From Chloroflexota bacterium (GTDB taxonomy: Bacteria; Chloroflexota; Dormibacteria; Dormibacterales; Dormibacteraceae): 51,645 nt of DNA. The DNA lies in the NCBI GenBank assembly GCA_005881025.1, contig VBFO01000044.1:29716-81360 (forward strand). The letters run 5' to 3'. Below, piece after piece: positions 1 through 51,645 of this stretch. The notes below the pieces were generated by a model that saw only the letters and a list, made by a program, of their open reading frames with translations, was not told the DNA's origin and did not search any database. The position numbers and the translations under genes were made by a program. How positions within the stretch are numbered: the first letter of the stretch is position 1; each line of letters begins with the position of its first letter.

Positions 1-726
1 CTCATCGGATTCAGCCAGGCGCTTCCGCGGATCCGGCGCAGAGTCGCCCGTGACCTTCGCCGCCCGCAACTGTCGCAAGAGAAGGTGATCGCGACGGTCG
101 TCAAGCTGCTGGAGGCGACTATGGTGCGCGTCGGCAACGAGGAGTACGCGCGACAGAACGGCTCCTATGGGCTGACGACCCTTCGCGACCGGCACGCCAG
201 GGTGCGCGGCAGCACCGTCCGGCTGATCTTCAAAGGCAAGACGGGCAAGGAGGTCGAGGCCGAGGTGACGGATCGAAGGGTCGCCCGCGTCGTCAGGCAG
301 TGCCAGGAGCTGCCCGGCCAGGAGCTGTTCGCATACGTCGACGCAGACGGCGAGCGGCACACGGTGTCGTCCCATGATGTCAACGACTACCTGCGCGAGA
401 CGACAGGCGAGGATTTCACCGCCAAGGACTTCCGCACGTGGGCAGGGACCGTGCTGGCGGCGACGGCGCTGCGTGAGCTGGAGGGTTTCGAGTCGGAGGC
501 CGAGGCCAAGCGCAACGTCGTGGCCGCGATCGACAGGGTGGCGAAGCGGCTGGGCAACACCCGCGCGGTCTGCCGGCGCGCGTACGTGCACCCGGCAGTG
601 GTGGACTCGTACCTGGACGGCTCGCTGGACGGGCAGCTTGCGGGTCCGGCGGTGGAGTCCGCGGTGCTGTCGCTGTTGCGCCGGAGCTTCCATAAGGAGG
701 TTCGCCGCCGCCAGCGCGCCGCCTAG
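1..726 (+). CDS. DNA topoisomerase IB, C-terminal part (5' truncated by window edge)
   Basis: Frame is open to base 1; contains KDFRTWAGTVLAATAL and the catalytic-Tyr region AVCRRAYVHPAVVDSY typical of bacterial/poxvirus-type TopIB. Confidence 0.88.
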   Translation, partial: LIGFSQALPRIRRRVARDLRRPQLSQEKVIATVVKLLEATMVRVGNEEYARQNGSYGLTTLRDRHARVRGSTVRLIFKGKTGKEVEAEVTDRRVARVVRQCQELPGQELFAYVDADGERHTVSSHDVNDYLRETTGEDFTAKDFRTWAGTVLAATALRELEGFESEAEAKRNVVAAIDRVAKRLGNTRAVCRRAYVHPAVVDSYLDGSLDGQLAGPAVESAVLSLLRRSFHKEVRRRQRAA

Positions 727-730
727 AGGA

Positions 731-1333
731 TCACCGGTGCGTAAACGGAGGCTGAAAGAAGTCGGCCACCCGCGCAGGGCGACCGTCCAGCGCGACCTCG
801 CTGAACTGGTAGAGCATCGCCGCGGTGGGCGCGAAGACCTCCACTTGACTCAAACGCAAGGAGAATTCTTGCGAGCGTCCTGGATTTGATTCGCCGACGG
901 CGCGGCGGAGATCAATGATCGGGATCACGAAGAGACGCGCCACCTCGGCCGGCGAAGGCTGAAGCGCCGCCGCCGGAGCGCCGCTCCAGACGATCACCGG
1001 CGTGATGGTGAAGCCGGATCGCGTCTCGAAGTCGTCGAGCGCGCCGAGCACGCCCGCTGGGTCGACACGCAGACCGACCTCCTCATGAAGCTCGCGCAGC
1101 GCGCAGTCCTCGACCGTCTCACCTTCGTGAACCCGGCCGCCGGGCAGCGCCATCTGACCTGCGTGGCGGCTCATGTCCGCGGTCCGCTCGAAGATGGGGA
1201 TCGCAGGCTCGCCGTCGTGGTCGACTACCACCATCGCCACCGCCGCCGGTATCAGCGACGCCGGCGACGGAACTCGCTCAAAGCGACGCAGGTTCAGCTC
1301 GATCACGGTCCGCAGCGCAGCAGTGCTGGTCAC
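731..1333 (-). CDS. NUDIX hydrolase (CoA pyrophosphatase-like)
   Basis: Nudix box GGRVHEGETVEDCALRELHEEVGL; GTG start at 1333 gives 200 aa; the longer ORF extension upstream is antisense-type sequence. Confidence 0.88.
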   Translation of the reverse strand: MTSTAALRTVIELNLRRFERVPSPASLIPAAVAMVVVDHDGEPAIPIFERTADMSRHAGQMALPGGRVHEGETVEDCALRELHEEVGLRVDPAGVLGALDDFETRSGFTITPVIVWSGAPAAALQPSPAEVARLFVIPIIDLRRAVGESNPGRSQEFSLRLSQVEVFAPTAAMLYQFSEVALDGRPARVADFFQPPFTHR

Positions 1334-1366
1334 CAACCTGAGTCGGACTATAGGAGGACAGGGCAA

Positions 1367-1388
1367 GGCGGCCGTCCCGCCGGCCGCC
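1367..1388 (-). terminator. GC-rich hairpin 3' of the GH2 gene
   Basis: GGCGGCCG-tcccgc-CGGCCGCC, perfect 8-bp stem 20 nt beyond the GH2 stop; no clear U-tract. Confidence 0.4.
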
Positions 1389-1407
1389 CCACAAGGAGGG
1401 AGGAGGG

Positions 1408-4209
1408 TCAGGCGACGACGTCGAAGCGGGTCAGGTTCCAGCCCTGGATGCTGACGACCGGCGTGGCCCCTTGCAAGAGCGACGGGTTGTAGGTCGCTGT
1501 CAACGTCTGCGATTCGCCAGGGAACAGAGTGATGTCGTTGTCGCTCCAGGCGATCGGCAGGACCTCGTTGTCGCCGGGCAGCTCCGTACCGGTGGTCGTT
1601 CCTCTGCGCACGTCCGCGCGAACGAAGAACGCGACTGTGTGCGTGGTCGATGTGTTGGTGATGGTCACAGTGGTGGTGCCGTTGGAAGTGCTCGCGGTCA
1701 CCGACACGGTCCCTGCCGCAAGGCCATTGAGCGCTGTCAGGTTCGCGTACTGGGAGATCGTCGACTTGGGCTGGCCCAGCGACTTGGACCAGTTGACGAT
1801 GTCGGCCTGCGTGGAGAGCCAATAGACGTTCCGCTCGATGGTCGCCCCGCCCTGGGACATGACCAGCTCGACAAAGTAGGTCTGCACCGGCGTGGATCCG
1901 GTCGCCGGCACCCTGGGGGTCAGCACGCCATTGACCACGACCTGACTTCCGACCGAAAGCGATGCCGATGTCTGCCGGTCGAGCACGTTGGAGTTGATGT
2001 CATACACGGTGGAGGTGACCGTCACTCCTGACTGCGTAGCGCCGCCGAGGTTGTCCACCGTCACCGTCCCGTTGTCCATCGCGTACAGCGCGTGGAGTGT
2101 GCTGTTGCCTTTCTTGGCACCGAAGTACGAGCCGGCCTGGTCGTAGTCGTTGTTGTAGAGCGCCCAGAGCAGCGTCGGCCACCCCTTGTTCATCTGCCAG
2201 TACACGGTTCCGGTCGAGGGCGAGGCCGCGTTGTTCCAGTGGTCGATGAACGCCTCGAACTGCGCGCGGGTGTCCTCGTAGTTCTGTACCTGGGCCTCGC
2301 GCACGTACTGGGCCAGGCTGGACCACGATCCATAGCGCGCCTGAATCGCCGAGTCCAGCTCTACCAGCGAGCCGAAGTGATAGCCCTTGTTACCGCTCTC
2401 ATAGTTGGTGTGGTACTGCGTCGCCCGGGGCGATTGCCACAACGTGGCCTGGTCGGATGCCGACAGGAAACGGTTGATCGAATCGATTGTCGGCACTGTG
2501 TCACCGCCGCTTTCCTCGGAGTCGAATCCCCAAGATCCGCCCTGGTTGGTGAGATCGCCCGACGCGAAATGCGTGGTGTCATACCAGTAGCTCGGTGGCA
2601 CCCAGTCGTAGGGGCCCTCCTTCTCACCCGAAGGCCCGAGCGTGCCCTGAGGATCCGCCTTGTACTCCGCGGAGGAGATGATCGGGTTGGCGGGATAGAA
2701 GTCGGACTGCGTGAAGCCGTTCAAGGCCAGGGTCTCCTGCTGCGAGGACGGCGCGTTGTCGCTCCACGACCAGTTGATCACGCTCGGGTGGTTGCGGATG
2801 TTCTGGCCGATCGTGAGCGCCGAGTTCTGATACACCGCAGCCTGCGCCGTGGTCAGGCTCGTGTTCGTCTCCCAGAAGTCGCAGCACTGGTAACCCCCGT
2901 CGACCATCAGGCCGGCCTGGTCCATCTGCTGGTAGAAATCGGCCGGCATCTGGTGGCCCTCGGTGCGGATCCCGTTCACACCCATGCTCTTCATCAGGAA
3001 GATCTGCGCCGCGGTGTCGAAGGACGAGTAGTGCAGGAACAGGTTCTCCGACCAGCCGCCGCCGCGGAAGATGAAGCGGCGACCGTTGATCGCGAAGACT
3101 CGAACGCCGTTGGGCGTCATGCTCGACGCACCGATCAGTGAGGTCGTCACGGTGCGGATGCCGAACGTCTCAGTCTGCGTCTCAGTGGTCAGACCGGTTT
3201 GCGAGAGGCTGACCGCCAGCGTGTAGAGCGGCTGCGCTCCCATCTGATAGGGCCACCACACCTGTGGACCGGTCACGTTCAGGCTCGGATAGGACCCGGG
3301 CGTGAAAGTCACCGTCTGGGTGGTGTTCGCAGGCACATTCACGGTCTGGCTGACCGTGATGAACGGGCTGGTGCCGCCGGGTGCTGTGATGGCTACGGTC
3401 ACCGTCCCGCTCTGCGCGCTCGCGGAGTGATTGGTGACGTCGGCCTTCACGGTCAGCGCCGAGCTGCTCATATCGGCGGCGTTGCTCTGGTTCACGTGTG
3501 AGTTGTCGAGACCCAGCGAGTTGCTGAGGTGCAGTTGCACTGGAAACTGGATGCCCGTGTTGTTGTCGGGCGGGATCTGGTTCCAGTCCACATCGTCGAG
3601 CGTGTACATCGCGGTCGGATTGTTGGGGTAGACCTCGAACGCAAGCGCGTTGTCGCCGGTGAGGACGCGGCTGGTGATGTCGAACGTGTAGCGAGTGAAG
3701 TCACCCTGCACCGTCGCCTGGGTGGCAATCTCCTGTCCGTTCAGCCAGACATCCGCCTGCCCGACGACTCCGTTGATGATCAGTGTCGCGTCCTGCCCGG
3801 CAGCCAGCGCGCCGTTGAAGTCGGTGCGGAACCACCACGGCACCGAAAAGCGCGCCACTGTCTCACGTCCGACGCTGGCCATGTAGCCGAGGCAGGTCTG
3901 CATGTTGTTGGAGAAGAAGACGTTCGGGCACTCGCCGTGCTGCAGCACTGCCTCCACCTCGGTGCCAGGCGCGCCGGCGTCATCAGGCGTGACGTTGAAG
4001 AAGGCGGAGGTGTTGAAGCCCGGCGTCGAGATGACGGCGCCGGTCTGGGTGGCGACCGAGCTGCTCTGGACCTCCCACCCGCCGGTGCCAATGGTGGTCG
4101 TGCCAACCGCCCCGGCCGCCGTCGCGATCAGGTGAGGTGTGGCTGCCAGCACGCCAGACGTGGCCAGCAAAGCGATCACGGATAGGGCGCGAATCCTTGA
4201 ACTAGCCAT
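1408..4209 (-). CDS. Secreted GH2 exo-beta-D-glucosaminidase-like glycoside hydrolase
   Basis: 933 aa with signal peptide; GPYDWVPPSYWYD, WGFDSEESGGDTVPT and YWQMNKGWPTLLWALYNNDYDQAGSYFGAKKGNSTLHALYAMDNGTV resemble CsxA-type exo-glucosaminidases. Confidence 0.82.
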   Translation of the reverse strand: MASSRIRALSVIALLATSGVLAATPHLIATAAGAVGTTTIGTGGWEVQSSSVATQTGAVISTPGFNTSAFFNVTPDDAGAPGTEVEAVLQHGECPNVFFSNNMQTCLGYMASVGRETVARFSVPWWFRTDFNGALAAGQDATLIINGVVGQADVWLNGQEIATQATVQGDFTRYTFDITSRVLTGDNALAFEVYPNNPTAMYTLDDVDWNQIPPDNNTGIQFPVQLHLSNSLGLDNSHVNQSNAADMSSSALTVKADVTNHSASAQSGTVTVAITAPGGTSPFITVSQTVNVPANTTQTVTFTPGSYPSLNVTGPQVWWPYQMGAQPLYTLAVSLSQTGLTTETQTETFGIRTVTTSLIGASSMTPNGVRVFAINGRRFIFRGGGWSENLFLHYSSFDTAAQIFLMKSMGVNGIRTEGHQMPADFYQQMDQAGLMVDGGYQCCDFWETNTSLTTAQAAVYQNSALTIGQNIRNHPSVINWSWSDNAPSSQQETLALNGFTQSDFYPANPIISSAEYKADPQGTLGPSGEKEGPYDWVPPSYWYDTTHFASGDLTNQGGSWGFDSEESGGDTVPTIDSINRFLSASDQATLWQSPRATQYHTNYESGNKGYHFGSLVELDSAIQARYGSWSSLAQYVREAQVQNYEDTRAQFEAFIDHWNNAASPSTGTVYWQMNKGWPTLLWALYNNDYDQAGSYFGAKKGNSTLHALYAMDNGTVTVDNLGGATQSGVTVTSTVYDINSNVLDRQTSASLSVGSQVVVNGVLTPRVPATGSTPVQTYFVELVMSQGGATIERNVYWLSTQADIVNWSKSLGQPKSTISQYANLTALNGLAAGTVSVTASTSNGTTTVTITNTSTTHTVAFFVRADVRRGTTTGTELPGDNEVLPIAWSDNDITLFPGESQTLTATYNPSLLQGATPVVSIQGWNLTRFDVVA

Positions 4210-4262
4210 CTCGCTATCCCCCGCAGCGCCCCGGCAGCCGGCCGAGGCCTAACCCCGACGCC

Positions 4263-4286
4263 AGTTAGTTAGTAAAGTTCCCATAC
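4263..4286 (-). promoter_or_regulatory. Putative ROK-type sugar regulator operator (half-palindromic)
   Basis: GTTAGTTAGTAAAGTTCCC upstream of the GH2 gene resembles TTAGTAAA-type ROK operators; inference only. Confidence 0.3.
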
Positions 4287-4512
4287 CATCTGCCTGGCGT
4301 CAAGACCCAATTTCGGGGCCACAAGGCAGGCCGGGGCCCTATGCTCGGGCGGCCTGTGGAACGCTTCGGACGGACCGAAAAGGCATCTTTGACTCGGTCG
4401 CGAAGCGCGGCTACCGGACTGCGGCGAACACTCCGTTCGTGGTTTTTGTGGTGACCCTCGCGGCGCTCTCCCCCGCCCGCTGGGGCAAATGGTCCCTTGA
4501 GGTCGATCCCAC

Positions 4513-5148
4513 GTGAGCTCCCAGGCGGAGTCCGCCCTCGGACGGCTGATCGCATTCAGCGATGGCATCTTCGCGGTCGCCATCACCCTGCTAGTGCTGT
4601 CGATCGCCGTGCCAGACCTGGGGAACAACCAGACGGACGCCAACCTTCAAGGGCGCCTGCTGGATTCCATCCCCAGCATCTTCAGCTTCGTCATCAGCTT
4701 CGTTGTGGTTGGCATCTTCTGGCTCAGCCACCATCGCCTGTTCCAGCTCATCCGTGAGTACGACCGGCCCACCCTCTACGCGAACCTGTTCTTCCTGATG
4801 ACGATCTGCTTTGTCCCCTTCCCCACCGCGATCCTCACGCGCTACGGGCAGCTGACGACCGCCGTCGTCTTCTACTCAGTGAGCATGGCGTTCGGCGGGC
4901 TCACCCTGGCGCTGCTATGGTGGCTCGCGGCCATCCGGCCGGCCCACCGCAAGCCTCAGCGGCGCATGGGCGCGTACTTCGCGCTCAGAGCCATCGGGAT
5001 GGCGCTGGTCTTCCTGGTTTCGGTGCCGGTGGCCCTGGCGAGCGTCACCGCAGCCAGGTATGCATGGCTTGCCATCTTCCCGGTCTACCTGGTGCTCGGG
5101 CGGATCTTCGCGCGTGACATCCGGGGTGAGCTTCGCCCAGGCATCTGA
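4513..5148 (+). CDS. TMEM175 family (DUF1211) potassium channel-like membrane protein
   Basis: RLIAFSDGIFAVAITLLVLSI signature (FSD motif) and six TM-like segments; GTG start. Confidence 0.88.
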   Translation: MSSQAESALGRLIAFSDGIFAVAITLLVLSIAVPDLGNNQTDANLQGRLLDSIPSIFSFVISFVVVGIFWLSHHRLFQLIREYDRPTLYANLFFLMTICFVPFPTAILTRYGQLTTAVVFYSVSMAFGGLTLALLWWLAAIRPAHRKPQRRMGAYFALRAIGMALVFLVSVPVALASVTAARYAWLAIFPVYLVLGRIFARDIRGELRPGI

Positions 5149-5183
5149 TCGCCAACCCTGGTAGGTTGAAGGTGGCTGCTCAG

Positions 5184-5204
5184 GGGTTTCCTTCTTGGAA
5201 GCCC
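5184..5204 (+). terminator. Hairpin downstream of the TMEM175-like gene
   Basis: GGGTTTCC-TTCTT-GGAAGCCC (8-bp stem with one G-U) followed by AATTTTC. Confidence 0.45.
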
Positions 5205-5231
5205 GACCAATTTTCGCGCGGGGGTGTGTAG

Positions 5232-6818
5232 ATGAATAGGTTGCGCAGGGGCGTGTTTGTGCTGGCCGCCACCGGCTCTCTGGTGGTGGTCGCAGTGTCC
5301 GGCTCGCCGGCCGTGATGGGAGCGGCGCCGCCGCGATACGCAGTGGCCAACGTCGGACCGTACGGCGGCGAGCCCTCGATCGTCTCCGACCATTTGGGCC
5401 GCCTTTATGACACCACGCCGAGCGGCGGGACCATCACGTATAGGTCCGTAGATCACGGGGCCACGTGGACTCCTACCGCCATCGCCGATCCGAGCAGCGG
5501 CGACGACTGCCTCGCCACCGACCAGGAGAACTCGGTCTACCTCTGCAACCTCGCCGGCAGCGAGGGTGCGGCGCCGCTGCAGGCAGACGTCTGGAAGTCG
5601 ACCAACCTTGGCGCGTCGTGGTCTCATGGCTCGGCTTTCATCCCCCAATGCGGGAGCACGAGCTGCTCCCCGTTCGGAGTCGACCGCGACTGGGTGGCGG
5701 CATCGATCCCTCAGGGCGGCCACACCAACACCGCCGAGGTCGTGCTGATGTACCACGACTTCTACGGGCCCAGCCAGATCTGGGTGAACATCTCGCAGGA
5801 CGGCGGCGCCACCTTCGGCGCGCCGCAGGAGGTGCTCGCCAGCCCGAATGTGACTCCGGGCGCAGTAACAGGAACGCTGGTCGCCCAGGGCTACACGTTC
5901 TGCAACACGGTTCCGGCTGGCGTCGCCATCGTGCCGCCCGGTCTTCCCCACGCCGGACGCATCTTCGTGGCGTGGATCGCCGCCGACCTGGCCCAGAACG
6001 CCACCGGCTGCAACGCCTCGATGCTGCAGTCGTTCCATACCGTCTGGATCTCGTACTCAGACGACCGCGGCGCGCACTGGACACCGCAGCAGGCGTGGGA
6101 CGCCGGCTTCGGACACGACACCTCCACCCCGTTCGTCGCCTTCACGCTCGACGACCGGGGCAACCCTTACTTCGGCCTAACGGTCAACGCCAGCTCAAAC
6201 CCGGTCACCTGCTCGGCCGAGTCGACCGCCGGCACTGTGCAGTCCGACACCTCGTGCGAGTACGACATGTACGTCATCTGGTCACAGAACGGCGGAGCCA
6301 CATGGGATGGCGGCGGCGGATTGATCCCCGGAAGCGCCGCCCAGGCATACCGCGTCAACAGTGATCGGGGCACGCATTTCTTCCCCGCGATCGCGGCCGG
6401 CGATCCAGGGCAGGTGGACGTCGCCTACCTGAGGACGCCAGAGATCCTTCCCACCGATCCGTTCGGCAAGGCGGATCCGGGCGGATGCGCCGGTCCCGGC
6501 ACCGGCGGCAACCCGCCCACCTATCCGCCGGCCTGCCAGTGGAACCTGTTCGCAGCGCAGTCGCTCAACCTCACGTCCAGCCCGAGCAAGGCTTCATGGT
6601 CGGCGACGCAGATCACCACCACTCCGATGCACATCGGGGACATCTGCAACCTGGGCATCTTCTGCGTAGCGCCGAGCTCCAATCGCAACCTGCTCGACTT
6701 CATCATGGAGGCGGTTGACCCGTCAGGCTGCGCACACATCGCCTACGCGGACGACAACACCGTGAACAAGCTCCGCGCGGCGAACCAGACCTCCGGCTGC
6801 TTCAAGATGCGGTTCTAG
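5232..6818 (+). CDS. Secreted sialidase/BNR-type beta-propeller protein
   Basis: Signal peptide and at least five Asp-box motifs: SVDHGATWTP, KSTNLGASWS, SQDGGATF, SDDRGAHWTP, SQNGGATWDG. Confidence 0.8.
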   Translation: MNRLRRGVFVLAATGSLVVVAVSGSPAVMGAAPPRYAVANVGPYGGEPSIVSDHLGRLYDTTPSGGTITYRSVDHGATWTPTAIADPSSGDDCLATDQENSVYLCNLAGSEGAAPLQADVWKSTNLGASWSHGSAFIPQCGSTSCSPFGVDRDWVAASIPQGGHTNTAEVVLMYHDFYGPSQIWVNISQDGGATFGAPQEVLASPNVTPGAVTGTLVAQGYTFCNTVPAGVAIVPPGLPHAGRIFVAWIAADLAQNATGCNASMLQSFHTVWISYSDDRGAHWTPQQAWDAGFGHDTSTPFVAFTLDDRGNPYFGLTVNASSNPVTCSAESTAGTVQSDTSCEYDMYVIWSQNGGATWDGGGGLIPGSAAQAYRVNSDRGTHFFPAIAAGDPGQVDVAYLRTPEILPTDPFGKADPGGCAGPGTGGNPPTYPPACQWNLFAAQSLNLTSSPSKASWSATQITTTPMHIGDICNLGIFCVAPSSNRNLLDFIMEAVDPSGCAHIAYADDNTVNKLRAANQTSGCFKMRF

Positions 6819-6829
6819 AATTCGGCGGA

Positions 6830-7120
6830 GTGCATCAGCTCCGCATCTACACGATCAAGCAAGGCGAGATGGCGGCGTGGATCAGCGAGTGGAAGTCGCT
6901 GATCGCGCCGCTCCGCCGGAAGTTCGGCTTCGAGGTCGTGGGGGCCTGGACGGTGGACGAGGAACGGTTCATCTGGATGCTTCACTACGACGGTCCGAAG
7001 TCCTGGGAAGAGGTCGACGCCGAGTACTACAACTCGGAGGAACGCAAGGCGATCGACCCCGACCCCGCGCGTCACATCGAGAAGAGCGAGCACTTCCTGA
7101 TGCGGGAGGTCCGGGCCTAG
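6830..7120 (+). CDS. NIPSNAP family protein
   Basis: MHQLRIYTIKQGEMAAWISEWKSLIAPLRRKFGFEVVGAW is NIPSNAP-like. Confidence 0.82.
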   Translation: MHQLRIYTIKQGEMAAWISEWKSLIAPLRRKFGFEVVGAWTVDEERFIWMLHYDGPKSWEEVDAEYYNSEERKAIDPDPARHIEKSEHFLMREVRA

Positions 7121-7134
7121 CTCACAATCCGCCC

Positions 7135-7647
7135 GTGCGCCGGAATGCGGAGGTCGCGGTCTGGTGGGATGACGCTCGAAAGAGGCGACTACCGCTCGTC
7201 TGTGTATTCAGCGGTGAGCCGGCGAGCGACTTCAGGCAGTTTGGCGAGTTGACGATCCCGGCGATGGCGTGGCTGATCCTTCTGTTGCTGCCGCTGTGGG
7301 CGCTGGGTGGGTTGCCTGGAGGGGGTTTCCTGTCGATTCAACTGCCGGTATCAGAGGATTGGCGCCGGCGCCTTCGGGTCACGTCAGGCCTTGCGCTGGC
7401 GACGATGCCTCCCACGGTGATCCTCGTGGTTGCCGCCTTCAGCGACTGGTTCGGATTGAGCATTCTGTTCTGGGTAATCGGGGCAGCCTTTTTTGGGACG
7501 TCAATGGGCCTTACCCTGTGGCGCGAGTCATGGCAGCCTCGATACAGCGAGCGGTTCAAGGATGAGCATGGCGCCAAGTACATCGTCCTGAGAGGCGTGC
7601 ATCCGCTGTTCGCAGAGGCCGTCGAAAGGAAATACCGGGAAGACTAG
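7135..7647 (+). CDS. Hypothetical membrane protein
   Basis: GTG start at 7135, 170 aa, three hydrophobic segments; stop overlaps the convergent gene stop. Confidence 0.55.
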   Translation: MRRNAEVAVWWDDARKRRLPLVCVFSGEPASDFRQFGELTIPAMAWLILLLLPLWALGGLPGGGFLSIQLPVSEDWRRRLRVTSGLALATMPPTVILVVAAFSDWFGLSILFWVIGAAFFGTSMGLTLWRESWQPRYSERFKDEHGAKYIVLRGVHPLFAEAVERKYRED

Positions 7648-10600
7648 TCCCAGGTCGCGAGCTGCTCGCGCATTCCCCTGGTGCCTGACAGGTAGCGCTC
7701 GCGGCCCAAAGCGAGAGCGGTTGCAACTATCAGCAGCACCAGCGCGACCGCGCCAAAGGCGACGAACAGGTAGCCCGCCTGGGCGATCAGCAGCAGCGCG
7801 CGCAGGGACGCCAGCGCCAGCGCAGCGCCTCCGCCGGCCAGCAGCACCCGGCTCCGCAGCGCGACTCCCGCTCCCACCGTCAAAGCGCCTTCAATCAACA
7901 GCACCACCAGCCACCACACATCGCCTTCGACCGTCAGCACAACCGCCCATCCCATCGCGAGCCCGAGGCCGGCGGCGACCAGCAGCCTGCGAATCCAGAC
8001 GTCGACCTTGAATGCCCCCTCCCGGCGGAGGCTGATGCCGGCGGCAACGAATCCAGCGCCAGGTCCGACCAGCTCCCAGGAATCGAGGCCCACGTAGCGC
8101 GCGACGAAGAATCCTGCGCTGCACGCAAACACGATCGCCGCGTACAGGTTGGGGCGAAACCCGTAATCACGCGCGTCAAGCCACAACACCCCCCCGGTGA
8201 TGAGCAGGGCCACTGAAGCCAGCACCGCCCCGAGGCTGCCGGCACCAGTGCGATCGGGAAAATTGAAGCCCGCGATTGCAGAGACGGCCAGCAGGCCTAG
8301 CCCCAGGTAACGGTGCATGTCGATCACCTGGTGCCTGCCGAGCCACATCAAAGCAGCCCTGCCGAGGCTCCAGAACACGAGGCCAAGTCCGCCCAGCATT
8401 GCGGCGTAGAGGATGGTGTCGGCGCCGGTCGAGTAGAGCAGCGTGATGGAGCCTGCAAGCGCTGACGCCGCGGCGAATGGCAGCACCCAGCGCTCCCGCT
8501 CTTGCATCCCGGCTGTGTAGATGAGCGGTGCATAGGCGAGCAGCGCGATCCCGATCGGGTCGGCATCGTTCTGCACGGCAAGGGCCATCAACGAGCCCGA
8601 CGCGAGCGTGACCGCCGCGATCTCTGTGCTCCATGCCCACCGGTTCGCGAATCGGGTCCGGATCGCAAGGCCGGCGAACCCTGCCAGCCAGGCAAGGACC
8701 GCGAATGCGACCTTCTCGGTCTCGTACTCCGACCCACGACCGAGCGCGATGAACGAGAAGTGGAGTGCTGGGCCGAGCAACAGCACCGTCGCGTATGGCA
8801 GCCACCACAGCCGGCCGCGGATGGCGGTTTGGACTGTGAGCGCGGCCAGGGCGACGAACTCGATGGCGACGATCGCAGCCGGCTCCTGCGCATACGGCCA
8901 GAAGAAAAAGACCGGGCCCGCCACCAGCATCGCGGCCATCGCATACCAGCGCTCGATGTCGTTCTTCGCGCGCAGGCTCCACTCAGCGTGAGCGGACGCC
9001 AGGGCCAGAACCATCAATCCTGCGATGCCCGCGTCAACCTTCAGCACGCCGCCCGCAAGCAGCAGACCGGTCGATGCGAAGAGTGAAGCGGCGGACCGCT
9101 CGATGGGCCGCCACCGGAGCAGCGGCCCGGCATCGCCGATCAGCGACCAGGCGAGGAAGAAAGCACCGGTCAGCACGCAGGCGGCGGCCTGCGGCCACCC
9201 GGGTAGCTGGTAGACGAATGTCATCGCGGTGCCGATGAGATCGAGCAGCAACAGCACCACCACGGCGCTGGTTTCGAACCCGACGCGATCCAAGCGTGGT
9301 CGCGCAGCGAACCAGGCGCCGGTCAGGATCACGGCTGACGCCGCCACGACTGCGCCTTGCCATGTGTCGGGCACGTAAGCGATCGATAGGCTTCCCGCGG
9401 CACCCGCCACCGACAACCAGGCCAGCCACGGAAGCTCTGATTCCTTGCGAGCGAGGGCCAGCCACCAGTAGGCGACGGCGAGAAGCGCGAAGGCGGCGAA
9501 GAGCCGCCACCAGAGCAGGTCCTCGGGTCCTGTGAAACACAGCCCGAGCGCAACGAGTGCTGTCGCGTGGACGAAGAAGCGGCGCGCCGCATTCGCAACT
9601 CTCCGCCGTGCCAGGGCTCGCGCCTGGCCGAGGCCGACATAGAAGAGCGCCAGCAGCGCATCGAACGGACCCCGCCAGCCCTGGGCGTTCAGCGCATCCA
9701 CGCCGACAAACCACGCGATGGTGAAGAGGCCGCGGGCGGCGATGGCACTGAAACGAACCGCACCCATCTCGGCAGCCACTCCGAATGCCACGGACGAGAT
9801 GAACAGCCCCGCGACGATCTCCCAGTGACCGGCTCCGATCTCAGCCCGGCGCAGGCCGACGGCGACAAGGATCAGCGCTCCGTAGAAGAAGTACGACGCA
9901 TAGCGCCTCAGAGGGATAAGGCCGGAGCGCGTAAACGGGATGACGTAAGCGACCAGGGCAAGTCCGGTCAAAGCCCCAGCCCATGGTCCGAGGTTGCCGT
10001 CGCGCCCGGTCAGCAACAGCGCCACCGGAAGCACCCCTCGCAGCGCGTACCCCGTCAGCTCGGTTGGGCCCAGGAAGTAGTCAGCGGCATAGAGCACGAA
10101 GGCGAACCAGAGCGCCGCGGTCAGAACCCACGCCTCGCCAAGCTGGTTCTCCCAGGCCGCCAGCACGAGCCCAGCCAGGACCGCGGCGTGGAGGTGCGCG
10201 ACGTGCGGCCGGTACAGGCGGCCTGCGATTCCCAGCATCTCGGGCTCGCGCTGCAGGGCGATGAGCGGGATGGCGACCGCCATCGGGAGCAAGAAATGCC
10301 CGTTGCTGACGCCAAGCGGACCTGATGCGGTGGCGGCGGCGAGGATGGCGGCTCCTTCGCCGATCCAGGCGCGCAGAGGCTGGGCCGCCAGTGCCTGCCA
10401 GGCCAGGTAGGAGAAGGCGAGCGCGGCCAGCGTTCCGGTCCACAGCCAGTCGGTTGGCGCGTAGCGGAGCGCAAGCCCGAGCGAGGCGAGCGCGGATGCG
10501 TGCGCGAACCACTGGAAGTGCGTGAACACGCGTGCCGGCAGCAGGCGCTGCCACACGGTGTAGGCAAGGGGCGCTAGCGCCACTCCGGCCGCGAGCCAGT

Positions 10601-11546
10601 GGTCCCCCAACACCCAACCAGACGCGCCGACAGCCGCTGCAAAGATCGCGATGCCGGCCATCTCGCCGTAAGCCCGAAGGTCGAGACGCCTCGCCAGGGT
10701 TCCGTAAACGGCCGCGCATGCAGCGGCGGTGATTGCCACCGCCTGGTAGACGGTGATCCCCTGCTCGCCGAGGGCCAGGAACGTCCAGGCGGCCACCCCC
10801 ACCAGGGGCAGCAGGACAGCCGCCAGCGCGATGTAGATCTGCCCCACCGACTCGAGGCCCTTTCGCCGCCGTGCGAAATAACCGGCGACGGCGAAGACCA
10901 GGTTGAGAGCCACTACAGCACCAAGACGCACACCTCCCCCGAGGCCGGTGGTGCCATACAGCTCGAAGAGCACCGTGGCGACGACCAGCAGGAACGCGCC
11001 AAGCGCGGCGAGCATCAGCACCGAGTGCTCGGCGAAGAGGTCGCGGAAGGAGAAAGGCGGTGGGGGTGGCTGGGCGGGTTGGGCGGGCGCGATGGGCGTG
11101 GCCGGAGCGGCAGACGCGGCAGCAATTGCGGGGGCGGTCACCGCCGCGGCCTGTGGTTGCGCATGTGCTGCTGGGCCAGAGAACAGGTTCGTCCACTCGT
11201 CCAGCGCTAGAGCCCGGGCCCGAAATTCCTTCTTCAGTGTTTCGGCGACGTCTTCAGAGATCACCTTGGTCGCCGCCATCTGGCCGGCTTCCGCGATCGC
11301 CCGCTGTAGGTAGGCGTTTTCCTCGCGGACGGTGAGACTGTCGGCCGTCGCAGGGCGCCCCAAACGCAGCCGGACCAGCGACGCCACGGCGGCTGCAGGG
11401 AGCCCGAGCTCCAGATAGCCGACGGCGGCCCTGGCCGCAGTCTCGTGCAGATCCCCGGTCAGGCCCAGCCCGCGGCTCCACTCGCCCCACGTGCGGCGAG
11501 CAGTCTCGAGGGCCTCGGCCGAGTAGCGGCCATGCTTGGGTTCCAT
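7644..11546 (-). CDS. Very large polytopic membrane protein, 1300 aa (SCO7613 C-terminal/DUF2157-like organisation)
   Basis: Soluble helical N-terminus, Ala/Pro/Gln linker, then tens of consecutive hydrophobic segments. Confidence 0.7.
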   Translation of the reverse strand: MEPKHGRYSAEALETARRTWGEWSRGLGLTGDLHETAARAAVGYLELGLPAAAVASLVRLRLGRPATADSLTVREENAYLQRAIAEAGQMAATKVISEDVAETLKKEFRARALALDEWTNLFSGPAAHAQPQAAAVTAPAIAAASAAPATPIAPAQPAQPPPPPFSFRDLFAEHSVLMLAALGAFLLVVATVLFELYGTTGLGGGVRLGAVVALNLVFAVAGYFARRRKGLESVGQIYIALAAVLLPLVGVAAWTFLALGEQGITVYQAVAITAAACAAVYGTLARRLDLRAYGEMAGIAIFAAAVGASGWVLGDHWLAAGVALAPLAYTVWQRLLPARVFTHFQWFAHASALASLGLALRYAPTDWLWTGTLAALAFSYLAWQALAAQPLRAWIGEGAAILAAATASGPLGVSNGHFLLPMAVAIPLIALQREPEMLGIAGRLYRPHVAHLHAAVLAGLVLAAWENQLGEAWVLTAALWFAFVLYAADYFLGPTELTGYALRGVLPVALLLTGRDGNLGPWAGALTGLALVAYVIPFTRSGLIPLRRYASYFFYGALILVAVGLRRAEIGAGHWEIVAGLFISSVAFGVAAEMGAVRFSAIAARGLFTIAWFVGVDALNAQGWRGPFDALLALFYVGLGQARALARRRVANAARRFFVHATALVALGLCFTGPEDLLWWRLFAAFALLAVAYWWLALARKESELPWLAWLSVAGAAGSLSIAYVPDTWQGAVVAASAVILTGAWFAARPRLDRVGFETSAVVVLLLLDLIGTAMTFVYQLPGWPQAAACVLTGAFFLAWSLIGDAGPLLRWRPIERSAASLFASTGLLLAGGVLKVDAGIAGLMVLALASAHAEWSLRAKNDIERWYAMAAMLVAGPVFFFWPYAQEPAAIVAIEFVALAALTVQTAIRGRLWWLPYATVLLLGPALHFSFIALGRGSEYETEKVAFAVLAWLAGFAGLAIRTRFANRWAWSTEIAAVTLASGSLMALAVQNDADPIGIALLAYAPLIYTAGMQERERWVLPFAAASALAGSITLLYSTGADTILYAAMLGGLGLVFWSLGRAALMWLGRHQVIDMHRYLGLGLLAVSAIAGFNFPDRTGAGSLGAVLASVALLITGGVLWLDARDYGFRPNLYAAIVFACSAGFFVARYVGLDSWELVGPGAGFVAAGISLRREGAFKVDVWIRRLLVAAGLGLAMGWAVVLTVEGDVWWLVVLLIEGALTVGAGVALRSRVLLAGGGAALALASLRALLLIAQAGYLFVAFGAVALVLLIVATALALGRERYLSGTRGMREQLATWD

Positions 11547-11713
11547 CAGTCGGCAGTAGTCTGAACGGGCGCCCCCGCGCTGTCAGCGCTGGTGGTGGGG
11601 ACGATCAATGGCACGCCGAGCATCCAGCCATGGCGAATGGCCTTGTTGGCGCTTCCACATGCAACCGACGCGAAAAGAAGGACCCCGGACCAGGCCGCCA
11701 AGTTGGCTTTCAT
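11546..11713 (-). CDS. Small putative lipoprotein/secreted peptide
   Basis: MKANLAAWSGVLLFASVACGS has a lipobox-like signal; only 55 aa. Confidence 0.35.
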   Translation of the reverse strand: MKANLAAWSGVLLFASVACGSANKAIRHGWMLGVPLIVPTTSADSAGAPVQTTAD

Positions 11714-11816
11714 GGCGCCGATTCTCCGCAGCGCTCGTATCAGAGCCAGTCTCAGAGGAGTTTCAATTTGGGTCTCAAACTTCCTCGCCGCCGTCCGCTC
11801 TCCGACTTGTGCGCGC

Positions 11817-12302
11817 ATGATCCGGCCGAGCCGTCCAACCAGAGCTCGGAGGAATCAGAAAGCCGTGGTTGTCCAGAGATTCACACGCGAACGGATCGTG
11901 CAGGCCATCAGAGTCATCCTCATAGCCACGCTGCTCGGCGCAGTAGTAGGAACTATCAGCAGCGCGATCATTGGGATTGGGGTCCAGTACCTGGGTCCGC
12001 TCGAGGGCTACCGGCTGGGGGCGCTTGTCGGGTCGCTAATCGGAGGTGTCTACGGAGGGACGTCAGGTCTCGGCATCCGGGGTCTCATCGGTGGCGTGAT
12101 CGTGGGGGCCCTGGTGGGCGCGGGGATCGGTAATGCCGCCTGGAACGCCCAGATCGCAGCTTCCGCAAACCCGGCCCAGGCGTTCGACCCGATCCGGTTC
12201 CCGGCCATGGGTTTGGACAAGATGCTCGTCATCGGTGCCGAGACCGGCGCCGTCGTCGGCGCGATCGCCGGCTCGATACCGGCCCAGCTCAGCCGCTCAT
12301 GA
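11817..12302 (+). CDS. Glycine-zipper-like membrane protein
   Basis: 161 aa with GALVGSLIGGVYGGTSGLGIRGLIGGVIVGALVGAGIG; ATG at 11817. Confidence 0.55.
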   Translation: MIRPSRPTRARRNQKAVVVQRFTRERIVQAIRVILIATLLGAVVGTISSAIIGIGVQYLGPLEGYRLGALVGSLIGGVYGGTSGLGIRGLIGGVIVGALVGAGIGNAAWNAQIAASANPAQAFDPIRFPAMGLDKMLVIGAETGAVVGAIAGSIPAQLSRS

Positions 12303-12329
12303 GCGCTCGAAGGCTAGAGGAGGTCGAAA

Positions 12330-12343
12330 GGCCGTTAGCGGCC
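12330..12343. terminator. Short hairpin in a convergent intergenic gap
   Basis: GGCCG-TTAG-CGGCC between convergent stops; no U-tract. Confidence 0.3.
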
Positions 12344-12344
12344 A

Positions 12345-12875
12345 TCACTGGTCGTCGGCCTCCAGTTCGACCATCAGCGAGCCCAGGATCACCGCGCACA
12401 GGTGGTACCAGGCGGTGGTCACCACCAGGTCGACGATCTGCTCGTCCGAGAAAGCCGACTGGAGGCGGCCGAAGAGCTGGTCGTCGCACGTACGGGTAAG
12501 GGCTACCTGCCGTGCGAATTCGACCGCACACTGCTCGGGTTCGCTCAGCAGGTCGACAGGCTCACCCTGCGCAACCGCCGCTATCTTCTTCGCGGAAACC
12601 CCCTCGCGCTGAGCAGCCTGCACGTGATGAGACAGCTCATACGCCTGCTTCAGCTCCTGCGCGGTGGCCAGGATCACCAGCTCCCGAAGGCCGGGCTCGA
12701 GACTGGATTCAGAGCGCACGTACCGGGACATCTGCAGGAAAGCCGCGAGCGCGGGCGGCTGATTGGCGAGCGCCCGGTACAAATTGAGGATCGGGCGTCC
12801 CATTCGGCCAACCTCGGCGTACGCCGCGTCGGCGGCGGTCGACGCCCCAGGGTCGACATAGCGCAGCCGCGCCAC
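12345..12875 (-). CDS. Carboxymuconolactone decarboxylase (AhpD/PcaC) family protein
   Basis: LVILATAQELKQAYELSHHVQAAQREGVS matches the CMD motif layout; GTG at 12875. Confidence 0.82.
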   Translation of the reverse strand: MARLRYVDPGASTAADAAYAEVGRMGRPILNLYRALANQPPALAAFLQMSRYVRSESSLEPGLRELVILATAQELKQAYELSHHVQAAQREGVSAKKIAAVAQGEPVDLLSEPEQCAVEFARQVALTRTCDDQLFGRLQSAFSDEQIVDLVVTTAWYHLCAVILGSLMVELEADDQ

Positions 12876-12877
12876 GG

Positions 12878-13870
12878 TCAGTGAGCTTCCTGCTGCGAAA
12901 CCTGGATGCCGAACACCCGCGCGGCGTTGATGTGCTCGATCTTCTCCCGGTCGTCTGCGCTCAGCTGCACGCCGTCCAAGAGGCGCGGCCCAAACGCCAT
13001 CGGCCAGAACGGGTGATCCGTGCCATGCATCACGCGGTCGACCCCAAAGAAATCGCAGCAGAAGCGCACCGCCGGCGCCCATTCGCACACCGTGTCCACA
13101 TAGAACTTCCGGATATGATCGCCGGCCATGCCATTGATATCGCCGGTCGAGCCGGGGCGCGCGCGGCCGAAATGGTCGATCCTGCCCACGAAGTAAGGAA
13201 TCAGGCTGCCGGCGTGAGGAACTACAAACTTGAAGTCCGGATGCCTGTCGTACAGTCCGTCGAACACGAGCCTGAGCGCCGCCGTCGTCGTGTCGAACAG
13301 AAATCCGGCGATCTCGATCATTCCATGCGTCATCACGGCGGGCGCACAGAGCGGGTAGGTCGGATGCAGCATGACCGGCGCCCGCAACTGGGCGGCGGCA
13401 TCGAAGAACTGGCGCCTGGCAGGCTCGTCGAGGTGCCCCCCCGCCACGTTTGAGTAGATCATCGCCCCTTTCAGGCCCAGGTCCAACGCGCGGCGCAGCA
13501 CCTGTGACGCGCGATCCGGCGCCTGCAGCGGGACGGTCGCGAGCCCGCTGAACCGAGCCGGATGACGCGCGACGATGGCGGCCGTCTCCTGGTTGGACGC
13601 ATCGGCGACCTCCTCCGCCTCGCCGTCGGCAAGCCAGTCGACGCCCGGAATGGTGACGCTCAGAAGCGAGTGGTCGATGCCGGCCTTGTCCATGCCTTCG
13701 AGGATCAGATCGGGCTCAACGAAAACTGGCAGGAGGGGAGTCGTCGATCCCTGGCCGTACTCGATCTTCGACTTGCCGTCCTGATGGATGATCCGCGGCG
13801 CCGCCTCGCGCTTCTCGAGCGCCCGCGCGAGTGCGCGCGGCATGTAGTGCGAGTGGACGTCGATCAGCAC
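12878..13870 (-). CDS. Amidohydrolase 2 family (ACMSD-like)
   Basis: MLIDVHSHYMPRAL, PVMLHPTYP, FVVPHAGSLIPYFVGR, RVMHGTDHPF metal-site motifs. Confidence 0.87.
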   Translation of the reverse strand: MLIDVHSHYMPRALARALEKREAAPRIIHQDGKSKIEYGQGSTTPLLPVFVEPDLILEGMDKAGIDHSLLSVTIPGVDWLADGEAEEVADASNQETAAIVARHPARFSGLATVPLQAPDRASQVLRRALDLGLKGAMIYSNVAGGHLDEPARRQFFDAAAQLRAPVMLHPTYPLCAPAVMTHGMIEIAGFLFDTTTAALRLVFDGLYDRHPDFKFVVPHAGSLIPYFVGRIDHFGRARPGSTGDINGMAGDHIRKFYVDTVCEWAPAVRFCCDFFGVDRVMHGTDHPFWPMAFGPRLLDGVQLSADDREKIEHINAARVFGIQVSQQEAH

Positions 13871-13871
13871 G

Positions 13872-14348
13872 TCAGGACGATTGCATTCGGTCCGCGGCCA
13901 GCCTCACCGCGGTGACGATGTTCTGGTAGCCCGTGCACCGGCACAAATTGCCGGCCAGCGCGGCGCGGATGCTGGCGGGCGACGGATCCGGCTCTTCGCG
14001 CAGGAACGCCTCCATCGACATGAGTATCCCGGGCGTGCAGAACCCGCACTGCAGCGCGTGCGATTCGTGAAAAGCCTGCTGGAGCGTCGACAAGGTGTCG
14101 CCGTCGGGGGCCATGCCCTCCACCGTTGCAACTCGGTGCCCGTGCGCCTGCACCGCGAACATCAGGCAGGATCGCACCGGCCGCCCGTCCAGCTGCACGG
14201 TGCACGCACCGCAAACCCCGTGCTCGCAGCCCAGGTGGGTTCCGGTGAGACCCGCGACGTCGCGGATGAAGTCGGCAAGCAGCAGCCGCGGCTCGACCTC
14301 GCCTTCGGCCAGGCGACCGTTGATCTCGATCGAAATCTTGCGGGTCAA
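13872..14348 (-). CDS. Molybdenum hydroxylase 2Fe-2S subunit
   Basis: CEHGVCGACTV and CGFCTPGILMS...GNLCRCTGYQNIV cluster motifs. Confidence 0.93.
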   Translation of the reverse strand: MTRKISIEINGRLAEGEVEPRLLLADFIRDVAGLTGTHLGCEHGVCGACTVQLDGRPVRSCLMFAVQAHGHRVATVEGMAPDGDTLSTLQQAFHESHALQCGFCTPGILMSMEAFLREEPDPSPASIRAALAGNLCRCTGYQNIVTAVRLAADRMQSS

Positions 14349-15220
14349 GGGGTCGCCTTCGCTCGCTCTGCCGCTTTGATCAACGCGCGTTGGGTCATTG
14401 TCTGCAGCAGCCGGAGGCGGTATTCGGTGCTTCCGTGAAGGTCGGCGGTAGGGCGGAGGCCCCTCGTCGCCTCGACCGCGGCGGCGCGAATCGAGGCTTG
14501 GTCGACAATGGCGCCGCGAAGCATGCTCTCGGCAGACGTTGCGCGCACCGGCGCCGGGCCCGCGGACAGCAGGGCGATCGACACCGCCTCGCAGTGGCCG
14601 CCGGCGTCGAGCTTGATCGTGACGGCCGCCCCTCCCAGGGCGAAGTCTCCATGGCGGCGGGCGTACTCAACGAATGCGGCGCCGACACCAGGTTGGGGAC
14701 GAGGAACCTCGACGGCGACCACCAGCTCGTCCGGCGCCAGAGCGGTCGTGAACTCGGAGACGAAGAACTGTTCCCAGCCGATCAGCCTCGACGCTCGTTT
14801 CGCCTGGACTCGGAAGGTGGCATCGAGCGCTGCGAACGCTGCCGGAAGCTCGGCGGCGGGATCCGCATGCGCCACCGATCCGCCGACCGTGCCTCGATTG
14901 CGTATCTGGCCGTGCCCAACCCATCCGACCGCCTCGGTCAGGAGCGGCCATCCGCCGGCCACTTCCGTGGAGTGCTCCACGGCCGAGTGGCGCGTCATGG
15001 CGCCGATCACGAGCATCCCGTCATCTCGCTTGATCCCGGACAGCGAGTCGATGCGGTTGATGTCGATCAGGCGGCCCGGCCGCGCGAGCCTGAAGTTCAT
15101 CAATGGCACCAGGCTCTGGCCGCCGGCGAGCAGCTTGCATTCATCCCCGTACCTGGCAAGAAGGTCCAGCGCCTCTGCGACCGTCTGCGGGTCGTCGTAC
15201 TCGAACGGTGCAGGTTTCAT
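14345..15220 (-). CDS. Molybdenum hydroxylase FAD-binding medium subunit
   Basis: LLAGGQSLVPLMNFRLARP and IRNRGTVGGSVAHADPAAELPA. Confidence 0.93.
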   Translation of the reverse strand: MKPAPFEYDDPQTVAEALDLLARYGDECKLLAGGQSLVPLMNFRLARPGRLIDINRIDSLSGIKRDDGMLVIGAMTRHSAVEHSTEVAGGWPLLTEAVGWVGHGQIRNRGTVGGSVAHADPAAELPAAFAALDATFRVQAKRASRLIGWEQFFVSEFTTALAPDELVVAVEVPRPQPGVGAAFVEYARRHGDFALGGAAVTIKLDAGGHCEAVSIALLSAGPAPVRATSAESMLRGAIVDQASIRAAAVEATRGLRPTADLHGSTEYRLRLLQTMTQRALIKAAERAKATP

Positions 15221-17523
15221 GCTCGCGCCAGCTCCATGACACGCTGGGGATTGAGGGGCAGCTGCCGGATGTCTTGGCCCAGCGCATCCGACACGGCGTT
15301 CGCGATCGCAGCGCCGACCCCAGCCGTGCCCGCCTCGCCTGCGCCCTTCACTCCAAGCGGATTCAGCGGCGACGCCGCGTCCTCTGTGATGAGCATCTCC
15401 ACGTACGGCACCTCCTCCGCGGTGGGAAGGAGGTAGTCCATGAAGCTGGCCGCCAGTGGCTGGCCTCCTGCGTCATAGGCGAACTCCTCCAGCAGGGCGC
15501 CACCGATCCCCTGCGCGAGGCCGCCCACGATCTGTCCCTGGACCAGGGTCGGGTTGATGACCCGTCCGATGTCGTAGGCCACGGCGTATCGATGCACGTG
15601 CACCGAGCCTGTTTCGGGATCGACCTCGACAGCGGCGAAGTGGACACCGTAGGGGAACCCGAGGAGCTCACATACGAACCGGTCCTCGACCTTGAGCACG
15701 CCGTCGTGAGCGCTCAGCAGCTTTTCGAGCGAGACGGCGCGCGAGGGCGCACCCGCGACCGACACGCCGCCTGAAGTCAGGATCAGATCTTCGGGCCCTG
15801 CCTCGAGCTCCTCCGCCGCCGCGTCCAGGAGCCTGCGTCTCAACTCCCTCGACGCTTGCATGACGGCTGCGCCTCCCAGCATCGAGGCGCGGCTGCCGAA
15901 GGCTCCCATTCCTTCAGGGATGATCGCAGTATCGCCGTGCACCACCTTCACGCGTTCGTAGGGCAGGCCAAGGTGGCTGGCGCATACCTGCGCGAGGACT
16001 GTCTCCACACCCTGGCCGACAGAAGCAGTGCCCGTGAACACGAGCACGTCGCCGCTGCTGTTCAGCTCTACCCGCGCGTACTCGCGCTCCGCGGGACCCG
16101 CCTTCTCGACAAAGTACGCAGTACCAAGGCCGCGGAGGAGACCGCCGGCCGGGGCCTCGTGGCGCCAACGCTTCAGACCTTCGTAGTCGAAGCTCGCCAT
16201 CGCCTTCTCCAGCAGCAGCTCGTAGTCGCCGCTGTCATAGACGACGGGATGCTCGTCGAACAGCGTTCCCGTGTCGAACGGAAAGCTTGTCTTCGAGAGC
16301 AGGTTGCGGCGCCGGATCTCCAGCGGATCCAGGCCCAAGCGCCTGGCGGCCATGTCGACCAGGCGCTCGCGGACGAAGTTGACCTCGAAGCGTCCGGGCG
16401 ATCTGTAGGTGCCGGCCGGCGTCTTGTTGGTGACAACGCTGCGGTACTCGCCGTGATATGCAGGCCACCGATACGGGCCCGGCAGCATGGAGATGCTGAG
16501 CCCCGGAACGGTCATGCCGTGGGTGCGCACGTAGGCTCCGGTGTTGTTGATGAAGCTGTCTTTGAGTCCGAGAAAGGTGCCGTCCTTCTTGAGTGCCAGC
16601 GCGGCGCGGTGCACCTGCTCCCGCGAATGGTTGGTGGCGCGCAGGTTTTCCTCGCGGTCCTCGGCCCAAGCGACCGGCCTGCCAGTGCGGATGGCCGCCA
16701 GTGGGATGAGGTAATCCTCCGGGTAGAACTCCCCTCGCGCGCCAAAACCGCCACCCACATGGAGCTCCACCAGCCGCACCCGGCGCTCGTCACTCCAACC
16801 CAGCATGTGCAACAGGATCTTCTTGTTGACGTGGGGGATCTTGGCCGCGCCCCAAACCGTGACGGTCTCCGTCGTCTGGTCGTACTCCGCCAGCAGCCCG
16901 CGCGTCTCGAGCGGCACTGCCGCGTGGCGCTGGATGCGAAACTCATCCTCGACCACCAGGTCCGCTTGGCTGAAAGCCTCTTCGATGTCGCCCAGGTTCA
17001 GCTCCAGCCGACCCGCCACGTTGGTTCCGGTTTCCGGCTGCAAAAGGGGCGCGCCGGCGGCCACGGCTTCGTCAGGATCGAGCACCACCTCGAGCGGCTC
17101 GTAGTCGATGTGCAGCCGCTCGGCCGCATCCTCGGCTCGATAGCGAGAGTCGGCAATCACCACCGCAACCGGCTCTCCCGAGTAGCGCGCGACCCCGTCC
17201 GCGAGCGGCCTCTGGAGGTAGCGGTTGGCGCCCTCATCCTTGAACATCCGGGTCGGAATCGGCCGGCCACGGTCGGGCAGGTCCGCGGCGGTGATGACGT
17301 CGATCACGCCCGGCGCCGACTGGACCTCTCCACTGTCTATGCGCGTGAAACGTGCGTGGGCAAACGGGCTGCGCACCACAAAGGCATGGACCATCCCCGG
17401 CCGCTTGAAGTCGGCAACGAACGTTCCCTCTCCCCTGAGCAGTGGCCAGTCCTCTTTACGCAGCGGCGAAGAGCCGATGCCGTTAAGGTCCACGTGACCG
17501 ATGGTAGCGGTGGTCCCCCTCAC
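15217..17523 (-). CDS. Molybdenum hydroxylase molybdopterin-binding large subunit
   Basis: VGGGFGARGEFYPED, GTYRSPGRFEVNFVRE, catalytic GVKGAGEAGTAG; lacks CODH AYXCSFR. Confidence 0.92.
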   Translation of the reverse strand: MRGTTATIGHVDLNGIGSSPLRKEDWPLLRGEGTFVADFKRPGMVHAFVVRSPFAHARFTRIDSGEVQSAPGVIDVITAADLPDRGRPIPTRMFKDEGANRYLQRPLADGVARYSGEPVAVVIADSRYRAEDAAERLHIDYEPLEVVLDPDEAVAAGAPLLQPETGTNVAGRLELNLGDIEEAFSQADLVVEDEFRIQRHAAVPLETRGLLAEYDQTTETVTVWGAAKIPHVNKKILLHMLGWSDERRVRLVELHVGGGFGARGEFYPEDYLIPLAAIRTGRPVAWAEDREENLRATNHSREQVHRAALALKKDGTFLGLKDSFINNTGAYVRTHGMTVPGLSISMLPGPYRWPAYHGEYRSVVTNKTPAGTYRSPGRFEVNFVRERLVDMAARRLGLDPLEIRRRNLLSKTSFPFDTGTLFDEHPVVYDSGDYELLLEKAMASFDYEGLKRWRHEAPAGGLLRGLGTAYFVEKAGPAEREYARVELNSSGDVLVFTGTASVGQGVETVLAQVCASHLGLPYERVKVVHGDTAIIPEGMGAFGSRASMLGGAAVMQASRELRRRLLDAAAEELEAGPEDLILTSGGVSVAGAPSRAVSLEKLLSAHDGVLKVEDRFVCELLGFPYGVHFAAVEVDPETGSVHVHRYAVAYDIGRVINPTLVQGQIVGGLAQGIGGALLEEFAYDAGGQPLAASFMDYLLPTAEEVPYVEMLITEDAASPLNPLGVKGAGEAGTAGVGAAIANAVSDALGQDIRQLPLNPQRVMELARA

Positions 17524-18275
17524 CGCCCGTCGCCGCCGCGATAGAGGCGGAAGCGCACGAAACTGTCGTTGACATGGATGAGACTGAATCCAAGCGTGAT
17601 GCCGGTCCCTGAGTAGTGCGTCTCTTTGAGCAGGAGGTAGGCCTGTTTCGACTTGAGGCCCAGGCGCCTCACCACGTCCGCTGTGGCGGCGGCCGGCACG
17701 AGCTCCACCAGTGCGTGATCGACCGGGCCTCCCAGCAGGAGCCCGCCCATGTCGAATGGCGACTGGGCCAGCTGAAGGTCGCTCGGCGTCTCCGCGAAAA
17801 GGCCGGCTCCGATGTAGTTGATCGCCCAGATGGCAGGCTTGCCGCTGGCCACGAACAGACGGCTGATCTCGTAGATGGGCGAGCCACCCGGCAGATCCAA
17901 CGCCACCTGCACCTCGCTGGGGGGGACAGTTGTCAACCTTGAGGTGGTGATGACATCCACCGCGTAGCCCTGCTCCTCGAGCAGCCTGGAGAATCCGATC
18001 AGTCGCTGGAGGGCAACCATCGAAGGGCTGAGACGGCCGTGCACCTGCGTGCCGCGGCGCGGGCTCCGGGTCAGAACGCCGTGCTGCTGCAACGACTGAA
18101 GGGCGGAGCGAACCGTCGTGCGGCTCACTCCCAGCATGTCCGCCAGCTCGTTCTCCGGTGGCAGCCGGCTGTCCTCGAAGCGGCGCTCGAGAATTGAGTG
18201 CAGGATCGCTTCGCGGGCTTTATGGGCGAGGGATGCGCCGCCCACGGAATCTACGATCTTTTCGCGCCGGAGCAC
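17520..18275 (-). CDS. GntR/HutC (UTRA) family transcriptional regulator
   Basis: N-terminal wHTH LPPENELADMLGVSRTTVRSALQSLQQHGVLTRSPRRGTQV plus a C-terminal UTRA-like domain. Confidence 0.9.
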   Translation of the reverse strand: MLRREKIVDSVGGASLAHKAREAILHSILERRFEDSRLPPENELADMLGVSRTTVRSALQSLQQHGVLTRSPRRGTQVHGRLSPSMVALQRLIGFSRLLEEQGYAVDVITTSRLTTVPPSEVQVALDLPGGSPIYEISRLFVASGKPAIWAINYIGAGLFAETPSDLQLAQSPFDMGGLLLGGPVDHALVELVPAAATADVVRRLGLKSKQAYLLLKETHYSGTGITLGFSLIHVNDSFVRFRLYRGGDGR

Positions 18276-18295
18276 GCGCTTGCCGATGGTGGTGA

Positions 18296-18324
18296 TTTGT
18301 ATTACTAATTGTTGGGGCTGTCAA
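18296..18324 (-). promoter_or_regulatory. Sigma70-type promoter of the gntR operon with overlapping operator-like palindrome
   Basis: Minus strand TTGACA (18319-18324)-N17-TACAAA (18296-18301); GTATTAC (18299-18305) overlaps the -10. Confidence 0.6.
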
Positions 18325-18346
18325 GGTTGCACCGATTGGAGGGGGG

Positions 18347-20683
18347 ATGACGTCCGGCGCTGACGGATCGATAGGCACGAGCATGCCCCGCCTGGAGGAC
18401 GGCCCGCTGCTGCGCGGGACGGCACGCTTCATCGACGACCTCAAGCCAGAAGGCCACCTGCACGTCGCATTCCTGCGCAGTCCGCTCGCTCACGCACACC
18501 TCAAGAGCATCGATCTTGGGGCCGCTCGTCGGGCGCCGGGCGTCATCGCGGCCTTCAGCGCCGCCGACCTCGAAGGTTCGTGCGAACCGATGAGGGTGCA
18601 CCTGACAACGCCCGGGGTAGTAGTGCCCGAGTGGCCAGTGCTCGCCAGGGACCGGCTGCGGTACGTGGGAGAAGGCATTGCGGCCGTCGCTGCCCGCAGC
18701 CGCTATCAGGCGGAGGACGCGGTCGAGCGGATCGAGGTCGAATACGACCCACTCCCCGCTGTGAGCACGTTCGAGGATGCGATGGCCCCAGGGACCCAGC
18801 TTGTGCATGACGCCGTGCCGCGGAACCAGTATCACTTTGGACATTTCGCGGTGGGCGACCTGGAGGCGGCTTTCGCGAATGCGGTCGCTGTCGTCGAGGG
18901 CGAGGTGCGTCATCCACGCGTCGCCGGCGCACCTATGGAGGGTCGGGGAGTGGTCGCTTCGCCCGATGGCTCCGGCGGAGTCATGGCGTGGACCTCGACT
19001 CAGGCTCCGCACGCTGTGGGCGAGGCAATCGCGGAGTGTCTGCACCTTGCGCCCGAAAAAGTGCGCGTGATCGCGTCCGACGTCGGTGGCGGTTTTGGCG
19101 TCAAGGCTCATGTGTATGTGGAAGAGATTCTTCTGGCGTGGATGGCGAGGCGCCTCGGACAAACGGTCAAGTGGGTCGAGGACAGGTCCGAGCACCTTCA
19201 GTCCGCCAACCACGCGCGCGATCAGCTCGTCAAGTTCAGCGCAGCCGTGGGCGGGGACGGACGTGTGCTCGGTCTGCGCGCGATGGTGCTGTCCAACATC
19301 GGCGCCTACGCGATCAGGCCGCATGGGCCATTGCTCGATCCCATGACCTGCGCCGGCCTCATTCCGGGGCCCTACGACATCCGCGCCTACGAGTACGACT
19401 CCTATGCGCTGGTGACCAACCGGTGCCCGGAGGGCCCGTATCGAGGGGTGGGCATGGTCACCGCGGTGCTGGCGCACGAACGGATGATGGACATGATCGC
19501 CGCCCGGCTCGGTCTGGATCCAGCCGAGGTCCGCCGGCGCAACTTCGTGCGCTCTGAGCAGATGCCCTATACGAGCTCGACCGGCCATCCGTTCGAATCG
19601 GGCAATTACACCGCGGCGCTCGAGCTGGCCCTCTCAGCCTTTGACTACAGTCGCGCGCGCGAAGAGCAGTCCAGGGCGCGGGCTGAGGGCAGGCTCGTTG
19701 GCATCGGGCTCGGCTCGTACGTCGAATTCACCGGCGCGGGCTCATCGACCTTTGTGGGTCGAGGGATGGTCGGGATCCCGGGCGTCGACAGCGCGCGGGT
19801 CTGGCTCGAGGAGGACGGGCGGGTCCACGTTCAGACCAGCTGTCCCTCGATCGGTCAGGGCGTGCACACCACTTTCGCGCAGGTGGCGGGGGCGGCGGTT
19901 GGCGTGGATCCCTCGAGCGTGGTCGTGGAGCAGACCGATACAGGCAAGGTGGCGAACGGAACGGGCTCCTTCCAGAGCCGCAGCTCGGTCGTGGCTGCGA
20001 CTTCGGCCCACCGCGCCGCAAAGCAGCTCCGCGCTGAGATCCTCGAAGCCGCCGCCTGGCGCCTTGACCATCCACCTGAGCGCCTGTCGATCGGCGCCGG
20101 CAATGTCACGATCGATGGGCGGCCGTCGGGCGTCACCCTCGCGCAGCTCGCAACAGCCGACCCCGCCGACAACGGCGGCCACAGGCTCGACGTGTCGGTG
20201 ACGTATGACCCGGTGCAGGCCTCACATCCCTACGGCACCCACGCCTGCATGATCGAGATCGATTCCGGCAGCGGCGCGGTCGAGGTTCAGCAGTTTGTCG
20301 TGGCGGAGGACTGCGGAACCGTGATCAACCCTGCCATCGTCGATGGGCAGGTCGTCGGCGGCGTGGCCCAGGGTCTGGGGGCGGTCCTGCTCGAGGAGGT
20401 GAGCTACGGCTCTGACGCCCAGCTTCTAAGCGGCAGCTTCATGGATTACCTTCTGCCGACCGCGGGCGAGATGCCGGCCGTCGAGGTGAGGCACCTGGTC
20501 ACGCCGTCAACCGTTCACGAGCTGGGAACCAAGGGTATCGGCGAAGGCGGCGTCATCGGCTCGACCGCGGCGCTCGCGAACGCCATCGCCGACGCGCTGT
20601 CGGTGGACGGCGCCACGCTCCCGTACACCCCGGATCGGATCCTCTCGCTGATCGAGTCGGCGACCGAGCCCGGCTTTAAGTAG
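18347..20683 (+). CDS. Xanthine dehydrogenase-family molybdopterin-binding subunit, unaccompanied by small subunits
   Basis: VGGGFGVKAHVYVEE, GPYRGVGMVTAVLAHERMMD, GTKGIGEGGVIG; strong SD GGAGGGGGG before ATG. Confidence 0.92.
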   Translation: MTSGADGSIGTSMPRLEDGPLLRGTARFIDDLKPEGHLHVAFLRSPLAHAHLKSIDLGAARRAPGVIAAFSAADLEGSCEPMRVHLTTPGVVVPEWPVLARDRLRYVGEGIAAVAARSRYQAEDAVERIEVEYDPLPAVSTFEDAMAPGTQLVHDAVPRNQYHFGHFAVGDLEAAFANAVAVVEGEVRHPRVAGAPMEGRGVVASPDGSGGVMAWTSTQAPHAVGEAIAECLHLAPEKVRVIASDVGGGFGVKAHVYVEEILLAWMARRLGQTVKWVEDRSEHLQSANHARDQLVKFSAAVGGDGRVLGLRAMVLSNIGAYAIRPHGPLLDPMTCAGLIPGPYDIRAYEYDSYALVTNRCPEGPYRGVGMVTAVLAHERMMDMIAARLGLDPAEVRRRNFVRSEQMPYTSSTGHPFESGNYTAALELALSAFDYSRAREEQSRARAEGRLVGIGLGSYVEFTGAGSSTFVGRGMVGIPGVDSARVWLEEDGRVHVQTSCPSIGQGVHTTFAQVAGAAVGVDPSSVVVEQTDTGKVANGTGSFQSRSSVVAATSAHRAAKQLRAEILEAAAWRLDHPPERLSIGAGNVTIDGRPSGVTLAQLATADPADNGGHRLDVSVTYDPVQASHPYGTHACMIEIDSGSGAVEVQQFVVAEDCGTVINPAIVDGQVVGGVAQGLGAVLLEEVSYGSDAQLLSGSFMDYLLPTAGEMPAVEVRHLVTPSTVHELGTKGIGEGGVIGSTAALANAIADALSVDGATLPYTPDRILSLIESATEPGFK

Positions 20684-21563
20684 TTCGAATCCCCGTGATC
20701 GATCCGCGCACTGCTCGCGGGTCGCGCGCGTTCCATGTCCCCTGTTCGACCGAGGCTAGGAACCGCTCCACGACCCCGTCGAAGATTTCGGGCTCCTCGA
20801 GGTTGACTGTATGGCCGGTTTGCGGCAGCACGACCAGGCCGGAGGTCGAGATCGTGCGCTTGAGCATCAAGGACGGCTCCAGGCTCCCCTCGTCCTCGTC
20901 GCCCGCCACGATCAGGACCGGATTCCGGATGGCACGGAGTTCGTCCATCAGTGCATACAGAGAAGGACGGGCAGCCTGGACGCCGCGCATCGTCAGCGCC
21001 GCGCCACGGGGATCATGGCCGGCCAGGCCGGCGGCGAAGCGGGCCCATGCCTCTGCGTTCTTGTTCTGAAGCTGCACGCGCGCGGGTCCAACCGCGTAGC
21101 CGTCGGCGACCCACGCTGATCCTTTGGCTTCGAACGCATCGGCGATCGCGTTGCTCTCGCGGCGGAATTGCTCCTGCTTCTCGGGCTGAGAGCCGTAGCC
21201 CACGCCCGCGATGACAGCGGAGCGAACGCGCTGGGGGTGACGTAGTACCAGATGCAGCACGGTGAATCCGCCCATCGAAAGGCCGATGCAGTGCGCCGAG
21301 TCCACAGCGGCCGCGTCGAGAACCGTGACCGCGTCCTCGACCGCACGGCCTTGCGAGTAGGCCGACTGTTCCGTGGGCACGTCCGACGGTGGATAGCCAC
21401 GGGCCGCGTACGTGATGCACTGATGACTTCGCGACAGGTGCATGACCTGCGGCTCCCAGCTTCGATGGTCGCCGGCGAACTCGTGGATGAACAGGATCGG
21501 AATGCCCGCACCGGAGACTTCGTAGTGCAGCTCGATTCCGTCCGAGCTGCGAGCCTTCGGCAC
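20676..21563 (-). CDS. Alpha/beta hydrolase (PcaD-like)
   Basis: GLSMGGFTVLHL nucleophile elbow, LIVAGDEDEG, PQTGHTVNLEEPE; GTG at 21563. Confidence 0.87.
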   Translation of the reverse strand: MPKARSSDGIELHYEVSGAGIPILFIHEFAGDHRSWEPQVMHLSRSHQCITYAARGYPPSDVPTEQSAYSQGRAVEDAVTVLDAAAVDSAHCIGLSMGGFTVLHLVLRHPQRVRSAVIAGVGYGSQPEKQEQFRRESNAIADAFEAKGSAWVADGYAVGPARVQLQNKNAEAWARFAAGLAGHDPRGAALTMRGVQAARPSLYALMDELRAIRNPVLIVAGDEDEGSLEPSLMLKRTISTSGLVVLPQTGHTVNLEEPEIFDGVVERFLASVEQGTWNARDPRAVRGSITGIRTT

Positions 21564-21584
21564 GAGCCGAGTGTAGAGGCCCCC

Positions 21585-23075
21585 ATGATGTGGGGCATGG
21601 CACAGCCGCGAAGCTGGGAGGCATGGAGCCGGGCGGCCTGGCGGCGCCATCTCCCCGACGTCGCCGACCCGGACGCATTTGTCGCCGCCATCGGCCACGG
21701 CACCATCCACGGCCTCGCGCACGCGACCGCTCACGCCACGCCGGATCGCCCCGCGATCCGAATCGGCGGCGGAGAGGTCACCCACGGTCAGCTCGATTCG
21801 CGGGCGGCCCGCTTTGCTCGCTGGGTGGGCAACCAGATCGCGCCCGGGGACCGCGTCTTGATCGCCGCTCCGCTGGGAGTCGACTGGGTCGCGTGCTACC
21901 TCGGCACCCTGCGAGTCGGTGGCGTGGCCGTCCTCGTGAACCCCGCCTACACCAGGGCCGAGCTCGACCAGCTCGTGGTCGCCGCGCAGCCGGTGGAGAT
22001 CCTCACCCAGCTCGATGAGTCGATGTTCGCTGCAGACCCCGCGCCCTGGGTCGAGAGCGCCGGTCCCGACACCACGGCGGTGCTCGCCTTCACCTCCGGC
22101 ACGACGGGCCTCCCGAAGGGCGTGCCGCTGACGCACAGACAGCTCCTGACGTCCATCCGCTCGGCCATGAGTGCTTGGCGGTGGAGGGCGCGTGACGTGC
22201 TCGTCCACGCTTTGCCGCTGTTCCACCAGCATGGGCTTGGCGGTGTTCATGCCACGCTCATCGCCGGCTCGCGCTTGAGCTGCCTCACGCGCTTCGATCC
22301 CGAAGCGCTGCTGGCCGAGGTGGTTCGCGCCAAAGCCACCGTCCTCTTCGCGGTTCCGACCATGTACCAGCGGCTCCCAGACACTCCATACGAGCTCAAC
22401 CGGCTCCGGCTGTCGGTGAGCGGTTCGGCCGCGCTGGGTCGGGCGGCGGCCGAGAGGGCGGAGCACGTGCTGGGGCGGGCCCCGCTGGTCCGGTATGGAG
22501 CCACCGAAAGCGGCCTCGACACATCCCACGTTTACACCGACCTTCGTCATCCCGACCGCGCCCGCACGATCGGCCTCCCCTTACCGGGGATCGAGCTTCG
22601 CCTCGCAGCGGGCGACGGCGAGATCCAGCTTCGCGGGCCGCAGGTTTTCGGCGGCTACTGGGGTGACGGGGCGTCGAATCAGTCAGCGTTCACCGAGGAC
22701 GGCTGGTTCCGCACCGGCGACATCGGTCGCGTGGACGACAGCACCGGTGAAGTGATCATCGAGGGGCGCAGCAAGGAGGTGATCATCACGGGCGGCCTCA
22801 ACGTGTACCCGCGGGAGGTGGAGATCGCACTGGAGAGTCACCCGGGCGTGGCCGAGGCGGTGGTCGCGCCTTTGGCGAGCGAAGAATGGGGCGAGCAGGT
22901 CACCGCGTGGGTCGTGATGGCTCCCGGCGCCACCTTCGACGAGCGAGTGCTCATCAACCACTCGCGAACGCTTTTGGCCGCTTACAAATGTCCGAAGCGG
23001 GTTTTCGAAATGGACACGCTGCCGCGCAACCACGTTGGCAAGATCGACCGGAGAAAGCTCCAGCCGATTCCTTAG
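21585..23075 (+). CDS. AMP-dependent acyl-CoA synthetase/ligase
   Basis: LAFTSGTTGLPKGVPLTHRQ, YGATESGLDTS, GWFRTGDIGRVD, GGLNVYPREVE; start may be 21597. Confidence 0.9.
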   Translation: MMWGMAQPRSWEAWSRAAWRRHLPDVADPDAFVAAIGHGTIHGLAHATAHATPDRPAIRIGGGEVTHGQLDSRAARFARWVGNQIAPGDRVLIAAPLGVDWVACYLGTLRVGGVAVLVNPAYTRAELDQLVVAAQPVEILTQLDESMFAADPAPWVESAGPDTTAVLAFTSGTTGLPKGVPLTHRQLLTSIRSAMSAWRWRARDVLVHALPLFHQHGLGGVHATLIAGSRLSCLTRFDPEALLAEVVRAKATVLFAVPTMYQRLPDTPYELNRLRLSVSGSAALGRAAAERAEHVLGRAPLVRYGATESGLDTSHVYTDLRHPDRARTIGLPLPGIELRLAAGDGEIQLRGPQVFGGYWGDGASNQSAFTEDGWFRTGDIGRVDDSTGEVIIEGRSKEVIITGGLNVYPREVEIALESHPGVAEAVVAPLASEEWGEQVTAWVVMAPGATFDERVLINHSRTLLAAYKCPKRVFEMDTLPRNHVGKIDRRKLQPIP

Positions 23076-23869
23076 ATGTCCATCAGTGCTTTGCGCTGGG
23101 CACCGTCGATTGGTATGTGCGCACCGTTGATGAACGCCGCCCGCGGAGAAGCCAGGAAGACGACCAGTGACGCCACCTCCTGCGGCTCGCAGATGCGGTG
23201 AAAAGGGATCGACGATATGGCCAGCTCGTGCGCGCGAGCCTGGTCGACCTTCTTGTCGCGGGCAAATGCCTTCTCCAGGCCGTCCCAGCGGTCGGTGTTC
23301 ACCGGCCCCGGGTTGACGGTGTTGATGCGAACGCCGTAGCGCCCGTACTGCTCGGCCACAGATGAGGCGAAGTTGATGTCAGCGGCGTTGGCGACGCCCG
23401 CCGTCATCTCCCAGTAGCTCGGCTTGAGGCCGTCATTGCCGACCACGAGCACGATCGAGCCCTCTCCCCGCTCGCGCATGTGCTCGATGACCGCCCGGAC
23501 GGAGCGAACGTAGCCCATGAACTTCAGGTTCAGGCTCGACATCCATTGGTCCTCGGTCAGGTCTTCGAGCAGACCGCCCGGTGAGCTGCCCGCGCATGTG
23601 ACCAGGATGTCAATCCGGCCGAACTTCTTAAGCGCGGCGTTGACGCACCGTCCGACGTCTTCGCTCTTGCTCATGTCACCCGCGAGCGGCACGACCTCGC
23701 GCTGTGTCATGGCGGCAATCTCTTTGGCGGCGACTTCGAGCGGCTCTTGCGTCCGCGCGGTCATGACGAGGTTCGCACCTTCCTTCGCCAACTCCTCGGC
23801 GACGGCGCGGCCGATGCCCTTGCTGGCACCGGTCACGAGCGCGATCTTGCCTGTGAGCTGCAGATCCAT
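23072..23869 (-). CDS. SDR family oxidoreductase with atypical active site
   Basis: TGASKGIGRAVAEEL nucleotide motif and INTVNPGPVNT; no canonical YxxxK. Confidence 0.88.
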   Translation of the reverse strand: MDLQLTGKIALVTGASKGIGRAVAEELAKEGANLVMTARTQEPLEVAAKEIAAMTQREVVPLAGDMSKSEDVGRCVNAALKKFGRIDILVTCAGSSPGGLLEDLTEDQWMSSLNLKFMGYVRSVRAVIEHMRERGEGSIVLVVGNDGLKPSYWEMTAGVANAADINFASSVAEQYGRYGVRINTVNPGPVNTDRWDGLEKAFARDKKVDQARAHELAISSIPFHRICEPQEVASLVVFLASPRAAFINGAHIPIDGAQRKALMDI

Positions 23870-24498
23870 TACCCCTCCTCTGGCTTGCTCGCGTGATCCT
23901 GGACGATTCGCGCCAGGATCGGACTTGGGTGAAAACCATTGCATGGATTCAGATCCTGTGGGCATGCGGAGATGGCCGCCACCAAGCCGTCCAGCAGCGC
24001 TCGCATCACGAACTTGTCGCCGGGCTTGCTGGTCGGAATCTCGTTCCCGAACGTGCGGTCCGCCCTTATGGGGGCGTTCTGAAAGATGTTGATCACGTCG
24101 GGGATCTGCCACTCCTCGTAACCCCAAGGCTTCAGCGCCTCGAGGAAGTTGCTGCGGCAGCTGCGATGGTCTTCGACGCCGTAATCGAGCCTGTAGCGGC
24201 GCGCGTCGCACATCGACGTGATCAGGTCGTGCATGCCGACGTCGTCTTGGATCACCTCGTAGATGTCTCGACGCCAGTTCGTCTGCAGGCGATCACCAAC
24301 GCCCAGGTTGAGCCGCAGTGTGGTCGAACGCGTATGCGTGGCCGACAGCCACTCCGTCCGGTTGTCCTCCCGGATCGAGATGAAGTCGGCGACCTGCTGC
24401 CCCTCAACGTCCACGATCTCGAGCAGAGCGCCCCTCGGCACGCGGAACGCCCGGCCGTGGCCTGCCGGCACCAGCACCTCTTCGATGAGCTTCATCAT
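23869..24498 (-). CDS. DUF1989 / urea carboxylase-associated family protein (paralog A)
   Basis: VDVEGQQVADFISI, GMHDLITSMCDARRY, CPQDLNPCNGF; overlaps its neighbours by a few nt. Confidence 0.83.
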   Translation of the reverse strand: MMKLIEEVLVPAGHGRAFRVPRGALLEIVDVEGQQVADFISIREDNRTEWLSATHTRSTTLRLNLGVGDRLQTNWRRDIYEVIQDDVGMHDLITSMCDARRYRLDYGVEDHRSCRSNFLEALKPWGYEEWQIPDVINIFQNAPIRADRTFGNEIPTSKPGDKFVMRALLDGLVAAISACPQDLNPCNGFHPSPILARIVQDHASKPEEG

Positions 24499-25151
24499 TC
24501 GGCTTCGAAAACCTCGACCCGAAGCGGTGTGCACTTGAAGGCGTTGCACGGAACCATCACATCCAGCGGACAGTTGGAAAGCCCGACCAGAACGTCCATC
24601 TCGGCCCGCATCTCGACGTAGTCGCCGGGCTCGTTGACCGGCTCCTTGATCCACCACCGTCCGGCGGCGCAGTCATGGACGAAGTTCATGTTCAGGTCGA
24701 ATGTGTCCGGCAGATCTTCTGACGCGATGCCGTATTGCGCCACGGCCTTGGCGATGATCTCCTGGCACCCATCCCGCGGTCCAAACCCGTTCGATTCATA
24801 GAGGTAGCGGTTGCACATGCGGTGATGCGTGTCGTGGACACCCTTGATCCGGGCCGTCTCCTTCACGATCGTCATCAGCGGCCGGCAAAGCGTCGACATC
24901 AGCGTGTCGCCTTCGGTCAGATGGTCGCGAGGGATGTAGTCGCCCTGGACCTTCATCGGGTAGCGGGTGCGTGAATAGGACGTCGAGAGCTTTTCGCGGA
25001 GGTTGCCCATGTTGAACACCGCCACGTCGCACACCTGCTTGCCCTCGATGTCGGTGATGCGGATGTGCTGTCCATGCGTGAGCTCCACTGCCCTGCCCGA
25101 CTTTGGCGGCATGACCTCATCCAGCAGCTTCTTCTTGTGCGCGATCCCCAT
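24495..25151 (-). CDS. DUF1989 / urea carboxylase-associated family protein (paralog B)
   Basis: ITDIEGKQVCDVAVFN, GVHDTHHRMCNRYLYE, CPLDVMVPCNAFKCTPLRV; ATG 25151 preceded by SD GAGGAGGA. Confidence 0.85.
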   Translation of the reverse strand: MGIAHKKKLLDEVMPPKSGRAVELTHGQHIRITDIEGKQVCDVAVFNMGNLREKLSTSYSRTRYPMKVQGDYIPRDHLTEGDTLMSTLCRPLMTIVKETARIKGVHDTHHRMCNRYLYESNGFGPRDGCQEIIAKAVAQYGIASEDLPDTFDLNMNFVHDCAAGRWWIKEPVNEPGDYVEMRAEMDVLVGLSNCPLDVMVPCNAFKCTPLRVEVFEAE

Positions 25152-25171
25152 TGATTCCTCCTCGTAACGGA

Positions 25172-25951
25172 TCACGAGGCTTTAGGCACCTCGCCATCAC
25201 CGGTGCTGCGGCCCAGGAATACCTCGGCCAGATCCTTGCGGGCAAGCAGATCTCCGGCGGCCGATGAGATCCTGATCACGCCGCCCGCCATCACATACGC
25301 CCAGTCGGAGATGGCAAGCGCCGCCTGCGCCTTCTGCTCCACGATCAGCACCGCCGCGCCAGACTCGCCCAGCCGGCTCACGTGCTCTTCGAGCACGACA
25401 CGCGAGAGGTCGGCGCTGAGGTTCGAGGTCGGCTCGTCGAGCACCAGCAGACTAGGCTCCAGCATCAGGACGCGAGCCATCGCCAGCATCTTTCGTTCGC
25501 CTCCGCTCAGCTTGCTTGCGGTGCGATTCAACATTCGTTTCAGCGCGGGGAAGACTTCCATGACCTTTTCGGTGCGCTCCCCAATTTCGTTCCGCTTCAG
25601 CAGGTATCCACCCATGGCGAGGTTATCCGCCACTGTCAGCGTGTCGAAGACATCGTTCACCTGGGGCACGTATCCAAGTCCCCGCCGCGCGAGGTGATTG
25701 GCCCGCATGTTGGTGACGTCCTCGCCTGCCAGCCGCACCTTGCCGGCAAGCGCCGGGATCATGCCCGCCACCGCCTTCAGGAATGTGCTCTTCCCCGCTC
25801 CATTCGGGCCGACGATGGTGACGATCTCGCCCAGCCCGGCGCGTGCGGAGGCCTCGTGAACGATCGGCGCGCCACCATATCCGGCGCTCAGGCCATCCAC
25901 CAGGAGGTGCGGCATGGGCCGACCGGCCTCGTCAGCCGATGAGGTAGGCAT
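25172..25951 (-). CDS. Branched-chain amino acid-type ABC transporter ATP-binding protein (LivF-like)
   Basis: GPNGAGKST Walker A, LSGGERKMLAMARVLM, LLVLDEPTSNLS. Confidence 0.9.
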   Translation of the reverse strand: MPTSSADEAGRPMPHLLVDGLSAGYGGAPIVHEASARAGLGEIVTIVGPNGAGKSTFLKAVAGMIPALAGKVRLAGEDVTNMRANHLARRGLGYVPQVNDVFDTLTVADNLAMGGYLLKRNEIGERTEKVMEVFPALKRMLNRTASKLSGGERKMLAMARVLMLEPSLLVLDEPTSNLSADLSRVVLEEHVSRLGESGAAVLIVEQKAQAALAISDWAYVMAGGVIRISSAAGDLLARKDLAEVFLGRSTGDGEVPKAS

Positions 25952-26702
25952 CGAGAACCTCCTGACGGGTCCTGACATCGGCCATCGCACCTTCCGCGAT
26001 GACCCTGCCCTGTGCCATCACCACGACGGGGTCGCAAACGCGCTCCACGACCGACAGCTCGTGCTCAACCATGACCATCGACAAGCCCTCATCGCGCAGG
26101 TCCATGAGGTAGCGCTCGATCTCGCGGGCCAATGTCGGATTCACGCCCGCGAACGGCTCGTCGAGCAGCAGCATCTTCGGCCTGGCCATCAGCGCGCGCA
26201 TGATCTCGAGCAGGCGCTTCTGTCCTCCGCTCAGGTTGCCCGCCAGCTCGTCCTCCTTGGGCGCCATCGAGAACCGGTCGAGCACAGCGCGCGCCTGGCC
26301 GACCAGAACGTCTTCGCCGGCGCCCCAGTAAAGGCGGCCGAGCTCGGCTCCCCACAGCGATTCCCCCCGCTGCGCCGGGGCGGCCACGAGCAGGTTCTCG
26401 AGCACTGTCAGCCGTGCGAACTCGGCTGACAGTTGAAAGGTCCGGACCATGCCGCGCCGCGCGATCCGGTGCGGGGGCAGGCCCGTCACGTCAGCACCGT
26501 CGTACTCGATCCTTCCCGCGGAAGGCTTGATCGCGCCCGCGACGACCCCCATCAGCGTGGACTTGCCGGCGCCGTTCGGTCCGATCAGTCCCGTGATGCG
26601 ACCTCGGAGCGCGGTGAAGGTCGCGCCGTCCACCGCCCTGACACCGCCAAAGTCGCGACGCACGTCGCTCACGGTCAGGAGGGGATCTGGCGTCGCGGCC
26701 AC
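25932..26702 (-). CDS. Branched-chain amino acid-type ABC transporter ATP-binding protein (LivG-like)
   Basis: GPNGAGKSTLMGVVAG, LSGGQKRLLEIMRALM, LLLDEPFAGVNP. Confidence 0.9.
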   Translation of the reverse strand: MAATPDPLLTVSDVRRDFGGVRAVDGATFTALRGRITGLIGPNGAGKSTLMGVVAGAIKPSAGRIEYDGADVTGLPPHRIARRGMVRTFQLSAEFARLTVLENLLVAAPAQRGESLWGAELGRLYWGAGEDVLVGQARAVLDRFSMAPKEDELAGNLSGGQKRLLEIMRALMARPKMLLLDEPFAGVNPTLAREIERYLMDLRDEGLSMVMVEHELSVVERVCDPVVVMAQGRVIAEGAMADVRTRQEVLDAYLIG

Positions 26703-27716
26703 CTATTCCCCCTTCCCGGCACTGGCGATGGCCGCTCGTGGCGTGAAGCGTCCCGGACGTTCGGGGAACAATCCCTGGGGCCGAAACCAAAGGAACACCA
26801 GGATCAACAGCCCGACCGCGACCCACTGCAGAGCATCAACCAGTCCGCTGAAGAGAACCACGTGGCGGCCGAACAGGTTGAAATCCTGCGGCAGGAACCG
26901 GGTCGCCTCGAGGAATCCAACCGGCACCAAGAGCGCGCCGACCACCGCGCCCCAGTTGTTCGCCGAGCCCCCGACGATGATCGCGGCCAGGAACACGAAC
27001 GTCTCGGGGTACAGCCAGGAACCCGGTGACCACGCCTGAATGAACTCGACGAAGACCGCGCCGCTGATGCCGGCGATCACACCGCCAACGACGAAGATCA
27101 GAAGCCGCAGGGCGGTGATGTTCTTGCCCAGCGCCGCCGCGGCGCGATCGTTGTCGCGCATCGCGCGCAGCGTGCGCCCAAGCGGCGAGTTGGTGATGCC
27201 GCGGACAAACAAGAAGGTGAGGGCGGTCAAAAGGCCGGCCCAGATCGCGTAGACCCACTGGTACTCGAGCGGCGGCAGGCCAAGCTGGTCGAACAGAGGC
27301 TGCGGGACGTTCGCAAGGCCGGCCGGCCCGTTGACGAGTCCCGTCGCGTTGGTGGCGGTGAGGGTCGCGATGAGAGAAAGCACCAGCATCACCATCGCCT
27401 GGTAGTCGCTTCGCAAACGCCGAAGGCTGATCAACCCGACTACCAGCGACAACACGCCCGAGGCCGCGCCCGCGGCAAGGATGGGCAGGGGAAACGGCCA
27501 GCTGGCCCCGAAGAGGTAGTGCTGGAAGTTGCCGGGGAAATCAGGACCCAGCGACACCACGGCAGCGGTGTAAGCGCCGACCGCGACGAAAACGATGTAG
27601 GCGAAGTTGATGATGCCGGCGACGCCGAATTGGAGATTCAGGCCGAGCACGCCCATGACATCGATGAACAGATAGATGAGCAGTGTCGAGAGGTAGAACT
27701 GCATGGCGTCGCTCAT
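26703..27716 (-). CDS. Branched-chain amino acid-type ABC permease (LivM-like)
   Basis: LGLNLQFGVAGIINFAYIVFVAVGAY, SPLGRTLRAMRDND, IIVGGSANNWGAVVGA. Confidence 0.9.
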   Translation of the reverse strand: MSDAMQFYLSTLLIYLFIDVMGVLGLNLQFGVAGIINFAYIVFVAVGAYTAAVVSLGPDFPGNFQHYLFGASWPFPLPILAAGAASGVLSLVVGLISLRRLRSDYQAMVMLVLSLIATLTATNATGLVNGPAGLANVPQPLFDQLGLPPLEYQWVYAIWAGLLTALTFLFVRGITNSPLGRTLRAMRDNDRAAAALGKNITALRLLIFVVGGVIAGISGAVFVEFIQAWSPGSWLYPETFVFLAAIIVGGSANNWGAVVGALLVPVGFLEATRFLPQDFNLFGRHVVLFSGLVDALQWVAVGLLILVFLWFRPQGLFPERPGRFTPRAAIASAGKGE

Positions 27717-28600
27717 GCCGCCACCTCTTTGCCCGATGCGACCTCGGAGAGGATGCCTTGAGGCCGCACGAGCAGGACGACGATCAGGATCGCGAACGCC
27801 ACGACGTCCTTGTAGGAAGGGTTGATGACGGAGGCCGCGACCTCGCTCGCCAACCCGATCGTGACCGCGCCAAGCATCGCTCCGTAAGGCTGGCCGATGC
27901 CACCGAGCACAGCGGCGGCGATGATCGGGACCAGGAAGTTGGCGCCGGTGACCTCGCTGAAGGTCGCCGTGTTGAGCACCAGCACGACGCCGGCGATCCC
28001 GCACAGTGCGCCTGACAGCAACCATGCGACGTCGATCACGCGGTCGGTGGCGACGCCGCAGCTCCGGGCCAGGCCGGGATTGGTCGCGGTGGCCCGCATG
28101 GCCTTGCCGAGTCGGGTCCGCGTCGACAGCAGATGCACAGACACCATCGCCACCACCGCGATGCCCATGATCGCGAGCTGGCTCCCGGTGAGGATCATGC
28201 CCGCGAACGTGTACGAAGCGCTTGCCGAAACCTCGTAGCTGAAGAACGTGGGCCTGAACACCGCCAGCAGGACGTTCTGGATGATCAGGCTCATCGCGAT
28301 CGTCACGATGATCATCCCGAAGAGCCTCGTTCCCCTTCGCACGAACTGGAAGTACACGAACCTGTTGAGGAGCATCGAGAAGACTGCCCCGAACAGGGCT
28401 GCCATCAACAGCGAAAGCCAGATGTCGACCCCTGCGTGATTGGCGATGTAAGCCGCGAACGCGGACGCGGTCATGACGTCGCCGTAAGCGAGATTCAGGA
28501 TGTTCGTGACGCTGAACTGCAGCGTGAAACCAACCGCGGCGATGGCGAGGATCGAGGCTGTGATGAGCCCGAACCCGATCGCCGGTACCAGCTGGCTCAT
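27713..28600 (-). CDS. Branched-chain amino acid-type ABC permease (LivH-like)
   Basis: VTNILNLAYGDVMTASAFAAY, RLGKAMRATATNPGLARSCGV. Confidence 0.9.
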   Translation of the reverse strand: MSQLVPAIGFGLITASILAIAAVGFTLQFSVTNILNLAYGDVMTASAFAAYIANHAGVDIWLSLLMAALFGAVFSMLLNRFVYFQFVRRGTRLFGMIIVTIAMSLIIQNVLLAVFRPTFFSYEVSASASYTFAGMILTGSQLAIMGIAVVAMVSVHLLSTRTRLGKAMRATATNPGLARSCGVATDRVIDVAWLLSGALCGIAGVVLVLNTATFSEVTGANFLVPIIAAAVLGGIGQPYGAMLGAVTIGLASEVAASVINPSYKDVVAFAILIVVLLVRPQGILSEVASGKEVAA

Positions 28601-28642
28601 GCTCGAGCTCGGCGCCGGGGACCGTGGTGCAGGGTCGTCAGG

Positions 28643-29971
28643 CTAGGCGTACTTTGCGATGTCGGCGGCGCTGACGATGTCGAGCTGCGGGTTCGAGCCA
28701 TCGGTAGCGTATCCGGCGACCTGAAAGGCGCCGGACGAGTTGTGGTACTTGTCGAGCACGATCGGACCACCAGCTCCCACGTAGTGGATCTTCTTGCCCG
28801 CAGCAAGCGCGTCCTTGCCCTCCTGGTATGAGTGAACCTCGGTGGCTCCGGGTGAGTCGGCGACCACGTTTGCGATCTGTTGATTGAAGAAACTGGGGTC
28901 GGGCGTGTTGGCCATGATCATGGCCAGGGCCATGGTCACTATCGCGTCATAGTCGGTCTGCGTATATGGATCCTGTGCCCACTGGTCGGGCTGCGGGATC
29001 TCCGAGGCGGAAGCCAGCAGCTCGGTGTTGAAAACCTTCCATGCCGGTCCCTGTGATGGAGCGTACGGCTGGGCCGCGGCGTAGATCTGAGCCAGGTTGG
29101 CCTTGCCGATTGCACCGCCCACCGCCTTGATCCAGGCCGGCTGAATTGTCGGTTCGGTGCCGATGACGGGGATCAGGCCGTGCAGCTGCTGCAGCTGGCT
29201 CAGGTAGGCGGCGTCGGTCTGCGGGTCGGCCTCGGTGAAGATCACATCCGGGTTGGCCGCGACGGCAGCCTGAACCTCGCTGCGATACGAGCTCTGGTCG
29301 AGGGCCAGCGACTGGTTCAGCACGATCTGCCCACCCAGCTTCTTGAACGTGCTGACCAACGTCGGCACATTGCTCTGCGAGCTGAGGTCGCTGCCGAAAA
29401 CCGCCGCTCCCCTCCGGTAGCCCTTCCGGTAGGCGTAGATCGCCATCGCGATGCCGGCGGCATCGTCGGGCGGAGTGAGGCGCCAGAAGTAATCGTTGCT
29501 GTTCTTGTCGAAGGCGGCCTGTCCGGTGTCGGCGAACATCGGGATGTGCGCCCGGTTGATGATCGGCACCGTCGCCTGGGCCTCGTCTGAGCTCGGCCCG
29601 TTCATGCCCACGAGGTTGGAGGTGGTGGCGATCATCTTCTGTGCGGCGGGCACCGCGTCAGCCGGATCGCCGCGGGTGTCGACGGTGATGCATTGAACCT
29701 GGTGCCCGAGCACCCCGCCCGCTTTGTTTATGAGGTGGGCGGCAACTATGCAGCCCGCCTGCATCTCCGGCCCGAAGCTGGCGTCAGGACCGGTGAATGG
29801 GTTGAAGCTGGCGAAGGTGAGCGTGCCGGTGTACGTCTTCGGCGTCGCGGATTGCGTGGTCGAGCCGCAGGCGGCCACCGTCACCACGAATGCCACCGCC
29901 ACTGCGACTCGCCCGTTCAAAGGCGCGAGCCACCAAGTCCCTTGAGCCCGATGCGGTAATTTGTCCGACAA
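28643..29971 (-). CDS. Branched-chain amino acid-type ABC substrate-binding lipoprotein (LivK-like); start uncertain
   Basis: Lipobox VAACGS; periplasmic binding fold NPFTGPDASFGPEMQAGCIVAAHLINKAGGVLGHQV; the called TTG start is only ~8 nt from the predicted TSS. Confidence 0.87.
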   Translation of the reverse strand: MSDKLPHRAQGTWWLAPLNGRVAVAVAFVVTVAACGSTTQSATPKTYTGTLTFASFNPFTGPDASFGPEMQAGCIVAAHLINKAGGVLGHQVQCITVDTRGDPADAVPAAQKMIATTSNLVGMNGPSSDEAQATVPIINRAHIPMFADTGQAAFDKNSNDYFWRLTPPDDAAGIAMAIYAYRKGYRRGAAVFGSDLSSQSNVPTLVSTFKKLGGQIVLNQSLALDQSSYRSEVQAAVAANPDVIFTEADPQTDAAYLSQLQQLHGLIPVIGTEPTIQPAWIKAVGGAIGKANLAQIYAAAQPYAPSQGPAWKVFNTELLASASEIPQPDQWAQDPYTQTDYDAIVTMALAMIMANTPDPSFFNQQIANVVADSPGATEVHSYQEGKDALAAGKKIHYVGAGGPIVLDKYHNSSGAFQVAGYATDGSNPQLDIVSAADIAKYA

Positions 29972-30014
29972 TTGCGAACGTTCGGACTATAAGCGCGGCC
30001 CGTAATGGTGTCAA
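29961..30014 (-). promoter_or_regulatory. Strong sigma70-like promoter of the liv/DUF1989 operon with operator-like palindromes
   Basis: Minus strand TTGACA (30009-30014)-N17-TATAGT (29986-29991); palindromes GAACGTTC (29976-29983) and TTGTC-C-GACAA (29961-29971). Confidence 0.65.
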
Positions 30015-30047
30015 GGAACGCCTTGCCGGCCGTAGGGGAGGCGTCCA

Positions 30048-30442
30048 GTGTCGACGATCCGAAGGCTGCGGATCCCTGATCACCTGCCCGAGCCCATCAG
30101 CCACTGCACCGATGCGGTCGTGGCGGACGGCCGGATCTGGATCTCGGGAATGCTCGCCCTCGACAAAGAGGGGACCCTGGTCGGTGGTGACGACGTCGTG
30201 GCGCAAGCAGAGCGCGTTCACGAGAACATCAAAGCAGCGCTCGACAAGGGGGCGCGGGTTTTGAGGACGTGGTCAAGGTGACCGTCTACTTGCGCCGGAT
30301 CGGAGATCGGGCAGCGGTCAACGAGGTGCGGAAGAAATTCTTCGGCCAACGCCGGCCCACCAGCACGCTCGTGGAGATCTCGGGCCTTGTGATCCCGGAG
30401 GCGCTGATCAAGATCGACGCGGTGGCGCGCCGGCCGAGCTAG
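30048..30442 (+). pseudogene. RidA family protein, frame-disrupted (1-nt deletion relative to intact frame)
   Basis: Frame 1 ...HENIKAALDKG then ...GAGFEDVVKVTVYLRRIGDRAAVNEVRKKFFGQRRPTSTLVEISGLVIPEALIKIDAVARRPS* in another frame; join at the G5 run 30248-30252. Confidence 0.8.
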
Positions 30443-31689
30443 GCGGTGTGGGGCCTGTGCGCCTCTCTAAAACCGCCACGCAATCGGTAGATGGCGTGCT
30501 CGATCAGCCTGCGCCTCGGTGTCCGCCAGCAGCGCAACGAGTGATGCGACTCGTGCATCAAGCACAGGTTGCACGAGGTGCAGGCAACCGGTCCTCGGCG
30601 ACCGGCGGCGAGTCTGACCACAAGGTCGGGCTCGCGGATGAATGGGCGCGCCATGGCGATGAAGTCCGCGTCGCCGCGCCCGAGAATCGATTCCATGGTC
30701 GCCGGAAGCCGCATCCCCCCGACCAGGATGATCGGCACCGTCACCTGCTTGCGAAGCTCACGAGCCAGGCCAAGAAAGTAGGCCTCCGGGCGCGCAGGCG
30801 ACAGGAGCCGGTGCAGCAACAGATCCCGCAGGGCGCGACTCGGACCGACCGCGACATATTCTTTGGCCGAGTCGCTCGGAAGGCTCATCGCGTTGCATGA
30901 AACCTCAAACGCGTCAGCGCCGGCGGCGGCCAGCACAGCACCTCGCCGCACGCCTTCGGACAGCTGCATCCCTCCCTCGATCGCATCCTGGAGCCCGAGC
31001 TTGACGGTGACGGCCATGCTCGCGGGCACTTCGCGGCGCACCGCCTTCAGGACCTCTACGAGGAGCCTGTCCCGGGCCTCGGGCGTGCCGCCCCAGGCAT
31101 CAGCCCGATGGTTGGTCACGGGAGACGAGAACTCGCTGATCAGGTAGCCGTTTGCCGCGTGGATGTGCACCCCGTCGAAGCCCGCCTGCACAGCGCGCCG
31201 GGCGCCACCGGCAAAGGCCTCGATCGCCTCCACTATCTCGGGTTCACCCGCCGCCTCCACCATGCGGCCGGTCAAAGCGTTGGGGATCGGCGACGGCGCC
31301 AGCGGACGGTTGTCGGGAACCCTCGACTGGCTGCCTGCGTGCGCGATCTGCGCGAACACCTTGCCGCCGTGCCGGTGCACGGCGCCCGTCAGCCGGGTGA
31401 GCCCGGCCACCATCGAGTCGGAGTGGATCCCGACCTGGCGCGAAGCGTAGCGGCCGCGCGGATGGCAGAACATGTGGCCGCTCAGGATCAGGCCGACCCT
31501 GTTCCTGGCCAGCTCCGCGTAGATCGCAACCAGCTGGTCGGTGATCTCACCGCCTTCGCCCGCGGCCGTCTCGGAGGTGCCGGCACGCACGATCCGATTG
31601 GCGATCTCTACCGGGCCGATCCGACCCGGCCGCCACAGCCCACCCGCTTCGAGATTTGATATGGCTGAAACGTTAGCGACCCGGCTCAC
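30439..31689 (-). CDS. Old yellow enzyme family NADH:flavin oxidoreductase with C-terminal Cys cluster
   Basis: HIHAANGYLISEFSSPVTNHRADAWGG, FAQIAHAGSQS, CTSCNLCLMHESHHSLRC. Confidence 0.9.
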   Translation of the reverse strand: MSRVANVSAISNLEAGGLWRPGRIGPVEIANRIVRAGTSETAAGEGGEITDQLVAIYAELARNRVGLILSGHMFCHPRGRYASRQVGIHSDSMVAGLTRLTGAVHRHGGKVFAQIAHAGSQSRVPDNRPLAPSPIPNALTGRMVEAAGEPEIVEAIEAFAGGARRAVQAGFDGVHIHAANGYLISEFSSPVTNHRADAWGGTPEARDRLLVEVLKAVRREVPASMAVTVKLGLQDAIEGGMQLSEGVRRGAVLAAAGADAFEVSCNAMSLPSDSAKEYVAVGPSRALRDLLLHRLLSPARPEAYFLGLARELRKQVTVPIILVGGMRLPATMESILGRGDADFIAMARPFIREPDLVVRLAAGRRGPVACTSCNLCLMHESHHSLRCWRTPRRRLIEHAIYRLRGGFREAHRPHTA

Positions 31690-31705
31690 TGCATCAGCCT
31701 CGAGC

Positions 31706-31735
31706 TTTACAGCCTCACTGAAGCGTGCATAAAAT
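31706..31735 (+). promoter_or_regulatory. Sigma70-like promoter of the BMP transporter operon
   Basis: TTTACA (31706-31711)-N18-TAAAAT (31730-31735). Confidence 0.55.
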
Positions 31736-31743
31736 CACGAACG

Positions 31744-31761
31744 GCACCCGCTTTGGGGTGC
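31744..31761 (+). promoter_or_regulatory. Leader hairpin upstream of the BMP gene
   Basis: GCACCC-GCTTTG-GGGTGC perfect 6-bp stem just downstream of the predicted TSS. Confidence 0.4.
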
Positions 31762-31785
31762 GCGTTTGGAGGGAGGCTTTCGAGC

Positions 31786-32877
31786 ATGAGACTCATCAGG
31801 ATCGTCGCTTTGGCCCTCGCCGTTGCGTTCTCCGTCACTGCGTGCGGCAGCACCTCCACTGGCACCGGAAGCAACAAGCTGAAGGTCGCGTTCATCTGGG
31901 TCGACCCCGTCAACGGATCGGGGTGGACCCTGCAGTGGGACCGCGCCCGGCAGGCGCTCGAAACGCAGCTCGGCGTGCAGACGACAGCCGTCGGCCCGAT
32001 CGCCGAGAGCGCCGATGTGATCCCGGTCTACGAGGACCTGATCCGCAAAGGCAACAAGATGATCTTCGCGACCGCGTTCGGCTACCAGCCGTTCACGACT
32101 CAGGAGGCCAAGAAGCACCCTGATGTGAAGTTCATCGGCATCGGGCCAAACACGCAGGCGCATCTCGACAACGTCTCGACCGTCTACGGAAACCTTTGGG
32201 AGGCGCGCTTCGCCACCGGCGTCGCCGCGGGCCTCGCCACGAAGACCAACAAGATCGGCTTTGTCGCCGCGCACACGATTCCGTCGGTAGTCGCCGGCAT
32301 CAACGGCTTCGCGCTGGGCGTGCAGTCTGTCAATCCAAAGGCGATCGTCAAGGTCACCGTCACCAACACCTGGTACGACCCTCCGACGGAGACGACGGCA
32401 GCTAACTCCCTGATCCAGGCCGGCGCGGACGTGACCGCCCAGCACGAGGACTCGACCGCGACGCTGCTTGCGTCGGCGGCCGCGCACATCTTCAGCATCG
32501 GATCAGAAGCCGACACGCATGACGTCTCCCCCACCGCCTACCTGACCGGCACCTACTACGACTGGAGCAAGTACGCCCTCGACCAGGTGACCGCGCTCCA
32601 GAATGGCTCCTGGAAGGCGGACGACTACTCCGGCGACCTCGAGTCCGGCCTGATCGCGGTCGGTCCGGTCAACTCAGCCGTCTCCGCCGACACCCAGGCC
32701 AAGGTTGCGCAGGCGATCGCCGATCTCAAGAGCGGCAAGATCAAGGTGTTCGCCGGGCCGATCTACGACAACGCCGGCAAGCTCCAGATCCCGTCTGGCA
32801 CCACCTGGACGGTCGGTGACATTTACACGAAGAGCACGTTCTTCGTGAAGGGAGTGGACGGCAAGGTCAGCCAGTAG
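31786..32877 (+). CDS. BMP family ABC transporter substrate-binding lipoprotein (nucleoside/purine)
   Basis: Lipobox SVTACGS; KVAFIWVDPVNGSGWTLQWDRARQALE; SD GGAGG upstream. Confidence 0.9.
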   Translation: MRLIRIVALALAVAFSVTACGSTSTGTGSNKLKVAFIWVDPVNGSGWTLQWDRARQALETQLGVQTTAVGPIAESADVIPVYEDLIRKGNKMIFATAFGYQPFTTQEAKKHPDVKFIGIGPNTQAHLDNVSTVYGNLWEARFATGVAAGLATKTNKIGFVAAHTIPSVVAGINGFALGVQSVNPKAIVKVTVTNTWYDPPTETTAANSLIQAGADVTAQHEDSTATLLASAAAHIFSIGSEADTHDVSPTAYLTGTYYDWSKYALDQVTALQNGSWKADDYSGDLESGLIAVGPVNSAVSADTQAKVAQAIADLKSGKIKVFAGPIYDNAGKLQIPSGTTWTVGDIYTKSTFFVKGVDGKVSQ

Positions 32878-32891
32878 CACCGAGCCAGAAT

Positions 32892-34412
32892 GTGGGGCTG
32901 ACTAATCAACACAACATGGGGGCGGCTTCGGATCCCGGGGCCGCCTCCGACGCAGCGCGTGGGGTGCTGGAGGCGAGGGGGATCACCAAGTCGTTTGGCG
33001 ACCGCCTCGCCAACGACCACGTCGACCTCACCGTTCATCGTGGTGAGATCCGCGCGCTCCTCGGCGAAAACGGAGCCGGCAAGACCACGCTCATCTCGGT
33101 CCTTTGCGGCCAGTACCAGCCCGACGGAGGCCTGGTCACCGTGCACGGTCGGACGCTGACGCTGGGCTCGCCCCGTGCCGCGCTGCAGGCGGGCATAGGC
33201 GTCGTGCATCAGGACTTCCGCCTGGTGCCCCGCTTCACCGTCACCGAGAACGTCGTTCTTGGCACCAAGGCCTGGGGCGGGCCCAAGGACGAAGACACGG
33301 TCGCTGCCCAGGCGTCGGCGGCAGGCTTTCGGCTCGACCCGCGAGCTCCCGCCTGGGCGCTCAGTGTCGGCGAGCTCCAGCAGCTCGCGATCCTGAAGCT
33401 GTTGTTCCGCGGGCTCGAGATCCTGATCCTCGACGAGCCGACAGCGGTGCTGAGCCCGCCACAGGCGGCCGAGCTCTTCAAGTCGATGCGAACGCTGGCC
33501 GCCGCCGGCAAATCAATCATCTTCATCACCCACCGGCTGCGCGAGGTGGGCGCGGTGGCGAGCGAGGTGACCATCCTGCGGCAGGGCAAAGTGGTCGCCG
33601 ACCGCGCTGTCGCCGGGCTCGACGCTCAGCAGATGAGCGTGCTGATGATCGGCTCCAGCGACGCGGGCGGCAGGGTCGAGACCAGGCCAGGCGCTGCCGG
33701 CGACGTGGTGCTGAGGCTGGAAGCGGTCACCGTCGAGGGCAGGTCTGTGAGAGCGCTTGACGACATGCACCTCGAGGTTCGCAGGGGTGAGATCGTGGGT
33801 GTGGCCGGCATCAGCGGCAACGGTCAGACGGCGCTGGCCGAGGTCGCGGCGGGAATCATCCGGCCGGTGTCGGGGCGGCGGGAAAGCGCGGCGGCGGCGG
33901 TGGCCTACATCCCGGAGGACAGGCTCAACCGAGGCCTGGTCGGAGCGATGTCGGTAACCGACAATCTGGCCCTGCGTCGGTACACGTCCAGGGCGATGAG
34001 CCACCCGCTATGGATCTGGACCGACCGCATGACCGCGCTGGCGCGGCGGCTGATCGACGCCTTCAACATTCCGGTCCGAAAGCCCAGCACTCGTGTCGCG
34101 GACCTCTCCGGCGGCGGGTTGCAGCGTGTCCTGCTCGCGCGAGAGCTGTCCGAGCAGCCGGACCTGATCATCGCCGCCCAGCCGACGCGTGGCCTGGACG
34201 TCGCTTCGGCAGCCATGGTGCGTGAGCAGCTCGTCCGGCACCGGGATCGTGGAGCTGGCGTGATGCTGATCAGCGAGGACCTGGACGAGGTGCTCGAGCT
34301 CTCGGACCGCGTTTTGGTCCTTTTCAAGGGCGCAGTCGTGGGAGAGTACTCGCGCGGCAAGCTCAACCGGGCCGAGATCGGGCTACGCATGGGCGGCGAG
34401 GGTGCGGCCTGA
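32892..34412 (+). CDS. ABC transporter ATP-binding protein with two ATPase domains (nucleoside importer, YufO-like)
   Basis: GENGAGKTTLISVLCG, LILDEPTAVLSPPQ, AYIPEDRLNRGLVGAMSVTDNLAL, LSGGGLQRVLLARELSEQPDLIIAAQPTRGLD; start may be 32916. Confidence 0.92.
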   Translation: MGLTNQHNMGAASDPGAASDAARGVLEARGITKSFGDRLANDHVDLTVHRGEIRALLGENGAGKTTLISVLCGQYQPDGGLVTVHGRTLTLGSPRAALQAGIGVVHQDFRLVPRFTVTENVVLGTKAWGGPKDEDTVAAQASAAGFRLDPRAPAWALSVGELQQLAILKLLFRGLEILILDEPTAVLSPPQAAELFKSMRTLAAAGKSIIFITHRLREVGAVASEVTILRQGKVVADRAVAGLDAQQMSVLMIGSSDAGGRVETRPGAAGDVVLRLEAVTVEGRSVRALDDMHLEVRRGEIVGVAGISGNGQTALAEVAAGIIRPVSGRRESAAAAVAYIPEDRLNRGLVGAMSVTDNLALRRYTSRAMSHPLWIWTDRMTALARRLIDAFNIPVRKPSTRVADLSGGGLQRVLLARELSEQPDLIIAAQPTRGLDVASAAMVREQLVRHRDRGAGVMLISEDLDEVLELSDRVLVLFKGAVVGEYSRGKLNRAEIGLRMGGEGAA

Positions 34413-35510
34413 ATGGCCTTCTCGATCCGGCTCGAGCGCCGGCTGAATGCGCCGATGGCGATGCGGATCGCGGTGCCTGTGGCCGCGGTCGCCGGCGGGT
34501 TGTTGGCCGGGGGGGTCGTGATGGCGCTCGGCGGGCACGACCCGATCGACGCGTACGGCTCGATATGGGAAGGCTCCCTCGGTTCGAGCGACGGCTTTCA
34601 GAGCACCCTCATCAAAGCCTGTCCCCTCGTGCTCACAGGGCTGGCAGTCGCAACCGCGCTTCGCGTCGGGCTCTGGAACATCGGTGGCGAGGGCCAGCTC
34701 ATCGTCGGCGCCACCGCCGCCACCGGCGTCGGACTCTACGCGGCTTCGCTGCCGGGGCCGCTGCTGCTGCCGGCGATGATCCTGTCCGGCTGCGCGGCCG
34801 GGGCGGTGTGGGCGGCGATCGCCGCCGTCCCGCGGGCGCTGATCGGACTCAACGAGATCATCGTCACCCTGTTCATGAATTACATCGCCATCCTGCTGAT
34901 GGACCACCTGATATTCGGTCCGTGGGGCGACCCGAAGGCTTTCGGATTCGCGTACTCGAGACCATTGCCGGATGCCGCCGTCCTGCCGCTGCTGCCCGGC
35001 ACCTACGTCCACGTCGGGATCGTGATCGCGCTGCTGGTGGCGGTCACGGCGTGGTGGTTGATGGAGCGGACGCCGTGGGGCTTCTCGGTGCGGGTGTCGG
35101 GAGGTAATCCCCGGACCGCTGAGTACCTTGGGCTGCGCATCAGCCGCCGGATGATCATCGTGCTCGCCCTTTCGGGCGCAATCGCGGGCCTGGCCGGGGC
35201 GATCGAGCTCACCGGCGTCACCAACCGCCTGCAGGATGGGATCTCGGTCAACTACGGCTACTCAGGGGTGCTGATCGCGTTCCTGGCGCGGGGCCGGCTG
35301 CTGGGGGTGGTGCTGGCCGCGTTTCTGTTCGCCACCCTGGTGGTCGGCAGCTACGCGCTGCAGACGACCGGCGTCGCCCAGCCCATCGCCACGATCATCC
35401 AGGCGCTCATCATCGTGTTCCTTCTCGCCGGCGATGCCGCGCTTGCATTCCGACTGCGGATCACGCGCACGAGGCCCCTGCTGGAGCCGGCGCAGGCGGG
35501 TGCCGGCTGA
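34413..35510 (+). CDS. ABC transporter permease (nucleoside importer, YufP-like)
   Basis: ATALRVGLWNIGGEGQLIVGA, LNEIIVTLFMNYIA. Confidence 0.9.
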   Translation: MAFSIRLERRLNAPMAMRIAVPVAAVAGGLLAGGVVMALGGHDPIDAYGSIWEGSLGSSDGFQSTLIKACPLVLTGLAVATALRVGLWNIGGEGQLIVGATAATGVGLYAASLPGPLLLPAMILSGCAAGAVWAAIAAVPRALIGLNEIIVTLFMNYIAILLMDHLIFGPWGDPKAFGFAYSRPLPDAAVLPLLPGTYVHVGIVIALLVAVTAWWLMERTPWGFSVRVSGGNPRTAEYLGLRISRRMIIVLALSGAIAGLAGAIELTGVTNRLQDGISVNYGYSGVLIAFLARGRLLGVVLAAFLFATLVVGSYALQTTGVAQPIATIIQALIIVFLLAGDAALAFRLRITRTRPLLEPAQAGAG

Positions 35511-36436
35511 TGAGCTTCTGGTTGAACTCGCTGAGCGTGGGCATCGTGCTGGGAACACCTCTCGCCTACGCCGCGCTAGGCGAGTTGATCGCCGAGCGTG
35601 CCGGGGTCATGAACCTAGGAGTCGAGGGGATGATGCTGATGGGGGCTGTGGTCGGATTCATCGTCACGCTGGGCACGCACAACGCGGTTGCCGGCTTCGC
35701 GGCGGCGATCGCCGCCGGTGCCGCGCTCGCCTCAGTGCACGCGGTGATGACGGTGGGCCTGCGCGTGAATCAAATCGTGATGGGCCTCACGCTGACCATC
35801 CTCGGCGCTGGCTTGTCGGCGTACATCGGCACCGGGTACGCAGGGCGCAGACCGGGGGCAGGCGTCAGCGCGATCGCGATTCCGGTCCTCTCCCAGATTC
35901 CGCTGCTTGGCAGCGTGCTCTTCAACCACGACGTCTTCGTGTACGCGGTGCCGTTCGTCGCGCTTGGAATCTGGCTGCTGCTGTACCGCAGCCGGTTCGG
36001 CCTCTGGCTGCGGGCAGCCGGCGAGCAGCCAGGTGCGGCTGATGCATCTGGCGTCCCAGTGTTTCTGATCCGGTACCTGGCCGTGATCGCCGGCGGCGGA
36101 TTCGCCGGACTCGCCGGCGCCTACTTCTCGGTCGTGTACACGCAGACCTGGGCGGAGGGCATGACCAGCGGCCGCGGGTGGATCGCGATCGCACTGGTGA
36201 TCTTCGGGACGTGGGATCCGATAGTGGTCCTGCTAGGCGCCCTGCTGTTCGGATTCGTCGACGGTTTGAACTTCCAGCTCCAGAGCGTCGGCGTGCCTGT
36301 TTCTACGCACCTGCTCGCGATGATGCCGTACGTCTTCACGCTGATCGTGCTGGTTTTCGCATGGACCCGACTGCGCCATCGCCGTGTCGGCATGCCGGAG
36401 GCGCTGGGGGTTCCTTATGAGCGCGAAGCCCGTTGA
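35510..36436 (+). CDS. ABC transporter permease (nucleoside importer, YufQ-like)
   Basis: TPLAYAALGELIAERAGVMNLGVEGMMLMGA, QIVMGLTLTILGAGLSAYIG. Confidence 0.92.
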   Translation: MSFWLNSLSVGIVLGTPLAYAALGELIAERAGVMNLGVEGMMLMGAVVGFIVTLGTHNAVAGFAAAIAAGAALASVHAVMTVGLRVNQIVMGLTLTILGAGLSAYIGTGYAGRRPGAGVSAIAIPVLSQIPLLGSVLFNHDVFVYAVPFVALGIWLLLYRSRFGLWLRAAGEQPGAADASGVPVFLIRYLAVIAGGGFAGLAGAYFSVVYTQTWAEGMTSGRGWIAIALVIFGTWDPIVVLLGALLFGFVDGLNFQLQSVGVPVSTHLLAMMPYVFTLIVLVFAWTRLRHRRVGMPEALGVPYEREAR

Positions 36437-36452
36437 CCCGGAGGAGGACGAG

Positions 36453-37382
36453 ATGACCCAGATCAGGCTTGGAGTGGCGCAGCCTCGCACGTGGTATGGG
36501 GCAGAAGAGAGACGAAACCTCGACGAGGCGGTCGACCTCATCCGGCAGGCGGGGGCGATCAACTGCGATCTGCTGTTGTTCCCGGAGAACTTCCCCGGTC
36601 CATATCGCGAGCGCGGCCGCTTCGACGCCATCGGCCCACTTTCAGCCGCGGCCAGGGAAAACAAGGTCGCGGTCGTCGCCGGCACATCAGAGGAGACCGA
36701 GCCGGGCAGCAACCGATTTCACATCATCGCGGCGGTGATCGGGGCCGATGGGGATGTGAAAGGCAAGTACCACCGCACGCATCCGGCCGGTCCCTACATC
36801 TACCCGAAGGGAGACCTGTGGGACTTCGAGTACAAGGAGGCCGACGAGTTCCCGGTCTTCGACATGGGCTGGGGCAAGCTTGCAATGCTCGTCTGCAGCG
36901 AGGTGTTCGTGCCCGAGATCGCTCGCATCCTCGCGCTCAAGGGCGCAGAGGTGTGCCTGATGCACGCCGGGCTTCTGATCGACGAGCTCGGCTACACCGA
37001 CAACTGGCGCACGTTGGTGCGGGCCCGCGCGATCGAAAACCTCATGTACACAGCCACGACGGTTCACCTCTTCCCGGAAGAGTTCGGGCGCAAGTACCGG
37101 CAGGCGGAGCTGCGGCTGCCGCCCACCGGCTCCCATCTCACAGCGGGCATCGCCATGATCGCTTCGCCCGAGCGGGTGCTCTGCGAAAGCCACGAGCCCG
37201 GAGTGCTCAGCGCGGTGCTGGACCTGGACCGAATTCGGTGGCTGCGTGAAACCGACGAGGAGCTGATCGTCCCCGCCCCCTACCGGACCATTCCCGGCGT
37301 TCTGAAGTGGCGGCGGCCAGAACTCTACGGACTGCTCACCGCGCAACCCGCGGCAACGAGCGGCCGTCGAGAAAAGCGCTGA
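36453..37382 (+). CDS. Carbon-nitrogen hydrolase (nitrilase superfamily)
   Basis: Glu-Lys-Cys triad contexts LLLFPENFPGPY, GKYHRTHPAG, AMLVCSEVFVPE; SD GGAGGA before ATG 36453. Confidence 0.88.
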   Translation: MTQIRLGVAQPRTWYGAEERRNLDEAVDLIRQAGAINCDLLLFPENFPGPYRERGRFDAIGPLSAAARENKVAVVAGTSEETEPGSNRFHIIAAVIGADGDVKGKYHRTHPAGPYIYPKGDLWDFEYKEADEFPVFDMGWGKLAMLVCSEVFVPEIARILALKGAEVCLMHAGLLIDELGYTDNWRTLVRARAIENLMYTATTVHLFPEEFGRKYRQAELRLPPTGSHLTAGIAMIASPERVLCESHEPGVLSAVLDLDRIRWLRETDEELIVPAPYRTIPGVLKWRRPELYGLLTAQPAATSGRREKR

Positions 37383-37984
37383 TGGGACGCAACGGCTCGC
37401 GCTCGACGCCGGAGCACATCTCGGGCCGGCTCGGCGAGCGGGTGCTCGCCATCCGCAAGCAGCGCGGATTCATGCTGCGCGAGGTGTCGGAGCGCACCGG
37501 GGTGAGCATCGCGATGCTGAGCATGATCGAGCGAGGGCACAGCAATCCTTCGATCGGCACCCTGCATGCCCTCGCCGATGCTTTCGGCGTCCGGATGTCG
37601 GAGCTGCTCCACTCGGTTGAGCCGCCTGACAGCCACTCCATCGTCCGCCGGTCCGAGAACCAGGAGGTGATCCGGGCAGCCTCCGGCGTGGAGCGCAGGA
37701 TCATGATCGACGACCCTTCGCGAGGCTACGAGCTGGCCGAAAACCGGTATGAGCCCGGCACGGCAAGCAACCGGGCGCCGCTTCATCACCAGGGCTACGA
37801 GTTCGGCCTCGTGATCGAGGGACAGCTCGAGGTCACGGTGGGCGGTCGCGTTCATGTCGCGCGCACCGGTGACGCCATACAGCTCGACTCGAGCCAACCC
37901 CACCGCTTTCGCAATCCCGGTCCCCACGCCACGCGAACGCTGTGGGTCAACATCAGTCACTCAGAGGGGGGCGGCAAGGGATGA
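37382..37984 (+). CDS. XRE family regulator with C-terminal cupin domain
   Basis: HTH RGFMLREVSERTGVSIAMLSMIERGHSNPSIGTLHALADAFGV; cupin HHQGYEFGLVIEGQLEVTVGG. Confidence 0.92.
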   Translation: MGRNGSRSTPEHISGRLGERVLAIRKQRGFMLREVSERTGVSIAMLSMIERGHSNPSIGTLHALADAFGVRMSELLHSVEPPDSHSIVRRSENQEVIRAASGVERRIMIDDPSRGYELAENRYEPGTASNRAPLHHQGYEFGLVIEGQLEVTVGGRVHVARTGDAIQLDSSQPHRFRNPGPHATRTLWVNISHSEGGGKG

Positions 37985-38733
37985 AGCTGGTCGATCTGAC
38001 TCACATCTTCTCGATCCACACACCCGGGTGGGTCGGCTACCCGTCTCCGAAACTCAGCTACTTCCAGCGCCACGCCACCAACGGCATCGTCTCTCAGTAT
38101 CTGGAGACGCCGCTTCACGCCGGGACGCATTTCGATGGCGAGATGCACATCGTCTCGGGCGGCAAGGACATGGCCTCTGTCCCGCTGACCACGCTCTGCC
38201 GAGAAGGCGTGATCGTCGACCTCTCCGATGAGATGGACGACTGGTCCGTGATCAAGCCGAAGCAGGTGACCGACCGCATGGAGGTAAGGCAGGGCGACAT
38301 CGTCGTCTTCCACACCGGCTGGCACCGCTTCTACAACGGCCGGCCCGAGGAGGATGAGGAGCGCTACTTCCTTCGCCACCCCGGCGGCGACCGCTCGCTG
38401 GCGGAGTGGATCGTCGAGATGAAGCTGGCCTGGACCGCGGTGGACTGCGGCTCAGGCGACCATCCGATGAACACCACCATCCGCACCAAGCGGCCCGACG
38501 CCACCCGCGAGTACGAGAAGCGGATGGGCACGAAGGTGAACGATGTCTGGCCGGAGGATGACCTGTTCGTGATGCACAGGGTCCCTTTCCGGGCCGGCAT
38601 CACTCACGTCGAGAACCTCGGAGGCGATGTGGAACAGGCGCTGAACAAACGCTGCCTGATCGGCGCGTTTCCGATCCCCATCGAGGGCGGCGAGGCCTCC
38701 CCCTGCCGGATCGTCGCGTTCCTGGACGACTAG
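37981..38733 (+). CDS. Cyclase family protein (kynurenine formamidase/isatin hydrolase-like)
   Basis: Metal motif PLHAGTHFDGEMH; DLTHIFSIHTPGW. Confidence 0.85.
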   Translation: MKLVDLTHIFSIHTPGWVGYPSPKLSYFQRHATNGIVSQYLETPLHAGTHFDGEMHIVSGGKDMASVPLTTLCREGVIVDLSDEMDDWSVIKPKQVTDRMEVRQGDIVVFHTGWHRFYNGRPEEDEERYFLRHPGGDRSLAEWIVEMKLAWTAVDCGSGDHPMNTTIRTKRPDATREYEKRMGTKVNDVWPEDDLFVMHRVPFRAGITHVENLGGDVEQALNKRCLIGAFPIPIEGGEASPCRIVAFLDD

Positions 38734-40010
38734 GGCGCGGGCGGCTTCAGAAAGTCGACAGCCTCCTCGCGGCCGTCCCACACGACTGTCGTCTGAGCGG
38801 GCTCGGTGCGCGCCACCACCTTGCCCGCGCGGATCACCAGCTTGCGCGGCGAAACCAGCCGGATCGCGTCCATCTCGGTCGGCGCCGCGTAGGCGACCAG
38901 GTCGGCCCGGCAGCCCGGCTCGAGGCCGTAGCCCTCGAGCCCCAAAGCGCCGGCGGGGTTGCGCGTGATCATGTCGATCAGCGTCTGAAGCTCGCCGTGG
39001 CCTGACATCTGGCCGTAATGGGCGAGCACGAACGCCGCCTGCAGCGGATCGCCGTAGCCAAGCGGATACCACGGGTCCATCACCGAGTCGTGGCCGACGC
39101 ACACGTTCACACCCGCGGACAGGAGCTCCTTCACACGCGTGTGCCCGCGACGGATTGGATAGCTGTCGAAGCGCCCCTGCAGGGTTGAGTTGTCGAGCGG
39201 GTTGGTGACCATGTGCATGTTCGCCCGCTTGAGGTTGTTGATCAGCCGGTAGGCGTAGGCGTTGTTGTATGAGTGCATTGCCGTCGTGTGGCTGGCGGTG
39301 ACGCGACCGCCCATCCCGAGTCGGATGGTCTCGGCCGCCATCACCTCGACGAAGCGCGAGTGCTCGTCGTCTGTCTCGTCGCAGTGGATGTCCACGCGAA
39401 GGCCCTTTTCGGCCGCCAGCGCCATGGCGAACTTGACGGAGCGCTCGCCGTACTCTCGCGTCAGCTCGAAGTGTGGGATCGCGCCGACGACGTCGACGCC
39501 CATGTCGATGGCGCGCTTCATCAGCTCCTCGCCCCCGTCGAAGGACATGATCCCCTGCTGGGGAAACGCCACCAGCTGGAGCGTCATCTGATCGCCGATC
39601 TCCTGGCGCAGCTCGAGCAGGGCTCGCACCGCGCGCAGCTCTGGATCGCAGACGTCGACGTGGCTGCGCACGAACTGGACCCCATTCGCCAGCTGCCAGC
39701 GGAGAACGGTGCCCACCCGCCGTTTCACGTCGTCGACGGTGAGCTGCTTGACGCGGTCGGCCCAGATGGCGATGCCCTCGAAGAGAGACCCGCTCTCGTT
39801 CTGGCGCGGCTCGCCCACCGTCAGCACGGCGTCGAGGTGGATGTGCGGCTCGACCAGGGCGGGCGTAACGAGTGAGCCGTCGAGGTCGACCACCTGGCTG
39901 GCCTCGGGCTCAGGGGCGGCGATGACACCGTCGCGGACGCCGATGTCCTGGAGATCGGCCCGCCCGGGCAGGCGCGCCCGCCGGAGCAGCAAATCCAACA
40001 TCGACGACAT
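38730..40010 (-). CDS. CodA-like cytosine deaminase / amidohydrolase
   Basis: VEPHIHLDAVLT, HCDETDDEHSRF, ASHTTAMHSYNNAY, VGHDSVMDPWYPLG; start chosen at MSSMLDLLL. Confidence 0.87.
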   Translation of the reverse strand: MSSMLDLLLRRARLPGRADLQDIGVRDGVIAAPEPEASQVVDLDGSLVTPALVEPHIHLDAVLTVGEPRQNESGSLFEGIAIWADRVKQLTVDDVKRRVGTVLRWQLANGVQFVRSHVDVCDPELRAVRALLELRQEIGDQMTLQLVAFPQQGIMSFDGGEELMKRAIDMGVDVVGAIPHFELTREYGERSVKFAMALAAEKGLRVDIHCDETDDEHSRFVEVMAAETIRLGMGGRVTASHTTAMHSYNNAYAYRLINNLKRANMHMVTNPLDNSTLQGRFDSYPIRRGHTRVKELLSAGVNVCVGHDSVMDPWYPLGYGDPLQAAFVLAHYGQMSGHGELQTLIDMITRNPAGALGLEGYGLEPGCRADLVAYAAPTEMDAIRLVSPRKLVIRAGKVVARTEPAQTTVVWDGREEAVDFLKPPAP

Positions 40011-40067
40011 CCTATCCGGCCTTAAACTTCGCTCGTCCGAACCGGCGCTCACTCAAGGGGGATCCGT

Positions 40068-41531
40068 ATGGCGACAGCTCAGGACGTCGAAAAGATCGTA
40101 CCTATCAGGGAGGGCGAATACGGCGAAAGGGTCGCCACCGTAGAGCCCGGTGGTGTCGAGTACATCGCCCTGAAGGAACGGCATGGCAAGCCGATAGACC
40201 TGTTCTGGACCTGGCTTTCCCCAAACCTCGAGTTCGCGACCGTTTTCGTCGGCGTGCTTGGCGTGGCGGTTTTCGGGCTGAGCTTCTGGGAGACGGCCGC
40301 GGCCATCATCCTCGGCAGCCTGCTGGGGTCGGCCACTCACTACATCCTGTCGTCGTGGGGCCCCAAGTTCGGCGTGCCGATGATGGTCGAGAGCCGGGGC
40401 GCGTTCGGCTTCCTCGGCAACATCCTTCCCGCCGGGCTCAACGCCTTCACGGGGTCCATCGGCTGGTTCATCGTCAACAGCGTCAGCGGCGCCTTTGCGC
40501 TGCTCGCGCTCGTGAACCTGGGCCCGTCGTGGTTCTGGCTCGGCTTCCTCGTCATCGTGGTGGCTCAGGTTCTCGTCGCGACCTTCGGCCACAACTTCAT
40601 CCACCTGTTCGAGCGCTTCGCTCTGCCGCTGCTCGGCATCGTGTTCATCCTGGCGACCGTGTTCATCTTTTCGCACGCCAACGTCGGCGCAGGAGCGGCC
40701 CCCGGCGTCAACCACTTCGCCTCCTTCACCCTCCTCCTCACCGCGACGTTCGGGTATGCGGCTGGATGGAATCCATACGCGGCGGACTACACTCGCTACC
40801 TCCCGCCAACCACGAGCCGGCAGGCCGTCGGCTTGTGGGCTGCGATGGGAGTTTTCATCTCGTGCGTCGTCATCGAGCTCGCGGGCGCGGCGCTCGCCAC
40901 GGTTTCAGGCACCAAGTGGGGGTTGACCGACATTCCCACCGTCCAGCTATCGGTGGCGATGCCGAGCTGGCTGTACTACCTGACGCTGCTGTGCATCGCC
41001 ATCGGCGCCGTGTGCGCCAACGCCATCAACATCTACAGCGGCACGATGTCGCTGGTCGCGATCGGCATCCGCGAGATGGGCATGACCCTGAAGCAGCGGC
41101 GCGCGCTGCTCGCCGTGGCGGCCGGGGTATTGGGGTACCTGATCGGGATCATCGGCCAGGCCAACGTCGGCCCAGGCAGCAAATACGAATACTTCCTGCT
41201 CCTGATCAGCTACTGGATCGGCTGCTGGCTCGCAGTCGTACTTGTCGACTACTGGATGCGCAAGGGTGACTACGGCGACGAATCGATCTTCTACAACACC
41301 AAGTACCAGCGCTGGCAGGGCTTCGCAGCGATGCTGATCGGACTGGTCGTCTCGGTGTACCTCTTCGGCAACGTCTACGGCGTGTGGGTCGGGCCGATCC
41401 CGAACAGCAACCCGGGAATCGGCGACATCACCTTCTTCGTCGGTTTTCTTTTGACCGCTGTCCTGTACTACGCCTTCCAGATGGTGAGCCGCAGCCAGCC
41501 CGCGGCGACCCCAATCGGGTCACGCGCATAA
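40068..41531 (+). CDS. NCS1 family nucleobase:cation symporter (CodB-like)
   Basis: 487 aa with ~12 TM; GWNPYAADYTRYLPPTTSRQAV; divergent to the CodA-like gene. Confidence 0.9.
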   Translation: MATAQDVEKIVPIREGEYGERVATVEPGGVEYIALKERHGKPIDLFWTWLSPNLEFATVFVGVLGVAVFGLSFWETAAAIILGSLLGSATHYILSSWGPKFGVPMMVESRGAFGFLGNILPAGLNAFTGSIGWFIVNSVSGAFALLALVNLGPSWFWLGFLVIVVAQVLVATFGHNFIHLFERFALPLLGIVFILATVFIFSHANVGAGAAPGVNHFASFTLLLTATFGYAAGWNPYAADYTRYLPPTTSRQAVGLWAAMGVFISCVVIELAGAALATVSGTKWGLTDIPTVQLSVAMPSWLYYLTLLCIAIGAVCANAINIYSGTMSLVAIGIREMGMTLKQRRALLAVAAGVLGYLIGIIGQANVGPGSKYEYFLLLISYWIGCWLAVVLVDYWMRKGDYGDESIFYNTKYQRWQGFAAMLIGLVVSVYLFGNVYGVWVGPIPNSNPGIGDITFFVGFLLTAVLYYAFQMVSRSQPAATPIGSRA

Positions 41532-41944
41532 AGGTCGAAATCAAGGTCTCGGGGCTGCGCTTCGTAGCGCGCCTCGAGACCCGACTCGCGCCCAAGAGTT
41601 GCGCCAAGTTCCAGTCGATGCTGCCGCTTCAGACCCAGATCATCCAGGCGCGCTGGAGCGGTGAGGCGGCCTGGATCCCGTTCGGCGAGCTCGACCTGGA
41701 CCTTGGGTACGAAAACCACACCAGCTACCCCGCGCCAGGTCATCTCCTGCTCTACCCGGGCGGCATCAGCGAGACGGAGATCCTGTTTCCGTACGGCTCG
41801 AGCGTGTTCGCCAGCAAGGCAGGCCAGCTGGCCGGCAACCATTTCGCCACCATCTACGAAGGCGCCGAGCATTTCGGCGAGCTCGGCCATCTGGTGCTGT
41901 GGAAGGGCGCACAGGAGATTTCGTTCAGCCAGCTCTCGGGGTGA
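41528..41944 (+). CDS. DUF3830 family protein with apparent ATA at the expected start
   Basis: IKVEIKVSGLRFVARLETRLAPKSCAKFQSMLPLQTQIIQARWSGEAAWIPFG; no in-frame ATG/GTG/TTG between 41387 and the domain start. Confidence 0.75.
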   Translation: MKVEIKVSGLRFVARLETRLAPKSCAKFQSMLPLQTQIIQARWSGEAAWIPFGELDLDLGYENHTSYPAPGHLLLYPGGISETEILFPYGSSVFASKAGQLAGNHFATIYEGAEHFGELGHLVLWKGAQEISFSQLSG

Positions 41945-41945
41945 T

Positions 41946-43163
41946 ATGAACGACGCCGAGACGGTGATGGCGCACTGCGACGAGCTAGCGGCCTTCACTG
42001 AAGAGCCAGGCCGAATCACTCGGCCCTACGCCTCAGAGTCTCTGCGCCGCGCGCAGGAGACCGTGATCGCCTGGATGCGCGAGGCGGGCATGGCGGTGAC
42101 CCGCGACAACGTGGGCAACCTGCGCGCCCGCTACGACGGGACCGGCAGGTCGACTCTGCTGCTGGGTTCGCACCTGGATTCGGTGCGCAACGCGGGCCGG
42201 TACGACGGCCCGCTAGGCGTGATGGTCGCCATCGCCGCCGTTCGGCGCCTGCATGACTCGAAACACCGGATGCCCTTCGCCATCGAGCTGCTTGCGTTCG
42301 CGGACGAGGAAGGCCTCCGCTTCGGCACCACCTACCTCGGCAGCCGCGCGCTCGCCGGCACTTTCGATGAAGCGGTGCTTGCTCATGCCGACGCAGGCGG
42401 AATTACGCTTGCCGACGCAATGCGCTCCTTCGGCGGGGATCCGAGCGCGATCGAGGACGACCACAGAAACGGCGACGACCTGCTCGGCTACTTCGAGGTC
42501 CACATCGAGCAAGGCCCGGTGCTGGAGGCTCGCGGACTGCCGGTCGGTGTCGTGGAGTCCATCGTCGGCCAGAACCGATTTCACATCACCTTCATCGGAG
42601 AGGCCGGCCACGCCGGCACAGTGCCGATGGACCGGAGGCACGACGCCCTCGTGGTCGCAGCCATGTTCGTGATCGCTGTCGAGCATGAGGCGCGGACGCA
42701 CGAGGGACTGGTCGCCACGGTGGGCCAGCTCGAGGTGCATCCCGGCGCGGCCAACGTCATCCCCGACCGCGTCTCGCTCAGCGTCGATGTGCGTCATGCC
42801 GACGACCAGACCCGCCTCGACGTGTGCGGGCGAATCATCGATCACGCGCACACCTTGGCCGAGGGCCGCGAGATCGCGGCTGAGGTGCTGCCGGTGAGCG
42901 AGCACGCGGCGGTCAAGTGCTCGCAGGAGCTCGTTTCGCTGCTCACGGATTCGATCGAGCGGTCTGGCTACGAAGCGCTCAGGTTGACCAGTGGCGCCGG
43001 CCACGACGGCGTGGAGGTCTCCAACCTGACAGGGATCGCGATGCTGTTCGTGCGCTGCAAGGGAGGCGTCAGCCACCACCCGGCGGAGTCCGTCACGACC
43101 GAGGACGTCGAGATTGCGCTTGACGTGACATCGCGGTTCCTGGAGCAGCTCGCGCGGCGGTGA
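41946..43163 (+). CDS. allC: M20-family Zn hydrolase, allantoate amidohydrolase-like
   Basis: LLGSHLDSVRNAGRYDGPLGVM, ADEEGLRFGTTYLGSRAL, HIEQGPVLE, GEAGHAGTVPM. Confidence 0.87.
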   Translation: MNDAETVMAHCDELAAFTEEPGRITRPYASESLRRAQETVIAWMREAGMAVTRDNVGNLRARYDGTGRSTLLLGSHLDSVRNAGRYDGPLGVMVAIAAVRRLHDSKHRMPFAIELLAFADEEGLRFGTTYLGSRALAGTFDEAVLAHADAGGITLADAMRSFGGDPSAIEDDHRNGDDLLGYFEVHIEQGPVLEARGLPVGVVESIVGQNRFHITFIGEAGHAGTVPMDRRHDALVVAAMFVIAVEHEARTHEGLVATVGQLEVHPGAANVIPDRVSLSVDVRHADDQTRLDVCGRIIDHAHTLAEGREIAAEVLPVSEHAAVKCSQELVSLLTDSIERSGYEALRLTSGAGHDGVEVSNLTGIAMLFVRCKGGVSHHPAESVTTEDVEIALDVTSRFLEQLARR

Positions 43164-44452
43164 TCGTCCGCGGCGGCTGGGTGGTGACCGCACGTGGCGT
43201 CGACCGAGCCGACATCGCAATCACGGATGGCCGGATCACTGCCGTGGGGCAGGACCTGGCCGCCGATGGCGAGGAGATCAACGCCTCAGGCCTCCACATC
43301 TTTCCGGGCGGGATCGACTCGCACGTCCACTTCAATGAGCCCGGGCGAACCGAATGGGAGACGATCGCCGACGGCTCGGCGGCTCTGGCGGCAGGCGGTT
43401 ACACGACGTTCGTCGACATGCCGTTGAACTGCCGGCCGGTGACTGTCGCCGGCGGATCATTCGATCTCAAGCTGCAGGCGGCGACCAGGTCGTCGCGCGT
43501 GGATTTCGGGCTCTGGGGCGGACTCGTACCCGGCAACCTGGATCACATCGAGGAGCTGGTGGGGCGCGGTGTCATCGGTTTCAAAGCGTTCATGTGTGCG
43601 AGCGGAATCGAAGAGTTCCCGGCCTGCAACAAGCACGTGTTGCGCGAGGGGATGCATCGAATCGCCGCGCTCGGGTCGACGCTGCTGCTGCACGCGGAAG
43701 ACCAGGAGATCGTCGAGCGGCAAGCCCACAAGGTGCACGGCAACGGCGCGCGCGATTTCGTCAGGTCGCGGCCGCCAGAAGCTGAGGTCGATGCAATCTT
43801 CCGGGCGATCGAGCTGGGCGCCAAAACCGGCTGCAGGCTGCACATCCTCCACGTCAGCACCGTCGTGGGGGCGGAGCTCGTCCGCGAGGCCCAGGAGCGA
43901 GGCGTCGACATCAGCGCCGAGACGTGTCCCCACTACCTCTTGTATGTGGAGGAGGACCTCGAGCGCCTTGGCGGCGTGGGCAAATGCGCGCCGCCCTTCC
44001 GGACCGCGCACGATCGCGATGGCCTCTGGCACATGCTTTCCGAGGGAACTCTGCCGATGGTCGTTTCCGACCACTCGCCCAGCACCCTCGAGTTGAAGCG
44101 CGGGCAGGACTTCTTTCATATGTGGGGTGGCGTGTCGGGCTGCCAGTCGACGCGCCAGCTGCTGCTGGCCCAGGGCCGGCTGGACGAGTCGCGCATCGCC
44201 GCCATCACGGCGACCAACATCGCGCAGCGATTCGGGCTGGCGGGCAAGGGCGACATCGCACCGGGCTTCGATGCCGATCTCTGGATCGCCGACCTCAGCC
44301 ATCATGACCTCGTTCGCCGCGAGGATCTCTTCTACCGCAACCAGTTCAGCGCGCACGAGGGCCAGAGGATCCGGGGCCGCACGGTACGAACGCTGGTACG
44401 CGGGGAAGATCCCGGCCGCGGACGGTTCATCCGCGGAGGCGCGCGCTCGTAG
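43160..44452 (+). CDS. allB: Allantoinase
   Basis: GGIDSHVHFNEPGRTEWETIADGSAALAAGGYTTFVDMPLN, CPHYLLYVEED, VSDHSPSTLELK; GTG start. Confidence 0.92.
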   Translation: MIVRGGWVVTARGVDRADIAITDGRITAVGQDLAADGEEINASGLHIFPGGIDSHVHFNEPGRTEWETIADGSAALAAGGYTTFVDMPLNCRPVTVAGGSFDLKLQAATRSSRVDFGLWGGLVPGNLDHIEELVGRGVIGFKAFMCASGIEEFPACNKHVLREGMHRIAALGSTLLLHAEDQEIVERQAHKVHGNGARDFVRSRPPEAEVDAIFRAIELGAKTGCRLHILHVSTVVGAELVREAQERGVDISAETCPHYLLYVEEDLERLGGVGKCAPPFRTAHDRDGLWHMLSEGTLPMVVSDHSPSTLELKRGQDFFHMWGGVSGCQSTRQLLLAQGRLDESRIAAITATNIAQRFGLAGKGDIAPGFDADLWIADLSHHDLVRREDLFYRNQFSAHEGQRIRGRTVRTLVRGEDPGRGRFIRGGARS

Positions 44453-45758
44453 CCCCGATCTCGCGCGCGATCTGCACCTCGTCGCCGGTCAGGAGCCTGC
44501 CTTCGCGAACGACCACTCTGCCGTTCACGACCACCGTCTGGGCGCGCGAGGGAGGCGCCAGCGCCAGCCCGGCGAGCGGATCGGCCATGCCCGTGTGCGC
44601 CAGATCGTCGATGCGAAAGCACGCGACGTCGGCGCACTTGCCCGTCTCGAGTGAGCCGCAGTCGTCGCGGCCCAGGCACTCCGCCCCGCCCTTGGTCGCG
44701 AGGCGCCACGCGGTCCGCGCGTCGAGCGCTTGTGGAGAGGCGCTGCGAGCGCGGGCCAGGAGCAGGGCCTGATGCGCCTCGACCGCCAGGTTCGCGTCCT
44801 CGTTGCTCGCCGATCCGTCGACCCCGAGTCCGACCCGCGCCCCCGCTCGAACCAGGTCGGCGACCCGGCAGATGCCCGCGCCCAGGCGCATGTTGCTCGA
44901 CGGGCAGTGCGCGACGCCCGTCCTCGCAGCCGCAACGCTTTCAATCTCGGAGTCGCTGAGGTGTATGGCGTGTGCGTACCACACGTCCTCCCCAGCCCAG
45001 CCCAGATCTTCCATGAGCTCCACCGGGCGCTTGCCGAACCGCTCGAGGCAGAAGCGCTCCTCGTCCAGAGTCTCGGCGACGTGGGTGTGGAGGCGCACGC
45101 CGTGCTTGCGAGCAAGCTCGGCGGAGTCGCGCATGAGCTGCGGCGTGACCGAGAACGGCGAACACGGCGCCACGACCACGCGGCACATCGAGCCCGGCCT
45201 GGGGTCGTGGTGACTCTGGATCTTCGCCTCGACGTCGGCGAGGATCGCGTCCTCTTCCTCCACCACGCTGTCGGGAGGAAGGCCTCCCTTGGATTCCCCA
45301 AGCGACATCGAGCCCCGGCAGGGATGAAATCGAAGCCCAAGCTCGCGCGCCGAATCCACCAACGCCTCGAAGAGACCTGTCGCGCCGCGAGGAAAGACGT
45401 AGTGGTGGTCGCTCGAGAGCGTGCAGCCGCCGAGGAGCAGCCGTGCCATCGCGGCCCTGCCGGCGGCGCGCACAGATTCCGCGTCGATGCGCGCCCACAC
45501 CGGGTAGAGCGCCCGCAGCCATTCGAACAAAGTCCCATCAGGCACGTAGCCGCGGGTCGCCCACTGGTACATATGGTCGTGGGCGTTCACGAGGCCGGGC
45601 ATGGCGAGGCAGCTCGGCTCGTCGACCACCTCGTCGGCCGGCGGCGGCGGGCCGGATCCGACCTCGACGATCATCCCGTCGCGGGCGAGCAGCCATCCGT
45701 TCTCGATCTCGCGGTCACCTGTGTAAAGAAGCCCCGCCCGCAGGCGAAGAGTCGTCAC
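44427..45758 (-). CDS. 8-oxoguanine deaminase-like amidohydrolase (AtzB/TrzN subfamily)
   Basis: PGLVNAHDHMYQWATRG, CRGSMSLGESKGGLPPDSVVEEEDAIL, LHTHVAETLDEE, HCPSSNMRLGAGI, LGVDGSASNED. Confidence 0.85.
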   Translation of the reverse strand: MTTLRLRAGLLYTGDREIENGWLLARDGMIVEVGSGPPPPADEVVDEPSCLAMPGLVNAHDHMYQWATRGYVPDGTLFEWLRALYPVWARIDAESVRAAGRAAMARLLLGGCTLSSDHHYVFPRGATGLFEALVDSARELGLRFHPCRGSMSLGESKGGLPPDSVVEEEDAILADVEAKIQSHHDPRPGSMCRVVVAPCSPFSVTPQLMRDSAELARKHGVRLHTHVAETLDEERFCLERFGKRPVELMEDLGWAGEDVWYAHAIHLSDSEIESVAAARTGVAHCPSSNMRLGAGICRVADLVRAGARVGLGVDGSASNEDANLAVEAHQALLLARARSASPQALDARTAWRLATKGGAECLGRDDCGSLETGKCADVACFRIDDLAHTGMADPLAGLALAPPSRAQTVVVNGRVVVREGRLLTGDEVQIAREIGATSARLRG

Positions 45759-45838
45759 GTGTGGCGGAGCCCGGAGGGCCGCCGCGTATTTCGCGGCATC
45801 GGCGGCCGGAGCCAAGGAAAGGGTGGCGCGGCTAGGAG

Positions 45839-45938
45839 CGCATCGCTAGATGCGTAACGACGCAGCGCCGGGCCCCTTGACGACGGCTTCAGCGGCGAAG
45901 CCGCCCGGCCGTCTAGGTCGCGAAGACGCAAGGCGTCT
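45839..45938. terminator. Three consecutive hairpins between the XDH operon 3' end and the deaminase gene
   Basis: CGCATC-GCTA-GATGCG; CGGCTTC-AGCGGC-GAAGCCG; AGACGC-AAG-GCGTCT, all perfect stems. Confidence 0.45.
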
Positions 45939-45948
45939 CCGGGCGCCG

Positions 45949-48231
45949 TCACAAGACCAGGTCGTGGGGTCGAACTGGCACGCGCGTGACCGGGCGGCCG
46001 GTCGCCGCGCGAATGGCGGCCAGGATCGCGGGGCCAGAGGAGATCGTCGGGGGCTCCCCCACCCCTTTCAGGCCGTAAGGCGAATTGGGATCGCCGAGCT
46101 CGAGGATGTCCATCCTCACGGGCGGCATGTCGAGGATGGTGGGCAGCAGGTAGTCGGTGAATGACGGGTTCTTGATCACGCCGTCCTGGACCTGGATCTC
46201 CTCCATCACCGCCAGGCCCAGGCCCTGCGCCGCCCCACCCTCCAACTGGCCCTCCACGGCCTGCGGGTTGATCGCCTTGCCCACGTCCTGAGCGGTGGCC
46301 AGCTCCACGACCTTGACGAGGCCCAGCTCGGTGTCGACGTCGACCACTGCGCGATGGGCGGCGAAGGCGAACTGCATGTGGGCGTTGGCCTGGCCGGTGT
46401 CGGGGTCTAGCGGGGAGGTCTTGCGCGGCCGGAAGACGCGCAGCTCGTCGATGACCTCCTCCCCCAGCAGCGTGGCCAGTGCCACGAGCACATTGCCGTC
46501 GGCGCCGACAATGTTCTCATCCTCCAGCCGAAGCCCTTCGCCTGACTTCAGCTCGGACTGCGCCAGCGCCACCACCCGCTCTCGTACCGCCTCGCACGCG
46601 GCTTTCACGGCGCCCCCGGTGATGTAGGTCTGGCGCGAGGCAGACGACGATCCAGCCGAGCCGACCTCGGTATCGGCGGTGAGCACCATCACGTCGCGGA
46701 CGCCCAGCTCCGTGCCCGCGATCTGCGCCTGGATGGTGACCAGGCCTTGGCCCACCTCGGCGCCGGCGGTGTGCACCTCGACTCGCGGCTTGCCGTCCAC
46801 GACTGACAGCCGGACCCGGGCGGTCGAGAAATCGTTGAAGCCTTCCGAGTAGCCGATGTTCTTGAAGCCGGCCGCATAACCGATGCCTCGCTTGACCGAC
46901 TCGCCGTGAGTCGTGTTCGAGACGCCTCCGGGCATCGCTGTGAGGTCTGCATTCTTCGCGGCCGGCGCCGGGAGAGGTCGCTCGTGAACCAGCCGCAGCA
47001 GCTCCGCCACCGGCACAGGGCCGTCGATCACCTGCCCGGTGATCAGAGCGCTCCCAGTCTCCAGCGAGTTGTGCCGGCGCAACGCGACCGGATCCATCGT
47101 CAGAGCAGCCGCGAGCTTGTCCATCTGCGCCTCGTGCGCATAGCAGTTCTGAACGGACCCGAACCCACGCATCGCGCCGCAAGGTGGGTTGTTGGTGTAG
47201 GCAACGATGCCGTCGATGGTTGCGTTTGGACATTGGTAAGGCCCGACCGCGAAGCACGATGCGTTGGCGATCACAGCGGTGGAGCTGGACGCGTAGGCGC
47301 CGCCGTCGAGGACGATCCGTGCCTTGACGTAGACCAGCTTTCCGTCCTTCGTCGCGCCGTGCTCGTAATGAAGCTTGCCCGGATGGCGATGCACGTGGCC
47401 GACGAAGGATTCCGGCCGCGAGTACGAGATCTTGACCGGCCGCCCAGTTTTCAGCGCGAGCATGCATGCGTGAGCCTGCATCGACAAGTCCTCGCGCGCG
47501 CCGAATGCGCCGCCGATGCCCGCCATCGTCAGCCGCACCTCGTGCGGTTCGAGCCCCAGCACATGCGCCAGCTGCTTCTGGTCGATGTGAAGCCACTGCG
47601 TCGCGATGTACAGATCCACGCCACCTTCGCCGTCCGGGATCGCGAGGCCCGACTCGGGCCCGAGTGGCGCCTGGTCCTGCATGCCGATCTCGTAGTCGCC
47701 TGTGACGACGACCTCGGCGGTCGCATTCTGGTCGCCGTGCCGGATCTTGATATGGCGCGTCACGTTGCCGCCCGGATGGAGCTTTGGCGCTTTAGGCAGC
47801 AGCGCCTGCTCTGGATCCGTGACCGGCTTCAGCACCGCGTACTCGACCTTCACCTTGTCCGCGGCCCGGCGTGCCTGCTCGGGATGCTCGGCGGCGACCA
47901 GCGCGACTGCCTCGCCCCAATAGCGCACCACGTCGGACGCAAGCACAGGCTGGTCCGCGATCTCGAGGCCATAGGCGTTCTCGCCCGCCACATCCTCGAA
48001 GGTGAGCACCGCTTTGACCCCTGGGGCTGCCTTCGCGGCCTTGGTGTCGATCGACTCGATGCGCGCGTATGGATGCGGGCTTCGAACTGTCGCACCCCAC
48101 AGCATCCCGTCCACCTGGAGGTCCGACGAATAAGGGAAGTCGCCGCGGACCTTCTGCACGGCATCGGGTCGCCTCACTCGGTCGCCGACACGACCGCCAG
48201 AAGTCGTTTCCTCAGCGAGGCGCGGCTTCAT
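45949..48231 (-). CDS. pucD: Xanthine dehydrogenase molybdopterin-binding subunit
   Basis: GAMRGFGSVQNCYAHEAQMDKLA, GIGGAFGAREDLSMQ, GLKGVGEPPTISSGPAIL; adjacent to uricase genes. Confidence 0.92.
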   Translation of the reverse strand: MKPRLAEETTSGGRVGDRVRRPDAVQKVRGDFPYSSDLQVDGMLWGATVRSPHPYARIESIDTKAAKAAPGVKAVLTFEDVAGENAYGLEIADQPVLASDVVRYWGEAVALVAAEHPEQARRAADKVKVEYAVLKPVTDPEQALLPKAPKLHPGGNVTRHIKIRHGDQNATAEVVVTGDYEIGMQDQAPLGPESGLAIPDGEGGVDLYIATQWLHIDQKQLAHVLGLEPHEVRLTMAGIGGAFGAREDLSMQAHACMLALKTGRPVKISYSRPESFVGHVHRHPGKLHYEHGATKDGKLVYVKARIVLDGGAYASSSTAVIANASCFAVGPYQCPNATIDGIVAYTNNPPCGAMRGFGSVQNCYAHEAQMDKLAAALTMDPVALRRHNSLETGSALITGQVIDGPVPVAELLRLVHERPLPAPAAKNADLTAMPGGVSNTTHGESVKRGIGYAAGFKNIGYSEGFNDFSTARVRLSVVDGKPRVEVHTAGAEVGQGLVTIQAQIAGTELGVRDVMVLTADTEVGSAGSSSASRQTYITGGAVKAACEAVRERVVALAQSELKSGEGLRLEDENIVGADGNVLVALATLLGEEVIDELRVFRPRKTSPLDPDTGQANAHMQFAFAAHRAVVDVDTELGLVKVVELATAQDVGKAINPQAVEGQLEGGAAQGLGLAVMEEIQVQDGVIKNPSFTDYLLPTILDMPPVRMDILELGDPNSPYGLKGVGEPPTISSGPAILAAIRAATGRPVTRVPVRPHDLVL

Positions 48232-48695
48232 GAGCGCGACCGGCCGGCGGCGAGGTTCACCGCGTCGATGATCTTCGCGTAGCCAGTGCAGCGGCAGATG
48301 TTGCCGGCGAGGGCCTCGCGGATCTGAGCGTCGCTCGGGCTCGGGATTCGCTGCAAGAGGTCGTGCGTGGCGACCACCAACCCCGGCGTGCAGAAGCCAC
48401 ACTGCACGGCGCCCGCCTCAACAAACGCATCCTGCACCGCGTGCAGCCCGTGGCCGCGGGCCAGGCCTTCGACCGTGATGATCTCCTTGCCCTGTGCCTG
48501 CCCTGCGAGCACGAGGCACGCGCACACGAGCGTCCCGCCCAGGTAGACCGAGCACGACCCACATTCGCCCTGCTCGCAGGCGTTCTTCGAGCCGTAGAGC
48601 CCGAGGTGCTCACGGAGCATGTAGAGCAGGCTCTCTCCCTCCCATACTCCTTCTGCGACCTGCGCGCGGCCGTTGACCGTGCAGCTGACATTCAT
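48228..48695 (-). CDS. pucE: Xanthine dehydrogenase 2Fe-2S subunit
   Basis: CEQGECGSCSVYLGG, CGFCTPGLVVATHDLL...GNICRCTGYAKIIDAV; ATG overlaps upstream stop. Confidence 0.93.
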   Translation of the reverse strand: MNVSCTVNGRAQVAEGVWEGESLLYMLREHLGLYGSKNACEQGECGSCSVYLGGTLVCACLVLAGQAQGKEIITVEGLARGHGLHAVQDAFVEAGAVQCGFCTPGLVVATHDLLQRIPSPSDAQIREALAGNICRCTGYAKIIDAVNLAAGRSRS

Positions 48696-49561
48696 TTCGA
48701 CTTTCGGTAGTCGTCCCACGCCCAGCGAAACGTGCGGCGTGCGAGCACCGCCAGCGCGTGCCGCCGGTAGTCGGCAGTACCACGCACGTCGTCGATGGGC
48801 TTCGCGGCCGCCGCGACGAGCTCGCCAAACTGCTTCAGAGCCGAGGGCTCGCAGTGCACGTGGCGCTCCCAGAGCCTGTGCTCCTCGAGCACCTCCTGGA
48901 TGAATGTTTCAGCTTCTGCGGCCCGGATCGGCGTGGGTCCGGCGGAGCCGATGCCGATGCCAACGTGCTTTCGCTTGGGATCGACGGCCAGGGCGAGCGA
49001 ACAGACCGCGATCACCATCGCGTTTCGGGTCCCGACCTTCGAGAACTGCTGGGGCCCGCGGGCCGGCTCGACAAGAAAAGCCGCGATCAGCTCATCGGCA
49101 CGCATGGCGTTCTTCTTCGGGCCTGCGAAGAACTCGTTCGCCGCCACCTGGCGGGTGCCCTTGGTCGAGGCGAGCTCGACGATCGCTTCGGTGGCGAGAA
49201 GGGGAGGATGTGCGTCGCCCGCGGGCGATGCGGTGCCGAGGTTGCCGCCTACAGTGCCGCGGTTGCGGATCTGCGGCGAGCCCACAGTGCGGGATGCCAT
49301 CGCCAGTCCGGGCAGGCGGTCGCCGAGCTCATCGATGATGCGCGCGTAGGTGACGCCGGCGCCGATGCGCAGGCGGCCGTCGTCCATCCCCCACTCGGTC
49401 AGCTCCTTGATGTGCGTCAGGTCGATGATCGTGGCTGGCCGGCGGTGGTCGAGGTTGATCTCCACCATCAGGTCGGTCCCGCCCGCAATCGGAACCGCCT
49501 CGGGCTTCGCGGCCTTCATGGCCAGCGCTTCAGACCAGGTCGCGGGCTGCAGGAACTCCAC
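48692..49561 (-). CDS. pucC: Xanthine dehydrogenase FAD-binding subunit
   Basis: PIAGGTDLMVEINLD, IRNRGTVGGNLGTASPAGDAHPPLLA. Confidence 0.93.
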   Translation of the reverse strand: MEFLQPATWSEALAMKAAKPEAVPIAGGTDLMVEINLDHRRPATIIDLTHIKELTEWGMDDGRLRIGAGVTYARIIDELGDRLPGLAMASRTVGSPQIRNRGTVGGNLGTASPAGDAHPPLLATEAIVELASTKGTRQVAANEFFAGPKKNAMRADELIAAFLVEPARGPQQFSKVGTRNAMVIAVCSLALAVDPKRKHVGIGIGSAGPTPIRAAEAETFIQEVLEEHRLWERHVHCEPSALKQFGELVAAAAKPIDDVRGTADYRRHALAVLARRTFRWAWDDYRKSK

Positions 49562-49564
49562 CGG

Positions 49565-50434
49565 CTACCAGGCTAGGGCGCCGTCCGGCGCATCGTCTCT
49601 GACGACTGTGCCCTCGATGAGGCCATAGGGCCGGTCCGCGGCGTAGAAGACCTCGTTTGTGTTGTCGAGACCGAACGGGGTCAGGTCGACCGGGAAATGG
49701 TGCTTGTTCGACATCGCAAGCCTGATCTCCGCGACCTCCGGTCTGCTCGCGAGCACCGCCTCGCCCATGTCGTAGAGGGTCTGCTGGAGGGCGAGGCTTC
49801 GCTTGACGGCAAAGGTTTCGAGCAGGATTCGCCTCGCCTCGTCGTACGACTTGGCCCAGTCGATCGTGGTTGCGCCGGCATAGCGCCAGCGGGCGGTCAC
49901 GGCGGTGGCCAGGATGCGGTCGTGGGTTTCCTGCAGCGTCGTGTACCGATCCCTCGGGAAGCCCCAGAACTCCGAGCCCGCGGACTTCAGCACGACGAGG
50001 TCGCTCAGCCCGGCGACCACCCATTCTTCGTTCTTCCTGCAGGTCACCAGGACGAGCCGCTTCTCCGCCCCGCGGCGCATGAACGCGTCCGGCGACCGCT
50101 TGCCGCCGACGCTGATGCGAACCCACGGGAATTCCTCGATCGTGACGCGCGCTCGCTTCACGGCCGCGAACTCCTTGACGAAGTGGCGGCCGAGCTTGAG
50201 CGCGAACTCCTCGGCCTCGCCAACCGGCTCGCTCGCGAAAGCGAACACCGTGTTCTTCTGCGTGTCCGTCGGGACGACCTTGCTGTTATCGCCCTCGAGG
50301 TGGCTTTCCGCAAAGTCGCCGGCCAGCGCGATGCTGACATTCAGGTCCTTGATGTCGTGCGTCTGACCTTTCGTGATCCGCACGACGTGCGTTTCGGCCT
50401 TGCCGTACTGGTTGTCTCCGAGCCTGATGGACAC
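49565..50434 (-). CDS. pucL: Urate oxidase (uricase)
   Basis: GDFAESHLEGDNSKVVPTDTQKNTVFAFA, RDRYTTLQETHDRILAT, SNKHHFPVDLTPFGLDNTNEVFYAADRPYGLIEGTV. Confidence 0.95.
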   Translation of the reverse strand: MSIRLGDNQYGKAETHVVRITKGQTHDIKDLNVSIALAGDFAESHLEGDNSKVVPTDTQKNTVFAFASEPVGEAEEFALKLGRHFVKEFAAVKRARVTIEEFPWVRISVGGKRSPDAFMRRGAEKRLVLVTCRKNEEWVVAGLSDLVVLKSAGSEFWGFPRDRYTTLQETHDRILATAVTARWRYAGATTIDWAKSYDEARRILLETFAVKRSLALQQTLYDMGEAVLASRPEVAEIRLAMSNKHHFPVDLTPFGLDNTNEVFYAADRPYGLIEGTVVRDDAPDGALAW

Positions 50435-50770
50435 TCAAGTGCCCTTGTAGGTCGTGTAGCCGAACGCGCTCAGCAGCACTGGCACGTGCAGGTTGGCGCC
50501 AGGCTCATCGAGGCTGAAGACCACCGACACCTCGGGGTAGAAGGCGCTGAGCCCAGAGCGTTCGAAGTAGGGACGCGTGTCGAAGAGGAGCCTGTACTCG
50601 CCCTCCTCGAGCTGGTCGTCGGTGAGCTCGCGAATGCGACCATCGGCGTCAGTGGTCGCGCTGGCGAGGTGCTTCCAGTCGCCATCGGCCTGGCGCCGGC
50701 TGAGCGAGACCTCGAGCCCGGCGGCAGGAGTGCCGCGCATCGTGTCGAGCACGTGTGTAGAGATGCTCAT
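50435..50770 (-). CDS. uraH: 5-hydroxyisourate hydrolase
   Basis: STHVLDTMRGTPAAGLEV at N-terminus, C-terminal GYTTYKGT (YRGS-like tail). Confidence 0.93.
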   Translation of the reverse strand: MSISTHVLDTMRGTPAAGLEVSLSRRQADGDWKHLASATTDADGRIRELTDDQLEEGEYRLLFDTRPYFERSGLSAFYPEVSVVFSLDEPGANLHVPVLLSAFGYTTYKGT

Positions 50771-51261
50771 GACTCGACCAGGTTCTGCAGGCGCATCCTG
50801 GTGATCTTGCGGTGCTCGTCGGCCGCCTGCGCCAGCTCGATCTCGCGATCGCTGTCCATGCGCCGTTTTAGCTCGGCCAGGATCTCGTCTGCCGTCTTGC
50901 CCGCGGCTGCGATCAGGAACACGAAGCCGAACCGCTCCTCATAGAGCCGATTCTCGTCTGCCAGGGCGGCCAGCGTCTCCGCGCCTGCCTGGACGACTCT
51001 GCTCTGCTCCTCCTCCGAAGCCGCCGGCGAGTGGCCGCCTCGCTCCCCGATTCGTGGATGGGCTTTGAAGGCCTCCAGCCACCCGGCCGCGTCCAGCTCC
51101 TCCCACGCCTGTTCGGCAGCCGCGAGCAGCGCGTTCAAGTCCGCGTATGGCCGCGCGGCCGCGACCTCGGCCGCCCAGGTGTGATGGGCGAAGGTCGCGT
51201 ACAGGGCGAGGCAGGCCTCGTCCTTCTGCAGCTGGTTGAGGCGCTGGAGTCCATTACTCAA
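50767..51261 (-). CDS. uraD: 2-oxo-4-hydroxy-4-carboxy-5-ureidoimidazoline (OHCU) decarboxylase
   Basis: FKAHPRIGERGG, ENRLYEERFGFVFLIAAAGKTADEILAELKRRM. Confidence 0.92.
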   Translation of the reverse strand: MSNGLQRLNQLQKDEACLALYATFAHHTWAAEVAAARPYADLNALLAAAEQAWEELDAAGWLEAFKAHPRIGERGGHSPAASEEEQSRVVQAGAETLAALADENRLYEERFGFVFLIAAAGKTADEILAELKRRMDSDREIELAQAADEHRKITRMRLQNLVES

Positions 51262-51645
51262 CCGCCAGCGACACCAGCTCGAAACGCTGCACGTCGACCA
51301 GGCCGCGGTCGGTGATCTTCAGCTCGGGGATGACCGAGAGGGCGAGGAAGCTGAACGTGATGAACGGGGCTGCGATAGTCACGCCCATGTCGTTCAGGCG
51401 GCGCTCCATGGAGCGGAGTCGATCGTGGACCTCGGCCAGGGGCCGATCACTCATCAGTCCTGCAATGGGCAGCGGAAGCTCCTCCACCACCCGGCCGCCC
51501 TCGGCGATCACGATGCCACCTCCGATCTGGGCCATGCGCATCGTGCACGCGGCCATGTCGTGGTCGTCCACCCCGAGCACGACGACGTTGTGTGCGTCGT
51601 GCGCGACGGTTGATCCGACCGCGCCGCGCTTCAGACCGGCGTTGG
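51254..51645 (-). CDS. ade: Adenine deaminase, C-terminal part (truncated by window edge)
   Basis: Frame open to 51645: AGLKRGAVGSTVAHDAHNVVVLGVDDHDMAACTMRMAQIGGGIVIAEGG...LPLPIAGLMSD. Confidence 0.88.
   Translation of the reverse strand, partial: NAGLKRGAVGSTVAHDAHNVVVLGVDDHDMAACTMRMAQIGGGIVIAEGGRVVEELPLPIAGLMSDRPLAEVHDRLRSMERRLNDMGVTIAAPFITFSFLALSVIPELKITDRGLVDVQRFELVSLAVE

Follow-up and report, generated by a model that had tools for sequence, protein, structure and literature searches.

A Liv-type importer operon of Dormibacteraceae encodes two DUF1989 proteins outside the carboxyguanidine deiminase clade

In this work, we examine a 51,645-nucleotide stretch of contig VBFO01000044.1 (hereafter the window) from a soil bacterium of the Chloroflexota, represented by a 2.6-Mb metagenome-assembled genome (MAG) that is 87% complete. 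The window carries an operon in which a five-part Liv-type importer is followed by two genes for DUF1989 proteins, P0001 (DUF1989 a) and P0002 (DUF1989 b), and one for an SDR oxidoreductase (Table 1). By sequence, the two proteins are members of two separate branches of DUF1989, neither of them carboxyguanidine deiminase (Cgd, formed by CgdA and CgdB), and the operon probably serves to scavenge nitrogen from a compound other than guanidine by an uncharacterised route. We put at about even the chance of a more specific reading, in which the operon is an accessory catabolic module whose DUF1989 products are two distinct Cys3-site enzymes, not a heteromer, that cleave C–N bonds in an imported nitrogen compound or its intermediates.

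An initial annotation made from the DNA alone had described overlapping, diverged DUF1989 paralogues in one operon with a Liv importer and an SDR gene, and our analysis bears this out. Both proteins belong to PF09347 (P0001 with 128 bits and P0002 with 156 bits, curated cut-off 27 bits), are 29% identical to each other and carry the HD...C and CN(A/G)F motifs attributed to them (HDTHHRMC and PCNAF in P0001, HDLITSMC and PCNGF in P0002). The genes are tightly packed in the order LivKHMGF, DUF1989 a, DUF1989 b and SDR: the stop codon of DUF1989 a overlaps the start of DUF1989 b by one base (TGATG), the SDR start codon at 23869 overlaps the stop of DUF1989 b by one base (TAATG), and the LivF stop lies 20 bases upstream of P0001, with a GAGGAGG-like ribosome-binding site in the gap. 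The importer has the full set of a Liv/HAAT system within one operon, namely a substrate-binding protein, two permeases and two ATPases, and branched-chain amino acid and urea (Urt) importers are likewise made of parts K, H, M, G and F; Liv and Urt models give it similar scores, all far below cut-off. A third DUF1989 gene of the source genome, of the long single type, lies on another contig (C127).

Table 1 Genes of the DUF1989 operon and its surroundings in the window
Feature	Position	Strand	Remarks
Amidohydro_2 decarboxylase-like protein	12878..13870	-	
Mo-hydroxylase CoxL-CoxM-CoxS set	13872..17523	-	15217-17523, 14345-15220, 13872-14348
GntR/UTRA regulator	17520..18275	-	kept in both relatives
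Mo-hydroxylase large subunit	18347..20683	+	nearest solved relative quinoline 2-oxidoreductase; kept in both relatives
Alpha/beta hydrolase	20676..21563	-	start approximate
SDR oxidoreductase	23072..23869	-	Pfam adh_short_C2
P0002, DUF1989 protein b, 208 aa	23869..24495	-	Pfam 156 bits
P0001, DUF1989 protein a, 218 aa	24495..25151	-	Pfam 128 bits
LivF-type ATP-binding subunit	25172..25990	-	NCBIfam UrtE 178 bits / LivF 163 bits
LivG-type ATP-binding subunit	25932..26702	-	NCBIfam LivG 201 bits
LivM-type permease	26703..27716	-	NCBIfam LivM 90 bits; start by alignment to relative locus L043
LivH-type permease	27713..28600	-	LivH clade recurs next to DUF1989 genes
LivK-type substrate-binding protein, Peripla_BP_6	28643..29971	-	
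OYE-family flavoenzyme	30439..31689	-	Pfam Oxidored_FMN 204 bits; C-terminal Cys cluster CTSCNLC...C
Cyclase-family (PF04199) hydrolase	37981..38733	+	divergent LivK neighbour in relatives, displaced here

CgdA and CgdB (UAAP1 and UAAP2) are also encoded by tandem DUF1989 genes after an ABC importer, share the CN(G/A)F motif with the window pair, and have been defined as the descendants of the node in a PF09347 tree at which the two subunits meet (PMC11410670). We built a tree of 84 DUF1989 proteins, with only three UAAP1/UAAP2 reference pairs and several long branches, in which UAAP1 and UAAP2 form one clade (support 99/88) that contains neither P0001 nor P0002. P0001 pairs with a Rhodococcus plasmid protein (100/98), and the two join the long, 3DI4-like single proteins, whereas P0002 lies with a protein of genome G405 (100/99) in the opposite half. 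Approximately unbiased (AU) tests, based on those three reference pairs, reject a position inside the Cgd clade for P0001 (p = 4 × 10−4) and for P0002 (p = 2 × 10−15), and both proteins score below the TIGR03424/TIGR03425 cut-offs (100 and 117 bits against 285; 68 and 83 against 206). Thus, the predicted distinctness of the pair from CgdA/CgdB holds in the phylogeny as well as in the NCBIfam scores. We also considered the pair as tandem duplicates, that is, mutual sisters, and rejected this (AU test, p = 3 × 10−5).

The two proteins further differ from CgdA/CgdB in their metal sites. In the TMAO demethylase TDM, zinc is assigned to three cysteines, with a histidine and an aspartate nearby (PMC12560246). 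Across the positions compared (D198, C263, H276, C279, C343 and D346, numbered as in PMC12560246), the residue columns show that P0002 keeps all six (D37, C96, H110, C113, C178 and D181) and P0001 five (D42, C113, C129, C194 and D197), with Arg126 at the position of TDM H276 and the 3ORU histidine. In the UAAP1 rows most of these residues are gone, in keeping with a description of CgdAB as including an inactive cognate (PMC11271267), and Cgd has its Cys3 site in one subunit. As both window proteins keep three cysteines and two aspartates, they are unlike such an active-plus-inactive pair, with no subunit that has lost its metal ligands, and each is predicted to bind metal. Structure models of the two reach pLDDT values of 71 and 75, with the metal-site loops weakest and of low confidence, and in Foldseek searches the only hits above noise for either model were the DUF1989 structures 3ORU, 3SIY and 3DI4. 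These solved single DUF1989 proteins resemble the window pair in fold and Cys3 site at 26–33% identity, and 3ORU-type relatives occur in single-gene catabolic loci, where their partners are amidase, polysaccharide deacetylase and arginase-family genes.

The operon also occurs in two further MAGs, which represent other genera of the same family, G001 (VBEG01000026, Chloroflexi CF_20) and G030 (PLJM01000017, Dormibacterota palsa_842), and a scan of contigs for further carriers found none beyond these two. Their counterparts are 87–88% identical to DUF1989 a and 83–84% identical to DUF1989 b. Against the two relatives, dN is 0.09–0.13 and dS 0.75–1.5 for a and b together (dN/dS of roughly 0.1 for P0001), so both genes are under purifying selection. 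Most of the 42 genomes of the order lack the pair, which is present in only 3, and the operon is therefore an accessory module. In both relatives (loci L043 and L044) the gene order is LivKHMGF, DUF1989 a, SDR and DUF1989 b.

This arrangement bears on the proposal of the initial annotation that P0001 and P0002 form one heteromeric, CgdAB-like deiminase acting on another substrate. The genes are adjacent and translationally overlapping in the window, protein b accompanies protein a in all three members of the order that encode the latter, and paired DUF1989 proteins have arisen repeatedly (for example UAAP1/UAAP2, a Palleronia a/b pair and a pair in G264), all of which would suit a heteromer. 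Yet the SDR gene separates a from b in both relatives, the Cys3 site is complete in both proteins, unlike in UAAP1, and a and b come from distant branches by AU test and not from a local duplication. Moreover, close relatives stand alone: a 63% homologue of DUF1989 b is solitary beside the same importer in G405, a genome of a different family, and DUF1989 a has its nearest outside homologue (50%) in Rhodococcus, likewise single in the stretch examined. We therefore find the heteromer unsupported and consider it rather unlikely, preferring two distinct enzymes.

What recurs is the importer. It had been taken to be of another class than the transporters of guanidine operons, and indeed two of the three true Cgd operons that we examined carry a three-gene 'putative urea ABC transporter' instead of five Liv-type parts. 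We defined the LivH clade of the window at an E value ≤ 1 × 10−98 and searched 400 Chloroflexota-level genomes; 10 contain it, and in six of these (G000, G001, G030, G405, G075 and G028) a DUF1989 gene adjoins it. The Liv-linked DUF1989 proteins of G405, G075 and G028 are other, single proteins at three unrelated loci, and the linked LivH is in each the best of 9 to 19 LivH-like matches. Setting aside the operon's own group leaves seven genomes, and adjacency in three of these has a chance probability of about 3 × 10−5 under a simple uniform model. A somewhat more distant Liv set stands with DUF1989 in G350. Gene neighbourhood thus ties DUF1989 to this importer, whereas the DUF1989 lineage involved varies from locus to locus and a partner is dispensable. 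This recurrent link, together with the placement of the pair outside Cgd, is why we regard the operon as probably a nitrogen-scavenging route that has yet to be characterised. As a separate observation, the DUF1989-linked Liv locus of G028 has a MIP-family channel gene between LivK and LivH (L145, 9746-10591).

For the substrate of the two enzymes, some other C–N compound is plausible, and the neighbouring genes suggest catabolism of an N-heterocycle. Genes for the cyclase-family protein, the OYE-family flavoenzyme, the alpha/beta hydrolase, the large subunit of a Mo-hydroxylase and the GntR regulator are kept close to the operon in both relatives, with the alpha/beta hydrolase directly after DUF1989 b in G030 and the next same-strand gene in G001, and a second Mo-hydroxylase is also close by in G030. 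In the window, the large subunit of the CoxL-CoxM-CoxS set is nearest to 6-hydroxypseudooxynicotine dehydrogenase; for the cyclase-family protein, a search at 1 × 10−10 returned no solved relative. Elsewhere, Mo-hydroxylases lie near DUF1989 in Palleronia and Aminobacter, and OYE genes next to it in Streptomyces and Nocardia. In such a pathway, LivKHMGF would take up the nitrogen compound, the Mo-hydroxylases would hydroxylate the heterocycle next to the ring nitrogen, and reduction followed by hydrolytic ring opening would come next. Each DUF1989 enzyme might then cleave a C–N bond with metal-activated water, hydrolysing an imine, amidine or enamine centre and releasing ammonia or an amine. 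The reaction type, the order of steps and the substrate are our inference. The heterocycle part is tentative because the Mo-hydroxylase, OYE and hydrolase genes form separate transcription units, some of them divergent, and were not seen in the stretches searched around the other Liv-linked loci (no Mo-hydroxylase in those of G405, G075 and G028). A full Chloroflexota importer-coupled pathway, with two metal-intact DUF1989 enzymes of independent origin making successive C–N cleavages in a Mo-hydroxylated N-heterocycle, is a reading that we hold at considerably less than even odds; if true, it would be a reaction class not known for DUF1989. The literature searched gave no reaction for either of the two branches, and for DUF1989 as a whole only carboxyguanidine deiminase and the TMAO demethylase domain.

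To the right of the operon, positions 31753-51580 of the window hold a purine catabolism island with a BMP-type nucleoside ABC importer, a CN hydrolase, an NCS1 permease, three Amidohydro_1/3 proteins, an M20 protein, a Mo-hydroxylase, uricase, HIUase and OHCU decarboxylase; an allantoinase-like protein is among its products. The operon could then serve purine breakdown, its DUF1989 enzymes releasing ammonia from a ureido intermediate, and PucR, BMP-type ABC and NCS1 genes do lie near DUF1989 in Streptomyces, Nocardia and Aminobacter. However, in both relatives the uricase orthologue and the DUF1989 operon are on different contigs, so the purine neighbourhood is particular to the source genome; we rejected the island as a functional partner and give this explanation a low probability.

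Slightly less probable still is an N-demethylation route like that of TMAO demethylase (NF053776), whose TDM bears a metal-binding DUF1989 domain. The nearest NCBIfam model of P0002 is this enzyme (124 bits, more than with UAAP2), P0002 has the same Asp/Cys/His/Cys/Cys/Asp set of metal residues and an OYE-family enzyme is encoded nearby, but the score is far under the cut-off of 1100 bits and P0002 does not group firmly with TDM, a long branch, in the tree. TMAO demethylase has its DUF1989 fused to a GcvT-like domain and a further N-terminal DUF1989-like domain, whereas the window proteins, of 208 and 218 residues, consist of DUF1989 only and score far below the family cut-off; no formaldehyde-handling genes were recognised.

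The guanidine pathway was sought directly. As the initial annotation had stated, neither urea/guanidine carboxylase nor allophanate hydrolase is found in the window, and the same holds for the source genome: the best TIGR02712 matches reach at most 516 bits against a cut-off of 1304 and are acyl-CoA-carboxylase-like pieces, and the best AtzF match reaches 175 bits against 511. Because the source assembly is incomplete, we searched three further genomes, two with the same operon (G001, 96% complete, and G030, 93%) and G405 (92%), and both enzymes were again below cut-off, giving none in four genomes that are 87–96% complete. The Rfam search of the window matched nothing, so no guanidine riboswitch is recognised there. 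A diverged carboxyguanidine deiminase whose carboxylase is missing from an 87% complete MAG, to which the UAAP2 matches (100–117 bits) might point, is accordingly largely refuted and very improbable, given the same absence in three more genomes of 92–96% completeness, the AU tests, the unreached 285-bit cut-off and the want of a guanidine riboswitch in the window. The idea that a missing carboxylase is unusual finds no support: most DUF1989 loci that we examined also lack one, and DUF1989 without carboxylase is common rather than exceptional.

The window operon is a variant within a known, largely uncharacterised family. The annotated plasmid loci with DUF1989 that we examined comprise three true Cgd operons and one TDM; the remainder have DUF1989 with amidase and polysaccharide deacetylase, some with OYE, or with M20 and cupin, arginase-family, PAAT importer or creatininase-cluster genes. 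The P0001 homologue of Rhodococcus CX-1 sits in a creatininase/isochorismatase/NCS1 cluster, and a link to carbendazim through that plasmid was dropped, as nothing in the review ties the homologue to this compound. Arginase-family genes stand beside DUF1989 in at least seven Chloroflexota loci, the neighbours in Chloroflexota and Proteobacteria being found at L135, L139, L141, L143, L144, L081, L085, L079/L080 and L090-L093, and this association with ureohydrolases suggests guanidino-compound catabolism as a common theme. Automatic annotation calls many DUF1989 members 'urea carboxylase-associated', a label that often misleads, as is seen from the window locus and from the Liv and arginase settings that recur elsewhere. 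These loci offer concrete operons for substrate discovery through ligand screening of the binding protein.

Several further loci came to light. A plasmid of Palleronia sp. LCG004 carries a tandem DUF1989 pair (L047, 11965-13241) whose second member lacks nearly all metal residues, accompanied by a PAAT importer, a Mo-hydroxylase and one more DUF1989; an active/inactive pair of DUF1989 proteins thus appears to have arisen a second time, outside Cgd. In genome G264, two DUF1989 genes that closely resemble each other lie side by side with five arginase-family matches around them (L081, 9526-10672), the second gene missing the last metal-site stretch, possibly by a frameshift. On a Klebsiella pneumoniae plasmid (L097), genes for a PAAT importer, an M20 hydrolase, DUF1989 and a cupin lie between IS elements; this observation is accompanied by about 60 plasmid records from Klebsiella and 74 from Pantoea, and the locus probably represents a mobile catabolic module whose annotation goes no further than urea carboxylase-associated. 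Finally, positions 1408-4209 of the window encode a large glycoside hydrolase family 2 protein with an exo-beta-D-glucosaminidase Ig domain.
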